From Platanthera guangdongensis (Eukaryota; Streptophyta; Magnoliopsida; Asparagales; Orchidaceae): a stretch of 64,000 nt of DNA. Below the pieces are notes generated by a model that did no database searches, was not told the origin of the DNA, and was given only the letters and a program-made list of their open reading frames with translations. Positions 1 through 64,000 of this stretch are shown piece after piece (the stretch's first letter is position 1; each line of letters begins with the position of its first letter). The DNA lies in NCBI GenBank assembly GCA_039583875.1, contig CM077155.1, positions 10,643,046 to 10,707,045 of the forward strand. The letters run 5' to 3'. The position numbers and the translations under genes were made by a program.

Positions 1-203
1 TTGTTATTCTAAGCAGGCCCAGCCAGTAAAAGCCGCAGCCCTGAATATCAGTGACTCTTTATTTTGAACTTCCTAAAAAGTATTTTTATCACATTTGAAC
101 TCTATGATGAGTAAGAACCACAAGCCCAGACACGTGTAGACAATCAATTATTCTAAAATTATGTTTTCTTTTCAACAGTGTCCTACTAGTTTCAGGTAAG
201 ACC

Positions 204-413
204 AAGCCGCGAGCGATCCTCATGCAAAAGGTCAGACTAAGTCGCGAGCGATCCTCGTGCAAAAGGTAAGACTAAGCCGCGAGCGATCCTTGTGCAAAAG
301 GTAAGACTAAGCCACGTGCGATCCTCGTGCAATAGGTAAGACTAAGCCGCGAGCGATCCTCGTGCAAAAGGTAAGACTAAGCCGCGAGTGATCCTCGTGC
401 AAAATGTAGGACT
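204..413. repeat. 35-bp tandem repeat, six units
   Basis: Six consecutive units start at 204, 239, 274, 309, 344 and 379. They share the core CGCGAGCGATCCTCGTG followed by CAAAAGGTAAGACTAAGC. Each core can fold as CGCGAG, loop CGATC, CTCGTG. Single related cores recur at about 501, 620 and 646, so the array decays rightwards. Confidence 0.9.
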
Positions 414-640
414 GCGTATGCGGTTTGAATACATAAGCTATTCACCGAACCTGCCTTTCTACGTCAGGACGTCGTTAGGGCTTGCCCCCCTCACGACCAA
501 GCCGCGAGTGATCATCGTGCAAAAGATAAGACTGTGCATGTAATTTGAATACAAAAGCTATTCACCGAACCTGCCTTTCTACGCCAGGACGTTGTCAGGG
601 CCTGCCCCCTCACGACCAAGCCGGAGCGATCCTCGTACAA
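411..640. repeat. 120-bp direct repeat, two units
   Basis: The units at 411-530 and 531-640 both run from ACTG(C/T)G(T/C)ATG through TTTGAATACA, AGCTATTCACCGAACCTGCC and CCCCTCACGACCAAGCCG. Each ends in one copy of the 35-bp core, so this is a higher-order repeat built on the neighbouring tandem array. Confidence 0.75.
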
Positions 641-1009
641 ATTAAGCCACGAGCGATCCTCGTGCGAACTAGGTTACTAACCAGATCCAGACGCAATTAT
701 AACCCCCACAAAGCAACATCATGAGTTAAACAACGCCCACACAAAAAGAAGAAAAAGGGCACAATCATAAAACAACGTGCAAATATATGCGCAAACGCGC
801 CAATCAAGAACCGTCAAATAATAATGGCAACATACAAGAGACCAGACTAGAAAAGCAAAAGATGCAAACACATTAATACAAGTAAATAGTGCCACTACAC
901 ATCAGCCCCATCAACATCAAAACTCTCATCGCCAGAGATATCATCAAAGCTAAGGCCGGATACATTATAACGCCCAAAATTTCTTAAGACAGGAAATGGT
1001 TCTCTGGAG

Positions 1010-1460
1010 GTTATCGCCCGACGGTAGCTAGTTACCGCGCGGCGGGAGCTCTAGGGTTAGCATCGATAGCATTGAGAGCGTTGAGCCAACTCAATGCTGG
1101 ACTTACCTCATGGCGGAAAGTTATTACCGCGTGGCGGTAGCTAGAGAATTAAACTAGCAGAGCTCTCGGGAAGCTATCGCCCGGTAGTAGGGTTACCGTT
1201 GGCAACAGCTGAGTCAATTTAATTGATGAGGCTCTCAGGATTCTACCGCGCGACGGTAGCAGTTAGCACACAGCGATAGCGGTAGGTGTCGTGTCGTAAC
1301 CGACGTCGGCTATCGCTCCGCATTAGCATCCTATCGCGCAGTGATAGTGATACCATAACATCGTAGCCACGTGTCAGCCTGTGATTGGAGGGCCTGGGCG
1401 GTTATACGCGAAATGAGGCAGTACTGCGCGACAGTAGCTCGTTACCGCGTGGCAGTAGCT
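1010..1460. repeat. Array of short GC-rich hairpins in element G
   Basis: Degenerate units recur about every 50-100 bp: TACCG/CGGTA around CGTGG (1125-1139), CTACCG/CGGTAG around CGCGA (1243-1259), CTATCG/TGATAG around CGCAG (1331-1347), and TACTG/CAGTA around CGCGA (1423-1437). The stems differ between units yet both arms change together, while the 5-nt loop stays similar. The unit at 1443-1457 has one mismatch. Confidence 0.7.
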
Positions 1461-1592
1461 TTATTTATATGCCTGGTTTGGCCGTTTCCTCTTCATTATT
1501 CTGGAGTTGGAGTGTGAAAAATGGACAAAAAGCTAAATAAATCGCAAATTTTATTGCTCCAAAAAGATAATTATTACATATATATGTCCCAT

Positions 1593-1600
1593 TATTTATA
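1593..1600 (-). promoter_or_regulatory. TATA box in F LTR
   Basis: TATAAATA on the minus strand, about 80 bp before the LTR end, with an AATAAA poly(A) signal downstream at 1550-1555 on the same strand. This gives a very short U5. Confidence 0.55.
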
Positions 1601-1770
1601 GAAACTAGGGGAGATGAGAGAATTACAACAAACAATGTGAGACTAAATACAATCCGCGCGGCTTATGCAGTTTGACAAGGTCAAGCCACACACTATACAA
1701 AAGAATAATAAAGCTCCTAATAGCACCAAGGGAAACCGCCAGTCCGCCAAGGAAGACTGCTGGGCAAGCT

Positions 1771-1925
1771 GATAGACCGCAACTGCGGGTTATCACTAGG
1801 CCGCAGTTGCGGCTAACCATCAGACCGATGTTGCGGGTTGCCACCTGACCGCATTTGCGGGTAACCACTAGACCACTGCTGCGGCAAACCTTCAGACCGC
1901 AACTGCGGGTTGCCACCAGGTCGTA
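1771..1925. repeat. CCGCA/TGCGG hairpin array in F LTR
   Basis: Seven units at about 20-25-bp spacing follow the pattern ARACCGCA, 2 nt, TGCGGGT. Perfect 5-bp stems with different 2-nt loops are seen at 1777-1788 (AC), 1801-1812 (GT), 1849-1860 (TT) and 1897-1908 (AC). Decayed units lie between them and at 1919-1940. Confidence 0.8.
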
Positions 1926-2085
1926 GTTGTGTCTTAACCACCAGACCGCCAGCAGAGGATCACTACTAGACCGCTACACCAACCCATCAGACAATCAGAC
2001 CATCTGAATAGACTGCTAGGACTAACCACCAGACCGCCCAAACTGCAAACTGCCCGACTTAAGGTCAAATTGCCAATTTCTAGCA

Positions 2086-2097
2086 CTCCCCGTCAAG
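2086..2097 (-). promoter_or_regulatory. Polypurine tract of element F
   Basis: GACGGGGAG on the minus strand lies between the pol stop codon and the TG of the 3' LTR, the expected site of plus-strand DNA priming. Confidence 0.7.
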
Positions 2098-2879
2098 CTG
2101 GAGCGTATATGTCAACCATGTCCAGCTTGCTACAAACATCAGAAGCTAAATCTGGTTTTCTTAAGAAGTCTGCTAGTTCTTTATCAGAAGTGACAAAGGG
2201 AGTACAAATCTGATTTTTCAATACCTCTTCTCTAATGAAATGATAATCCACCTCAATGTGCATTGTCCTCTCATGAAAGACAGAATTCTTTGTTATATAA
2301 ATGACGGCTTTGTTATCACAGAACATAGGAAGAGGATGGTCGTAGACTTCTTACAAGTCAAGCATAAGTGCTCGTAGCCATTTCAACCCGTCGGTAGTTG
2401 AGGCCATGCTCCTATACTCTACTTCAGTACTTGACCTTGAAACCACTGCCTGCTTCTTGCTTTTCCAGCTAACAAGGTTTCATCCTATAAAGGTGCAAAA
2501 ACCAGATGTAGACTTTCTATCCTCCTTATTTTCAGTGTAGCTGACATCATAATAAGCTTCAATCTTCAGGTGGCCATTCTTCTGAAACAACAAGCCCTTT
2601 CCTGGAGACCCTTTTACATATTCCAGAATCTTCATTGTAGACTGAAGTTAACACTCTCTAGGATTCTGCATAAACTGACTGACTTTCCCAACTGCATAAC
2701 AGATATCTGGTCTGGTAACATTCAGATATATAAGTTTGCCTACAAGTCGTCCGTATAAAGTGAAATCTGGAAGAAGAGGAGAATCATCAGTCCACCCTCT
2801 ATCATCACCAACCGCCATCAGACAACACACATGTTTCGTGCCAAGAAGACCTGCTTCCTTTAAGAGATCTAACACATAC
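2093..2879 (-). pseudogene. Element F pol fragment: RT C-terminus and RNase H
   Basis: Read 2879 to 2093, this is the 3' end of a copia polyprotein. It begins with a DLLKEAGLLG segment just after the RT palm, then GRLVGKLIYLNVTRPDICYA (about 2762-2703). The RNase H part follows, including DRKSTSGFCTFIG, the SSTEVEYRSMA catalytic region, and MFCDNKAV with HIEVDYHFIREE (about 2326-2230). It ends in YAPA and a stop just before the purine tract. Internal stops (for example near 2648 and 2330) inactivate it. The upstream half of RT lies at 63752-64000 because C inserted between. It probably functioned in cytoplasmic reverse transcription; the copia assignment is firm, the lineage is not. Confidence 0.85.
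2875..2879 (+). other. Target-site duplication CATAC (left) of element C
   Basis: CATAC here is repeated exactly at 63747-63751, immediately outside the two ends of C. It proves C is one insertion about 61 kb long including its passengers. Confidence 0.9.
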
Positions 2880-3069
2880 TATTGGGAACAATGCCCTTCA
2901 ATGTTCCCTAGGATTTGAAGAGGCATCACAAATCAGGCTAAGGGGCACAGTGTATTTGATGCTTGGTCTGGTCTTTATTTGCAGGACAGTCCTTGATTGG
3001 ACATGGGTACCCAAAAGAGTAAGCTGGCAAGTTAGATTTTTATCTAAGGCAAAAGCGTCGAGAATAAGA

Positions 3070-3240
3070 GGTTGTCTCAGCACAACCGCTGAGACAAGAG
3101 TTAGTCCCAGCACAACTGCTGAAACAAGTATTTGTTTCAGCTGAGAAGAAGAAAGCACTGAGATAGCTGTGAAGAAGAACTGATGAGACAAGAAAGCGCT
3201 GAGACAATTAAGCAGAAGAACCGCTGAGACAAAGTCAGCA
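3070..3240. repeat. GAGACAA hairpin repeats in C U3
   Basis: TTGTCTCAGC, a 6-nt loop and GCTGAGACAA form a perfect 10-bp stem at 3073-3098. Decayed units with GCTGAGACAA, GCTGAAACAA or CTCAGC follow to 3240. The 3' LTR has the same block at about 49890-50030. Confidence 0.75.
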
Positions 3241-3515
3241 GCTCACTCAATGCTTATAATGAAGGACCAAATCTACGCGCGCTGAGTGATTCAACATCAC
3301 TCAACGCTTGATTGTTTCTGGAATTTTTCTAAGTCCAGAAAGGGGTGACGTCAATTGATGTCACCAGAAGTCAACAAGTCAAAGCATTTCAAAGCCATTG
3401 TGGAAAAACTACAATAGTGCCAGAAGCCACTGTTTGTCCTCTTCTGAGGGAGGTGGCGCTCGTCCTCCATGACTGGGCCCATAGTACTATTAAGAGCCGT
3501 TGAATCTCAAGGTCA

Positions 3516-3523
3516 TATAAAAG
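3516..3523 (+). promoter_or_regulatory. TATA box, C 5' LTR
   Basis: TATAAAAG, conserved at 50310-50317 in the 3' LTR. Transcription from just downstream would place the hairpin array in the RNA leader. Confidence 0.65.
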
Positions 3524-3924
3524 GAAATGTTTAACTTGAAAACATTAACTTTTCCAGGGTTGCAAAAGTGGCGGCTGGACATCATCGTCTTCTCCGACGA
3601 GATTGAAAGTGCAGTCCAGTAGAGAAAGCTAGAGGGCAGATAAAGATAGATGAAGCTTCTTCCACTTCAGCAGGATAGTTCTGGGCAGAACAAGATAGCT
3701 GATTCTTCTAATTCAGCAAGAGTGAAGATAGTTGTTGAAGAGGACTCATTCCTTCAATAGCATGTAGCTGAGTAAATCTGATCAACAAAGAAGTTAACTG
3801 CTGAATAAGACTCTTTTCTTCAACAGCAAGTGGACTGTATTGAAATCTACTCAGTCCAGCAAGGTAGACTCAGAGATTAATCTCTAAGTCAGTTATTTAA
3901 TCATCTCATTTAAATTACCCTGTA

Positions 3925-4540
3925 AGATTCAATGTTTACTGAATCTGAGTGTAGGCCTAAGTAATTAGGCTGAGTGCTAAATCTTTTTAGATCTGAGCAG
4001 TAGGAACACTTGGTGTTCTGAGGTAGGTGATTAGTGAATCACTGAGCTGTAGGATCCAAGTGTGAATCTGTGAGTAGGGCTATCCTCCCAGCCTAAGTAG
4101 TAAGGCTTTGTGCCTGAGGTAGGTGACTATAAAGTCACTGAGTTGTAGGTGACAGGATTGTCACTGAGCTATAGGTATTGGAGGAGACTGAGTGTATGGC
4201 CTTTGTGCCTGAGGTAGGTGATTAATTAATCACTGAGCTATAGGTGTCTGGAAGGGCACTGAGGTAGGTACCTGCTGGGTACTGAGCTGTAGGAGTGCTG
4301 CAACACTCGGAGAGTAGGGCTGTGTACCTGAAATTATAGGGATGAGAAGCCTAAGCTGTAGGCCTTTGTGTAAGGCTGAGGTAGGTGGCTTGAGTGTCAC
4401 TGAGTGTAGGAGAACTATAGAGCTCTGAGGAAGGAACCTGTTGGTTCTGAGGTAGGTGTCCTGAAAAGGATACTGAGTGTAGGAACTTGCTGAAGTTCTG
4501 AGTCTAAGGTTGAGGGCCTGAGGTGTAAGCTCTGATGAAC
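3925..4540 (+). repeat. Array of about twenty variable-stem mini-hairpins with constant linkers
   Basis: Units of about 15-18 nt fold back on themselves and alternate with 8-10-nt linkers TGAGGTAG or TGAGYTRTAG. Perfect examples: GCCTAA/TTAGGC (3955-3970), GAACAC/GTGTTC (4004-4018), GTGATT/AATCAC (4027-4042), GTGACT/AGTCAC (4123-4138), GTGACA/TGTCAC (4149-4164), GTGATTAA/TTAATCAC (4218-4233), GTACC/GGTAC (4268-4282), GAGTG/CACTC (4293-4308), GCCTT/AAGGC (4362-4376), GAACC/GGTTC (4434-4447), GAACTT/AAGTTC (4483-4498). G.U-paired units lie at 4244-4259, 4385-4400 and 4456-4473. Stems differ while linkers repeat. No protein frame explains it. Confidence 0.9.
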
Positions 4541-4812
4541 ATATTTGGAGGAGTTTGGACTTGTCTAACAAGAGTTAGAAAGGTGAGAGGGATAGTGGAT
4601 GTACCCATAATTTGGGGAACCACTATAAATCTTTTTGTACTTGTTTGTGTGTTTGTTTTTTCCTTTATTAATTACAGGTGTTAAGGACAAGCTCTAGATC
4701 ACCCTAAGCTGAAAGCTAAAAGAAAGCAACAAGATAATAAAAAGACTCAAAAAGATTTAAAGACCTATTAACCCCCCTAGGTGACCGACTAACCTTGAAA
4801 TAAGAACTTTCA

Positions 4813-4830
4813 AGTGATATCAGAGGGAGG
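4813..4830 (+). promoter_or_regulatory. Primer-binding site of element C
   Basis: AGTGATATCAGAGGGAGG follows the LTR end directly. It matches the plant copia PBS TGGTATCAGAG with one G to A change. Confidence 0.8.
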
Positions 4831-4888
4831 TTACTCAAAAAGGACCTAACAGTCTGAATAAGCCTCCAAGGTTAGCTAGAAGTTATTA

Positions 4889-7310
4889 CATATGGGTTCA
4901 GGTATGAACTGCAAGGAGCTGGGGCCATAAAGCTTCCAATCTACAGGATGGAAGGATTTAGCCTCTGGAAGCAAATGGTCAGATTATTCATGTAAGCATC
5001 TAACCCTAGGATCTATGTAACAGTCTAGGAATATCCTTTTGTCCCCACAAAGGCCTCCACCATAGATCCAACTCTGTAAGTGCCCAAGGCATATACTGAG
5101 ATGGACAAAGATGAGGTAATGTTGTCTACCATGGACAAGAGGGCACATAATATATTAGCTAGTGTCATTGATGACTCAACCTTCCAAAACCTAGTGCATT
5201 GCAAGACCTCCAAGGAAATGTGGGACACTCTTGTGGTCTACATGGAGGGTTCTGAGGAAGTTAGAGATGATAGGAAGTCCATGCTCAACCAAGAGTATGA
5301 GGCCTTCAGGCAAAGCAAATCTGAGAAGTGGCTGATTGTTTTGAGAGGTTCTTTTGGATAGTTAATGAACTAAGAACCTATGGTAGGGTATTCAGCAACT
5401 ATGAGCTGAATGACAAGTTTCTTAGATCTCTCACTAGAGATTGAGACACCAAGATTTGTACCATTAGGGAAATGACTAAGCTGACTTACACTCCTCCACC
5501 AACTCTGTTTGGAAAGCTGCTATCCTATGAGATGTAGCTGGCTGCTAGATAGGAGGAGGAAAAGTACATCCAATCAAGACCAAGGATAAGTTAGTGGCCC
5601 TCAAGGCAGAAGCCCCAAGAAGGATCAGAAGAAACACTCCCTCTCCACCAAGGAGGGAGGCTGAGTCCAGCTCAGATAAGTCTGGGTCAAGCACCTCAGA
5701 CAACCATATGCCTGATGAAGATTTTGCAGCCTTCTCCAGGCAATCTCAGAAGTTCATGAAGAAGAAACACTGGAAGAGCAGACCATCTTCATCCTCTCAT
5801 CACCGGAAGTCCTCCAAGTAAGAAATGTATGACCCTAAAACTAGTAAACAGACTTTATCTAAAGTTATCTGTTATTTTTGCAGTAAGGTTGGACATGTCA
5901 TTGCCGACTGCCCAATCAAGAGAAAGGAAGAAAATGAGAAGAAGAAGCACCACCATCCCCATAAGGACAAGAATAAGGAGAAGTCCTTTGTGGCTAAGAA
6001 GGAGAAAAGCTGGACAAACTCTTCCTCCTCAGAGTTAGAAGAAGAAGAAGAAGCCTATAAAGGGCTAATTTCTGTTATTGCAAATCCAGAAGAAGAAGAG
6101 GAATATCCTGCTGCCAGGATAAGAATCAGGGCCCCTCTGTCACACTCAGACAGTGATAATGAGGAGAATGAGGAAGTCAGTGGATGCCATGGCTTGATGG
6201 CAAGAACAAAAGAAGAAAGAAGTCAGGTAGATACAAAATCAATCAAGGTACAACCTCTCTCCATTTCTTCATCTGCCTCTGACTATGAAACCAGTCCAGA
6301 CACTGGAGCATCTTCATTCTATGATGAAGATTGCTCAGAATCTGAGACTGATGTCAATCAATTGATTGACAAGTATGGACTACTCCTAGATGCTCTAAAG
6401 AAGAGCAGAAAGCTTGCCAAAAGGCAAGCAAAGGATATTGAAGTCCTAAGCCTTATAAAACTCTTTATAATAATAAATCTATTGAGATTTATAAGAAAAG
6501 TCATGAGGTGTCTGAACTCAAGAAAAGTCTTGAGTGTCAGCCATGCTTCTTAAAGATAAATGTAAACATAATAGATATCTTGAACAAAAAATGACTGAGA
6601 GATTAGGGATTATGGTTAATCCTCCTCGGTCACAGAGGTTGTTGCCAAAAGTTGCAACTGACCAAGCCCCTGAGAAGCTGGGAATAGAACACACAAATCA
6701 TCTATTCAAATCAAAATTCCATGATAAGAGGACAATATTTCAAATGGTAAATTTACCTTCTAAATCTATCAAGTTTGGACCTTCCCATAAGGATCCATAT
6801 TTTTATGCTCTACCAGTGGAGTAAAGTCACCTGGTCTCAGTAGGAGTAAGGTTGACCTCTCTAGTAATAGAGTTCTGGATAAGTCCTTCAGATTTGGATC
6901 CAAATATCCATTATCTAAAGTGATGAGAAAGGCCACTAGATGGCAGGCTCCACAAGTTGAAATATAAAAGGCCCATCATGGGCCAGTTGTATTTAGTACT
7001 CCAGCACCTTCACTCAGGAAGAAGGAAACAACAAACCCAATTCTGATTCAGCAAAGCCTAGGGCTGCTAACTTCTCACATGGACATCAATTAAAAGCCTT
7101 CACTTTTTGTGCTGTCTAGAAGAGAAGGAACAACATTCATGAATGTTGGTGCTGTGGAAAAGTGGGCCACTTTGCCATTGATTGTTGACATAACCTGAAT
7201 ATGGCCAGTGGAAAGAAAGGTGCTCATCCTCAGTAGAGAGTTGGGCAAAAGCTTTATAATGCTAACATGAACCTAGGACCCAATAACTATTGGGCTCCTA
7301 AGGGAAAATA
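4889..7310 (+). pseudogene. Element C gag, decayed, with two CCHC zinc knuckles
   Basis: The N-terminal capsid-like part is recognisable by MEGFSLWKQMVRLFM (about 4949-4993), DKRAHNILASVID with KEMWDTLVVYMEGSEEV (about 5128-5260), and after a frameshift near 5345 by FERFFWIVNELRTYG and LFGKLLSYEM. The first zinc knuckle is CYFCSKVGHVIADC (5870-5911), followed by a Lys-rich then a Glu/Ser-rich region. The second is CWCCGKVGHFAIDC (7144-7185), then NYWAPKGK, the usual end of Sirevirus Gag. Several in-frame stops and frameshifts make it non-functional. Gag would bind the RNA and form virus-like particles. The two-knuckle layout is what A, D and E lack. Confidence 0.8.
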
Positions 7311-7326
7311 AGCTCCTTTTTTGCAG
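7311..7326 (+). promoter_or_regulatory. Splice-acceptor-like site at C gag/pol boundary
   Basis: The pyrimidine tract CTCCTTTTTTGCAG lies just before the protease frame. A, D and E have an equivalent pyrimidine-plus-AG at the same place. No splicing evidence is available from sequence alone. Confidence 0.4.
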
Positions 7327-7440
7327 TATAGTCCAAATACCTGTCTAAATAAGACTTGGTATTTGGACAATGGATGTTCCAGGCACATATTTGGGACAAG
7401 ATGATTGCTCAAGGACTATGCTCCAAGTAAAGCAATGAAC
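7327..7440 (+). pseudogene. Element C protease remnant; rest of pol deleted
   Basis: TWYLDNGCSRHIFGTR (about 7354-7401) aligns with the aspartic protease start WYLDSGCSKHMTG of the other elements. The catalytic DSG reads DNG. After about 7440 no integrase, RT or RNase H sequence is present before ORF3, although about 3 kb would be expected. This is a large internal deletion, so C could only have moved later with proteins from relatives. Confidence 0.8.
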
Positions 7441-8052
7441 AAAAGTTGAGGCTATTAAGTGTGTAATCCTCAAAAGCTAGAGGCAGACAATCTCAAAGTA
7501 AGTCTCTCTCTTTTGTAGAGAGACTAAGTTTACAAATTTCTGAATTAAGTTGGATGTGCTTAAGATAAAACAAATCAAGCACACCAGTTGGAGAATAATG
7601 ATTTACTTATCTATTAGAATATCTACACTGTTAAATTTTGTAGCTTTTTCTCTCTAGCTCAAATAACCTGTAAATCAGTGCATAATAAGTCTGCTAATAA
7701 AAACTACCTTATTAGTATAATAGGTCTCCATTCTATTTAAAATTGATAAAATATTTGGATAATAATAGTGTACATCAAGACAGTGATAGGAGCTATAATA
7801 TAATCATCAAGAGCTGAGTGTTATGCTAGAAGAATTGAGTGCACTGTCTCATAACAGGAAGCGTAGAATAAGCTTTTGAGCCCAAAGTACAATCTTAAGC
7901 TAAAATAATTAATCACTTAATCTTATGATAAAGCAATTAAACATTTTCAATATATATAAGGGCGACATAAAATAAAAGCCACACTATTCTAAAAAGCCCT
8001 AACTCCAGCTGTCGAGACAAAACCCTTCTCAACATCTTGCCGCACTGCTTCA
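7441..8052 (+). other. Pol-ORF3 spacer of element C
   Basis: AT-rich and without coding signal. It has an 8-bp stem AGTCTCTC/GAGAGACT with a 9-nt loop (7501-7525). The TCGTCGA palindromes found at this place in A, D and E are absent. Confidence 0.6.
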
Positions 8053-10157
8053 ATGGCGCCGAAGATCTCAAAGGAGCTCCAGGAAGGCTATGAAATAGTC
8101 AGATATGGATTCATTCATGCCTCTTCTGAGATTAGAGAAGTCATAAGGATAATTGAGACCTCAGGATTAGAATACATCCTATCTGAACCCTCCACCATTC
8201 CGAGAGAAGAGGTAGTTGAATTCTTCTCTAATGTAAGGGTCTCTTCTACCAAGAACTCCCTTAACTCTTAAATTGAGGACCTTAAGATTAAGGTAACCCC
8301 TAAGAGGCTTGGCAAAGATCTTTAACTACCCTCCACTAGCCCCACTGAGGAAGAAGAACTCACCATCAAGGATAGAGACAGAGTACTCAGATGGTGTGGA
8401 TACAGTGATGCCAAAATTGGATCACTCAAAAGGAAATTCTTCAATCAAAACGGAAAACTGCTAGCAGATATAGTAGGAAAAACCCTAATCTGCAAACTTG
8501 GATCACATGACACCATCTCCAAGTCAATGTTTGAAGTCATGACAAGAATTATCCTTCATAAGCAGACCTCATGGGTAACCCTCATCTTCCAGAGGATAGT
8601 AGACTGCCTTCACACTCCTAGCTTGGGCAGAATTTTTTCACTCTACCTAGCAAACAGTCATCCAGATAGCTTCTAGCAGGAGCAGGGTGTGAAGATCCAT
8701 TACCTAAAAAGAATGGACATCAAAACCTTAGATAGATTCACTAGAGTACTTCCTATGAGCTAACCCTCTGAAGTAAAAAAACTCTTCAAGGGATAAAGGG
8801 AAGCAACCTACTGAAGAAGACAGTTCTTCCAGCTCTGAACCTGAGCATGGAACCACTCCTCCTGCTGATGTTGGACTTCAGGTTGTCTTATCTCTTAGTC
8901 AATCCTCTGCAAACATCCAGCTCCAGGACAGTGCTAGGCATGTTGATGAAATCCATGCCAGTCCAAGGTCTCAACAAATATCAGAGGCTGCTGCTGAAGA
9001 TGAGATTGTTGTTGAAGATGGGGAAGGTGTAGCTGCTGCAGAAGATGTCACTGCTACAGAATATAACAGTGAGCCTAATGAATCCATATATGTTTACTTA
9101 GATGGGACAAGCCCAGAGAAGGAGAATGCTTAGTCTGAGGGGGAGAATGATCTGATGGAGTTGACAACTTTAGATCAAGTTGTCAACATGATTGTTGAGT
9201 CTGCACCTTCTACAGGTAATGCTCATACCTTCTTAAGTGGTAGTGTTGATATAGCTTTATCTAAGAAAAATTTTCCTTTTGTAGGTGCTGTAATTGAGGG
9301 GGAGTCTTCACAGGTCCCTACTCATGATGATGTCCCTCCTCCCATGAGCCATCCATCCACTACGTCAATATCAATTGAGTCACTCCTAATCTAGATCAAG
9401 GCACTCTTAGATGCTCAGACCACATCTCTAAAGGAGTATGTTGACCAGTCAGTTGCTAAGTTCAAGCATGAACTTATGACTGAAGTCAAGGAGAATAGAT
9501 AAGAAACTTCTCATTTAAACAAACATGTAACTACCTGGCTTGACAGTGTTGGAAATACTGTCAAAGAGCTGACCACCGTCATGAAATCCATGGAAACAAG
9601 CCTAAAATTCTCTACAATTGACATAGGATATGTCAAAAATTTTGTGAGTGCCACTGATGAGGTGATATGGGGTGTAGCAGTTAGTATACACAACATGTAT
9701 CTAATGTTGCCCACCATTCCATGGGAGAGGACATTCCACTAAAAGAGGAGCTGCTTGATGATAATGAGAAAATATTTCAAATTCTATCAAGCAGAATTGA
9801 AGCCAACTCCACACTACTGCAAGATAGGATCTTTCAAGAAAGCAGAAAGGGGGAGAAAGGCCATGCTAAGACATCAAAAATCATTGAAGATCAGGCCTTC
9901 AATGTGACTCAAGTTACCAGGGTGGCACTGCACCTACCCCTCCTGGACAAAAAGAGGCCAGAAGACCTAAATTTCCCAACACAAGCTAGAGTTGCACAGG
10001 ATGCACAACTTGTTACTAGAAGGAAAAGGGAAGGAATTCAGTTGGCTGAAGAGTTCATGGCAAGGAGGAGGGCTGAGAACATAGATGATTCAGACCATGA
10101 ATAATTAAGTGATGCTTCTGAGTCCATCATCATCAATGCTTGGTTAAGCCATGGACA
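8053..10157 (+). pseudogene. Element C ORF3, first part (interrupted by B)
   Basis: The ATG starts MAPKISKELQEGYE. A central segment LLADIVGKTLICKLGSHDTI (about 8459-8518) aligns with the same segment in ORF3 of A, D and E and resembles the 'putative plant transposon protein' family. Thereafter come Ser/Glu-rich and low-complexity stretches, a probable helical region (about 9400-9660), and a basic helical segment ending ENIDDSDHE. In-frame stops (for example 8269-8271) and frameshifts near 8800 and 9720 break it. Codons join across the B insertion: the frame reads S-H-G here and Q-V-L-K after 48906. No signal peptide or membrane segment is seen. Function unknown. Confidence 0.75.
10153..10157 (+). 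other. Target-site duplication GGACA (left) of tandem B
   Basis: Identical to 48907-48911. One duplication encloses three LTRs and two internal regions. Confidence 0.9.
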
Positions 10158-10786
10158 TGTTGAAATTTATGAAGTGGAAGTGGGTGATGGGCAGGCCGAG
10201 CGGACTGTGCGGCCTGAGCGGTCTAAGTCCGCAGCCTGGGCGGACTGCGGGTTGCGGCCTGGGTGTTGGCTGTCTTGTTGGCTTGCCTGTTGAGGGCGTA
10301 CTGTGCGGCCTGAGCGGTCTGAGTCCGCGGCCTGGGCGGACTGCTGGTGCGGCCTGGTGACCTTGGCTGTCTTGGTGGCTTGGTTGTTGAAGAGCAGCCT
10401 GTGCGGCCTAAGCGGCCTGGTATGCGGCCTGAGCGGTATGATGAGCGGCTTGGTTGGCCTATGGCCAGAGATGTCGAGCTTTTGGCGATGCGGACTGAGC
10501 GGACTGCGGTTTGCGGGCTGTAGGCAGTGCCTTGTTCAGCGGCTTTGTGTGTTGCAAGCTTGTGTCAACCGGTGGTTTGGGTGTTCTATCCGCGGGAGGC
10601 TTGCGGAGTGGCGTGTCCGCGGTGTTCGCTGTGGCAGACGGGCCTTGGAGTTTGGCTGTGGACCTTGCCGAGCTCTGGTGGTACTGCAGGTGCTAACTGC
10701 TGTGGAGGACTGCGCGGACTGGTGTCGGAGTCCGGCAGTTGGCCGTTTGTTTGGGCAGCTGTGCGAGTGGTTTTTGGCGATCTGCT

Positions 10787-10864
10787 TACCTTGGTGGAAT
10801 TAGCGATCTGCATACCTTGGTGGTATTGGCGAGCTGCTCACCTTGGTGGAATTGGAAATCTGCT
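10787..10864 (+). repeat. 26-bp tandem triplet in B LTR
   Basis: Three units of the pattern YACCTTGGTGGWATTRGCGA followed by KCTGCW. The same triplet is kept in the middle LTR (about 41653-41730) and LTR3 (about 47697-47774). Confidence 0.75.
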
Positions 10865-11321
10865 TTGGGTATTGGCGGACCGGGCCTTGTCTGCCGATCT
10901 CGCGCTAGGCCTTTAGTGTTTTACTGGACTTGGTCGCATTCTGTGACAAGTCCAGTGTGTTCGCAGTATTCGCCAAGTCCGCTGTTGACCGGGCGGACTG
11001 CCTTTGGTCGTGGACTTGTGGCGGATGGAGGCTTTGCTCTTGTGTTGTGCGGACTGCCTCTTGTTTATGCGGACTGTCACTGAAGGAGTTGTGGCTGTCT
11101 ATGTGATGATGTGTGCGGACTGTGCGGACTGTACCTTGTCCGCAAAGTGTGGGCAGTCTGGTTCAAGGCCTCCTGGTAGTGAACATCGGTGCCTTGCTTC
11201 TGGCGATTTTCTTGGAATCCGGCTAAGTCTTTGCGGATTCTGCGGATGGATGTTTTGCTAGTGCGCGGGCTGGGGAGGTGATTCTATGCTCTAGGGTGGT
11301 GATCACACTCCTCACCTCGCC

Positions 11322-11329
11322 TATAAATA
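11322..11329 (+). promoter_or_regulatory. TATA box, B LTR1
   Basis: TATAAATA followed by GAACCCCCCG; conserved in all three LTRs (42188-42195, 48232-48239). Confidence 0.75.
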
Positions 11330-11989
11330 GAACCCCCCGACACGTCTACAGTAACAAAGTGAACAGTAAGTTGGGCTTAGGCAAGTGTTGCGGTCTGCGG
11401 TTTTCTGTCCGCGCGGGTTGAGTAGTGCTGACGGTTTGCTGTGTGCAGGTTGCGCGACTAGCTTCAGGGAGCCAGGAGTTGGGCATTGAAGTGTGCGGTC
11501 TATGCGGTCCCAGCTGGTCGCTTTTGTGGCTTTTCAGTTTTCTGCTTCAGCTTGTTTAAGTTACAATAACCTGTCCGCCGGTCTCTGGCGGGTAGGCGGT
11601 CTGTTTAGCAGGCAGCGAATAACGGTGTGTCCGCTTGACCTCGTGGTCTTGGAGGACTCCGTGGGCTATTCAGCTTGTAGCATTTGCAGCTCAGGCGGCT
11701 TGGGCGACCTTGGCGAACTAGGTGGTCTCGGCGGTCTCCAGTGTTGTCCGCCCGACTTGTTTTGTTCTTTCTGTTTGTAGCTTGTGTACTAGCGAAATCA
11801 TGCCTCGCTACGTATACCTCGCCTTATAAAGAAGTGTGAATGAATATAAGACCTGCTTGTTCTTCCAATTGTGGTTGGTGTTAAACTTTCTCCTTGGGCT
11901 TCCGCATGATCAAAGTATGAACTGGGTAGTTCTGAGAATATTAATTTGGCTTTAGGCTACCTTGCAGACCGCTTTGAGAAATTTCAACA

Positions 11990-12004
11990 TGGTATCAGAG
12001 CCAG
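11990..12004 (+). promoter_or_regulatory. Primer-binding site, B unit 1
   Basis: TGGTATCAGAGCCAG abuts the LTR end; the classic initiator Met-tRNA complement. Confidence 0.9.
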
Positions 12005-12117
12005 TTTCAGTTGCTTGAGCGGTGTTCAACCAGTGTTGTTGCTCTATGCTTGAGTGGTGATCAACCTGTGTTGGTACTCTATGCTTCTGGAAGTTAGCTT
12101 AACCAACGGTTGTTGCA

Positions 12118-15100
12118 ATGGAAGTAAGCTATGCAAGAGGTCTTGCTATTGAACTCTTGACGCCAACGAACTTTAAAAATTGGAAGTCGTGCATGAAGAG
12201 TTATCTTCTGGGTGAGGAGCTATGGGAGGTCGTCGGTGGTGACGATAGACAGGAAGTGACTGCTGCATTTGGTACTGCTGAGCAGGTGAGGCTCTGGAGA
12301 AAAACAAATGCTAAGGCAGAGTTTTATCTCAAGAGGGCCGTGTCACCAGAACTGTTTGATCACATCATTGGATGTGAGTCTGCTGCTGACATTTGGACAA
12401 CCATTGATGAGTTGTTCAATAGGAAGAATGTGGCTAGACTTCAGTTTCTGGAGAATGAGTTGGCGAGAACAACTCAAGGAGACCTGACCATCTCCAAGTT
12501 CTTTCTGAAGATGAAGAGCCTGTGTGCGGAGTTGTCAGCACTTGATCCGGAAGAGCCTATCTCTGAGTCTAAGATGAAAAGGCACATAATCTGCGGCTTG
12601 TGGAAGGAGTATGTTGCCTTTGTGACATCTGTTCAAGGCAGGGCTACTTAGCCATCTCTGCTAGAGCTTGAGAACCTGCTTGCTTCGCAGGAGAGTTTAG
12701 CAAGGTAGATGGCTGGAGTCACAGTCACTGAGGAAGGCAGTGAAGCTCTCTTCTCAGGTAAGAAGAAGAAAGGATGGGAAGGGAAGAAGAAGAAGACCGC
12801 TGCTGAAAATGAGCCTTCAACTTCTCATCAGTCAGAGAGGAGCGCTGCTCCTAAGAAGGATTGGAAGAAGAACTTGAAGTGCTACAGGTGTCATCAACGG
12901 GGACACTTCAAGCGTGACTGCAAGGTCAAACTGCAGCCTGGGCATGCAGCATGCAAGGAGGAAGCTTGCTCTAAGAGCGAGGAATCTGGATGGGGCGGAG
13001 CCTTCATGACGGGCACTTGTGTCCGTGCCTTGTCCGCTGTCGAATTCAACGATGATTAGATCGTGGACTCCGGGTGTGGTCATCACCTCACCGGAGACAA
13101 GTTAAAGTTCTCTTCTCTACAAGCCTACTCAGGTAATGAAGCTATTATAACTACTGATAATAATGTTTATGCAGTAGAGAAAGAGGGGGATGTGTCTTTG
13201 GGTAGTGATAAGGGGCCACTCACGTTAAGGAGTGTGTATCACGTACCAGTCATGAAGAAGAACCTCTTCTCTGTGACCAATACGGTCGACGCGGGTTATC
13301 ACGTTCTGTTTGGGCCAATAGAAGTGAAGTTCCTTCGCAACGTATCAACAGTTAAGGCTGATGTTGCTCATGTTGGGAAGAGAGTGAAGAACTTGTTTGT
13401 TCTTGCAACTAACTCTTATGTTGATCAGATGAGAGCAAACGATAGTGCTGCTATATGGCATGAACGGTTGGGGCATGTGGGAATGGATAAGCTAAGGGCT
13501 ATGGCTAACAGAAGCCTTGTAAGAGGCTTGCCTAAGCTATCTTCATTTGGCGACGATCACGTTTGCGCGGGATGTCAGTAAGGCAAGGCTCATCGCCTTC
13601 CGTTTGATAAATCACAAACGAGGAGCAAGAAACCATTGGAGTGCATCCATGGAGACTTGATGGGGCCAACCATCACTGCAAGCCTTGGTGGGAGCAGATA
13701 CATGCTTGTGCTGATTGATGACTACTCAAGATACACTTGGGTATATTTCTTGAAGGAGAAGTCTGAAGGCTTCCGTTTGTTTGTGGAGTTCAAGGAGTTG
13801 GTGGAGGGCCGGCTTGGCTTACGGATCAAGAAGTTTAGAACAAACAACGGTGGTGAGTTTATCTCCTCTGAGTTTTCTAACTTCTGCAGGAAGCGCGGGA
13901 TCTAACGAGAGCTCACGTGTGCTCACACTCCACAACAAAATGGAGTAGCGGAGCGGAAGATCCGTCATCTGACGGAGACTTGCAAATTCTGGCTTCATGC
14001 GAAAGACATTCCAAGGTCCTTCTGGGCGGAGGGGATGTCTTTTGCTTCTTACGTCATCAATCGGATGTCGCTTAGCCCGATCAACATGAAGACTCCTTTT
14101 GAGCTGTTGCTGAAGGAGAAGCCTAGTGTGGAACACCTCTAGGTGTTCGGATCAACTTGCTATGTGCATGTCCCGGATGCTTCACGGACCAAGCTAGATG
14201 CAAAGGCAAGGAAGCTTATCTTTGTTGGCTACGATGAGCGGAAGAAGGGATGGAAATGCATGGATCCTGTGACGAAGAAGTTTGTTGTGTCAAGAGATGT
14301 AGTATTTGACGAACTGACGTCGTATGAAGGTGGCTCGATTGAGCTAACGGGAGGCAAGGTTGATGGAGAGTAGAAGGTGGCTGCTGAAGGTCTGAAAGAG
14401 GAGCTTGTTGTTTCACCAGCATCTCCTGTTGCTTCAAGTTCTGGTGCTGAGGATTCTGGCTCAGGAAGCAGGGGGAGCATTGCTCAAAGCTTGCCTGAAG
14501 GTGGTGTTGAGCCTGAAGAAGCAACAAAGGTAGTGAGCAAGGAACAACCTCTTCGGAGATCAAAGAGGGTTGTGAAGCCACCTGCTCGATACTGTGATGG
14601 GAATGCAGTGATCTTTGTCTCCTGCTTCTTTGCAGGTCCTCTGGATGAGCGAGAGCCTGTAAGCTTCAATGAGGCCACTGGAGTCAAGGAGTGGGATGAT
14701 GCCATGAAGGAAGAGATTGCTGCTCTCAAGAAGAATGAAACCTGAGACCTTGTGCCCAATGTTGATGGCATTACTCCAGTGACTTGCAAGTGGATGTATA
14801 AGTTGAAGAAGAAGGCTGATGGGAGCATTGATAGGTTCAAAGCTCGCCTGGTTGCTCGAGGATTCTCATAGCAGTATGGAGAAGACTATGAGGAGACATT
14901 TAGTCCGGTTGCAAAGATGACTTCAGTTAGAGTGGTGATCGCCTTGGCTGCTTGCAAGGGATGGAGGATGTGGCAGCTTGATGTAAATAATGCCTTTCTT
15001 TATGGAGAAATTGACAAGGACATCTTCATGGATCAGCCACTTGGATTTGTTTCTGAAGATCCTCCGGACTATGTCTGCAAGCTCAGGAAGGCTCTCTACG

Positions 15101-16200
15101 AGTTGAAGCAAGCTCTTAGAGCTTGACATGGGAAGATAGTAGAGTATTTGCAATTCTGCGGTTATCTTGCTTCCAACTCGGATTCTAGCTTGTTTTTCAA
15201 GAAGAAGGGGGAGCTTCAAGTCTTGGTCCAGCTGTATGTGGATGACATGATTGTCACAGGGAATTCAAAGGAGGAAGTAGCAAAGCTCAGGGCTGAGCTT
15301 GCTATACGCTTCGAGATGAAAGACTTGAGAGAGCTTCATCACTTTCTCGGTCTTGAAGTGGAGAGGAAGGAGTGCAGGATTCTCATTTGCCAGAAGGGAT
15401 ATACAGATCACATTGTAAGTCGATTTGGCATAGGCGAAGGGAAGAGTTGCTCTACTCCACTGGAACATGGGCTGAAGCTTCGATGAGATGAAGGAAGGAT
15501 TCTTCCTGATCCCTTGATGTTTAGGGCTCTTGTAGGGAGCTTGATCTACCTGACAATTACAAGGCTAGACATTGCTTATGCTGTTGGCCGAGTAAGTCGG
15601 TTTATGGCTGAACCAAGGAAGTCTCATCTGGTAGCGGCGAAGAACATCCTGAAGTATGTCAAGACAACTTCTGACATGGGACTCCTTTATCATAGAGATG
15701 CGGACTTTGCTTTGCTTGGATACACGGATGCTGACTATGGTGGTGACTCGGATGATCGGAGATTAACTTCGAGTTATGTTTTCACTTGTGGTTCAGCTTG
15801 TATTTCGTGGTGTAGCAAGAAGCAGGATTCTGTGTCCGTGTCTACTATGGAAGCTGAGTATAAGGCTTCGGTCTTGGCTACTCGGGAAGCCATTTGGTTG
15901 CGAAGGCTTGTAGAGGATGTTCATGAAGAAGTGCAAGGTACTACTTTACTCCGGGGTGATAATGAGAGTGCTCTCAAACTGGTAAACAATCCAGTGTGTC
16001 ATGCAAGGACCAAGCATATTGAGATCGAGCACCATTTCATAAGGGAGAAGGTGTTGGAGGGATCTCTTCTGGTCGGGCATGTTCGGAGTGAAGATAATCT
16101 TGTTGACATCTTCACGAAGCCGTTGTCGAAATGGCCTTTTCAGCGGTTACGTGGCTTGCTGGGCTTGATCACCACTTCTCACTTCAAGGGGGAGTGTTGA
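12118..16200 (+). pseudogene. B unit 1 gag-pol polyprotein, inactivated only by stop codons
   Basis: A single frame of 1361 codons starts MEVSYARGLAIELL. Domains in order: gag capsid-like (12118-12650), zinc knuckle CYRCHQRGHFKRDC (12880-12921), protease DSG (13066), pre-integrase HERLGHVGMDKLR (about 13459), integrase (GDLMGP 13648 to about 14100), RT with YVDDM (about 15235), RNase H with TDADYGGD and HIEIEHHFIREK (about 15724-16050). It has no frameshift but about eleven premature stops (12649, 12706, 13057, 13579, 13903, 14140, 14371, 14743, 14869, 15124, 15484), mostly C-to-T or G-to-A type. The second catalytic Asp of integrase is Asn (13843-13845). The natural stop TGA (16198-16200) lies inside the LTR. 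Confidence 0.92.
16182..16194 (+). promoter_or_regulatory. Polypurine tract, B unit 1
   Basis: TTCAAGGGGGAG immediately before LTR2. It is also translated as the end of pol (F-K-G-E-C). Confidence 0.85.
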
Positions 16201-16611
16201 AATTTGTGAAGTGGAAGTGGGTGATGGGCAGGCCGGGCGCACTGTGCGGCCTGAGCGGTCTGAGTCCGCAGCCTGGGCGGACGGTGGGTTGCGGCCTGGG
16301 TGTTGGCTGTCTTGTTGGCTTGGTTATTGAGGGCGGACTGTGCGGCCTGAGCGGTCTGAGTCCGCGGCTTGGGCGGACTGCTGGTGTGGCCTAGTGACCT
16401 TGGCTGTCTTGGTGGCTTGTTTGTTGAAGAGAAGCCTGTGCGGCCTAGTATGCAGCCTGAGCGGTCTGATGAGCGGCTTGGTTTGCCTATGGCCAGAGAA
16501 GTCGAGCTTCTGGCGATGCGGACTGAGCAGACTACGGTTTGCGGGTTGTAAGCAGTGCCTTGTTCAGCGGCTTTGTGTGTTGCAAGCTTTTGTCAACCGG
16601 CGATTTATGTG
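16195..16611 (+). repeat. B LTR2, left part
   Basis: TGTTGAAATTTGTG onward, aligning with 10158-10579. Cut by element A; continues at 41444. Confidence 0.93.
16607..16611 (+). other. Probable decayed target duplication of element A (left)
   Basis: ATGTG here against GGGTG at 41444-41448. The other B LTRs read GGGTG at this point, so the left copy has probably mutated at two bases. Confidence 0.6.
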
Positions 16612-18523
16612 TGTTGGATCCCTAGTTGATTTGGGCTAGGTTCACTGACTTAGGATGTGACACATCATGTATAGACAGGGTCAAGTTTGTGTCCTAGAGT
16701 CTAGGCCAAGTCCTTAGGTTCAACTTCAGATGGACCAACTATCAACAAGACCATCAGAGACTCCAGACTTAGAGGTTTTCAAGACTAAGTAAAGTGAGTT
16801 CGACGTTCGTCGAACTCAGCTCGAGGAAAGGTGTTCTGCGCTCGACGATCGTGAGACAATTCTTAGTGCTGAGCTCGACGATCCTTGTTCTCTGTTCGAC
16901 GAATATTGAGGTTCTTCATCAAGCCAAATTCAGGACAACTTCAGAATTTTTCTAAGTCCAGCTTCAAGCTTTGGTCGACGAATTAGACTCTAAGCTCAAC
17001 GAACTTGGACCTCAAGTTCTCAGATTCTCAGGTCGACAAATACAGTACTCTACTCGACGAATTCTGAACTCAGAGTATTTGTGTCGACACTTAGGGCATA
17101 TATCGACACCAGACAATTTATGTCGACACCAGAAGATTTGTGTCGACACTAGGATTTCAGTCAACACCAATTTATGTCGACACCAGAAGATTTGAGTCGA
17201 CACCAAGATCAATTAGTCGACACCAGCTTATGTCGACACTGAATATCAGCAGATGCAGAATATTTGGCTTAAGTCCACAATCTATCTCAGCTCGACAAAT
17301 GGAGATTATCTGTTCGACGAATGAAGATTGTCTGTTCGATGAATGAAAATTGTTTGTTCGACGAATGAAGATTGTCTGGTCGACGAACTCTCTCAAGCTC
17401 AGCTCGACGAACTCAAGCTCAGCTCGACGAACTCAAACTCAGCTCGACGAATTGCGTTCTTCGTTCGACGAATCCAGACTAGGTCTTCTTCAGGTTTCCC
17501 GTCCCGTTTCTTGGCGATGATTCCGGAGTTATTAATACCAGATCTTCTCGGAATGTTACCGTTAGAATGTGTATTGACTATGGACGATTACATGCCATTT
17601 TTCCATGGGACAGTTGGGGAAATCATTGATTGTCGCTTCCTTCCAAGGCCGTCTGCAATTACTGCTCAACATTCGAATTTTGAATGTTCTTAGTCAGTCA
17701 AAAAAAGATAGACAAGAAAAGAAAGTATTAACACAGTCAGTCATACAGTCACACAAAAACAACAAGCAATACAGTGATACAGACAGACAATCAGACAGAC
17801 ACTCAGATTGCACAGAAGAACAACCTCTCAAAAATCAAAAGTTCTACTGCGATCAGCCTAACCAGAGAACATCTTCAAGAAGAAGAAGAAGAAGAACCAA
17901 TCACTATCAAGGGTCTTCTTCTGACAATTCTCAGGACAACTTCAAAGGACAGCAAGTTTCAATCTGTCAAAGAAGCTCCTGAAGCATCTCTGGTCCAGGC
18001 ACTCTAGGTCTTTGAAGACCTATCACCCTAAAGCAGTGCTCTAGTTTTCCTGATCTCAGGGGGAGCAAGCTGCCTACATCAATCCACAGTCTTCTCAGTT
18101 GCTTTGAGAAAGAGAAGACACCATCACTTTATTTCCAATTCCTGTACAAGGTTTTAATTCCCTTCAAAATTATTCTGGTTGCAAGTCTCCTTCTAAAAGA
18201 CTTGAGGTTTTAGTTTTTGAGCACCTGAACAAAAGCTCATTGGTGTCAGGCACCTGATCAAAAACCTGAGTGGATTCCTGCCAGGGTGGTAGAAGAGTGG
18301 ATGTACCCAGGTTGGAGAACCACTATAAAATTTCTTGTGTCGTCTGGTTGCCCTTTTCTTTTGTTTTGGCTGTGATCTGTGATTGCTTAGTTTGCTGTGC
18401 TTAGTTTATTTTATTTGCTAACCTGTTCACCTAGGCTTACAACAAAAGTTATAAAAAGTTTGTAGAGAGCACAATACTCTATTCACCCCCTATAGAGTAT
18501 TTCAGATCTAACCTGCACTTTCA
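16612..18523 (+). repeat. 5' LTR of element A
   Basis: 1912 bp. U3 has TCGTCGA/TCGACGA palindromes (16797-16900, 16970-17070, 17285-17475) and a GTCGACACCAG block (17086-17245). Confidence 0.93.
17086..17245. repeat. GTCGACACCAG repeats in A LTR
   Basis: About eight units at roughly 20-bp spacing centred on the palindrome TGTCGACA, with variable T/A-rich spacers such as AATTTA or AAGATT. The 3' LTR keeps the block at 39998-40157. Confidence 0.85.
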
Positions 18524-18541
18524 ATTGGTATCGGAGGGAGG
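18524..18541 (+). promoter_or_regulatory. Primer-binding site of element A
   Basis: ATTGGTATCGGAGGGAGG right after the LTR; Met-tRNA-type with one change. Confidence 0.85.
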
Positions 18542-18654
18542 TTGGTTAAAATACCACACCTTATTGGTTGTACATGCTAACACCTGAATCACAAAGATCC
18601 CTCTTGTTAGATCTGTTTGTTTGTTTTTGTTATTAGATTTATTTCTTCACAGAA

Positions 18655-20777
18655 ATGACCCAAAACAAAGATTAAGCAAGCATCAGACCTCCAGTGTTCA
18701 ATCTTAACAAGTTTGCCATCTGGAAGGCAAGAATAAGGTTATACATGAACTCTATTGATGAGGATATCTTTTTTGTTATCTTGACAGGTGTACATCCAGC
18801 ACCTGCAGCTTCTACCAGCACTTCTACCAACATGACTGCAGTGCCCCCTCCAGAAAACAATGATGCATACAAGAAAGCCAAAATGGCTGATGCAAAGGCA
18901 ATGAATATCTTGGCTGAGACAATGTCAGATGACATATTTCATAAGGTGGTTGAGTGCACCTCAGCCAAGGCCATTTGGGATTCCCTCAACCAAATGGTAG
19001 CTAGCTCAGCATATGAGAGAAAAGACAGGAGATCCAATCTCATAACCTTGTATGAGAACCTCAAAAAGGATGAGACAAAATCAGTGGCTGAGATGTACAA
19101 CAGGCTGAGTTCAATCATCAATGAGCTCAAAACCCTAGATAAGGACATCACCTTGACAGAGGTGAATGACAAGATATTGATGTGCTTCCCTACTTCTTGG
19201 GATTCCAGAATCTGGCCAATCAAAGAAGCTAGAAGCCTCAATGAGATATCAACTGAGTCTCTACTAGGCAAATTAAAATCCTATGAGCAGCTGATCAAAT
19301 CAAGAGAAGCAGCAGAACAGATGGCTACAACTCCAGTGAGAAAGGATCACAGCATAGCCTTCAAAGCATCTGAGGAAAATGAGTCATCAACTTCCAATGA
19401 AGAACTCATGAGACTCTTTGCCAAAAGGTTCTATAAGATGGCTAGAAAGGATTTCAGGAGGAAATCATCCAGACAGGATGATAAGCCCAAGTATGACAAG
19501 ACACCAACCAAGGAGGTTGTGTGCTTTGGGTGCAGAAAATCTGGACATTACATCTCAGAATGTCCAGAAAACCAGAAGAAGGACAAGAGCAAAGAAAGAG
19601 ACTCAAGAAGAAAACACAGCAGTAGACCCTCTTCCAGCAAGTATAAAAAGAAAGAAAAGGACTTTGTTGCTGAGACATGGAGTGACACTGAAGAAGAAAC
19701 ATCTTCCTCCAGTTCAAGTGAAGAAGAGGAAGAAGCAAGATCCAAGGAGGTCTTCCTAATGACAATTGATGCCTCCAGGAGCTGTTCTGGATCAGAAGAA
19801 GAATTAGAAGAAGAAGCAGCCTCATACTCAGAGGCAGATCAGGTTCTTTCTAATTTTGATTTTAATTCTGATTCATTCAAAATTGATTTCAAAGCCATGT
19901 GTTTAGATTTAATTAGCTCAGAAAAGAAAATAAAAAATCTTAGAGAAAGACTAGGAAGTCTTGAATCTGTCAACTCAAAAAACATTAAACTATAAGATCA
20001 ACTAACCTTAGCAAATGAACAGATAATTAAATTAAAATCTGAATTATGTGAGGCCAAACAACTTTGCAATCTCTTAATGGGAGAAGTCTCAAGCTGATGG
20101 ACATTACAAGCACAGTGAATGTCATATTAAATGGTAAGCTGGGCTTGGGTGCTTCATCAAATTTACCCCCCATAATTAAGAAAAATATACTTACAACCCC
20201 CATCAAGTTCATTTATGCCAAAGGAAAAGAAAAGTTAATAAACAAACTATTGTTTGTAAACAATCCCAAACCTATAGACAAGAGAAACAGAAATCAGAAA
20301 ACAGCAAATAAAAATAAAGTTCAGCAGCATTCGTTGAACTCAGATCGATGAAATGTGGCCAGTTCGTCGAACCCAGATCGACGAACGCTGAACGCAAACT
20401 TCAGTTATAACTATTTGTCTAACTGCGATCGAAGAACTGTGTATGGTTCGTCGAGCAGACGTCGACGAACTTGGGGCATAGAAAATGACTACTGTCTTTC
20501 TCTGAGCAGAGATCGACGATCTCATCCCTATTTGTCAAACTCTGGTCGACGAACTTACAACAATTCGTCGAACCCAGAAAGACCAAACCTAAATCATTTC
20601 TCTAACAGAAATTTTAAACCAACTAATAATACATTTAATCCAGTAGCTGATTGGGTAATCCCACCTAGGAGATATCACCCCTTAGGTTATAAATCTTAAC
20701 CTGCTTTATCAGTTATTTCCAACTTTACTTTTCAACAAAATAAAGAACCCAAGGTAACCTGGGTCAAGAACAATTGA
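18655..20777 (+). pseudogene. Element A gag, broken
   Basis: The ATG (18655) is followed by a stop at codon 7, where E has Tyr. The frame then runs from 18694: capsid-like region with KFAIWKARIRLYMNS, DDIFHKVVECTSAKAIWDSL and LNEISTESLLGKLKSYEQL, then zinc knuckle CFGCRKSGHYISEC (about 19522-19563), a Lys/Arg-rich and a Ser/Glu-rich acidic stretch, and a coiled-coil-like segment. A stop at 19993 and a frameshift near 20075 precede LMDITSTVN and the basic Asp-Arg-Arg repeats (20340-20580). It then ends IPPRRYHPLGYKS and PKVTWVKNN. Only one zinc knuckle is present. Gag would package element RNA. Confidence 0.88.
20326..20575 (+). repeat. TCGTCGA palindrome block inside A gag
   Basis: Units such as TTCGTCGAACCCAGATCGAC followed by GAAC recur with 30-60-nt spacing and encode SNPDRR, SNCDRR and SSRRRR motifs. 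It is the same DNA motif as in the A LTR and the A pol-ORF3 spacer. Confidence 0.85.
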
Positions 20778-20779
20778 AT

Positions 20780-20796
20780 TTTGTTTTTCTTTGTAG
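20780..20796 (+). promoter_or_regulatory. Splice-acceptor-like site before A pol
   Basis: TTTTGTTTTTCTTTGTAG followed by GT. A donor-like AAG/GTAACC lies 43 nt upstream at 20754. Counterparts exist in C, D and E. Confidence 0.45.
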
Positions 20797-23700
20797 GTAC
20801 GGGTGAAGAGCTGTCCAAGGGTGAGTCAAACTTGGTACTTGGATAGTGGTTGCTCCAAGCATATGACAGACAACAAGGCAAATTTATCCAATTACATGTC
20901 CAAGCTAGGACCAAAGGTGATTTTTGGAGATTCAAAAAGTGGCCAGTCAGAAGGATATGGAGCAGTGAAAATTGGAGCAGTTACTTTCAGGAAAGTAACA
21001 TATGTAAGAGGACTCAAACATAACTTTATATCCATAAGTCAATTATGTGATGAAGGTTATCAGGTACACTTTAACTCTACCTCTTACTCTATTATTAATA
21101 ATGAAAACCAAACTGTTTTAATTGGACTTAGACAAGACAATATATATCTAGTAGATTTTATTTCTGCCAAAACTGATGTTTGTTTACTTAATATCACTAG
21201 TAATCAAAATGAGTTATGGCATAAAATATTAGGCCATGTAAACCTTAAGAATATATCTAGGTTATCTAAAGACAACCTTGTTAGAGGTTTACCTTCTGAC
21301 CCCTACAAGAAGGAAAGCCTATGCAGGGCTTGTCAATTAGGCAAGCAAACCAAAACTAGCTTTAAATCCATTAATAAAAGTGATTCACCTAGGATATTGT
21401 ATTTGCTTCATGTGAATCTATTTGGACCCATTGCAGTACAAAACCTAGGAGGGAAGTCTTATACTTTAGTGATTGTTGATGACTTCTCTAGATTCAGTTG
21501 GGTAGCCTTTCTGAGAGCTAAGTCAGATACATTCAAGGTTCCTACAGATTTTCTCAGGACCATACAGATTGAGTTCTCTACTCATGTTGCATTGATCAGA
21601 AGTGATCATGACACAGAGTTTGAGTCTCTTCTTATGCATGAGTTCTATGAGAAGGAAGGTATCAGGCAGTGCTTCTCAGCTCCTAGAACTGCCCAACAAA
21701 ATGGGGTTCTGAAAGGAAAAATAGGACACTCATTGAATCTACAGGTACATTATTAGCAGATGCTTACATGCCTCTATCTTTTTGGGCAGAAGCTGTAAAT
21801 ACTGCTAATTATGTCCTGAATAGAAGTCTTATACATAAGCTGAAAAATAAGACCCCCTATGAATTACTTAAAGGGAAGAAACCTAAAATCACATACTTTA
21901 AAATTTTTGGTTGCATCTGTTACATTCACACAAATAATAAGAGATACATTAGAAAGTTTGAGGCTAAGGCTGGAGAATGGATTTTTCTAGGATATTCCCA
22001 AGTAAGCAAGGCCTATAGGGTTTTTAATAAATCCACCCTTAAAATTGAAGAATCTGTTCATGTATCTTTTGATGAAGCTAACATGTCTTATAAGGAGAAA
22101 GAGATTTCTACCAATAGCTTTTTGCAGGTTCCACAACTGTGTGAGTCTATGGATGGACTAAACCTTACCCAAGAGGTATCAACCCATCCCACTCCACAGG
22201 TTGCTGTAGATAGTGAAGAAGAAATTCAAGTGGAAGTGGCTGAACTTCCCTCAACAGCTAGTACCATTCCCCAAGAGGAATTAATTACAGAAGCTGTTGC
22301 TCAACCAACTCCACCAACTAATCTTGTCACACTTAGAGATCACCCCAGATCTCAAGTGATTGGAGACATTTCAGCAGGTGTACAGACAAGGCATCAACTC
22401 AATCAAGACTTGATGCATGCATGTTTTCTCTCTCAAATTGAACCTCTCACCATCCATGAAGCAGAGCAAGATCCCCACTGCATCATTGCAATGCAAGAGG
22501 AACTAAATCAGTTTGAGAGATGTAGAGTTTGGGATTTAGTTCCAAGATCCCATAACTACCCAGTTATTGGAACTAAATGGGTCTACAGGAACAAGTTGGA
22601 TGGTCAAAACAACATTGTGAGAAACAAGGCTAGGCTTGTTGCTCAAGGCTACAGGCAAGAGGAAGGAATTGATTATGACCAAACCTTTGCCCCCTGTTGC
22701 AAGGTTAGAGGCCATAAGAATATTCCTTGCCTATGCAGCTCACAAGAGATTCAAAGTCTACCAAATGGATGTCAAGAGTACATTTCTGAATGGAGTGCTT
22801 CAAGAAGAAGTTTATGTAGAACAACCTCCATGTTTTATCTCTCCAACTCAACCCTCTTTTGTATTTAAATTGCATAAAGCTCTCTATGGTTTAAAGCAAG
22901 CTCCAAGAGCTTGGTATGAGACCTTAGCAAGCTTTCTTTTAGAGCATAAATTTACAAGAGGAAACATAGATAAAACTCTTTTCACTAGACATCATAAGAA
23001 CCAAATTTTGTTAGCACAAATATATGTGGATGACATCATTTTTGGTTCTACTGATCCCAAATTGTGCAAGAGGTTTGCTGACCTCATGCATTCTAAATTT
23101 GAGATGAGTAGCATGGGTGAGCTTTCCTACTTCCTTGGTCTCCAAGTGAAGCAGCTCCCTGATGGTATCTTCCTCTCCCAAGCTAAGTATGCTAAAGAGC
23201 TTATCAAGAAATTTGGGATGGGTGATGCTTCAGGAATGAAAACACCTATGGCTACAAATGCTGTTGTGGATTCTGATGCAGCAGGGAAACCTGTAGTTCA
23301 GAGACATTATAGGGCAATTGTTGGATCCCCATTATACCTAACAGCTAGCAGACCTGATATAATGTTTGTCACATGCCTTTGTGCTAGGTTCCAAGTGAAC
23401 CCTAAAGAATCTCACCTTATTTTCCTAAAAAAAATTTTGAGATATATAAAGAGTTGTTCTAATCTAGGACTTTGGTATCCTGCAGACTCAGAATTTGAGT
23501 TAACTGGATACTCAGATGCTGACTATGCTGGATGTAGAGTGGACAGGAAGAGAACCTCTGGAACTTGCCAGTTCCTGGGTATGAGACTTGTCTCCTGATT
23601 TTGTTAAAAGCAGACATCTGTGTCTACATCAACCGCAGAAGCAGAATACATGGCTGCTGGCAGTTGCGGTTCACAAATGCTATAGATACAAAACCAACTC

Positions 23701-23976
23701 CTAGACTGTGGTGTCAACTTAAATAATTTAACATTATTTTGTGATAATACTAGTATTATTGTTATAGCACAGAATCCAGTTCATCATTCTAGGACTAAAC
23801 ATATTGAAATAAGACATCATTTCATTAGAGATAATGTAGACAAAAAGAAAATTAACTTAATCCATATTCCTACTGATCTACAGAGAGCAGACATTTTCAC
23901 CAAGCCCTTGGATGAGAAAACTCATCTGTTCTTTATAAATCAACTGGGAATGATCAATGGAGAAGAGTTAAATTAG
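20797..23976 (+). pseudogene. Element A pol (PR-INT-RT-RH), frameshifted
   Basis: Protease WYLDSGCSKHMTDNK (about 20835), pre-integrase LWHKILGHVNLKNISR (about 21214), integrase core from HVNLFGP (21409), where the first catalytic Asp is Asn (21415-21417), through RSDHDTEF. A 1-nt loss near 21712 shifts the frame in the GVAERK motif, restored in another frame from 21768. RT starts KWVYRNKLDG (about 22579), has an extra C near 22692, and continues with [27 protein letters not shown] and [10 protein letters not shown] (about 23020). RNase H has [19 protein letters not shown] and HIEIRHHFIRDN and ends GEELN, TAG at 23974. Stops near 23596 and 23606 add further damage. Confidence 0.92.
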
Positions 23977-23987
23977 TTTCTGTCTGC

Positions 23988-24235
23988 ATTCGATGAATAT
24001 TCCAAAGTTCGTCGAACGAAGTTCGACGAATTAGGGAAAGTTTGAGAGATTCTCGTCGAACGGAGATCGACGAATTCTCTGTGTGGAAACAATTTTCGTC
24101 GACCGAAGATCGACGAACTTTGCTTCAGAAGACGTTTCTTCGAACGGAGTTCGACGAACTGTTTTCGATTCTTCTGGATGAGATCGATGAATTATTTGTC
24201 TATAATTTATTTCTTCGAGCTCAGTTCGAAGAATT
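23988..24235 (+). repeat. TCGTCGA palindrome block in A pol-ORF3 spacer
   Basis: Includes a perfect unit TTCGTCGAAC, 3-nt loop, GTTCGACGAA (24008-24030), then four to five further units with slightly different arms. It fills most of the 400-nt gap between pol and ORF3. Confidence 0.88.
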
Positions 24236-24351
24236 GCTTCTTTTTCATGGAACGGAGATTGTCGATTCATATTCTGAAAATCTTATATCTAGGTTTTCTT
24301 CGACCTCCGTCCCGCGCTTTCAGTTCCTGTGCTCTTGATCATCATTTTTCT

Positions 24352-24368
24352 CGGTGTTTTTCTTGCAG
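24352..24368 (+). promoter_or_regulatory. Splice-acceptor-like site before A ORF3
   Basis: GTGTTTTTCTTGCAG followed by GT, 7 nt before the ORF3 ATG. The same arrangement occurs in D and E. Confidence 0.5.
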
Positions 24369-24375
24369 GTCATCA

Positions 24376-24948
24376 ATGGCGATTCCCGCAGGAGCTTTGG
24401 CGGCAATGAAATTTGATAATGGTTTTGATATGGACTTCGATTCTTTCCAACATTCTGACCACACCTTTCTTTATATCTTGGAACTGCTAGAAGAACTTAA
24501 TCTAAAGGACTTTATGACCCGAAGGATTAAACTGCACTCAACCGAAATCAGAGAATGGGTATATACATTGTCTGTTACTGAGGAAGATGTGATGACATGC
24601 AATATCGGGAGTACTGCTGTTCCGTTATCTCCCGCAATTCTTTCTGAGATTTTTGGATTAGTAAATGGAGAAGATGACATGGAAATGGACTCTAAAGAAT
24701 TTGGTGACATGATGAAGTTAATGGGTTTTTCAGGAAGCAAACCTAATAAGTTGTTGAAGAAACAACTGTCCGCCGCCTACCAGTTCCTGGCGGACATTGT
24801 CGGAAAAGTGCTGATGGCCAAGCACTCTGCACATGACTACATCACCCGCTACCAATTCCTGGTTATGTGGCCGTGTTGAACAAGAGCCATGTCAACTGGG
24901 GAAGAATTTTCTTTGAGTTGATAAAGAAAAAGAACAGCAAGAAGGAAG
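24376..24948 (+). pseudogene. Element A ORF3, N-terminal part (interrupted by E)
   Basis: The start MAIPAGALAAMKFDNGFDMD is nearly identical to D. The core LADIVGKVLMAKHSAHDYIT with YQFLVM (about 24790-24866) resembles the 'putative plant transposon protein' domain family. A small indel near 24866 shifts the frame to a stop at 24877. The other frame continues LNKSHVNWGRIFFELIKKK to the E insertion and rejoins at 37084 as VYFGRILG. No signal peptide or membrane helix. Position between pol and PPT is that of the Sirevirus third ORF. Confidence 0.82.
24944..24948 (+). other. Target-site duplication GGAAG (left) of element E
   Basis: Exact match to 37079-37083; lies in the Lys-Lys-Glu codons of A ORF3. 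Confidence 0.92.
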
Positions 24949-26452
24949 TGTTGGAACACCATATTACTAATTTGCGTCAGGATCACTATGTCTCTAGGAA
25001 CAAATGCTTGACCTCCTGTATAGCTCAATAGGTCAATTAGAATTGAGTCTAAGGGTTAGAAGTCTAGATTTGGAAGCTGCCCTGAAGACCAGGATTTTCT
25101 ATTTTGGAGACTAAGTCATATCGTCGAGCTCAGCACGACGATTCGTCGAACTCCGATCGACGATCGTCTAGCTTAACTTCATCAGATCGTCGAACTCCAT
25201 TCGACGATCGCTGAGCTCAACTTCACCATATCGTCGAACTCCATTCGACGATCGGTGAGCTCAGTTCGACGATCTTGACTCAGCTTTGGATCTTTATCTC
25301 TGAGCTCAGTTCGACGATCTTTGAGCTCAGATCGACGATATTTTGCTGCTGTATATTTCCAGATCGCTGAGCTCAGTTCGACGATAGCAGAGCTCAGTTC
25401 AACGATTTCAGATAACTTCAAGGATGTTTCTATATTCAAATTCAAATCAGTTAAGACATTATTCTGCAATTAATTCAGAGATTTCCTAGCCATTTTCATT
25501 CATTTCTGGACCAAGTTTCAAGGAACATTTCTGTGGACTTTCCTCCAGAAGAGATTTTGCAATTAAGGATGCAATTAATGCAGATCAACGGCTATTCTTC
25601 TCAGAGAATGTTTTTGTTCAGTACCAGAGAATAAAAGAGAGAATTCTTTTTTGAATTACCAAGAGAGATACACAGACACACAGACAGACATCAATAATCT
25701 TCAACAAAATCTTCTGTCTCAAAGAATTCTCAAGAACACTCATCCAAGGAGATCAATCTTTTCAGAAATCTTCAGATCTCTTTAGTTTCAAAGTGTTCAA
25801 GGCCAACATATTTCAAGACTCCAGACATTCAACATTTCAGCTATTGCTGAAATCATCTATTGCTGGAGTTCAATCTTTGAAGGCCTATCACCCTCAGCAA
25901 AGCTTTTCTTCCTAAAGATCTCAAGGATTCAGGGGGATCTTTGACATCAACAATTCACATAGTCTTCTCAGTTGTTTGAGAAAGAGAAGACTTCCATCAC
26001 TCTCTCACCCCCTCTCTGTAAAGGGTTTCTCAAACTCCCTTCAAAAGTTTGAGCTTGGTTTTTGAGCACCTTGTCAAAAGCTCATTGGTGGCAAGACACC
26101 TGATCAAAAAATCTGATTTGGTTTTTGAGCACCTTATCAAAAGCTCATTGGTGCCCAGGACACCTGATCAACTCATCCTGCGTGGATTCCTACCTAGGGT
26201 GGTAGAAGAGTGGATGTACCCAAGTTTAGGGGAACCACTATATTTCCTTGTGTCCTATGGTTTTGCTTGTTTTTATTTTTTTTTCTGGCCTTGATTTTTC
26301 TGTGATTAGCTTTTCATTAACTTAGTTTTGTGATTAGATTTATTACTGCTTCCCTGCTCACTCTTATTACAACAATTGTTGTAAAAAGTTTCAAAGCACC
26401 ATATACTCTATTCACCCCCCTCTAGAGTATATCAGATCTAGCTGCACTTTCA
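24949..26452 (+). repeat. 5' LTR of element E
   Basis: Contains about ten palindromic units (25119-25412) of two kinds: TCGTCGAACTCCATTCGACG and GAGCTCAGTTCGACGATC. Confidence 0.95.
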
Positions 26453-26470
26453 ATTGGTATCAAAGCGAGG
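26453..26470 (+). promoter_or_regulatory. Primer-binding site of element E
   Basis: ATTGGTATCAAAGCGAGG next to the LTR. Confidence 0.88.
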
Positions 26471-26584
26471 TTGGTTAAACATACCATACCTGATTGGTTG
26501 TACAGACTAACACCTGAACCCAAAGATCCCAAGTTAGATCTGTTTTCTTTTGTACTTTATCATTAGATTTTGTTTTCACAAATC

Positions 26585-28660
26585 ATGGCCCAAAACAAAG
26601 ATTATTCTAGCACCAGACCTCTAGTGTGCAATCTATCCAAGTTTGCACTTTGGAAAGCAAGGATCAGACTATACATGAATTCTATTGACGAAGATATTTT
26701 TAACTCTGTTTTGACAGTGTGTCCAAGACCCCCAGAGAATACAAGTACAAATGCTGTTCCACCTCCATCAGGAACATATGCTGATATCAAGAGATGGAAG
26801 GTAGCTGATGCCAAGGCTATGAACATCTTGGCCCAGACAATGTCTGACGACATATTTCAAAAAGTGGCTGAATGCAATTCAGCTAAGGAAATTTGGGAGA
26901 AACTTTCTGAAATAGTCTCAGGCTCAGCTGATGAGAGAAAGGATAGGAGATCCCATCTCATCTCTCAATATGAGAATTTCAAAAAGGGAGAAACTGAGTC
27001 AGTGGGAGACATGTACAACAGGCTAAGTCTAATTGTCAGTGAACTCAGAACATTGGATAAAGAGATCTCACTAACTGAACTCAATGACAAGATTCTAATG
27101 TGCTTCCCTAGCACTTGGGATTCAAGAATCTGGCCAATTAAGGATGCCAGAAGTCTGAATGAGATCACTACTGAAGCTTTATTGGGTAAGCTCAAATCTT
27201 ATGAGCTACTCATCAAAAATAGAGAAGAAGAACAGAAGGCTGCCTCACCAGCCACAAGAAAAGAGAAGACCATAGCCTTCAAGGCAATTGAAGATCTGCC
27301 TGAAGACAAAGCCACAGGCAATGATGAACTACTCAGTCTGTTGGCCAAAAGATTTTACAAAATGGCCAGAAAGGACTTCAGAAGGAGATCATACAAGGAG
27401 CAGGATAAGCCAAGGTATGATAAGTCCATTAATAATAATAAAGACATTATTTGCTTTGGTTGCAGGAAACCAGGGCACATAGTTCCTGATTGTCCAGAAA
27501 ACAAAAACAAGGACAGAAGGGACAGGAAAGAAAGAAGAAAGGAGAGAGACTCCAAGAGGAATGACAATGACAAACCCTCATCAAGCAAAAACAAACATAC
27601 AAGAAAGGGGTTTGTTGCTGAATCCTGGAGTGAGACTGAAGAATAGTCAGAAGCATCATCCAGCTCCAGTGATGATGAAGATGATGCAGAAGAAAAAGAG
27701 TTCTGCATGATGGCAATCAATGCCTCACAGCACAATTCAGAAGAAGAAGAGTCAGAGTCAGATTCAGAGACTCAACCTGAAGAAGGTCAGGTAATCAGTT
27801 CTTTTGATTTTAATTCAGAGGATTTTAAATCTGAATTTAAAGCATTGTGTTTGGACCTGCTAAAGTCTGAGAAAGAGATCATCTCTCTCAGAAATTATTT
27901 ATCTGAACACAATACTTTAAAGTCAGAAAACCTCAAACTCTCTCAGGAGTTGGAGTGCTCTAAGGAACAGATAGCTTCACTGAAAAGTGAGCTATCTGAG
28001 GCCAAGAAGCTTGAAGAATCCCTTAATGGGAGAAGCATCAAGCTGATGGACATCACAAGCACAGTGAACTCCAGATTCAATAGTACACTGGGCTTGGGTG
28101 CTTCATCCAGCCAACCCATAGTTCTAACAACTCCAATCAAATTCATCTCTGACAAAGGAAAGGGAGTTGTAGAGGTTTCTAGGAAAAATTCTGATCTGCC
28201 CCAGAAAACTAAGTCCCAGCAGAAATTGTCGAATGGAGCTCGACGATCGCCAAACGGAGATCGACGATCGCCGAACGCAGATCGACGATCTCAGGCAAAA
28301 TCATCGAACGCAGATCGACGATCTCAGCCAAAGTCGTTGAACGCAGGTCGACGATCTCAAGTACCTGATCTCACCCATAGTCGACCGTCGAACGGAGCTC
28401 GACGATCTTACCCAAGATCGTCGAACGCAGCTCCAAGATCGTCGAACAGAGGTCAGAGCTCTGGAAAATTTTTCAAGGGCAAATCAAAAGTGAATCCTAA
28501 GGGTCCTTCATCCCAAATCTTCAACCCTTATACTGAATGGATTATACCTCCAAGGAGATATCATCCTGAAGGATATAAGAGTCAACCTGGGATGTCCTTT
28601 ATTTCAGAATTTAAAGGCTATCAACCTAGGCCCAAGGTAAACTGGGTCAAAAACAAATGA
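26585..28660 (+). pseudogene. Element E gag, one internal stop
   Basis: A 692-codon frame starting MAQNKDYSSTRP with a single TAG at 27644-27646. Capsid-like region: KFALWKARIRLYMNSIDEDI, DDIFQKVAECNSAKEIWEKL, LGKLKSYELL (about 26636-27215). Zinc knuckle CFGCRKPGHIVPDC (about 27451-27492), Lys/Arg-rich then acidic segments, a coiled-coil-like segment (about 27850-28020), LMDITSTVN, then six to eight basic repeats of the type SNADRRSQ (28226-28452). The end is IPPRRYHPEGYKS and PKVNWVKNK. The basic repeats occupy the place where C has its second zinc knuckle. They are encoded by the same palindrome that fills the LTR. Confidence 0.92.
28226..28452 (+). repeat. TCGTCGA palindrome block coding for Asp-Arg-Arg repeats in E gag
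   Basis: Units such as TCGAACGCAGATCGACGATC at 20-36-nt spacing, all in one reading frame, giving N-G-D-R-R-S, N-A-D-R-R-S, N-A-G-R-R-S and N-G-A-R-R-S. Spacing in multiples of three is kept. Confidence 0.9.
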
Positions 28661-28661
28661 A

Positions 28662-31600
28662 TTGTTTTATGTGCAGGTGAAGACCTATCCAACACCTAAC
28701 CAACAATGGTACTTGGATAGTGGGTGCTCTAAGTACATGACAGGGAATAAGGACAACCTCACATCCTTCAGAGCCAAGCTTGGACCTAAAGTTATCTTTG
28801 GTGATTCAAACTTTGGACAGACTAAAGGATATGGTGCAGTCAAGATTGGATCAGTAACTTTCAAGAATGTAGCTTATGTGGAAGGACTGAAGCACAACCT
28901 AATTAGCATTAGTCAGCTGTGTGATGAAGGCTACCAGGTGACCTTCAGCAAAGCCTTATGCAAAATCAAGTCAGAGGACAACACAACTGTGTTGACAGGT
29001 AAAAGAAAATGTAACATCTATCTAGTAGATTTTCTTTCAACTGATGTAGATATCTGCTTGTTCAATTCTGTCTGTAGACCAAATATCTTATGGCATAAGA
29101 GATTAGGACACCTAAACCTTAGAACTATTGCTAGGCTATCCAAGGACAACCTTGTTAGAGGACTACCTTCTGGCCCCTACAAGAAGGAAGGACTCTGCAG
29201 GGCTTGTCAATTAGGCACGCAAACTAAAAATAGCTTTAAGTCACTTAATAAGAGTGATTCACCTAGGATATTGTACCTGTTACACATGGATATTTTTGGA
29301 CCCATCACAGTACAAAGCCTAGGAGGGAAATCTTACACTTTAGTAGTTGTAGATGACTTCTCTAGATTCACTTGGGTGTTCTTTCTAAGGAAGAAGTCTG
29401 ATAACTTTAAGTGTCTGACAGAGTTTCTCAAATGTATACAGATTGAGTTCAATACTCACATTGTCCTGATCAGAAGTGATCATGGGACAGAGTTTGATTC
29501 TCTTCTTATGCAAGAGTTCTGTCAGAGTGAAGAGATCAGACATACTTTCTCAGCTCCTAGAACTCCTCAACAAAATGGGGTAGCTGAAAGGAAAAATAGA
29601 ACCCTTATTGAATCTGCCACTACATTGTTGTCAGATGCTCATCTACCTCTATCCTTTTGGGCAGAGGCAGTGAACACCTCCAACTATGTGCTGAATAGAA
29701 GTCTGATACATAAACTAAAGGGAAAGACTCCCTATGAATTACTCAAAGGGAAGAAACCTAAAGTTGATTATTTTAGAGTCTTTGGTTGTATTTGCTACAT
29801 TCATAACAATGACAAGAAATATTTAGCAAAATTTCAAGCCAAAGCTGATGAAGGAGTGTTTCTGGGATACTCCATGATCAGCAAGGCTTATAGGGTTTAT
29901 AATAAATCATCTTTAAAAATTGAGGAATCTGTTCACATTTCATTTGATGAATCTAACATGTCTTTCAAGGAGAAGATCTCTTCTACCATAGAACCTTTGC
30001 AGGAACATTCTCTAGTTGAAGACTTGAACAAGTTACAGGTTACTCAAGAGGATGAAAGCAGTGGAGATGAAGAAAATGCTCAACATATTGAAGAACAACT
30101 TGAAGAGCCAGTTGTTGTACCACAAGAGGAAACAACAACACAGGTTGGTGAACAATCAACACCCCATGTTGATTTAGTAACATCAAGAGACCATCCAATT
30201 TCCCAAATAATTGAAGAAATCTCACCTGGTGTGCAAACTAGAAATCAGGTCAACCAAAACCTGTTGTACACTTGCTTCCTATCTCAAATTGAACCTCAGT
30301 CCATTCAAGATGCAGAGGAAGATCCACACTAGATCATTGCAATGCAAGAGGAGTTGCATCAATTTGAGAGAAACAAAGTATGAGAACTAGTGCCAAAGCC
30401 TAAGGATCATTCCATTGTTGGAACAAAGTGAGTATTCAGAAAAAATTGGATGATCAAGGAGTAATTATAAGGAACAAGGCAAGGCTAGTTGCTCAGGGAT
30501 ACTCTCAAGAAGAAGGAATAGACTACGACCAGACCTTTGCACCAGTTGCAAGATTAGAAGCCATCAGAATATTCTTAGCTTATGCAGCACATAAAGGCTT
30601 CAAGGTATATCAGATGGATGTCAAAAGTGCATTTCTAAATGGAGACATCAAAGAGAAAGTTTATGTCAGACAACCTCCAGGTTTTATCTCTCCAACTTAT
30701 CCTAATTATGTTTTTAGATTGAATAAAGCATTATATGGTCTCAAGCAAGCTCCTAGAGCATGGTATGAGACCCTAGCATGCTTTCTCTTGGAAAATGATT
30801 TTATAAGGGGTAGAGTAGACCAAACTCTTTTCATTAGAACCCATAAGTCTCATACCCTACTAGTACAGATTTATGTAGACGATATTATTTTTGGTTCTAC
30901 TGACTCCAAATTGTGCAGAAGGTTTTCTAACCTAATGCATTCTAAATTTGAGATGAGTAGCATGGGTGAGCTATCCTTCTTCCTAGGATTGCAAGTCAAG
31001 CAACATGCTGAAGGCATCTTTATTTCTCAAACCAAATATGCAAATGAATTGGTTAAAAATTTTGGTATGTCTGAAGCATCTTGTATGAAAACACCCATGC
31101 CTACTAATGCTGTATTGGATGCTGATGAACATGGGAAACCTGTTGATCAGACAACATATAGAGCAATGATTGGCTCTTTACTGTATCTTACAGCTAGTAG
31201 ACCAGATATAATGTTTGCTACATGTATATGTGCTAGGTTCCAAGTAAGCCCTAGAGAGTCACACCTAACACTAGTAAAGAGGATTCTCAGGTATGTTAAA
31301 AGTTGTCCAAATCTAGGTCTCTGGTATCCAAAAGATTCAGCATTTGATTTAACTGGATTCTCTGATGCTGACTATGCTGGATGCAGAATTGACAGGAAAA
31401 GCACCAGTGGAACTTGTCAGTTCCTTGGTGACAGACTTGTCTCTTGGTTTTGTAAGAAACAAACATCTGTGTCAACTTCAACTGCTGAAGCTGAATATAT
31501 GGCTGCAGGCAGTTTTGTTCACAAATCTTGTGGATTCAAAACCAACTCCTAGACTATGGCTACAACTTAGAGAAGTCTAAAATCTTTTGTGATAACACCA

Positions 31601-31824
31601 GTGCTATTTCTATAGCTCAAAATCCAGTCCTCCATAGTAGGACAAAACACATAGAGATTAGGCATCATTTCTTAAGGGATAATGTTGAAAAGAATAAAAT
31701 TGAACTACAATATATCCCAACTGATTTACAAAGGGGAGATATTTTCACCAAGCCATTGGATGAAAAGAAACACACCTTCTTCCTAAATCAGTTAGGAATG
31801 TTAGATGGAGGAAGTCTTAAATAA
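28662..31824 (+). pseudogene. Element E pol (PR-INT-RT-RH)
   Basis: Protease WYLDSGCSKYMTGN (about 28710), pre-integrase LWHKRLGHLNLRTIARLSKD (about 29088), zinc-ligand CRACQLG, integrase core with MDIFGP (about 29286), RSDHGTEF (about 29473) and GVAERKNRTL (about 29578), so the D,D,E set is intact. Stops at 30330, 30381 and 30429, and a shortened A-run near 30440, disrupt the integrase-RT junction. RT runs [14 protein letters not shown] to [10 protein letters not shown] (about 30872). RNase H ([19 protein letters not shown]) is cut by a frameshift near 31520 and resumes with FCDNTSAIS and HIEIRHHFLRDN to GGSLK and TAA (31822). Pol is in the +1 frame relative to gag. Confidence 0.93.
28664..28676 (+). 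promoter_or_regulatory. Splice-acceptor-like site before E pol
   Basis: GTTTTATGTGCAG followed by GTGAAG. A donor-like AAG/GTAAAC lies 40 nt upstream (28637). Removing these 40 nt would bypass the gag stop and join gag to pol in frame, but 40 nt is short for a plant intron. Confidence 0.45.
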
Positions 31825-31916
31825 AATCCAAGATTTTGGAAGCTTAAAAATTGACCAAGACTAGGCAAACATCCTGATTTTTCTTAGTGTCTAGAATTTT
31901 TCTGATCTCTGAACTG

Positions 31917-32180
31917 CGCTCGACGATTTGCCCCAAGATCGTTGAACGGAGATCGACGATTTCCAAAATCGTCGACCTGAGTTCAGCGTTTCTCAGATAG
32001 TATGAACTATCTCTTCCGGTCAACGATCGTCGAACGGCGCTCGACGATTTTGTTCTTTGAACGATCGTCGAACAGAGCTCGACGCTCTCCAATATCGTCG
32101 AACGGAGATCGACGATGTTGAAGACTCTTCAGATTCCTTTAGAAGCCTCGATCGTCGAACTGAGTTCAACGATCTTTCCA
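31917..32180 (+). repeat. TCGTCGA palindrome block in E pol-ORF3 spacer
   Basis: Six to seven units such as ATCGTCGAACGGAGATCGAC followed by GAT, at about 30-50-nt spacing, filling the gap between pol and ORF3. Confidence 0.88.
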
Positions 32181-32300
32181 ATTCTGCGTCGAACCCTAAT
32201 ATAAAATTCATTTTTTCGCCGTCGTTCTCCTTTGCGCTTTCGATTTCTCTGCAAGAACTTTCTTTCCCTCCAAACAGTTCTGCACTTGGTCGTTTTGTTT

Positions 32301-32315
32301 GTTGAATTTTTGCAG
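32301..32315 (+). promoter_or_regulatory. Splice-acceptor-like site before E ORF3
   Basis: GTTGAATTTTTGCAG followed by GT, 6 nt before the ORF3 ATG. Confidence 0.5.
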
Positions 32316-32321
32316 GTACCC

Positions 32322-35300
32322 ATGGCCGTGTCTGTTGTCGTTCTAGCCGCCATGAAGTTTGATGCTGGTTTCGATATTGACATGGAATCCTTCAACACAA
32401 CTGACCAGGCTTTTCAGGATTTCTTGGGTTTATTCAAAGACCAGAACCTGACTGTCATTATGACCACAAGGATCAAGCTGGCATCTGATGAGATAAAGGA
32501 ATGGGTCTACACTGCCCACAATCAAGATAACAACACCATTGTTGGGTCTATATCTGGAACTCAGGTACCCTTAACCCCAACAATTTTAACAGAAGTTTTT
32601 GAGTTGAGAAATGGTGAAGATACTGCTGACCTGTCTGGAGAAGAGTATTCTGACCTGCTTGCCAGAATGGGTCATTCAGAGGGCAACCCTAGCAAGCTCT
32701 TCAAAAGGAACCTTTCTGTGGAATACAGATTCATGGCAGATGTTGTTGGGAAAGTACTACTGGCTAAGCACTCTGCCCATGATACAATCTCAAGGTATCA
32801 GCTCTGCCTCATGGGAGCCCTTATAGATAAGAAAAATCTGAATTGGGGAGAAGTCTTCTTTGACCTTATCAAGAAGAAAATCAACAAAAGTTTTGTCAAC
32901 TTTGGAAGGATCATTGGGGTGTTTCTGCAGCACAGGTGCCCTGCTTTGCTGGTCTCCTCTGGAATCCATATCAATGCTTCCAAGAGACTGTCTTGTGCCC
33001 TCTTTTGAAAGTGGGACAGACAAATCAGCAAGCCCAGCAGGCCCTCCTCCAGCACTCCTTCAGGCACAAGGACTCTAAGAGTCACTACCTCACAGGTCTC
33101 TGCCCCTGCAGATGACCTGCCTGCTGTTGTTGCCTCTCCTCCTCCTCCTCCAATTCCATCTCTTCCCATACCATCCACCATTCCAGCTCCATCCACCATC
33201 ATCATTTCCAGCCCCTCTCCAACATCCACACCATCTCCAGTACCTATTCTTCCAACACCAGAAGAACAATTCCTTCCATTATTCTCCTACCCTCCACCAG
33301 ATGTCAGTTCATCACCCTCTCATCCATTCTTCACCCTTATTGATGATTCCTTTATGGATGATTTACCATCCTCTCCTCCTGAGCTACCCTCATCCTCCAC
33401 TTCCTATTAAGACCTTCTACAACAAATCATTGACCAACCCACATTCACCTCATCTATCTTCATCCCACTCTCCTCCATATCCACCTTCCCAACATCTCAG
33501 CCATCTCTTCCCCCATTCTCCAGCTCTCCACCACCCTCACCATCAGCTGCTCCTCTATCTTCTACCTCTGCTCCAGTCACCCTTGAGCAAGTAGACCTTC
33601 CAGCCCTTGCTGACAGGTTGTATGAGTTGCTAGCCCCCAGGCTCTCTCTTCTGTTGGAGACCTCCTTGGCTCCACTACACATGTCAGTGGCAGCCCTCTC
33701 TGCCAGGATCTCTTCTATATTCCCTCAGGCAGCCCCTACAACAGTGTGCCTTGATCCAGCCCTGTCTGAATCTAGGCAGGGGGAGATGCCCCATGAAGTG
33801 AGTCTTCCTGCTGCTGCTGTTGCTGCTTCTATTTCTATGAGCCTATCTGCTGCTGCTGCTGTTATTGCTGCTTCTTCAGCTTCTGCTCTTGCTGCTGTTG
33901 CTGTGCCTCAAGCACAAAGTCCTCCTGCTGCAGTCCTTGTAATAGACCTCAGGTCTTTGCTATCAAGCTTTGATCAGTTTTATTTCAGCTGTCTGCCAGA
34001 ACCAGTTGCTGTCCAGCCTCCAGAGGATCTATCCAAGGCACTTGTGCCATTTTCTTGTTGTGACCCAAGCATCATCACCTCCTTTGTCAATTCAGTGTTT
34101 GCTGCTGCTTCTTCTGAAGAAAGCATTATTGTTGCTTCTGATATTGTTGCCCCTACTGCTGCTGAACTTTCTGATACTGCTGCTGAAGTTTTTGTCATTA
34201 CTGTTGAACCAATTTCCAAGGAAATTCTTATGTCAGAGGCACCTGAGTTTGAGCCTTCTGTAGTTTCTGATGATTTCTCTGCTGTTATTTCTGCTGGTGT
34301 TAGTGAGACTGTTGCTGCTGCTGTCACTTCTCCAGAGCCTATAGTTGCTGCTGTTGTTGTTACTGCTTCTACTCTATCTGCTGCTGTTATTGCTTCAACA
34401 CCTGCTGTTGCACCATCTGTTGCCTCATCTGCTTCTGTACAGCTCAAGAAGGATCTAATGAAGAAAATTGATGCTCTTTATGATGACCAGAGTTCTGAAA
34501 GTGATGAATTTAGAACAGACTCTGATGACTCTTCTGCTACCATTGCCAGGAATAGGAAGGCAAGGAGCAAAGCTATGAAGAGAGTACCTCCAGCCAAAGT
34601 CAAAGACAATAATGATATTCCATACTACATTCTACATGACTGCCCTATTACTGAGCACTGGATGCAGTACTCCAAGAACCAACTGAAAGCAATGAAAAAG
34701 AAGAGAAAATATGAAAAGGGTTCCTCTCAATTCCAACACTCTCATCCTCCTCCACCACCTCCTCCTGATGCAGGTGCAGGTGCAAGCTCTGCAGCTCAAC
34801 CCCCAGCCAGAAGTCAGGCCCCCTATCAGCCTCATGCTAGATCTTATAATAGGGGAAGCCAATCCAGTGGATCTCAATCTAGGAGAGGAGGATACAGAGG
34901 AAATCAAAGAGATCTCCAAGTCTACTCCAAAGGGTACTCAAGGCAACACCCTTATTCCAGGGGAGGACAAATTTCTTCTGATACAACATCTGGTCCTTTT
35001 CCCTATAAGCTGAAAGAAACTGTGTCTTCCAGGCCTCCTCAAGACAATCCCTCTAACAGATATGAGCCACCTGTACCTTTTGAGGATCCTGAGAACAATC
35101 TAGCTGCTTGGGCTGTAAGATTAAAAGAACTAGCTGCACTGGATCAGATCAAAAAGGCTAGAGAGTAAGGAAAAGATTCATCTAACATCTCAACAATGTC
35201 TGAACAGAGACAGAAAGAGCTAGAAAGATATGCATCAAGCAAGTTCTTTGATTCTGACAGGTATATGGAATTACATCCTGAAGCTGTAGTTCCCAGGCCT

Positions 35301-35405
35301 AAAAAGCAAACATATTTAGGTGCAGCAGATGATACCAGATCAAACAAAGAAGCCCTCAATCCTAACAGAGAGATCAAACTTGTTAAGGGCAAGGAAAAGA
35401 AATGA
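32322..35405 (+). pseudogene. Element E ORF3, 1028 codons with three in-frame stops
   Basis: One uninterrupted frame apart from TGA 33006, TAA 33408 and TAA 35166. N-terminal domain (residues 1-228) with MKFDAGFDIDMESF, MADVVGKVLLAKHSAHDTIS and NFGRIIGVFLQHRCPALL, resembling the 'putative plant transposon protein' family. Then a Pro/Ser-rich linker to about residue 420, a helical segment (DRLYELLAPRLSLLLETSLA), a long Ala/Val/Ser stretch with GCT repeats (33805-33910, 34290-34440), a Lys-rich region with IPYYILHDCPITEHWMQYSK, a Gly/Arg/Ser/Gln stretch, VPFEDPENN, and LHPEAVVPR near the basic C-terminus. Lacks signal peptide or membrane helix, so 'envelope' is not supported. It is the best reference copy of ORF3 in the window. 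Confidence 0.85.
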
Positions 35406-35573
35406 TAATGTAAGGTGACAATTTCTGTGATTTCTGATTACTATCTGGATGATATATATCTCTGTGGTTCTGCAATGTCTAGCTTGTTGCTTTTCTGTTT
35501 TTCTGCTTGTATGTTGTTATTTAAATTTTTCCAAAGTTTGTAAATAGTAATCCTAACCCAAATAGGGGGAGAT
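35406..35573 (+). other. E 3' untranslated region and polypurine tract
   Basis: Short T-rich spacer ending AACCCAAATAGGGGGAGAT before the 3' LTR. Confidence 0.85.
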
Positions 35574-37078
35574 TGTTGGAACACCCTATTACTAATTTGG
35601 GTCAGGATCACTATGTCTCTAGGAACAAATGCTTGACCTCCTGTATAGCTCAATATGTCAATTAGAATTGAGTCTAAGGGTTAGAAGTCTAGGTTTGGAA
35701 GCTGCCCTGAAGACCAGGATTTTTTGTTTTGGAGACTAAGTCATATCGTCGAGCTCAGCACGACGATTTGTCGAACTCCGATCGACGATCGTCTAGCTCA
35801 ACTTCATCAGATCGTCGAACTCCATTCGACTATCGCTGAGCTCAACTTCACCATATCGTCGAACTCCATTCGACGATCGGTGAGCTCAGTTCGACGATCT
35901 TGACTCAGCTTTGGATCTTTATCTCTGAGCTCAGTTCGACGATCTTTGAGCTCAGATCGACGATATTTTGCTGTTGTATATTTCCAGATCGCTGAGCTCA
36001 GTTCGACGATAACAGAGCTCAGTTCGACGATTTCAGATAACTTCAAGGATGTTTCTAGATTCAAATTCAAATCAGTTAAGACATTATTCTGCAATTAATT
36101 CAGAGATTTCCTAGCCGTTTTCATTCATTTCTGGACCAAGTTTCAAGGAACATTTCTGTGGACTTTCCTCCAGAAGAGATTTTGCAATTAAGGATGCAAT
36201 TAATGCAGACCAACGACTATTCTTCTCAGAGAATGTTTTTGTTCAGTACCAGAGAATAAAAGAGAGAATTCCTTTTTGAATTACCAAGAGAGATACACAG
36301 ACAAACAGACAGACATCAATAATCTTCAACAAAATCTTCTGTCTCAAAGAATTCTCAAGAACACTCATCCAAGGAGATCAATCTTTTCAAAAATCTTCAG
36401 ATCTCTTTAGTTTCAAAGTGTTCAAGGCCAACATACTTCAAGACTCCAGACATTCAACATTTCAGCTATTACTGAAATCATCTATTGCTGGAGTTCAATC
36501 TTTGAAGGCCTATCACCCTCAGCAAAGCTTTTCTTCCTGAAGATCTTAAGGATTCAGGAGGAGCTTTGACATCAACAATCCACATAGTCTTCTCATTTGT
36601 TTGAGAAAGAGAAGACTTACATCACTCTCTCACCCCCTCTCTGTAAAGGATTTCTCAAACTCCCTACAAAAGTTTGAGCTTGGTTTTTGAGCACCTTGTC
36701 AAAAGCTCATTGGTGGCAAGACACCTGATCAAAAAAATCTGATTTGGTTTTTGAGCACCTTATCAAAAGCTCATTGGTGCCCAGGACACCTGATCAACTC
36801 ATCCTGTAGTGGATTTCTACCTAGGGTGGTAGAAGAGTGGATGTACCCAAGTTTAGGGGAACCACTATATTTCCTTGTGTCCACTGGTTTTGCTTGTTTT
36901 TATTTTTGTTTCTGGCCTTGATTTTTCTGTGATTAGCTTTTCATTAACTTAGTTCTGTGATTAGATTTATTACTGTTTCCCTGCTCACTCTTATTACAAC
37001 AATTGTTGTAAAAAGTTTCAAAGCACCATATACTCTATTCACCCCCTCTATAGTATATCAGATCTAGCTGCACTTTCA
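35574..37078 (+). repeat. 3' LTR of element E
   Basis: 1505 bp, near-identical to the 5' LTR, including the palindrome block at 35746-36040. Confidence 0.95.
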
Positions 37079-37083
37079 GGAAG
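37079..37083 (+). other. Target-site duplication GGAAG (right) of element E
   Basis: Exact copy of 24944-24948. Confidence 0.92.
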
Positions 37084-39330
37084 TTTATTTCGGAAGAATC
37101 CTGGGGATCTTCCTCCAAGAGAAGGCTGGTGAATGCATGGTCTCCCCGACCATCTTCATCAATGTCAACAAGCGCCTCACATGCGCCTTATTTGGCAGAT
37201 GGGAGAAGACTATCTCCAAGCCCTCCAAGGCTTCCTCCTCCTCCATCCCAGCATCTGAGAGCACCAGGGATGTAAAGGCCACTCCTCACCCTGCTGAAGA
37301 GGTCATTCCATCTCCACAACCTCTTCCAGCAACCCATCTTCCCTCCTCAACCACTCTTCACATTCCTCCCACTTCCCCCACTCATGTTCCTTCATCACCA
37401 CAGCATAACTCTATGCCTACTCCTCCTCCATCTCCACCCCTTGACATCACAAACATTCCTACTCATCCAGCTTCACCTCATGAGACATCTATTCCTACAC
37501 CTCCTCAGTCTCCTCTTCCCCCTCATCTGTCCTCCATTCCATCTTACAACATACCCACAGACTCTATCATGCCAGATGCCCCCATTCCATCTGATATTCC
37601 ACCTTTCATTTCATCCTCTTCCCCTTCCCCATTTGATCCATCTACCATCATCTCCTTGCTCACTCCCCTCATCAAATCTCTCATCCAAGAGGCCATTACA
37701 CCTCTTGTGACCTCTATCAATTCTTTATCTGCCCAGATTTCTACCCTATCTGCTGCCCCCTCTTCATTCAGGGGCCTGGCTCCAGGTATTCCTAAACCCA
37801 GGCAGGTGAAGGTTCTCTATGAAGAAGCAGCAGCAGATGCAGCAGCATCACCAGATGCAGCAGCAGCAGATACAGTAGCAACCCCCTCTACAGCAGAAGT
37901 TTCAGATACAGATACAGATAGTTTGCCAGATTTTGATTCTGAGATGATTGAATTAATTCAGTTTATGGATACTGACAATGGCTTAGATGAGTCAGTTGAG
38001 CAAATAAAAACTGTTGGTGATTTCCATTTAAATCCCACAGTAAATTTGTCTGTTTTGTTGAGTAGTTTTTGATACAGTTTTTATGCAGTTTCTTCCAGCA
38101 GCTTTTACTAAGCCAAGTTTGGCTATTGTACCCTATACCTCCCCAATAAGTCCAGCAGTTGCTAAGCAACTCTGTGACAGTTTTGCTCCTCCAGTGGTTG
38201 CTCCATCAACTTCAGTCATTCCAGAAGATATTTCAGTACCAGTTTTTATTATGGATGACTCTCCTTTGGCTGATTTGGATGAGCTTATCCAGGCTGATAT
38301 TGAAGAGGAGAATAAGGCAGCAGCTGAAAGCTCTGTCCCCATTGTTTCTGACTCCTGTGCAGTCTCCTCCTCTTCTGTTGCTGATATTCCAATTCCTGAA
38401 CCTTCTGCCCCTCCTCCAGAAAAAGCTATTATTTCTGATAAAGCTTTGAAAGCTTTGGATGCTCTTTATGACATCCCTCAGGGTTCTGATTCAGAAGAAG
38501 AAGATGATGATGACTCAGATGAAGATGCTGTCAGTAAGAAAAAGAAGATGCTGACAAAGAAAAGGAAGGCTCCTCCTCCTCCAGCTCCAAAGCCTAATCC
38601 CACTGCTGACACCCCTTACTATATTCTACACAATGTCACTCCATACAAGGGAATGCCTGCATGGATGTGGTTGTCAAAGAACCAGCAAAAGGAAAGAAAG
38701 AGAAGTAGGAGATACTCTCCTCTAGTGCACAGATACAGGAAGGATCCTCCTCCTCCTCCAGCAACTGGTGCCTCTAGCTCCTCTAGATCTCAGAGATCTG
38801 CCCCCATGCAGACATATCAGAGACAGTCAGGGAGATCATCTGGAAGCAGCCAGCAGAGGCAGCCATCCTCAGGTAATCAACAACAGCATCAGCAGCAAAA
38901 GCAACAAACCTCTGAAGTACAGAAAGCTGACAGTCCAAAAAGGCCATATTCCCCTCCAATTCCTTTTGAAGATCCTGAAACTGCAAATACTACAAAAATG
39001 GCCAGATTACAGGAGTTAATTGGACTATCTCTGATTAATAAAGCCAAGGCTGAAGGTAAAGATACATCAGGGTTAACAACAATGTCAAAGTACAGAAAAG
39101 AAGAGCTAAAAAGATTTGACAAAGGCAATAAATTATTTAATGTTGATGACTATATGAAACTTCATCCAGAAGCAGTTGTCCCCAGAGCAACATCATTGAA
39201 CATTATAGGGGCAGCTGATATGACTATGACAAAGGCCCAGGCTTCAGATCCCAAGAGAGAAATCATCTTTAAGAAGCCAGAAGAGAAACCAACTGAAGAC
39301 AGGTCCAAGCAGAAGAAACCAAAGAAGTAA
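37084..39330 (+). pseudogene. Element A ORF3, C-terminal part
   Basis: Rejoins the N-terminal part across E with no lost codon. In order: end of the conserved core with NKRLTCALFGRWEKTISKPS (about 37167), a long Pro/Ser/His-rich linker, a helical region (FDPSTIISLLTPLIKSLIQE, about 37633), an Ala/Asp-rich stretch encoded by CAG repeats (37828-37870), and acidic SLPDFDSEM. After a frameshift near 38060 comes a Lys-rich motif, TPYYILHNVTPYKGMPAWMW (about 38611-38670), an Arg/Ser/Gln-rich stretch, PPIPFEDPE, and KLHPEAVVPRA with a basic tail ending KPKK. The same order of motifs in D and E shows a conserved multidomain protein. Function unknown; the basic and disordered C-half suggests nucleic-acid binding. 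Confidence 0.82.
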
Positions 39331-39523
39331 TTTTCACGTTGTTTCAATTTCTATCTGTTTTTGTTTTTCAAACTATGCTATCTGTTTAAACAAAGCTGTG
39401 TATATATATATCTGTTGCATGTGTTGGTAATTCTCTGTCAGATATATTTCTTTTCTTGCTTTGTTTTTCTGTTTGTTTCTATTTTGAGTTTCTGTTAGTG
39501 ACCTCACCCAAATAGGGAGAGAT
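39331..39523 (+). other. A 3' untranslated region and polypurine tract
   Basis: T-rich spacer ending CACCCAAATAGGGAGAGAT directly before the 3' LTR. Confidence 0.8.
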
Positions 39524-41443
39524 TGTTGGATCCCTAGTTGATTTGGGCTAGGTTCACTGACTTAGGATATGACCCATCATGTATAGCCAGGGTCAAGTTT
39601 GTGTCCTAGAGTTTAGGCCAAGTCCTTAGGTTCAACTTCAGATGGACCAGCTATCAATAAGACCATCAGAGACTCCAGACTTAGAAGTTTTCAAGACTAA
39701 GTAAAGTGAGTTCGACGTTCGTCGAACTCAGCTCGACGAAAGGTGTTCTGCGCTCGACGATCGTGAGACAATTCTTAGTGCTGAGCTCGACGATCCTTGT
39801 TCTCTGTTCGACGAATGTTGAGGTTCTTCATCAAGCCAAATTCAGGACAACTTCAGAATTTTTCTAAGTCCAACTTCAAGCTTTGGTTGACGAATTAGAC
39901 TCTGAGCTCGACGAACTTGGACCTCAAGTTCTCAGCTTCTCAAGTCGACGAATACAGTACTCTACTCGACGAATTCTGAACTCAGAGTATTTGTGTCGAC
40001 ACTTCGGGCATGTGTTGACACCAGACAATTTATGTCGACACCAGAAGATTTGTGTCGACACCAAGATTTCAGTCAACACTAATTTATGTCGACACCAGAA
40101 GATTTGAGTCGACACCAAGATCAATCAATCGACACCAGCTTATGTCGACACTGAATATCAGCATATGCAGAATATTTGGCTAAGTCCACAATCTATCTCA
40201 GCTCGACGAATGAAGATTGTATGTTCGACGAATGAAGATTGTCTGTTCGATGAATGAAGATTGCCTATTCGATGAATGAAGATTGTCTGGTCGACGAACT
40301 CTCTCAAGCTCAGCTTGACGAACTCAAGCTCAGCTCGACGAACTCAAACTCAGCTCGACGAATTGCGTTCTTCGTTCGACGAATCCAGACTAGGTCTTCT
40401 TCAGGTTTCCCGTCCCGTTTCTTGGCGATGATTCCGGAGTTATTAATGCCAGATCTTCTCGGAATGTTACCGTTAGAACGCGCATTGACTATGGACGATT
40501 ACATGTCGTTTTTCCACGGGATAGTTGGGGAAATCATTGATTGTCGCTTCCTTCCAAGGCCGACTGCAATTACTGCTCAACATTCGAATTTTGAATGTTC
40601 TCAGTCAGTCAAAAAGAGATAGACAAGAAAAGAAAGTATTAACACAGTCAGTCATACAGTCACACAAAAACAACAAGCAATACAGTGATACAGACAGACA
40701 ATCAGAGAGACACTCAGATTGCACAGAAGAACAACCTCTCAGAAATCAAAAGTTCTCCTGCAATCAGCCTAACCAGAGAACATATTCAAGAAGAAGAAGA
40801 AGAAGAACAACCAATCACTATCAAGAGTCTTCTTCTGACAATTCTCAGGACAACTTCAAAGGACTACAAATTTCAATCTGTCAAAGAAGCTCCTGAAGCA
40901 TCTCTGGTCCAGGCACTCTAGGTCTTTGAAGACCTATCACCCTGAAGCAGTGCTCCAGTTTTCCTGATCTTAGGGGGAGCAAGCTGCCGACATCAATCCA
41001 CAGTCTTCTCAGTTGCTTTGAGAAAGAGAAGACACCATCACTTTATTTCCAATTCCTGTACAGGGTTTTAATTCCCTTCAAAATTATTCTGGTTGCAAGT
41101 CTCCTTCTAAAAGACTTGAGGTTTTGGTTTTTGAGCACCTGAACAAAAGCTCATTGGTGTCAGGCACCTGATCAAAAACCTAAGTGGATTCCTACCAGAG
41201 TGGTAGAAGAGTGGATGTACCTAGGTTGGGGAACCACTATAAAATTTCTTGTGTCGTCTGGTTGCCCTTTTCTTTTATTTTGGCTGTGATCTCTGATTGC
41301 TTAGTTTGCTGTGCTTAGTTTATTTTATTTGCTAACTTGTTCACCTAGGGTTGCAACAAAAGTTGTAAAACGTTTGTAGAGAGCACAATACTCTATTCAC
41401 CCCCCCCCCCTCTAGAGTATTTCAGATCTAACCTGCACTTTCA
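39524..41443 (+). repeat. 3' LTR of element A
   Basis: 1920 bp, matching 16612-18523. A C-tract of ten or more near 41399-41410 is longer than the run of five in the 5' LTR. Confidence 0.93.
39708..40385. repeat. TCGTCGA and GTCGACA palindrome block in A 3' LTR
   Basis: Counterpart of 16797-17475. It includes GAGTTCGACG/CGTCGAACTC around TT (39709-39730) and about eight TGTCGACA units (39998-40157). Confidence 0.85.
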
Positions 41444-42863
41444 GGGTGTTCTATCCGCGGGAGGATTGCGGACTGGTGTGTCTGCAGTGTTCGCTGTGGC
41501 GGACTGGCCTTGGAGTTTGGTTGTGGCCCTTGCCGAGCTCTGGTGGTACAGCAGGTGCTAACTGCTGTGGAGAACTGCACGGACTGGTGTCGGAGTCCGG
41601 CAGTTGGCTGTTTGTTTGGGCAGCTGTGCGAGTGGTTTTTGGCGATCTGCTTACCTTGGTGGAATTAGCGATCTGCGTACCTTGGTGGTATTGGCGAGCT
41701 GCTCACCTTGGTGGAATTGGCCATCTGCTTTGGGTATTGGCGGACTGGGCCTTGTCCGCCAAGCTCGCACTAGGCCTTTGGTATTTTACTGGACTTGGTC
41801 ACATTCTGTGACAAGTACAGTGTGTCCACAGTATTCGCCAAGTCCGTTGTTGACCGGGCGGACTGCCCTTTGGTCGTAGACTTGTGGCGGATGGAGGCTT
41901 TGCTCTTGTGCTGTGCGGACTGCCTCTTGTTTATGCTGACTGTCACTGAAGGAGTTGTGGCTGTCCATGTGATGATGTGTGCGGACTGTGCGGACTGTAC
42001 CTTGTCCGCATAATGTGGGCGGTCTGGTTCAAGGCCGCTTGGTAGTGAACATTGGTGCCTTGCTTCTGGCGGTTTTCTTGGAATCCGGCTAAGTCTTTGC
42101 GGACTCAGCGGACGGATGTTTCGCTAGTGCGCGGGCTGGGGCAGTGATTCTATTCTCTAGGGTGGTGACCACACTCCTCACCTAGCCTATAAATAGAACC
42201 CCCCGGCACGTCTACAGTAACGGAGTGAACAGTAAATTGGGCTTGGGCAAGTGTTGCGGTCTGCGGTTTTTTGTCAGCGCTGGTTGAGTAGTGCTGACGG
42301 TTTGCTATGTGCAGGTCGCGCGGCTAGCTTCAAGGATCCAGGAGTTGGACATTGAAGTGTGCAGTCTCTGCGGTCTCAGCTGGTCGCTTTTGCAGCTTGT
42401 CAGTTTTCTGCTTCAGCTTGTTCAAATTCCAATAACCTATCCGCCGGTCTCTGGCGGGTAGGCGGTCTGTTCCTCAGTTTAGTAGGCAGCGAATAACGGT
42501 GTGTCCGCTTGACCTCGCGGTCTCGGCGGACTCTATGGGCTATTCAGCTTGTAGCAGTTGCAGCTCGGGTGGCTTGGGCGACCTTGGTGGACTAGGCGGT
42601 CTCGGCGGTCTCCAGTGCTGTCCGCCCGGCTTGTTTTGTTCTTTCTGTTTGTAGCTTGTGTACTAGCGAAATCATGTCTCGCTACGTATACCTCGCCTTG
42701 TAAAGAAGTGTGAATGAATATAAGACCTGCTTGTTCTTCCATTTGTGGTTGGTGTTAAACTTGCTCTTTGGGCTTCCGCATGATCAAAGTGTGAACTGGG
42801 AAGTTCTGAGAATATTAATTTGGCTTTAGGCTACCTTGCGGACCGCTTTGAGAAATTTCAACA
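41444..42863 (+). repeat. B LTR2, right part
   Basis: Starts GGGTGTTCTATCCGCGGG, the same words that follow the insertion point in LTR1 and LTR3, and ends AAATTTCAACA before a PBS. The first five bases are the right duplication of A. Confidence 0.93.
42188..42195 (+). promoter_or_regulatory. TATA box, B LTR2
   Basis: TATAAATA in the middle LTR, right of the A insertion, which separates it from the upstream 417 bp of U3. Confidence 0.7.
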
Positions 42864-42878
42864 TGGTATCAGAGCCAG
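42864..42878 (+). promoter_or_regulatory. Primer-binding site, B unit 2
   Basis: TGGTATCAGAGCCAG after the middle LTR, showing that this LTR is also the 5' LTR of unit 2. Confidence 0.9.
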
Positions 42879-42991
42879 GTTAAATTGCTTGAGCGGTGTT
42901 CAACCAGTGTTGTTGCTCTGTGCTTGAGTGGTGATCAACCTGTGTTGGTGCTTTGTGCTTCTGGAAGTTAGCTTAACAAACGGTTGTTGTA

Positions 42992-45900
42992 ATGGAAGTA
43001 AGCTATGCAAGAGGTCTTGGTATTGAACTCTTGACGCCGACGAACTTTAAAAAGTGGAAGTCGTGCATGAAGAGTTACCTTCTGGGTGAGGAGCTATGGG
43101 AGGTCGTTGGTGGTGACGACAGACAGGAAGTGACTGTTGCGTTTTTGTACTGCTGAACAGGTGAGGCTCTGGACAAAAACAAATGCTAAGGCGGAGTTTG
43201 TTCTCAAGAGGGCCGTGTCACCAGAACTATTTGATCACATCATTGGATGTGAGTCTGCTGGTGACATTTGGACAGCCATTGATGAGTTGTTCAATAGGAA
43301 GAATGTGGCTAGACTTCAGTTTCTGGAGAATGAGTTGGCGAGAACAACTCAAGGAGTCCTGACCATCACAAAGTTCTTTCTGAAGATGAAGAGCCTGCGT
43401 GCGGAGCTGTCAGCACTTGATCCGGATGAGCCTATCTCTGAGGCTAAGATGAAAAGGCACATAATCCGTGACTTGCGGAAGGAGTATGTTGCCTTTGTGA
43501 CATCTGTTCAAGGCTGGGATACTCAGCCATCTCTGCTGGAGCTTGAGAACCTGCTTGCTTCGCAGGAGAGTTTAACGAGGCAGATGGCTGGACTCACAGT
43601 CACTGAGGAAGGCAGTGAAGCTCTCTTCTCAGGTAAGAATAAGAAAGGATGGGAAGGGAAGAAGAAGAAGACCGCTGCTGAAAATGAGCCTTCAACTTCT
43701 CATCAGTGAGAGAGGAGCGCTGCTCCTATGAAGAATTGGAAGAAGAACCTGAAGTGCTACATGTGTCATCAGCGGGGACACTTCAAGCGTGACTGCAAGG
43801 TCAAACTACAGCCTGGGAATGCTGCAGGCAAGGAGGAAGCTTGCTCTAAGAGCGAGGAGGCTGGATGGGGTGAAGCCTTCATGACGGGCACTTGTGTTCG
43901 TGCCTTGTCCGCTGTCGACTTCAACGATGATTGGATCGTGGACTCCGGGTGTGGTCATCACCTCACCGGAGACAAGTCGAAGTTCTCTTCTCTGCAAGCC
44001 TACTCAGGTAATGAAGCTATTATAACTGCTAATAATACTGTTTATGCAGTAGAGAAAGAGGGGGATGTGTCTTTGAGTAGTGATAAGGGGCCACTCACAT
44101 TAAGGAGTGTGTATCACGTACCAGGCATAAAGAAGAACCTCTTCTCTGTGACCAATGCGGTCGACACAGGTTATCACGTTCTGTTTGGGCCAATAGAAGT
44201 GAAGTTCCTTCGCAACGTATCAACAGTTAAGGCTGATGTTGCTCATGTTGGGAGGAGAGTGAAGAACTTGTTTGTTCTTGCAACTAACTCTTATATTGAT
44301 CGGATGACAGCAAACGATAGCGCTGCAATATGGCATGAACGGCTGGGGCATGTAGGAATGGATAAGCTAAGGGCTATGGCTATCAGAAGTCTTGTAAGAG
44401 GCTTGCCTAAGCTATCTTCATGTGGCGACGATCACGTTTGCGCGGGATGTCAATACAGTTAGGCTCATCGCCTTCCATTTGATAAATCACAAACGAGGAG
44501 CAAGAAACCATTGGAGTGCATCCATGGATACTTGATGGGGCCAACCGTCACTGCAAGCCTTGGTGGGAGCAGATACATGCTTGTGCTGATTGATGACTAC
44601 TCAAGATACACTTGGGTATATTTCTTGAAGGAGAAGTCTAAAGCCTTTCGTTTGTTTGTGGAGTTCAAGGAGTTGGTGGAGGGCCGACTTGGCTTGCGGA
44701 TCAAGAATCTTAGAACAGACAACAGTGGTGAGTTTATCTCCTCCGAGTTTTCTAACTTCTGCAGGAAGCATGAGATCCAACGAGAGCTCACTTCTGCTCA
44801 CACTCCACAACAAAATGGAGTAGCGGAGCGGAAGATTCGTCATCTGACGGAGACTTGCAAATGCTGGCTTCATGCGAAAGACATTCCAAGGTCCTTCTGG
44901 GCGGAGGGTATGTCTTGTGCTTCTTACGTCATCAATCGGATGCCGCTTAGCCCGATCAACATGAAGACTCCTTTTGAGCTGTTGCTGAAGGAGAAGCCTA
45001 GTGTGGAACACCTCCGGGTGTTCGTATCAACTTGTTATGTGCATGTCCTGGATGCTTCACGGACGAAGCTAGATGCAAAGGCAAGGAAGCTTGTCTTTGT
45101 TGGCTACGATGAGCGGAAGAAGGGATGGAAATGCATGGATCCTGCAACGAAGAAGTTTGTTGTGTCAAGAGATGTAGTCTTTGACGAACTGACGTCGTAT
45201 GGAGGTGGCTTGATTGAGCTAACTGGAAGCAAGGTTGATGGAGAGCAGAAGGTGGCTGCTGAAGGTCTGGAAGAGGAGCTTGCTGTTTCACTAGCAGCTC
45301 CTGTTGCTTCAAGTTCTAGTGCTGAGGCTTCTGTCTCAGGAAGCAGGGGGAGCATTGCTCAAAGCTTGCCTGAAGGTGGTGTTGAGCCTGAAGAAGCAAC
45401 AGAGGTAGTGAGCAAGTAACAACCTCTTCGGAGATCAAAGAGGGTTGTGAAGCCACCTGCTCGATACTGTGATGGGAATGCAGTGAGCTTTATCTCCTTC
45501 TTCTTTGCAGGTCCTATAGATGAGCGAGAGCCTGTAAGCTTCAATGAGGCCACTGGAGTCAAGGAGTGGGATGATTCCATGAAGGAAGAGATTGCTGCTC
45601 TCAAGAAGAATGAAATCTGGGACCTTGTGCCCAAGGTTGATGACATTACTCCAGTGACTTGCAAGTGAGTGTATAAGTTGAAGAAGAAGGCTGATGGGAG
45701 CATTAATAGGTTCAAAGCCCGCCTGGTTGCTCGAGGATTCTCATAGCAGTATGGAGAAGACTATGAGAAGACATTTAGTCCGGTTGCAAAGATGACTTCA
45801 GTTAGAGTGGTGATCGCCTTGGATGCTTGCAAGGGATGGATGATGTAGCAGCTTGATGTAAAGAACACCTTTCTTGATGGAGAAATTAACAAGGACATCT

Positions 45901-47074
45901 TCATAGATCAGCCACTTGGATTTGTTTCTGAAGATCATCCGGACTATGTCTGCAAGCTCAGGAAGGCTCTCTATGGTTGAAGCAAGCTCCTAGAGCTTGG
46001 TATGGGAAGATAGCAGAGTATTTGCAATTCTGTGGTTATCTTGCTTCCAACTCGGATTCTAGCTTGTTTGTCAAGAAGAAGGGGGAGCTTCAAGTCTTGG
46101 TCTTGCTGTATGTGGATGACATGATTGTCACAGGGAATTCAGAGGAGGAAGTAGCAAGGCTCAGTGCTGAGCTTGCTATACGCTTCGAGATGAAACACTT
46201 GGGAGAGCTTCATCACTTTCTCGGTCTTGAAGTAGAGAGGAGGGAGTGCGGGATTCTCATTTGCCAGAAGGGATATGCAGATCGCATTGTAAGTCGATTT
46301 GGCATGGGCGAAGGGAAGAGTTGCTCTACTCCATTAGAACATGAGCTGAAGCTTCGACGAGATGAAGGAAGGATTCTTCCTTTTCCCTTGGTGTTCAGGG
46401 CACTTGTAGGGAGCTTGATCTACCTAACGATTACAAGGCCAGACATTGCTTATGCTGTTGGCCGAGTAAGTCGGTTTATGGCTGAACCAAGGAAGTCTCA
46501 TCTGGTAGAGGCAAAGAACTTCCTGAAGTATGTCAAGATAACTTCTGACATAAGACTCCTCTATCGTAGAGATACGGACTTTGCTTTGCTTGGATACACG
46601 GATGCTGACTATGGTGGTGACTCGGATGATCGGAGATCAACTTTGGGTTATGTTTTCACTTGTGGTTCAGCTTGTATTTCGTGGTGTAGCAAGATGCAGG
46701 ATTCTATGTCCGTGTCTACTACGGAAGCTGAGTATTAGGCTTCGGCCTTGGCTGCTCGGGAAGCCATCTGGTTGCGAAGGCTTGTAGAGGATGTTCATAA
46801 AGAAGTGCAAGGGCCTACTTTACTCCGGGGTGATAATGAGAGTGCTCTCAAACTGGTAAACAATCTAGTGTGTCATGCAAGGACCAAGTATATTGAGATC
46901 GAGCACCATTTCATAAGGGAGAAGGTGTTGGAGGGATCTCTTCTTGTCGGGCATGTTCGGGGTGAAGATAATCTTGCTGACATCTTCATGAAGCCGTTAT
47001 CGAAGGGGCCTTTTCAGCGGTTACGTGGCTTGCTGGGCTTGATCACCACTTCTAACTTCAAAGGGGAGTGTTGA
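42992..47074 (+). pseudogene. B unit 2 gag-pol polyprotein, broken by stops and two frameshifts
   Basis: Same polyprotein as unit 1 and very similar throughout. Zinc knuckle CYMCHQRGHFKRDC (about 43757-43798), protease WIVDSGCGHHLTGD (about 43932), integrase with GVAERKIRHL (about 44818), RT YVDDM (about 46112), RNase H (about 46600-46960). A T insertion near 43145 and a 1-nt loss near 45975 shift the frame. Stops include 43707, 44460, 45417, 45666, 45744 and 46736. The stop after G-F-S (45744-45746) is at the same codon as the stop at 14869-14871 in unit 1. The second integrase Asp (R-T-D-N) is intact here, unlike in unit 1. The final TGA (47072-47074) is supplied by LTR3. Confidence 0.9.
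47057..47068 (+). promoter_or_regulatory. Polypurine tract, B unit 2
   Basis: CTTCAAAGGGGAG before LTR3, overlapping the last pol codons. Confidence 0.8.
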
Positions 47075-48906
47075 AATTTGTGAAGTGGAAGTGGGTGATG
47101 GGCAGGCCGGGCGAACTGTGCGGCCTGAGTGGTCTGAGTCCGCAGCCTGGGCGGACTATGGGTTGCGGCCTGGGTGTTGGCTGTCTTATTAGCTTGGCTG
47201 TTGAGAGAGGACTGTGCGGCCTGAGCGGTCTGAGTCCGCGGCCTGGGCGGACTGCTGGTGCAGCCTGGTGACCTTGGTTGTCTTGGTGGCTTGGTTGTTG
47301 AAGAGCAGCCTGTGCGGCCTGAGCGGCCTGGTATGCGGCCTGAGCGGTCTGATGAGCGGCTTGGTTGGCCTATAGCCAGAGAAGTCGAGCTTCTGGCGAT
47401 GCAGACTGAGCAGACTGTGGTTTACGTGCTGTAGGCAGTGCCTTGTTCAGCGGTTTTGTGTGTTGCAAGCTTGTGTCAACCGACAGTTTGGGTGTTCTAT
47501 CCGCGGGAGGCTTGCGGACTGACGTGTCCACGGTGTTCGCTGTGGCAGACTAGCCTTGGAGTTTGGCTGTGGCCCTTGCCGAGCTCTGGTGGTACAGCAG
47601 GTGCTAACTGCTGTGGAGGACTGCGCAGACTGATGTCGGAGTCTGGCAGTTGGCTGTTTGTTTGGGCAGCTGTGTGAGTGGTTTTTGGCGATTTGCTTAC
47701 CTTGGTGGAATTAGCGATCTGTGTACCTTGGTGGTATTGGCGAGTTGCTCACCTTGGTGGAATTGGCAATCTGCTTTGGGTATTGGCGGACTGGGCCTTA
47801 TCCGTCAAGCTCGCTCTAGGCATTTGGTGTTTTACTGGACTTGGTCACATTCTGTGACAAGTCTAGTTTGTCCGCAGTATTCGCCAAGTCCGCTGTTGAC
47901 CGGGCGGATTGCCTTTGGTCATGGACTTGTGGCGGATGGAGGCTTTGCTCTTGTGCTGTGTAGACTGCCTCTTGTTTATGCGGACTGTCACTGAAGGAGT
48001 TGTGGCTGTCCATGTGATGATGTGTGCGGACTGTGCGGACTGTTCCTTGTCCGCATAGTGTGGGCGGTCTGGTTCAAGGCCGTCTGGTAGCGAACATCGG
48101 TGCCTTGCTTTTGGCGGTTTTCTTGGAATCCGGCTAAGTCTTTGCGGACTCAGCGGACAGATGTTTGATAGTGTGCGGGCTGGGGCGGTGATTCTATGCT
48201 CTAGGGTGGTGACCACACTCCTCACCTCGCCTATAAATAGAACCACCGACACGTCTACAGTAACAGAGTGAACAGTAAGTTGGGATTGGGAAAGTGTTGC
48301 GGTCTGCAGTTTTCTGTCCGCGCGGGTTGAGTAGTGCTGACGGTTTACTGTGTGCAGGTCGCGCAGCTAGCTTCAAGGAGCCAGGAGTTGGGCATTGAAG
48401 TGTGCGATCTCTGCGGTCTCAGCTGGTCGCTTTTGCGGCTTGTCAGTTTTCTCCCTCAGCTTGTTCAAGTTCCAATAACCTGTCTGCCGGTCTCTGGCGG
48501 GTAGGCGGTCTGTTCCTCAGTTCAGCATGCAGCGAATAACGGTGTGTCCGCTTGACCTCGCGGTCTCGGTGGACTCCGTGGGCTATTCAGCTTGTAGCAG
48601 TTGCAACTCGGGCAGCTTGGGCGACCTTGGCGGACTAGGCGGTCTCGGCGGTCTCCAGTACTGTCCGCCCGGCTTGTTTTGTTCTTTCTGTTTGTAGCTT
48701 GTGTACTAGCGAAATCTTGTCTCGCTATGTATACGTTACCTTGTAAATAAGTGTGAATGAATATAAGACCTGCTTGTTCTTCCATTTGTGGTTGGTGTTA
48801 AACTTGCTCCTTGGGCTTCCGCATGATCAAAGTGTGAACTGGGTAGTTCTGAGAATATTAATTTGGCTTTAGGCTACCTTGCGGACCGCTTTGAGAAATT
48901 TCAACA
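47069..48906 (+). repeat. B LTR3
   Basis: 1838 bp with the same ends as LTR1; borders the right GGACA duplication. Confidence 0.93.
48232..48239 (+). promoter_or_regulatory. TATA box, B LTR3
   Basis: TATAAATA in the last LTR; would drive readout into the C 3' region at 48907 onward if active. Confidence 0.7.
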
Positions 48907-48911
48907 GGACA
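48907..48911 (+). other. Target-site duplication GGACA (right) of tandem B
   Basis: Exact copy of 10153-10157, right after AAATTTCAACA, the end of the third B LTR. Confidence 0.9.
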
Positions 48912-49167
48912 GGTTTTAAAGAACATTAACAGTGTATACCCTTCTGAGGAATGAATTAACCATCTGGAAAGGAATTCTCAAAGGAAGAGAATATTCAAAG
49001 AAAATATGGTGAGGAAAAACAACCCAAAGAAGATACCTCCAAGATATATTACCAAGCCTTTTTTATACTTTAAAATGCAGGAGAACAGAGCTGAAAGTCT
49101 AAAGCTGGCTGCTAATGCTAATAAGGGTGCTGAATCAAGTTCATCAAAGAAGTGTAGATATGAGTGA
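48907..49167 (+). pseudogene. Element C ORF3, C-terminal part after the B insertion
   Basis: With the GGACA duplication counted once, the frame of 9721-10157 continues here as QVLKNINSVYPSEE, one stop, then a strongly basic tail (NPKKIPPRYITKPFLYFKM, SSSSKKCRYE) ending at 49165-49167. The exact continuation confirms that B is an insertion and gives the ORF3 end. The basic tail resembles in character, not in sequence, the Lys-rich ends of ORF3 in A, D and E. Confidence 0.75.
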
Positions 49168-49703
49168 TTGCAAGGCTTAGGGTTCTTTAAATTTTTTAAT
49201 CAAGGTCTTATAATGTGAATCAATGATGTAAATATATCATAATTCTATCACTGAAATTAATATGAGCTTGCCCTGGTTATATTGTTTGTGATTGATGAGT
49301 ATGTAGTTCTTATATATATATATCTTAAATCACAAGTTTTGCCTACTGTTAATTGGCTAAGGTTCTCTAAAACTGTAAATGATTATGTATCTTTTAATCA
49401 TAATAATCACCTTGATAATGATTATACAATTTTTAATCATACTTTTAATGGTTATGCATGTTCTAATTATATAGTTAGCCTTCTATCAATGGGCTAGGTT
49501 TTAAAATTGTTAATGATTGATAGTTCACTCAAATTATTGGTTAATCAATCATAGTGCAAAGCCTATCTCATATGGGGGGAGTTAGCCCTCTACATGACTG
49601 TCTAGTTATCATGATAATGTATTATTAGACCTATCATGATACTTTTTGTGTTGGTGCACCTTAGCATGGATGGGTGTTCTGCCTTCTTCAAATAGGGGGA
49701 GAT
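49168..49703 (+). other. C 3' untranslated region and polypurine tract
   Basis: AT-rich non-coding DNA ending in AAATAGGGGGAGAT (49690-49703), directly before the TG of the 3' LTR. The same tract precedes the 3' LTRs of A and E. Confidence 0.75.
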
Positions 49704-50541
49704 TGTTGGGAACAATACCCTTCAATGTTCCCTAGGATTTGAAGAGTCATCACAAATAAGGCTAAGGGTCACAATGTATTTGATGCTTGGTCTAGACTTT
49801 GTTTGCAGGACAGTCCTTGATTGGACAAGGGTACCCAAAAAGTAAGCTGGCAAGTTAGATTTTTGTCTAAGGAAAAAGCGTCGAGAACAAGAGGTTGTCT
49901 CAACACAACCGCTGAGACAAGTGTTTGTCTCAGTTAAGAAGAAGAAAGCGTTTAGACAACTGTGAAGAAGAACCACTGAGACAAGAAAGCGCTGAGAAAG
50001 CTAAGCAGAAGAACCGCTGAGACAAAGTCAGCAGACTCACTCAATGCTTCTAATGAAGGGCCAAGTCTACGTGCGCTGAGTGATTCAATATCACTCAACG
50101 CTTGATTATTTCTGGAATTTTTCTAAGTCTAGAAAGGTGTGACGTCAGCTGATGTCACCAAAAGTCAACAAGTCAAAGCATTTCAAAGCCGTTACGGGAA
50201 AGCCACAGTAGTGTCGGAAGCCACTATTTGTCCTCTTTTGAGGGAGGTGGCGCTTGTCCTCCATGACTGGGCCCATAGTACTATTAAGAGACGTTGAATC
50301 TCAAGGTCATATAAAAGGAAATGTTTAACTTGAAAACATTAACTTTTCTAGGGTTGCAAAAAGAGGCGGCTGGACATCATCATCTTCTTCGACGAGCTTG
50401 AAAGAGCAGTCTAATAGAGAAAGCCAGAGGGCAGATAAAGATAGTTGAAGCTTCTTCCACTTCAGCAGGATAGTTCTGGACAGAACAAGATAGTTGATTC
50501 TTCTGATTCAGCAAGAGTGAAGATAACTGTTGAAGAGGACT
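49704..50541 (+). repeat. 3' LTR of element C, left part
   Basis: Begins TGTTGGGAACAAT and aligns with 2880-3743 up to GAAGAGGACT. D is then inserted; the LTR resumes at 62677. Confidence 0.9.
50537..50541 (+). other. Target-site duplication GGACT (left) of element D
   Basis: Exact match to 62677-62681; the intact C 5' LTR has a single GGACT at this point (about 3756). Confidence 0.92.
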
Positions 50542-52192
50542 TGAAAGATAGGGGTTAGATCTGATTTACTCTAGAGGGGTGAGGTGAATAGAGTAATAAA
50601 ACTTTTTGGTTGTTTTTAGTATTATCAGAGTAAAGAATAAGTGATACTAATATTAACAGAAAGGAAAAAATAGTCTAAGTTAATCTACTCTAACACAGCA
50701 CAACAATATATCACAGCACAAAGAAAAGAGGCAACCAGACGACACAAGAATTTTATAGTGGTTCCCCAACCTGGGTACATCCACTCTTCTACCACCCTGG
50801 TAGAAATCCACTAGTAATTTTTTGATCAAGTGACTGCCACCAACAGGTTTTTGCTCAGGTGCCCTGTCACCACAAGATCTATTTCAATGGAGATCTCACA
50901 ACTTTTTGAGCTTTTGATCAATTGCCCAAAAACCAAATAAACTTTTGAAGGGAGTTAATAAACCCTTTATACAGGAGGGGGGAGAGAGATTTGATGGTGT
51001 CTTCTCTTTCTCAAACAACTGAGAAAACTTAGTGGATTGCTGTTGTCAAGGCTTCTTCAGAAATCACTTGAAGCCTTGCTCAGGGTGTAGGTCTTCTTCC
51101 TTGACTTAAGATGATCCAGGAACTTCTGACTGATCCAGAGATTGTTGTCCTTGAAAGCTCCTGGAGTTGAAGTTGAAGAAGACTCTTGATAGTGATTGTT
51201 CTTCTTCTTCTTCAGTAAGATCAAGGAGAAAACAAAGTGTTTTCTGCACAGAGAATGTCTGAGAGATTTTCTGTATATGTTCTCTGGTTCTGTATCACTG
51301 TACTTATATTACTTCCGACTGAAAAGAGAAAAATCTCTTTTATATTCTCTGTCAAATTCTCCTTTGAATTTTGAATTGTCTGCATTGATTTCTGACTGCC
51401 TGGAGAATGAAAATCGGCTGGAGAATATTTGCTTTAATGAGTTTCCCCAACTATCCTAATTAATTAAGCAAGTAATTAACCTGATGAAGACCATAATTAA
51501 TGCTGCCAATAACGTCTATATTCAGAGAATATGTGCATTAATTACTCAGGAAATTATTGCTAAATAATATATGGAATATGGATAGAAAATGAGGAAAATT
51601 CTAAGTTTGGAACTGCCACAGAAATCATCGACCGTGAAACAGATTTCGTCGACCTGAGATCCACGTTCGTCGAGTTGAGAAATTCTGTTCGTTGACCTGA
51701 GAAAACTTATTCGTTGACCTGAGATTCAAGTTTGTCGACCTGAGCACAACGAACTGCATTCTGTGAATAACTTGCCACTTATGCGCTCCAAGTTCGTCGA
51801 GCTGATAATCTATCTTCATCGAGCTGATAATCTGTCTTTGTCGAGCTGAGTTCAGCGAAAGTAATCTGGAAAGAATGTGTTGAAGTTGAAATCCAGACTT
51901 TGTCGACCTGAGCTCGAATATTGTCGAGCTCAACTCAGAGAATTAACTCTGAGTTCGTCGATCAGCGATCGACGATCATTGAGCTGAGTTCGACGAACGT
52001 CGAACTTATATACTGAACTTGATTTGTTCTAAGTCTTGAGTCATCTGAGGTCTTGTGCTGGCTGGTCCATGTATGGTTAAACCTAAAGACTTAGCCTAGA
52101 CTCTAGGACACAAAGATATGACCCAGGCTATACATTATGGGTCAGACATCTTAATTAGTGAACCTAGCCCAAATCCAACTAGGGATCCAACA
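50542..52192 (-). repeat. 3' LTR of element D
   Basis: 1651 bp. On the plus strand it begins TGAAAGATAGGGG and ends GGGATCCAACA. Palindromes lie at about 51626-52005. A TATA box TATAAAAGAG lies on the minus strand at 51344-51335. Confidence 0.93.
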
Positions 52193-52210
52193 GTCTCCCC
52201 ATATTTGGGT
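52193..52210 (-). promoter_or_regulatory. Polypurine tract of element D
   Basis: CACCCAAATATGGGGAGAC on the minus strand before the 3' LTR; one T replaces a G relative to A and E. Confidence 0.8.
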
Positions 52211-52360
52211 GAGGTCACTAATAAAAATGAAAGAAAACAATCACAAAGCAAAATAAATATCTGGCAGAAAATTTAAATGATATCTAGCAGATATGTACAT
52301 AACAAGCTTTGTGACAGATTAAACAAGTATAGTTCAGAAAATCAAAACTAAACAAGATAT

Positions 52361-55206
52361 TCATTTCTTCTTCTGCTGCTTTTCCTTGTCAGCTTTGTCT
52401 TTCTTAGAGGGTTGTGTGAATTTGATTTCTATATTGGGATTGGATACATCTCTTTTGGACATGGTCATGTTAGCAGCACCAATTATGTTGAGAGAAGTAG
52501 CTCTGGGTACAACAGCCTCTGGATGCAAATTCATATAGGCATCTACATTGAAAAATTAATTAGCCTTTTCATACCTTTTAACTTCTTCTTTTCTATAGGA
52601 TGACATAGTTGAATATTGAGAAGGATCTCTGCCTTCAACTTTAGCTTTGTTAATCATTGATAATCAAACAAGCTCTTGGAATCTGGCCATTCTTGCAGTA
52701 TTTTCTGTTTCAGGATCCACAAATGGGACTGAAGGAGAATCTGGCCTTTTTGGACTATCAACTTTTTCAATTTCAGATGATTTCTGTTGTTGAATGTCTT
52801 GTTGTTGCTATTTCTGCTGTCTGCTGCTGCTGGAATACACATGCTGACTGCTTCCATGTAGACCTCTGAGAAATGTTACCTGAAGCACCAGCTGGAGGAG
52901 GAGGCCCTCTCCAGTTCCTTTGAGAAGAAGGAGGAGTAGAGTACCTTCTACTCTTCTTCCTGGCTTTCTGCTCATTCTTGGAAAGCCATATCCATGCATG
53001 CATTCCTGGATATGGAGTAATATTCTGCAGGATGTAGTATGGATTATCATGAGTGGGATTTGGTTTGGGAGCAGCTTGAGGAACAACCTTTCTTTTCTTT
53101 ACAGCTTTCTTCTCAGTCTTAGTATTATCAGAATCATCAGAATCATCATCATTATCTTAATCATCAGAAGATCTTAAAGGATTATCATATAAGGCATCAA
53201 TGGACTTCAGAATATCTCTGGATATCTGCTTTTCAGCCTTAGGCTGTACAGGAGATACTGCAACTACAACTTCAGCAATACTTTCAGATAGTAGCTTATT
53301 CTCTTCTTCAATGTCAGCCATAATAATTTCATCTAAATCTGGAAGAGGACTATCATCCATTTTATATGTAGGAGGTGAGATAGCCTTTTGAGGAGAAATA
53401 ACCTTGGGAGGGGATGATACAATTTGAGGCTCTATTACTGCAAAACTTGTCTTAAGTTGCTTAGCAACTGTAGGGCTTATTGGAGCAGTATAAGGGACTA
53501 TAGCCCAGGAGTGCTGATAAGAAAAACTAGGGAGAATATCTCTGTAAGAAAAATGAAATAAATCTAGCAAAGAAACCAGATTGACTGTGGGATTTATAAT
53601 ATAATCACCAACAATATTTATTTCGGCTATGACTGAATCATCCATCTCTGTATCAGAATCAATTAAATCAATTATATCTGCAGGAGGGGCTATTTCTGCT
53701 GAGTCATCTGACATCTCAGAATCTGCTACTGCTGCTTCTGCTGCTGTACAGGGGGGAACTGGAGCTTCTTCATAGACCATCTCCCCATGACTGGTTTCAG
53801 GGAGTCCTGAAGCCAGTCCTCCAGAAGAAGGGAGAAAGCAGCAACTCTGGAAGAAAGAGAAGTGATGGAAGCAGAAAGAGGAGCTATAACAGCATTTATA
53901 AGCTTCTCAAGAGTGGGAGAAATAAATGCTAGAAGGTCTTTAGCTATATCAGAAAAGTCGAGATATAGGGGTTCAGGAGCAGAGGAGGAGTATGGAGTGT
54001 GATGTCCACAATTAGAACATACAGAGAATGCATTAGAGAAATCTGTATGCATGTAGTCTGGAGAAGTAGATTGAATGTCAGTGTGGATGACTAGAGGGAT
54101 ATCAGCTGAAGGAATTTCAGTGGGAACTGTGGTTGTAGTTGGAGATGTGGTTTCTGAACTGGAGAATGATGAGGAGATGGTGGAGGAGACAGTAGATTGA
54201 AGGTGTGGGATGACATAAATGTGTCAGGATGTATGTCATTTAAATGAGGTGGAAGTGGAGAGGGAGGTGGAGTGATGTGCTCAGGAGATGGAACTGGTGT
54301 TGGTGCTGGTGTGGGTTGATGTTGTTGTTGAGTTCGTGGAGTATGAGCTAGATAAGAAGATGGTTGTTGTTGTGGTTGTTGAGGAGGAGGTGAAGGAATT
54401 CTGGTGGAGAGAGGAATTTCTTCTGGAGGTGGAGGAGCGACTATCATTACCCTGGTGCCCTCAGAAGCCCGGGAAGAGGAAGAAGCCTTGGATGGCCTTG
54501 TGATTGTCCTCTCCCATCTGTCGAAAAGGGCAGAGGTAAGCCTCTTCGAGGCATTAAAGAACATTGTCGTGGAGACCAGTAGTTCAGGAGCTTTCTCTTG
54601 AAGAACGATTCCCAGAATCCTTCCAAAACACACTTCCTTCTTTGTGTTTTTCTTCATTATTAATTCAAACAATATTTGTTCCCAGTTTATCTGTTTCTTG
54701 TTAACCAGAGCACACATCACAAGGAACTGGTGCATGGTGATGTAATCATGTGCGGTATGTTTGGTCAGCAACACTTTGTTGACTATGTCTGCCAAAAACT
54801 TATATTGGACAGACAGATTCTTTTTTAACAGTTTATTGGGGTTTCCTTCTGTGTGGCCCATAGTATTCAGTATACTCTCATATTCTTCAGTATCTATATC
54901 TATGTCATCTTCCCCGGTAGATAAATCAAATATTTCAGTAAGAACTATAGGAGACAAAATAACCTGAGTGCCGCTGATAGTGCCTATCATTGTATTTGCA
55001 TCAGGTGGCGTTGCAGAGAAAACTCATTCCCTTATTTCATTGGCTGATATCTTGATGTGGGTAGTCATGAACTGCTTCATTTTTTGTTCTTCGCATAGCT
55101 GGAGGATGCCGATGAATATTTGATCAGTATGTGAAAACGAATCAAAATCGACATCAAATCCCGTGTCGAACTTCATTGCAGCAAGGGTGTTCGCGGGAAT
55201 CGCCAT
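52361..55206 (-). pseudogene. Element D ORF3, broken
   Basis: Starts MAIPANTLAAMKFDTGFDVD (ATG at 55206) after a splice-acceptor-like site. A TGA at 55026-55024 replaces Trp. The core FLADIVNKVLLTKHTAHDYI and FGRILGIVLQEKAPELLVS follow (about 54800-54590), then RWERTITRPSKAS, a Pro/Gln/Ser-rich linker, and after a frameshift near 54100 a helical segment (LLAFISPTLEKLINAVIAPL, about 53945). After another shift near 53770 come an acidic region, the SWAIVPYTAPISPTVAKQL motif shared with A (about 53500), and NPYYILQNITPYPGMHAWIW (about 53045-52990). Arg/Gln/Ser-rich and PFVDPE-like sequence precede the Lys-rich end, stop 52363-52361. Same motif order as A and E. Confidence 0.82.
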
Positions 55207-55214
55207 TAGTTCGC

Positions 55215-55232
55215 CTGCAACAAAAAATAAAG
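55215..55232 (-). promoter_or_regulatory. Splice-acceptor-like site before D ORF3
   Basis: On the minus strand TTTATTTTTTGTTGCAG is followed by GCGAACTA and the ATG, the same layout as A and E. Confidence 0.5.
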
Positions 55233-55317
55233 AGATCAAGTGCAAGGGAACAGAAAGCGCGGGACGAAGCTCGAAGAAAACCTAGATATATGGTTTTCAG
55301 AATATGAAGCGGCAGAC

Positions 55318-55583
55318 TCCGTCCGACGAAAAAAAAATTCTTCGATCTCAGTTCGACAAAATATTTTATTGATAAAAGAGTTCGTCGATCTCAGTCAGAA
55401 GAAGTGAAAACATTTCGTTGAGTTCAGTTTGACGAAAATTTTCTGAAGCAATATCGTCGATCTTCGTTCGACGAAAAGAGCTTCACACACAGAGTTCGTC
55501 GATCTTAGTTCGACGAATTTCTCTAGAACTCTTCTCAGTTCGTCGATCTCCGTTCGACGAATTAAGGAAAATTCTTCGACCGC
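55318..55583 (-). repeat. TCGTCGA palindrome block in D pol-ORF3 spacer
   Basis: Six units, for example TTCGTCGATC and GTTCGACGAA around a 3-nt loop near 55495-55518 and again near 55540-55561. On the plus strand arms read GTTCGTCGAT then GTTCGACGAA. Confidence 0.87.
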
Positions 55584-55593
55584 ACACAGAAAT

Positions 55594-58500
55594 TTAAATT
55601 AAGGCTTCTCCATTGATCATACCAAGCTGATTTATAAATAACAGATGGTTCCTTTCATCTAAGGGTTTGGTGAAGATATCTGCTCTTTGCAAATCAGTGT
55701 AGATGTAGACAAGCTTAATTTTATTTTTGTCCACACACTCTCTAATGAAATGATGTCTAATGTCTATGTGCTTAATTCTACTATGATGCACTGGATTTTG
55801 TGCAATAGATATTGCATTTGTGTTATCACATAGTAAGGTTGAATTATTTAAGTTAAAGCCATAATCTAGGAGTTAGTTCTGAATCCACAACATCTGGGAA
55901 CAGCAACTGCCAGCTGCTATGTATTCTGCTTCAGCAGTTGAAGTAGACACAGATGACTGCTTTTTACAAAACTAAGACACTAGTCCCATACCAAGGAACT
56001 GGCATGTCCCTGAGATACTTTTTCTGTCTACTCTACATCTAGCAAAGTCAGCATCTGAGTATCCAGTCAACTAAAACTCTGACTCAATTGGATATCAGAG
56101 TCCTAGACTAGGACAACTCTTTATATATCATAAAATTCTTTTTAAGAAAATAAGGTGAGATTCTTTAGGGTTCACCTAGAACCTAGCATAAAGGCATGTA
56201 GTAAATATTATGCCAGGCCTACTTGCTGTAAAATATAACAGGGACCCAACAATGACATTATATAATTTTTGATCAACAGGTTTCTCATGTTCATCAGAAT
56301 CAATTACAACATTTGTAGCCATAAGTGTTTTCTTGGCTGAGGCATCTAACATCCCAAACTTTTTGATTAGCTCCTTAGCATATTTAGATTGGGATATGAA
56401 AATGCCATCAGGTAGCTGCTTAACTTGGAGACCAAGGAAGTAGGAGAGCTCACATATGCTACTCATTTCAAACTTTGAATGCATGTGGTCAGGGAACCTC
56501 TTGCATAGTTTGGAATCTGTATACCGAAAAATAATGTCATCTACATAGATTTGACTAATAAGATTTGATCCTTATGGTGTCTAGTGAATAATGTCCTATT
56601 TATAATGCCCCTAGAAAATTTATGCTCTAGAAGAAAACAAGCTAAGGTTTCATACTAAGTTCTTGGAGCTTGCTTTAAACCATAGAGAGCTTTATGCAAT
56701 TTAAATACATAAGAAGAGTGAGTTGGAGAGATAAAACCTGGTGGTTGTTACACATAAACTTCTTCTTTAAGTTCACCATTCAAGAATGCACTCTTGACAT
56801 CCATTTGGTATACCTTGAACGTTTTGTAGACAACATATGTAAGGAAGATTCTTATTGCTTCCATCCTTGCAACATGTGCAAATGTTTGGTCATAATCAAT
56901 CCTTTCCTCTTGCATATAGCCTTGAGCAACCATCCTTGCCTTGTGCCTTATTATAATACCTTGGGCATCAAGGTTATTTCTGAATACCCATTTAGTTCCA
57001 ATGACTGGGTAGTCTTTTGGTCTTGGAACTAAATCCCAAACTCTGCATCTCTCAAATTAGTTGAGCTCCTCTTGCATTGTAACAATCCAGTGGGGATCTT
57101 GCTCTGCATCTTTAATGGATTGGGGCTCAATTTGAGATATGAAGTAGACATGCATCAAGTCTTGGTTGAGTTGATGTCTGGTCTGCACACCAACTGAAAT
57201 GTCTCCAATCACTTGAGATACAGGGTGATCCCTAAGTGTGACAAATTCAATAGGTGGAGTTGGTTGAGCAACAGCTTGGGGAATAAATTCCTCTTGTGGA
57301 ATTATAGTAGCTGTTGGAGGTTCTTCACTAATTTCAATATCTTCATCTTCACTGTCTTCAGCAATGTGTGGAGAAGGATGGCTAACAGCCTCATTGGTGA
57401 GGGTTAATTCATTCAGCTTCTCACATAAATATGGTTCCTGCAAAGAATCACTGGTACAAATTTCTTTCTCCTTATAAAATATATTAGTCTCATCAAATGA
57501 AACATAGACAGATTCTTCTATTTTCATGGTAGATTTATTATAGACCCTATAAGCCTTGATTACTTGGGAATATCCAAGAAAAATTCTCATTTCAGCCTTG
57601 ACTTCAAATTTTCTAATGTGCTTCTTATTATTGTTATGAATGTAACACAGACAACCAAATATTAAAAAATAGTTTACTTTAGGTTTCTTCCATTTAAGTA
57701 GCTCATAAGGAGTCTTATTCTTAAGTTTGTGTATAAGACTTCTATTCAGTACATAATTTGTTGTGCTCACAGCCTCTGCCCAAAAGAATAGGGGCAAATG
57801 AGCATCTACAAATAATGTGCCTGTAAATTCAATTCGGGTTCTATTCTTCCTTTTAGCAACCCCATTTTGTTGAGGTGTTCTAGGAGCTGAGAAATAGTAC
57901 CTGATATCTTCCTTCTCACAGAACTCCTGCATAAGAAGAGACTCAAACGTAGTACCATGATCACTTCTGATCAATGCAACTGGAGTAGAGTACTCAATCT
58001 GTATGTTCTTGAGAAAATCTGTAAGAACCTTGAAGTTATCAGACTTAGATCTCAGAAAGAATACCCAAGTGAATCTAGAGAAGTCATCTACAATCACTAA
58101 AGTATAAGATTTCCCTCCTAGACTTTGTACAGCAATAGGGCCAAAAAGGTCCATATGTAGCAAGTACAATATTCTAGGTGAGTCACTTTTATTTACAGAT
58201 TTGAAACTATTCTTTTTTTGCTTGCCTAATTGACAAGCCCTGTAAATGCTTTCCTTCTTGTAGGGGCAAAAAGGCAATCCTCTAATAAGGTTGTCCCTAG
58301 ATAGTTTGACAATGTTTTTCAAATTAACATGACCTAATATCTTATGCCAAAGGTCATTATTATTGCTAGTTTGATTAAATAAACATATTTCAGATTTAGC
58401 TGACTATAAATTAACTATGTAAATGTTTCCTACTCTAGTGCTAGTCCATACTATATGGTTATCTGAAGAAGTAATAATATAGGAAGTTTTATTAAATGAT

Positions 58501-58769
58501 ACATGAAACCTTTCATCACATAACTGACTTATGGAGATAAGGTTGTGCTTCAGTCCATTTACATAAGCTACCTTACTGAAGGTGACTGCTCCAATCTTGA
58601 CCTTTCCATAGCCTTCAGTCTGGGCATAATTGGAGTCACCAAATATTACTTTTGCTCCTAACTTTGACTTGAAGTTGATTACGTTGTCCTTGTTTCCAGT
58701 CATGTGTTTAGAACAGCCACTATCCAGATACCACTGTTGCTCTGTGGTGGGATAGTCTTTCACCTGCAA
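55594..58769 (-). pseudogene. Element D pol (PR-INT-RT-RH), heavily mutated
   Basis: From 58769: MQVKDYPTTEQQ, then protease WYLDSGCSKHMTGNK. A stop at 58404 follows, then LWHKILGHVNLKNIVKLSRD (about 58345), CRACQLG, and an integrase core with HMDLFGP, RSDHGTTFE and GVAKRKNRTR (Glu of the DDE motif replaced by Lys in GVAERK; about 57865). RT from [10 protein letters not shown] to [19 protein letters not shown] (about 56770) has several stops, and the catalytic YVDD region near 56560-56540 is out of frame or damaged. RNase H retains GYSDADFARC, EAEYIAAGS, CDNTNAIS and HIDIRHHFIREC. The end is GEALI, stop 55594. Confidence 0.9.
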
Positions 58770-58782
58770 AGAAACAGATTAG
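58764..58782 (-). promoter_or_regulatory. Splice-acceptor-like site before D pol
   Basis: On the minus strand AATCTGTTTCTTTGCAG is followed by GTGAAAGAC. The donor-like position upstream reads AAG/ATAACC, so a donor there is lost in D. Confidence 0.45.
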
Positions 58783-60933
58783 CTATTCTTGACCTAGGTT
58801 ATCTTGGGTCCTTCTTTCTTCACATAATTAAAGCTAGAAATATAAGAATATTCAGGTTGACATTTGTAACCTAAAGGGTGATATCTTCTAGGTGGTATAA
58901 TCCATTAGTTAAATTGATTAAAAGAAGATCTTGGTTGATTATAAGTTTTAGAAGAATTAATGTTTCTGTTAACTTGAACTGGGTTCGACGAATTCAAGTG
59001 AGTTCGTCGATCTGAGTTCGACGAATGGGGATGAGTTCGTCGAACTCCACTCAGAGAATGAAAGTAGTCATTCTCTGGGCCCCAAAATCGTCGATCTCTG
59101 CTCGACAAACCATACTGGTTTCATCGATCGTAGTTCAACGAATAGTTATAGTGAAAGTTTACGTTCAGAGTTCGTCAACTAGAGTTCGACGAACTGTACA
59201 CATTTCGTCGATCGGAGTTCGACGAAATCTATTGAACATTGTTATAGTTAGGATTTTTCTTATTCTGTTTCCTTTTCTTATTCTTTGGTTTTAATTCAGT
59301 TGGTTTATCATTATTATCATTTTCTATCTTCTCTTTTTCCTTTTCTGAGACAAATTTAATTGGAGTTGACAATATATTCTTCTGGATTAGTAGGGGTTGG
59401 CTTGTTGAAACACCTAATCCCAGCTTGCCATTTAACCTGGCATTCACTGTGCTTGTGATGTCCATCAACTTGATGCTTTTCCCATTTAGGCATTCTTCAA
59501 TTTTCCTAGCCTCAGCTAATTCAGATTTTAATGATATTATTTGTTCTTGAGCTAGAATTAATTCATTTTTTAACTTAATATTTTTAGAGACAAGGTTTTC
59601 ATGATCAGTTAATTTTTCCCTGAGTGTTTTAATTTATTTTTCAGAATATATTAAATCTATACACATGAATTTAAACTCAGTTTTAAAACTATCAGAATTG
59701 TAATCAAAGGAAGATAGTACCTGATCTGCCTCTGATTCAGAAGATTTTTCATTATCTAATTATTTTGTTTGTTCCTCAGCATTAGATGGGCTGCAAGAGG
59801 CATTAATAGCCATAAGGCAAACTTCCCTTGCCTTAGCTTCTTCTTCCTCTTCACTGGAGCTAGATGATGAAGATTCTTCTTCAGTATCACTCCAGGTCTC
59901 AGCCACAAATCCTTTCTCCTTTCTTTTGTGCTTGCTGGAGGATGGCTTGATGTAGTGATGCTTCTTGGAGTCCTTTTCTCTTCTTATTTTCCTTCTTTTT
60001 ATTCTTAGGACATTCTGAAATGAAGTGTCCGGGTTTCCTGCACCCAAAACAAATAATTTCTTTAGTGGGTGTTTTGTCATACCTTGGTTTGTCATCATGC
60101 CTGGATGACTTTCTCCTAAAGTCCTTCTTTGCCATTTTGTAGAATCTCTTGGCTAAGAGACTCAGGAGTTCTTCATTTGATGTTGGAGCTTCAATTTCTT
60201 CTGCAGCTTTAAAGGCTATGTTCTGCTCCTTTCTTGTTGTTGGAGGAGTCTTCTGTTCTGCAGCTTCTTTGGACTTGATCAACTGCTCATAAGATTTGAG
60301 CTTTCCCAGAAGAGATTCTGTGAAAATCTCATTCAAGCTTCTGGCCTCCTTAATTGGCCATATCCTGGAATCCCAAGTGCTGGGGAAGCACATTAGGATT
60401 TTATCATTCACTTCAGTGAGAGATATTTCTTTGTCCAAGGTCCTCAACTCACTGATAATTGAACTTAATCTGTTGTACATGTCACTAACAGATTCTGATT
60501 CTTCCTACTTAAAGTTCTCATACTGGGAGATGAGAGTTGATCTTCTGTCTTTTCTCTCATTAGCTGATCCAGCAACCATCTGGTTTAGAGAGTCCTAGAT
60601 GGCTTTTACAGATGTGCATTCAACCACTTTCTGAAATATGTCATCTGACATAGTCTGAGCCAATATATTCATGGCCTTTGCATCTACAATCTTTGCCTTT
60701 TTCTGAGCATCTGTCCACTCAGGTGGTGGAACAACATGTGTGCTTGAAGTTGAAGTTGATGTAGTAGTAGATGTAGTAGTAGCTGTTGGTTGAGGAGGAC
60801 CTGTGAAAATAGAAGTATATATGTCCTCATCACTTGAATTCATATAAAGTCTAATTCTTGCCTTCCAGATTGCAAATTTATTCAAGTTGCAGACTGGAGG
60901 TCTGGTGCTTGCATAATATTTGTTCTGTGTCAT
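58779..60933 (-). pseudogene. Element D gag, broken
   Basis: ATG at 60933 (MTQNKYYASTRPPVCNLNKF). Capsid-like region with FAIWKARIRLYMNSSDEDI and a Thr/Ser repeat (TTSTTTSTSTSS), stop near 60597 where a Trp is expected, then LRTLDKEISLTEVNDKILM and LLGKLKSYEQLIKS (about 60430-60270). Zinc knuckle CFGCRKPGHFISEC (about 60053-60012). A frameshift in the Lys-rich run near 59990 follows, then an acidic Ser/Glu stretch, a coiled-coil-like segment, LMDITSTVNARLNGKLG (about 59470), and the Asp-Arg-Arg palindrome block (59228-58983). It ends IPPRRYHP and PKI. One zinc knuckle only, as in A and E. Confidence 0.88.
58983..59228 (-). repeat. TCGTCGA palindrome block inside D gag
   Basis: Six to seven units. 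The best is ATTTCGTCGA and TCGACGAAAT around a 7-nt loop (59203-59229). On the minus strand they encode SNSDRR- and GVRR-type motifs. Confidence 0.87.
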
Positions 60934-61022
60934 GCTGTGAAATAATCAAAACTAGGAGGAATGAAGATCAGATCTAACAAATGATCTTTTGGTTCAAGTG
61001 TTAGCTTGTACAACCAAAGAAA

Positions 61023-61040
61023 CAACCCTCTGATACCAAT
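61023..61040 (-). promoter_or_regulatory. Primer-binding site of element D
   Basis: On the minus strand ATTGGTATCAGAGGGTTG directly after the 5' LTR; TGGTATCAGAG is intact. Confidence 0.9.
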
Positions 61041-62676
61041 TGAAAGGTAGAGGTTAGATCTGATTTACTCTAGAGGGGGCGGGGGATGAATAGAGTAATA
61101 AAACTTTTTGGCTGTTTTTAATATTATCAGAGTAAAGAATATGTGATACCAATATTAACAGAAAGGAAAAAAACAGTCTAAGTTAATCTACTCTAACACA
61201 ACACAATAATATATCACAACACAAAGAAAAGAGGCAACCAGACGACACAAGAATTTTATAGTGGTTCCCCAACTTGGGTACATCCACTCTTCTACCACCC
61301 TGGTAGAAATCCACTAGCAGGTTTTTGATCAGGTGACTGCCACCAACAAGTTTTTGCTCAGGTGCCCTGTCACCACAAGATCTATTTCAAGGGAGATCTC
61401 ACAACCCTTCGAGCTTTTGATCAGGTGCCCAAAAACCAAATAAACTTTTGAAGGGAGTTAATAAACCCTTTATATAGGAGGGGGGAGAGAGATTTGATGG
61501 TGTCTTATCTTTCTCAAACAACTGAGAAGACTTAGTGGATTGTTGTTGTTAAGGCTTCTTCAGAAATCACTTGAAGCCTTGCCCAGGGTGTAGGTCTTCT
61601 TCCTTGACTTGAGATGATCTAGGAACTTCTGACTGATTTAGAGATTGTTGTCCTTGAAAGCTCCTGGAGTTGAAGTTGAAGAAGACTCTTGATAGTGATT
61701 GTTGTTCTTCTTCTTCTTCAGTAAGATCAAGGAGAAAACAAAGTGTTTTCTGTACAGAGAATGTCTGAGAGATTTTCTGTATATGTTCTCTGGTTCTGTA
61801 TCACTGTACTTCTATTACTTCCGACTGAAAAGAGAAAAATCTCTTTTATATTCTCTGTCAAATTCTCCTTTGAATTTTGAATTGTCTGCATTGATTGCTG
61901 ACTGCCTGGAGAATGAAAATCGGCTGGAGAATATTTGCTTTAATGAGTTTCCCCAACTGTCCCAATTAATTAAGCAAGTAATTAACATGATGAAGACCAT
62001 AATTAATGCTGCCAATAACGGCTATATTCAGAGAATATGTACATTAATTACTCAGGAAATTTTTTCTAAATAATATATGGAATATGGACAGAAAATGAGG
62101 AAAATTCTAAGTCTGGAACTGCAACAGAAATCGTTGACCATGGAACAGATTTCATCGACCTGAGATCCACGTTCGTCAAGCTGAGAAATTATGTTTGTCG
62201 ACCTGATAAAACATGTTCGTTGACCTAAGATCCAAGTTCATCGACCTGAGCATAGCGAACTGCATTCTGTGAATAACTTGCCAATTCTGCGCTCCAAGTT
62301 CATCGAGCTGATAATCTGTCTTCGTCGAGCTGAGTTCAGCGAAAGTAATCTGGAAAGAATGTGTTGAAGTTGAAATCCAGACTTCATCTACTTGAGCTTG
62401 AATATCGTCGAGCTCAACTCAAAGAATTAACTCTGAGTTCGTCGATTAGCGATCGACGATCGTTGAGCTGAGTTCGACGAACGTCGAACTTATATACTGA
62501 ACTTGATTTCTTCTAAGTCTTGAGTCATCTGAGGTCTTCTGCTGGCTAGTCCATGTATGGTTGAACCTAAAGACGTATCCTAGACTTTAGGATACAAAGA
62601 CATGACCCTGGCTATACATTATGGGTCAAACATCCTAATTAGTGAACCGAGCCCAAATCCAACTAGGGATCCAACT
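61041..62676 (-). repeat. 5' LTR of element D
   Basis: 1636 bp on the minus strand. The first base of TG is changed (plus strand ends CCAACT instead of CCAACA). Palindromes at about 62130-62490. Confidence 0.93.
61841..61850 (-). promoter_or_regulatory. TATA box, D 5' LTR
   Basis: TATAAAAGAG on the minus strand, conserved in the 3' LTR at 51335-51344. Confidence 0.6.
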
Positions 62677-62681
62677 GGACT
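62677..62681 (+). other. Target-site duplication GGACT (right) of element D
   Basis: Exact copy of 50537-50541. Confidence 0.92.
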
Positions 62682-62860
62682 CATTCCTTCAGTAGCAGGT
62701 AGCTGAGTAAATCTGATCAGCAAAGAAGTTCGCTGCTAAAGAGGACTCTTTTCTTCAACAACAAGTGGTCTAGACTGAAATCTACTCGGTCCAGCAAGGT
62801 AGACTCAGAGAGTAATCTCTAAGTCAGTTATTTAATCATTTCATTTAAATTACCCTGTAG

Positions 62861-63470
62861 GATTCAATGTTTACTGAATCTGAGTGTATGCCTAAGTAAT
62901 TAGGCTGAGTACTAGATCTTTTTAGATCGGAGTAGTAGGAACACTTGGTGTTCTGAGGTAAGTGATTGGTGAATCACTGAGCTGTAGGATCCAAGTGTGG
63001 ATCTGTGAGTAGGACTATCCTCCCAGCCTAAGTAGTAGGGCTTTGTGCCTGAGGTAGGTGACTATAAAGTCACTGTGTTGTACGTGACAGGATTGTCACT
63101 GAGCTGTAGGTCTTGGAGGAGACTGAGTGTAGGGCCTCGTGCCCGAGGTAGGTGATTAATTAATCACTGAGTTGTAGGTGCCTAGAAGGGCACTGAGGTA
63201 GGTACCTGTGGGGTATTGAGCTGTAGGAGTGCTGCAACACTCTGAGAGTAGGGATGTGTGCCTGAAAATATAGGTTTGAGAAGCTTGAGCTGTAGGCCTT
63301 TATGTAAGGCTGAGGTAGGTGGCTTGAGGGTCACTGAGTGTAGGAGCACTGCAGATCTATGAGGAAGGAACCTGTTGGTTCTGAGGTAGGTGTCCTGAAA
63401 AGGATACTGAGTGTAGGAACTTGCTGAAGTTCTGAGTGTAAGGTTGAGGCCTAAGGTGTAAGCTCTAAGT
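62861..63470 (+). repeat. Mini-hairpin array, second copy (C 3' LTR)
   Basis: Same unit order as 3925-4540. Several units that are imperfect in the 5' copy are perfect here: GATCT/AGATC (about 62925), GATCC/GGATC (about 62988-63003), GTCT/AGAC (about 63110-63123), GTGCC/GGCAC (63179-63193). Some perfect units of the 5' copy are mismatched here, for example GTACC/GGTAT near 63203-63216. Confidence 0.88.
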
Positions 63471-63746
63471 AGCACATTTGGAGGAGTTTGGCCTTTTCTA
63501 ACAAGGGTTAGAAAGGTGGGAGGGACAGTGGATGTACCCATAATTTGGGGAACCGCTATAAATCTTTGTGTGCATGTTTGTGTATTTATTTTTCTTTTAT
63601 TAATTGCAGGTGTTAAGGACAAGCTCTAGATCACCCTATTTTGAAAGCTAAAAGAAAGCAACAAGATAGTAAAAAGACTCAAAAAGATTTAAAGACCTAT
63701 TCACCCCCCTCTAGGTGACCAGCTAACCTTGAAATAAAAACTTTCA

Positions 63747-63751
63747 CATAC
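63747..63751 (+). other. Target-site duplication CATAC (right) of element C
   Basis: Exact copy of 2875-2879, directly after the CTTTCA end of the C 3' LTR. Confidence 0.9.
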
Positions 63752-64000
63752 TTCCTCTGTGAAAGAACCATCGAGTTCCGCTCTCGTGAAATCTCAATTC
63801 CCAAACATTACTTCGGAGTTCTCATATCCTTAGTAACAAAATGTTGCCGAAGATCATTCATTTGGCTAGATAAATGCCTTCTTTATTATCCTCGGTCAAA
63901 AGAATATCATCAACGTAGAGAGCAAGAACTACAAGGCCTTTAGTAGTCTTGCATATAAACAAAGAATGATCAGCAGAGCTTCGAATGAACCCAATAATAG
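63752..64000 (-). pseudogene. Element F pol fragment: RT palm with YVDD
   Basis: Read from 64000 downwards, the translation contains GFIRSSADHSLFI and then LVVLALYVDDILLT, the catalytic YVDD box of copia reverse transcriptase (about 63930-63900). A stop follows soon after (near 63868) and the frame is lost before S-Q-R-K-Y at the C insertion site. The continuation is at 2879-2093. The segment runs off the window edge, so N-terminal domains are unseen. It is a decayed catalytic RT fragment and the host of the whole nest. Confidence 0.85.

Follow-up and report, generated by a model that had tools for sequence, protein, structure and literature searches.

In three related retrotransposons of Platanthera guangdongensis, here called A, D and E, we found a short motif that recurs in arrays at three locations: the LTR, the gag reading frame and the region upstream of a third gene, ORF3. 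From the sequence features described below, we put at about one half the probability that these arrays are recognized as double-stranded DNA by a single factor, with one of the three binding locations being intragenic. The array within gag seems to be unreported, while LTR arrays and arrays preceding the third gene are already known in such elements. The DNA comparison covers the three elements, which share about 73–80% pairwise identity, in one window, i.e., the whole analyzed stretch of 64,000 nucleotides (contig CM077155.1, positions 10,643,046 to 10,707,045).

Motif Arrays in Three Elements

The heptamer TCGTCGA, counted on both strands, has 107 matches, against a mean of 1.40 and a maximum of 5 in 100 dinucleotide shuffles. 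As many as 105 of them fall within 12 blocks totaling 4179 bp (nine arrays and the three corresponding 3'LTR stretches), leaving two isolated matches at 46354 and 50389. This bears out the claim of an earlier note on this DNA that TCGTCGA blocks occupy three places in A, D and E. The features are as follows:

16797–17475, + strand: A, 5'LTR array; 13 exact heptamers, mostly unpaired half-sites
20326–20575, + strand: A, gag-internal array; 7 exact heptamers, CG in 19/82 codons
23988–24235, + strand: A, pol-ORF3 array; 7 exact heptamers
24366–24378, + strand: A, candidate 3' splice site (CAG 24366–24368) and ORF3 ATG (24376)
39709–40387, + strand: A, matching array in the 3'LTR; 14 exact heptamers
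25119–25412, + strand: E, 5'LTR array; 11 exact heptamers, 10 paired
28226–28452, + strand: E, gag-internal array; 8 exact heptamers, CG in 25/75 codons
31917–32180, + strand: E, pol-ORF3 array; 9 exact heptamers
32200–32324, + strand: E, TATAAAA (32200), candidate 3' splice site (CAG 32313–32315) and ORF3 ATG (32322)
35744–36040, + strand: E, matching array in the 3'LTR; 10 exact heptamers
62130–62490, - strand: D, 5'LTR array; 5 exact heptamers
58983–59228, - strand: D, gag-internal array; 8 exact heptamers, CG in 20/82 codons
55318–55583, - strand: D, pol-ORF3 array; 7 exact heptamers
55204–55217, - strand: D, candidate 3' splice site (CAG 55217–55215) and ORF3 ATG (55206–55204)
51640–52007, - strand: D, matching array in the 3'LTR; 6 exact heptamers

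The complete unit is TCGTCGA-N7-TCGACGA, 21 bp in length. When scored at no more than two mismatches (background 5.6%), the partner arm accompanies 38/46 sites across the gag and pre-ORF3 blocks, as well as 10/11 and 5/5 sites in the 5'LTRs of E and D, but only 1/13 in the 5'LTR of A and 2/14 in its 3'LTR; the LTR array of A consists mainly of single half-sites. The description of the motif as one palindrome is thus inexact for the LTR of A. Similarly, the notion that an array precedes each ORF is loose for gag, since some 1.2 kb separate the LTR array from the start of that gene. The middle block is no spacer before pol, but sits in the gag reading frame in all three elements.

The main rival to the DNA-site reading is that the arrays work as RNA, forming transcript hairpins to which Gag or a host protein would bind, with a role in packaging, localization or translation control. 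The sites concerned would be those in gag, upstream of ORF3 and in the U3 part at the 3' end of the full-length transcript, which would be expected to carry all three places. We regard this as possible, though unlikely. RNA folding covered the three arrays of E, the gag array of A and positions 17290–17475 of A. The units are inverted repeats, and both the arrays of E (z -3.3, -4.7 and -6.4) and the gag array of A (z -5.1) fold better than shuffled sequences. Yet, only one of the 13 heptamers retained in the 5'LTR of A has a partner arm, and the half-site stretch of this LTR at 17290–17475 shows no such fold (z -0.59). This combination of half-sites without a palindrome and an unfolding stretch suits DNA better than RNA. 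Among 235 arm mismatches, C>T changes (41) outnumber G>A changes (28), a weak lean toward G-U pairing that CpG decay predicts likewise.

The Array Within gag

In A, D and E, the middle array ends about 0.2 kb before the pol frame. Spacings between sites of the same orientation are divisible by three in 17/17 cases in the gag arrays, as compared to 8/23 in the 5'LTRs and 6/17 upstream of ORF3, and the product of the gag array is a series of SSNx(D/A)RR repeats. We determined that codons containing CG are concentrated in this array: 19/82 vs. 0/1356 in the coding pieces counted outside it for A, 25/75 vs. 1/1530 for E and 20/82 vs. 2/614 for D. For serine, TCG is used in 7/17, 10/16 and 10/18 cases inside the arrays of A, E and D, and in 0/138, 0/151 and 0/47 outside; for arginine, CGN is used in 11/14, 13/16 and 10/11 cases inside, and in 0/70, 0/78 and 1/31 outside. 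The same residues could be encoded without CG by the synonymous TCT, TCA or AGA. From this codon usage, it looks as if the gag array is kept for its nucleic acid, beyond the encoded protein alone. CG codons in elements otherwise nearly devoid of them are a sharp sign of such conservation.

It is hardly probable that in gag the peptide alone matters, with SSNx(D/A)RR being a basic Gag repeat and the DNA likeness a consequence of shared origin. Units of this type do occur in the related proteins P0001 and P0004 (two or more), P0003 (three) and P0002 (one and the start of another); however, these relatives were compared as proteins. Moreover, TCG and CGN are nearly absent from the other coding pieces (0/336 Ser and 1/179 Arg) and abundant in the arrays (27/51 and 34/41, respectively).

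Where gag meets pol, A and E also have a stretch of 40–43 nt bordered by GT...AG, whose removal would place gag and pol in a shared frame; its counterpart in D differs in the first base. Plant introns are usually longer than 40–43 nt. A stem motif at the gag/pol boundary of Sirevirus elements has been published (PMC5009743), and on both grounds we draw no conclusion on this stretch.

CpG Content and Sequence Variation of the Arrays

The CpG observed/expected ratio reaches 1.38–2.53 in the nine arrays, while in the 5'UTR-gag and pol regions it is 0.01–0.05. Within arrays, the two LTRs of a pair differ at 24/227 CpG positions and at 42/1106 other positions (odds ratio 3.0). Array CpG thus mutates faster after insertion and yet persists, which points to selection. 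At the same time, it diverges less than the few CpG found elsewhere in the LTRs (24/227 vs. 13/58, p = 0.027), so protection from mutation may in part stand in for selection.

These data also bear on whether the arrays are tandem repeats of no use to the element, which multiplied through replication slippage and are recognized mainly by the host. The array spacers of E are unlike those of A and D, and palindromic LTR regions of maize Sirevirus elements are described as small-RNA hotspots in parts of two reports (PMC5311732; PMC10760457), both of which would fit such an origin. Nevertheless, we consider it quite improbable, since the motif CpG is kept while the gag and pol bodies are depleted, the arrays occupy the same three places in elements as divergent as these, and the gag reading frame is preserved.

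The base flanking the arm distinguishes E from A and D at all three places. In E it is A at 10/11, 8/8 and 9/9 sites (5'LTR, gag and pre-ORF3, respectively), whereas in A and D together it is T at 14/18, 13/15 and 12/14 sites (Fisher p = 5e-4, 9e-5 and 7e-5); given that tandem copies are not independent and that three elements are compared, this pattern represents few events. At centre positions 9, 10 and 13 the base depends on the place of the array, with no difference between elements. A dependence on place is also seen at arm position 1 and several further positions (p = 0.0025 and weaker), and a dependence on the element at two positions of the centre (p = 0.012 and 0.037), all these being raw p values from 58 tests. 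The suggestion that the arrays are cis-acting sites for a shared factor gains partial, indirect support from the array-restricted CpG, the CG codons and the element-specific flanking base.

Proposed Role of the Arrays

Under the DNA-site reading, the arrays may be the form that a known Sirevirus repeated motif takes in the A/D/E family, and they would be read as DNA, rather than RNA, by one sequence-specific nuclear protein of either host or element origin. The LTR arrays would serve the promoter of the genomic RNA and the pre-ORF3 arrays would belong to an internal promoter for ORF3, which presumes promoter or enhancer activity. In gag, the motif would be kept in the reading frame, by which Gag gains its SSNx(D/A)RR string, and the protein that binds the other two arrays might also bind this one within the gene. 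If kept as nucleic acid, the gag array would extend the Sirevirus repeated motif from its non-coding setting to coding sequence, and if one factor reads all three arrays, the family would offer a route to the binding partner of such motifs.

An improbable alternative is a retrotransposon system resembling VANC, in which ORF3 or Gag recognizes the motif at the three places, including the one in gag, and counters host silencing, with motif and protein changing together. In Arabidopsis VANDAL elements, the element protein was shown to bind its motif and reduce methylation, according to parts of the published accounts (Hosaka et al., 2017, PMC5735166; Sasaki et al., 2023, PMC10398659). Both systems repeat a short motif in tandem at several locations within the element and have a one-base variant confined to one subfamily; here, the variant separates E from A and D at 3/3 places, among three elements only. 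The different flanking base of E at all three arrays would reflect the joint change of motif and protein. In contrast, VANDAL is a DNA transposon with non-coding targets and an established binding protein, and a motif-binding protein of A, D and E is hypothetical.

Relationship to Sirevirus Elements

A, D and E look like copia retrotransposons of the Sirevirus lineage, although its hallmarks are incompletely represented. The 5'LTR/PBS junction reads CA/ATTGG in all three, and the PBS ninemer differs from the Sirevirus TATCAGAGC by one mismatch in E and D and by two in A. The terminal PPT, in which AGGGGGAG precedes AT and the 3'LTR, is exact in E, while A (AGGGAGAG AT) and D (ATGGGGAG AC, with LTR ends possibly one base off) each have one mismatch. 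By eye, the 5'LTR of each element has C runs near its end, in agreement with the C-rich integrase signal. As in Sirevirus elements, there is a large gag with a CCHC knuckle and an env-like ORF in the linker: of A and E, which were scanned, both have a Copia gag domain and A a weak CCHC, the relative P0004 is a 664-aa protein with CCHC, and ORF3 lies downstream of pol in A, D and E, with a PF20167 match below cut-off. Repeated identical linker PPTs, of which Sirevirus elements have about four each, do not reach that number here: exact octamers number two in E and none in A and D, and one-mismatch copies one in E and two each in A and D, the count for A covering only the part after the E insertion.

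Sirevirus RM boxes are palindromic, multicopy, located in the upper LTR and upstream of the env-like gene, and form CpG islands (Bousios et al., 2010, PMC2829016), features shared by the A/D/E arrays. The available portion of that paper places RMs in the LTR and linker, with a few at the ENV start in two elements and none in gag, and gives a CGG-CCG core for 12/13 RMs, Tnd-1 being the exception. By contrast, A, D and E also have an array in gag, and TCGTCGA-N7-TCGACGA lacks the CGG-CCG core, though the array positions agree. We found no report of a gag-internal array of a Sirevirus-type motif in the open-licence literature. Searches for related DNA with the RT of E in IMG/VR gave two pattern-matching stretches, neither confirmed, and those with a two-unit motif in IMG/VR and prokaryote contigs gave none.

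The ORF3 Region

The CpG-rich stretch before ORF3 extends into the gene, and in E it is accompanied by TATAAAA at 32200. An internal promoter, as suggested earlier for the arrays in general, is therefore plausible upstream of ORF3 on these sequence grounds, but is not supported for pol. Between the gag array and pol, a TATA pattern occurs in A alone, at 20688, and the match lies inside codons for a GYK peptide conserved in the relatives. The pattern is not rare, with 5, 2 and 7 internal matches in A, E and D, respectively.

For the ORF3 pieces, DUF1985 and DUF287 are absent among the matches listed, which include only PF20167. A structure model of ORF3 built from the three sequences has a mean pLDDT of 33.1 and is unusable.

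As to splicing, another suggested use of the arrays, a good candidate 3' splice site lies 6–8 nt upstream of the ORF3 ATG in all three elements, outside the arrays. In the Arabidopsis element EVD, splicing gives a short GAG RNA and separates gag from pol expression, as set out in part of a published report (PMC8892269). EVD is a copia element, as A, D and E seem to be, but the sites in A, D and E are candidates of which the arrays form no part.

Elements and Their Motif Arrays

We found that the window contains three LTR retrotransposons, the Sirevirus-like copia elements A, E and D, each with gag, pol and ORF3:

LTRs 16612-18523 and 39524-41443, plus strand, element A
LTRs 24949-26452 and 35574-37078, plus strand, element E
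LTRs about 62675-61040 and 52191-50541, minus strand, element D

LTR-pair identity is 95.6 (A), 97.3 (E) and 92.7% (D), and the elements compared pairwise are ~73-80% identical over aligned gag and pol stretches. Pfam copia gag, integrase and reverse transcriptase domains were found in the scanned pieces of A and E, and the closest named Gag is that of the orchid Platanthera zijinensis (42% identity to a piece of E). E sits within ORF3 of A, with the repeat GGAAG on either side. A is flanked by long direct copies (10158-16599 and 41444-48906, about 92-94% identical). Positions 2882-4812 are related to 49706-50541 plus 62677-63746 and run, D-free, uninterrupted across the insertion place of D.

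The heptamer TCGTCGA occurs 107 times in the window versus 1.4 expected, and 105 of these sites fall within 12 blocks, namely the arrays in the 5'LTR, at the gag end and before ORF3 of each element, and three matching 3'LTR stretches. The three places described for A, D and E in the earlier note are thus confirmed. The repeat unit is TCGTCGA-N7-TCGACGA. The single palindrome of that note describes the gag and pre-ORF3 blocks (partner arm at 38/46 sites) and the 5'LTRs of E and D (15/16), but not the 5'LTR of A (1/13). The LTRs of A carry a second tandem array (17099-17240 and 40013-40151) of GTGTCGACAC-like units, with none among the tandem repeats recorded for D or E. Sirevirus arrays in the LTR and before ENV, with their CpG islands, are already described in the portions consulted of PMC2829016; in the open-licence literature searched, we found no report of an array in gag and no precedent for its reading-frame and codon evidence or for an element-specific flanking-base pattern.

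CpG Content and Codon Use

In A, E and D alike, 5'UTR-gag and pol show a CpG observed/expected of just 0.01-0.05, with no depletion of CAG or CTG (1.24-2.18 in gag and pol):

18524-20325 and 20576-23987, CpG-poor gag/pol stretches, A
26453-28225 and 28453-31916, CpG-poor gag/pol stretches, E
59229-61039 and 55584-58982, CpG-poor gag/pol stretches, D

The nine arrays reach 1.38-2.53, the LTRs below them 0.06-0.28 and the remaining window DNA 0.26-0.64, and the arrays hold 137/197 (A), 122/145 (E) and 100/148 (D) of the element CpG. ORF3 plus linker gives 0.02 in E and 0.18 in D; in A, 559 bp of ORF3 give 0.56 and the linker 0.04. The pre-ORF3 CpG-rich stretch extends into ORF3 by ~50 bp (E), ~500 bp (A) and ~870 bp (D). 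A CpG-poor element body would fit sunflower SIRE elements, for which the consulted portions of PMC12844716 give strongly reduced CG and high CHG methylation between LTRs.

Masking all 7-mers within 2 mismatches of the motif lowers CpG to 0.13-0.76 for the LTR and gag arrays and to 0.51-1.08 for those before ORF3 (1-7 CpG left per array; random sequence under the same mask, 0.82-0.86); masking exact motifs alone gives 0.74-1.25 and 1.35-1.76, respectively. The motif itself is therefore where CpG concentrates in the LTR and gag arrays, whereas before ORF3 its distribution is broader. Array CpG mutates faster after insertion than other array positions, differing between LTR pairs at 24/227 versus 42/1106 positions; for CpG of the LTRs outside arrays, the count is 13/58.

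CG-containing codons make up 19/82 (A), 25/75 (E) and 20/82 (D) of the gag arrays versus 0/1356, 1/1530 and 2/614 outside (p 3e-25, 2e-34 and 5e-18), the latter counted on open gag and pol pieces, for D on two of its ORFs, ORF3 excluded. The motif appears to be kept as nucleic acid.

The Gag Array as Coding Sequence

The middle block lies within the gag frame in 3/3 elements; in A and D this frame contains stops. In this block, neighbouring exact sites that share an orientation lie a multiple of three bases apart in 17/17 cases (binomial p 8e-9, tandem copies being non-independent), compared with 8/23 in the 5'LTRs and 6/17 before ORF3. The encoded peptide is SSNx(D/A)RR. Protein searches for relatives gave 2, 3 and 10 proteins, 11 distinct ones overall (P0001-P0011). 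P0001, P0003 and P0004 contain at least two such units each, and P0002 one and the beginning of another; P0005 is without the repeat-bearing region. The array is absent from P0006-P0011 (P0009 being a partial sequence), P0008 having a single isolated SNHVRR; four of these six are under dicot names or so listed (Reevesia, Hibiscus twice, Cephalotus). P0001 also contains IRRTEIDE, which we infer to be the DNA motif translated in another frame.

Flanking Bases and Mode of Action

Next to the arm, on its outer side, element E carries the base A (10/11 5'LTR, 8/8 gag and 9/9 pre-ORF3 sites), and elements A and D together carry mostly T (14/18, 13/15 and 12/14). In per-position permutations on 89 aligned units, full and partial (58 tests, uncorrected), both flanking bases differed by element at the lowest attainable p (0.0005), and two centre positions more weakly (p 0.012 and 0.037). 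By place, differences appeared at centre positions 9, 10 and 13 (p 0.0015, 0.0005 and 0.0015), arm position 1 (p 0.0025) and four further positions (0.017-0.043). As the arm flank tracks the element and the centre the place, this pattern, in three elements of one window, argues against recent array-to-array copying and for one shared reader, which the arrays may have in common.

RNA folding was better than that of shuffles for the three E blocks (z -3.3, -4.7 and -6.4) and the A gag block (z -5.1), because the units are inverted repeats. The tested part of the A LTR array (17290-17475) does not fold (z -0.59) yet retains the half-site; we therefore lean tentatively towards arrays that would act as DNA rather than RNA.

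ORF3 and the gag/pol Boundary

Judging from sequence, ORF3 could be expressed either from an internal promoter, favoured for the env-like gene in the consulted portions of Bousios 2010 (PMC2829016), or by splicing. E has TATAAAA at 32200, and A and D, by eye, a TATATC-like sequence at the corresponding position. In turn, a scan of 24.4 kb for T-rich (C/T)AGG acceptors, reaching in A as far as E, gave three matches per element, one of them 6-8 nt upstream of the ORF3 ATG in each:

24366-24376, candidate 3' splice site to ORF3 ATG, A
32313-32322, candidate 3' splice site to ORF3 ATG, E
55217-55206, candidate 3' splice site to ORF3 ATG, D

At the gag/pol boundary, A (20753-20796) and E (28635-28675) have a GT...AG-bordered stretch of 40-43 nt, excision of which would unite the two frames; in D, its first base is different.
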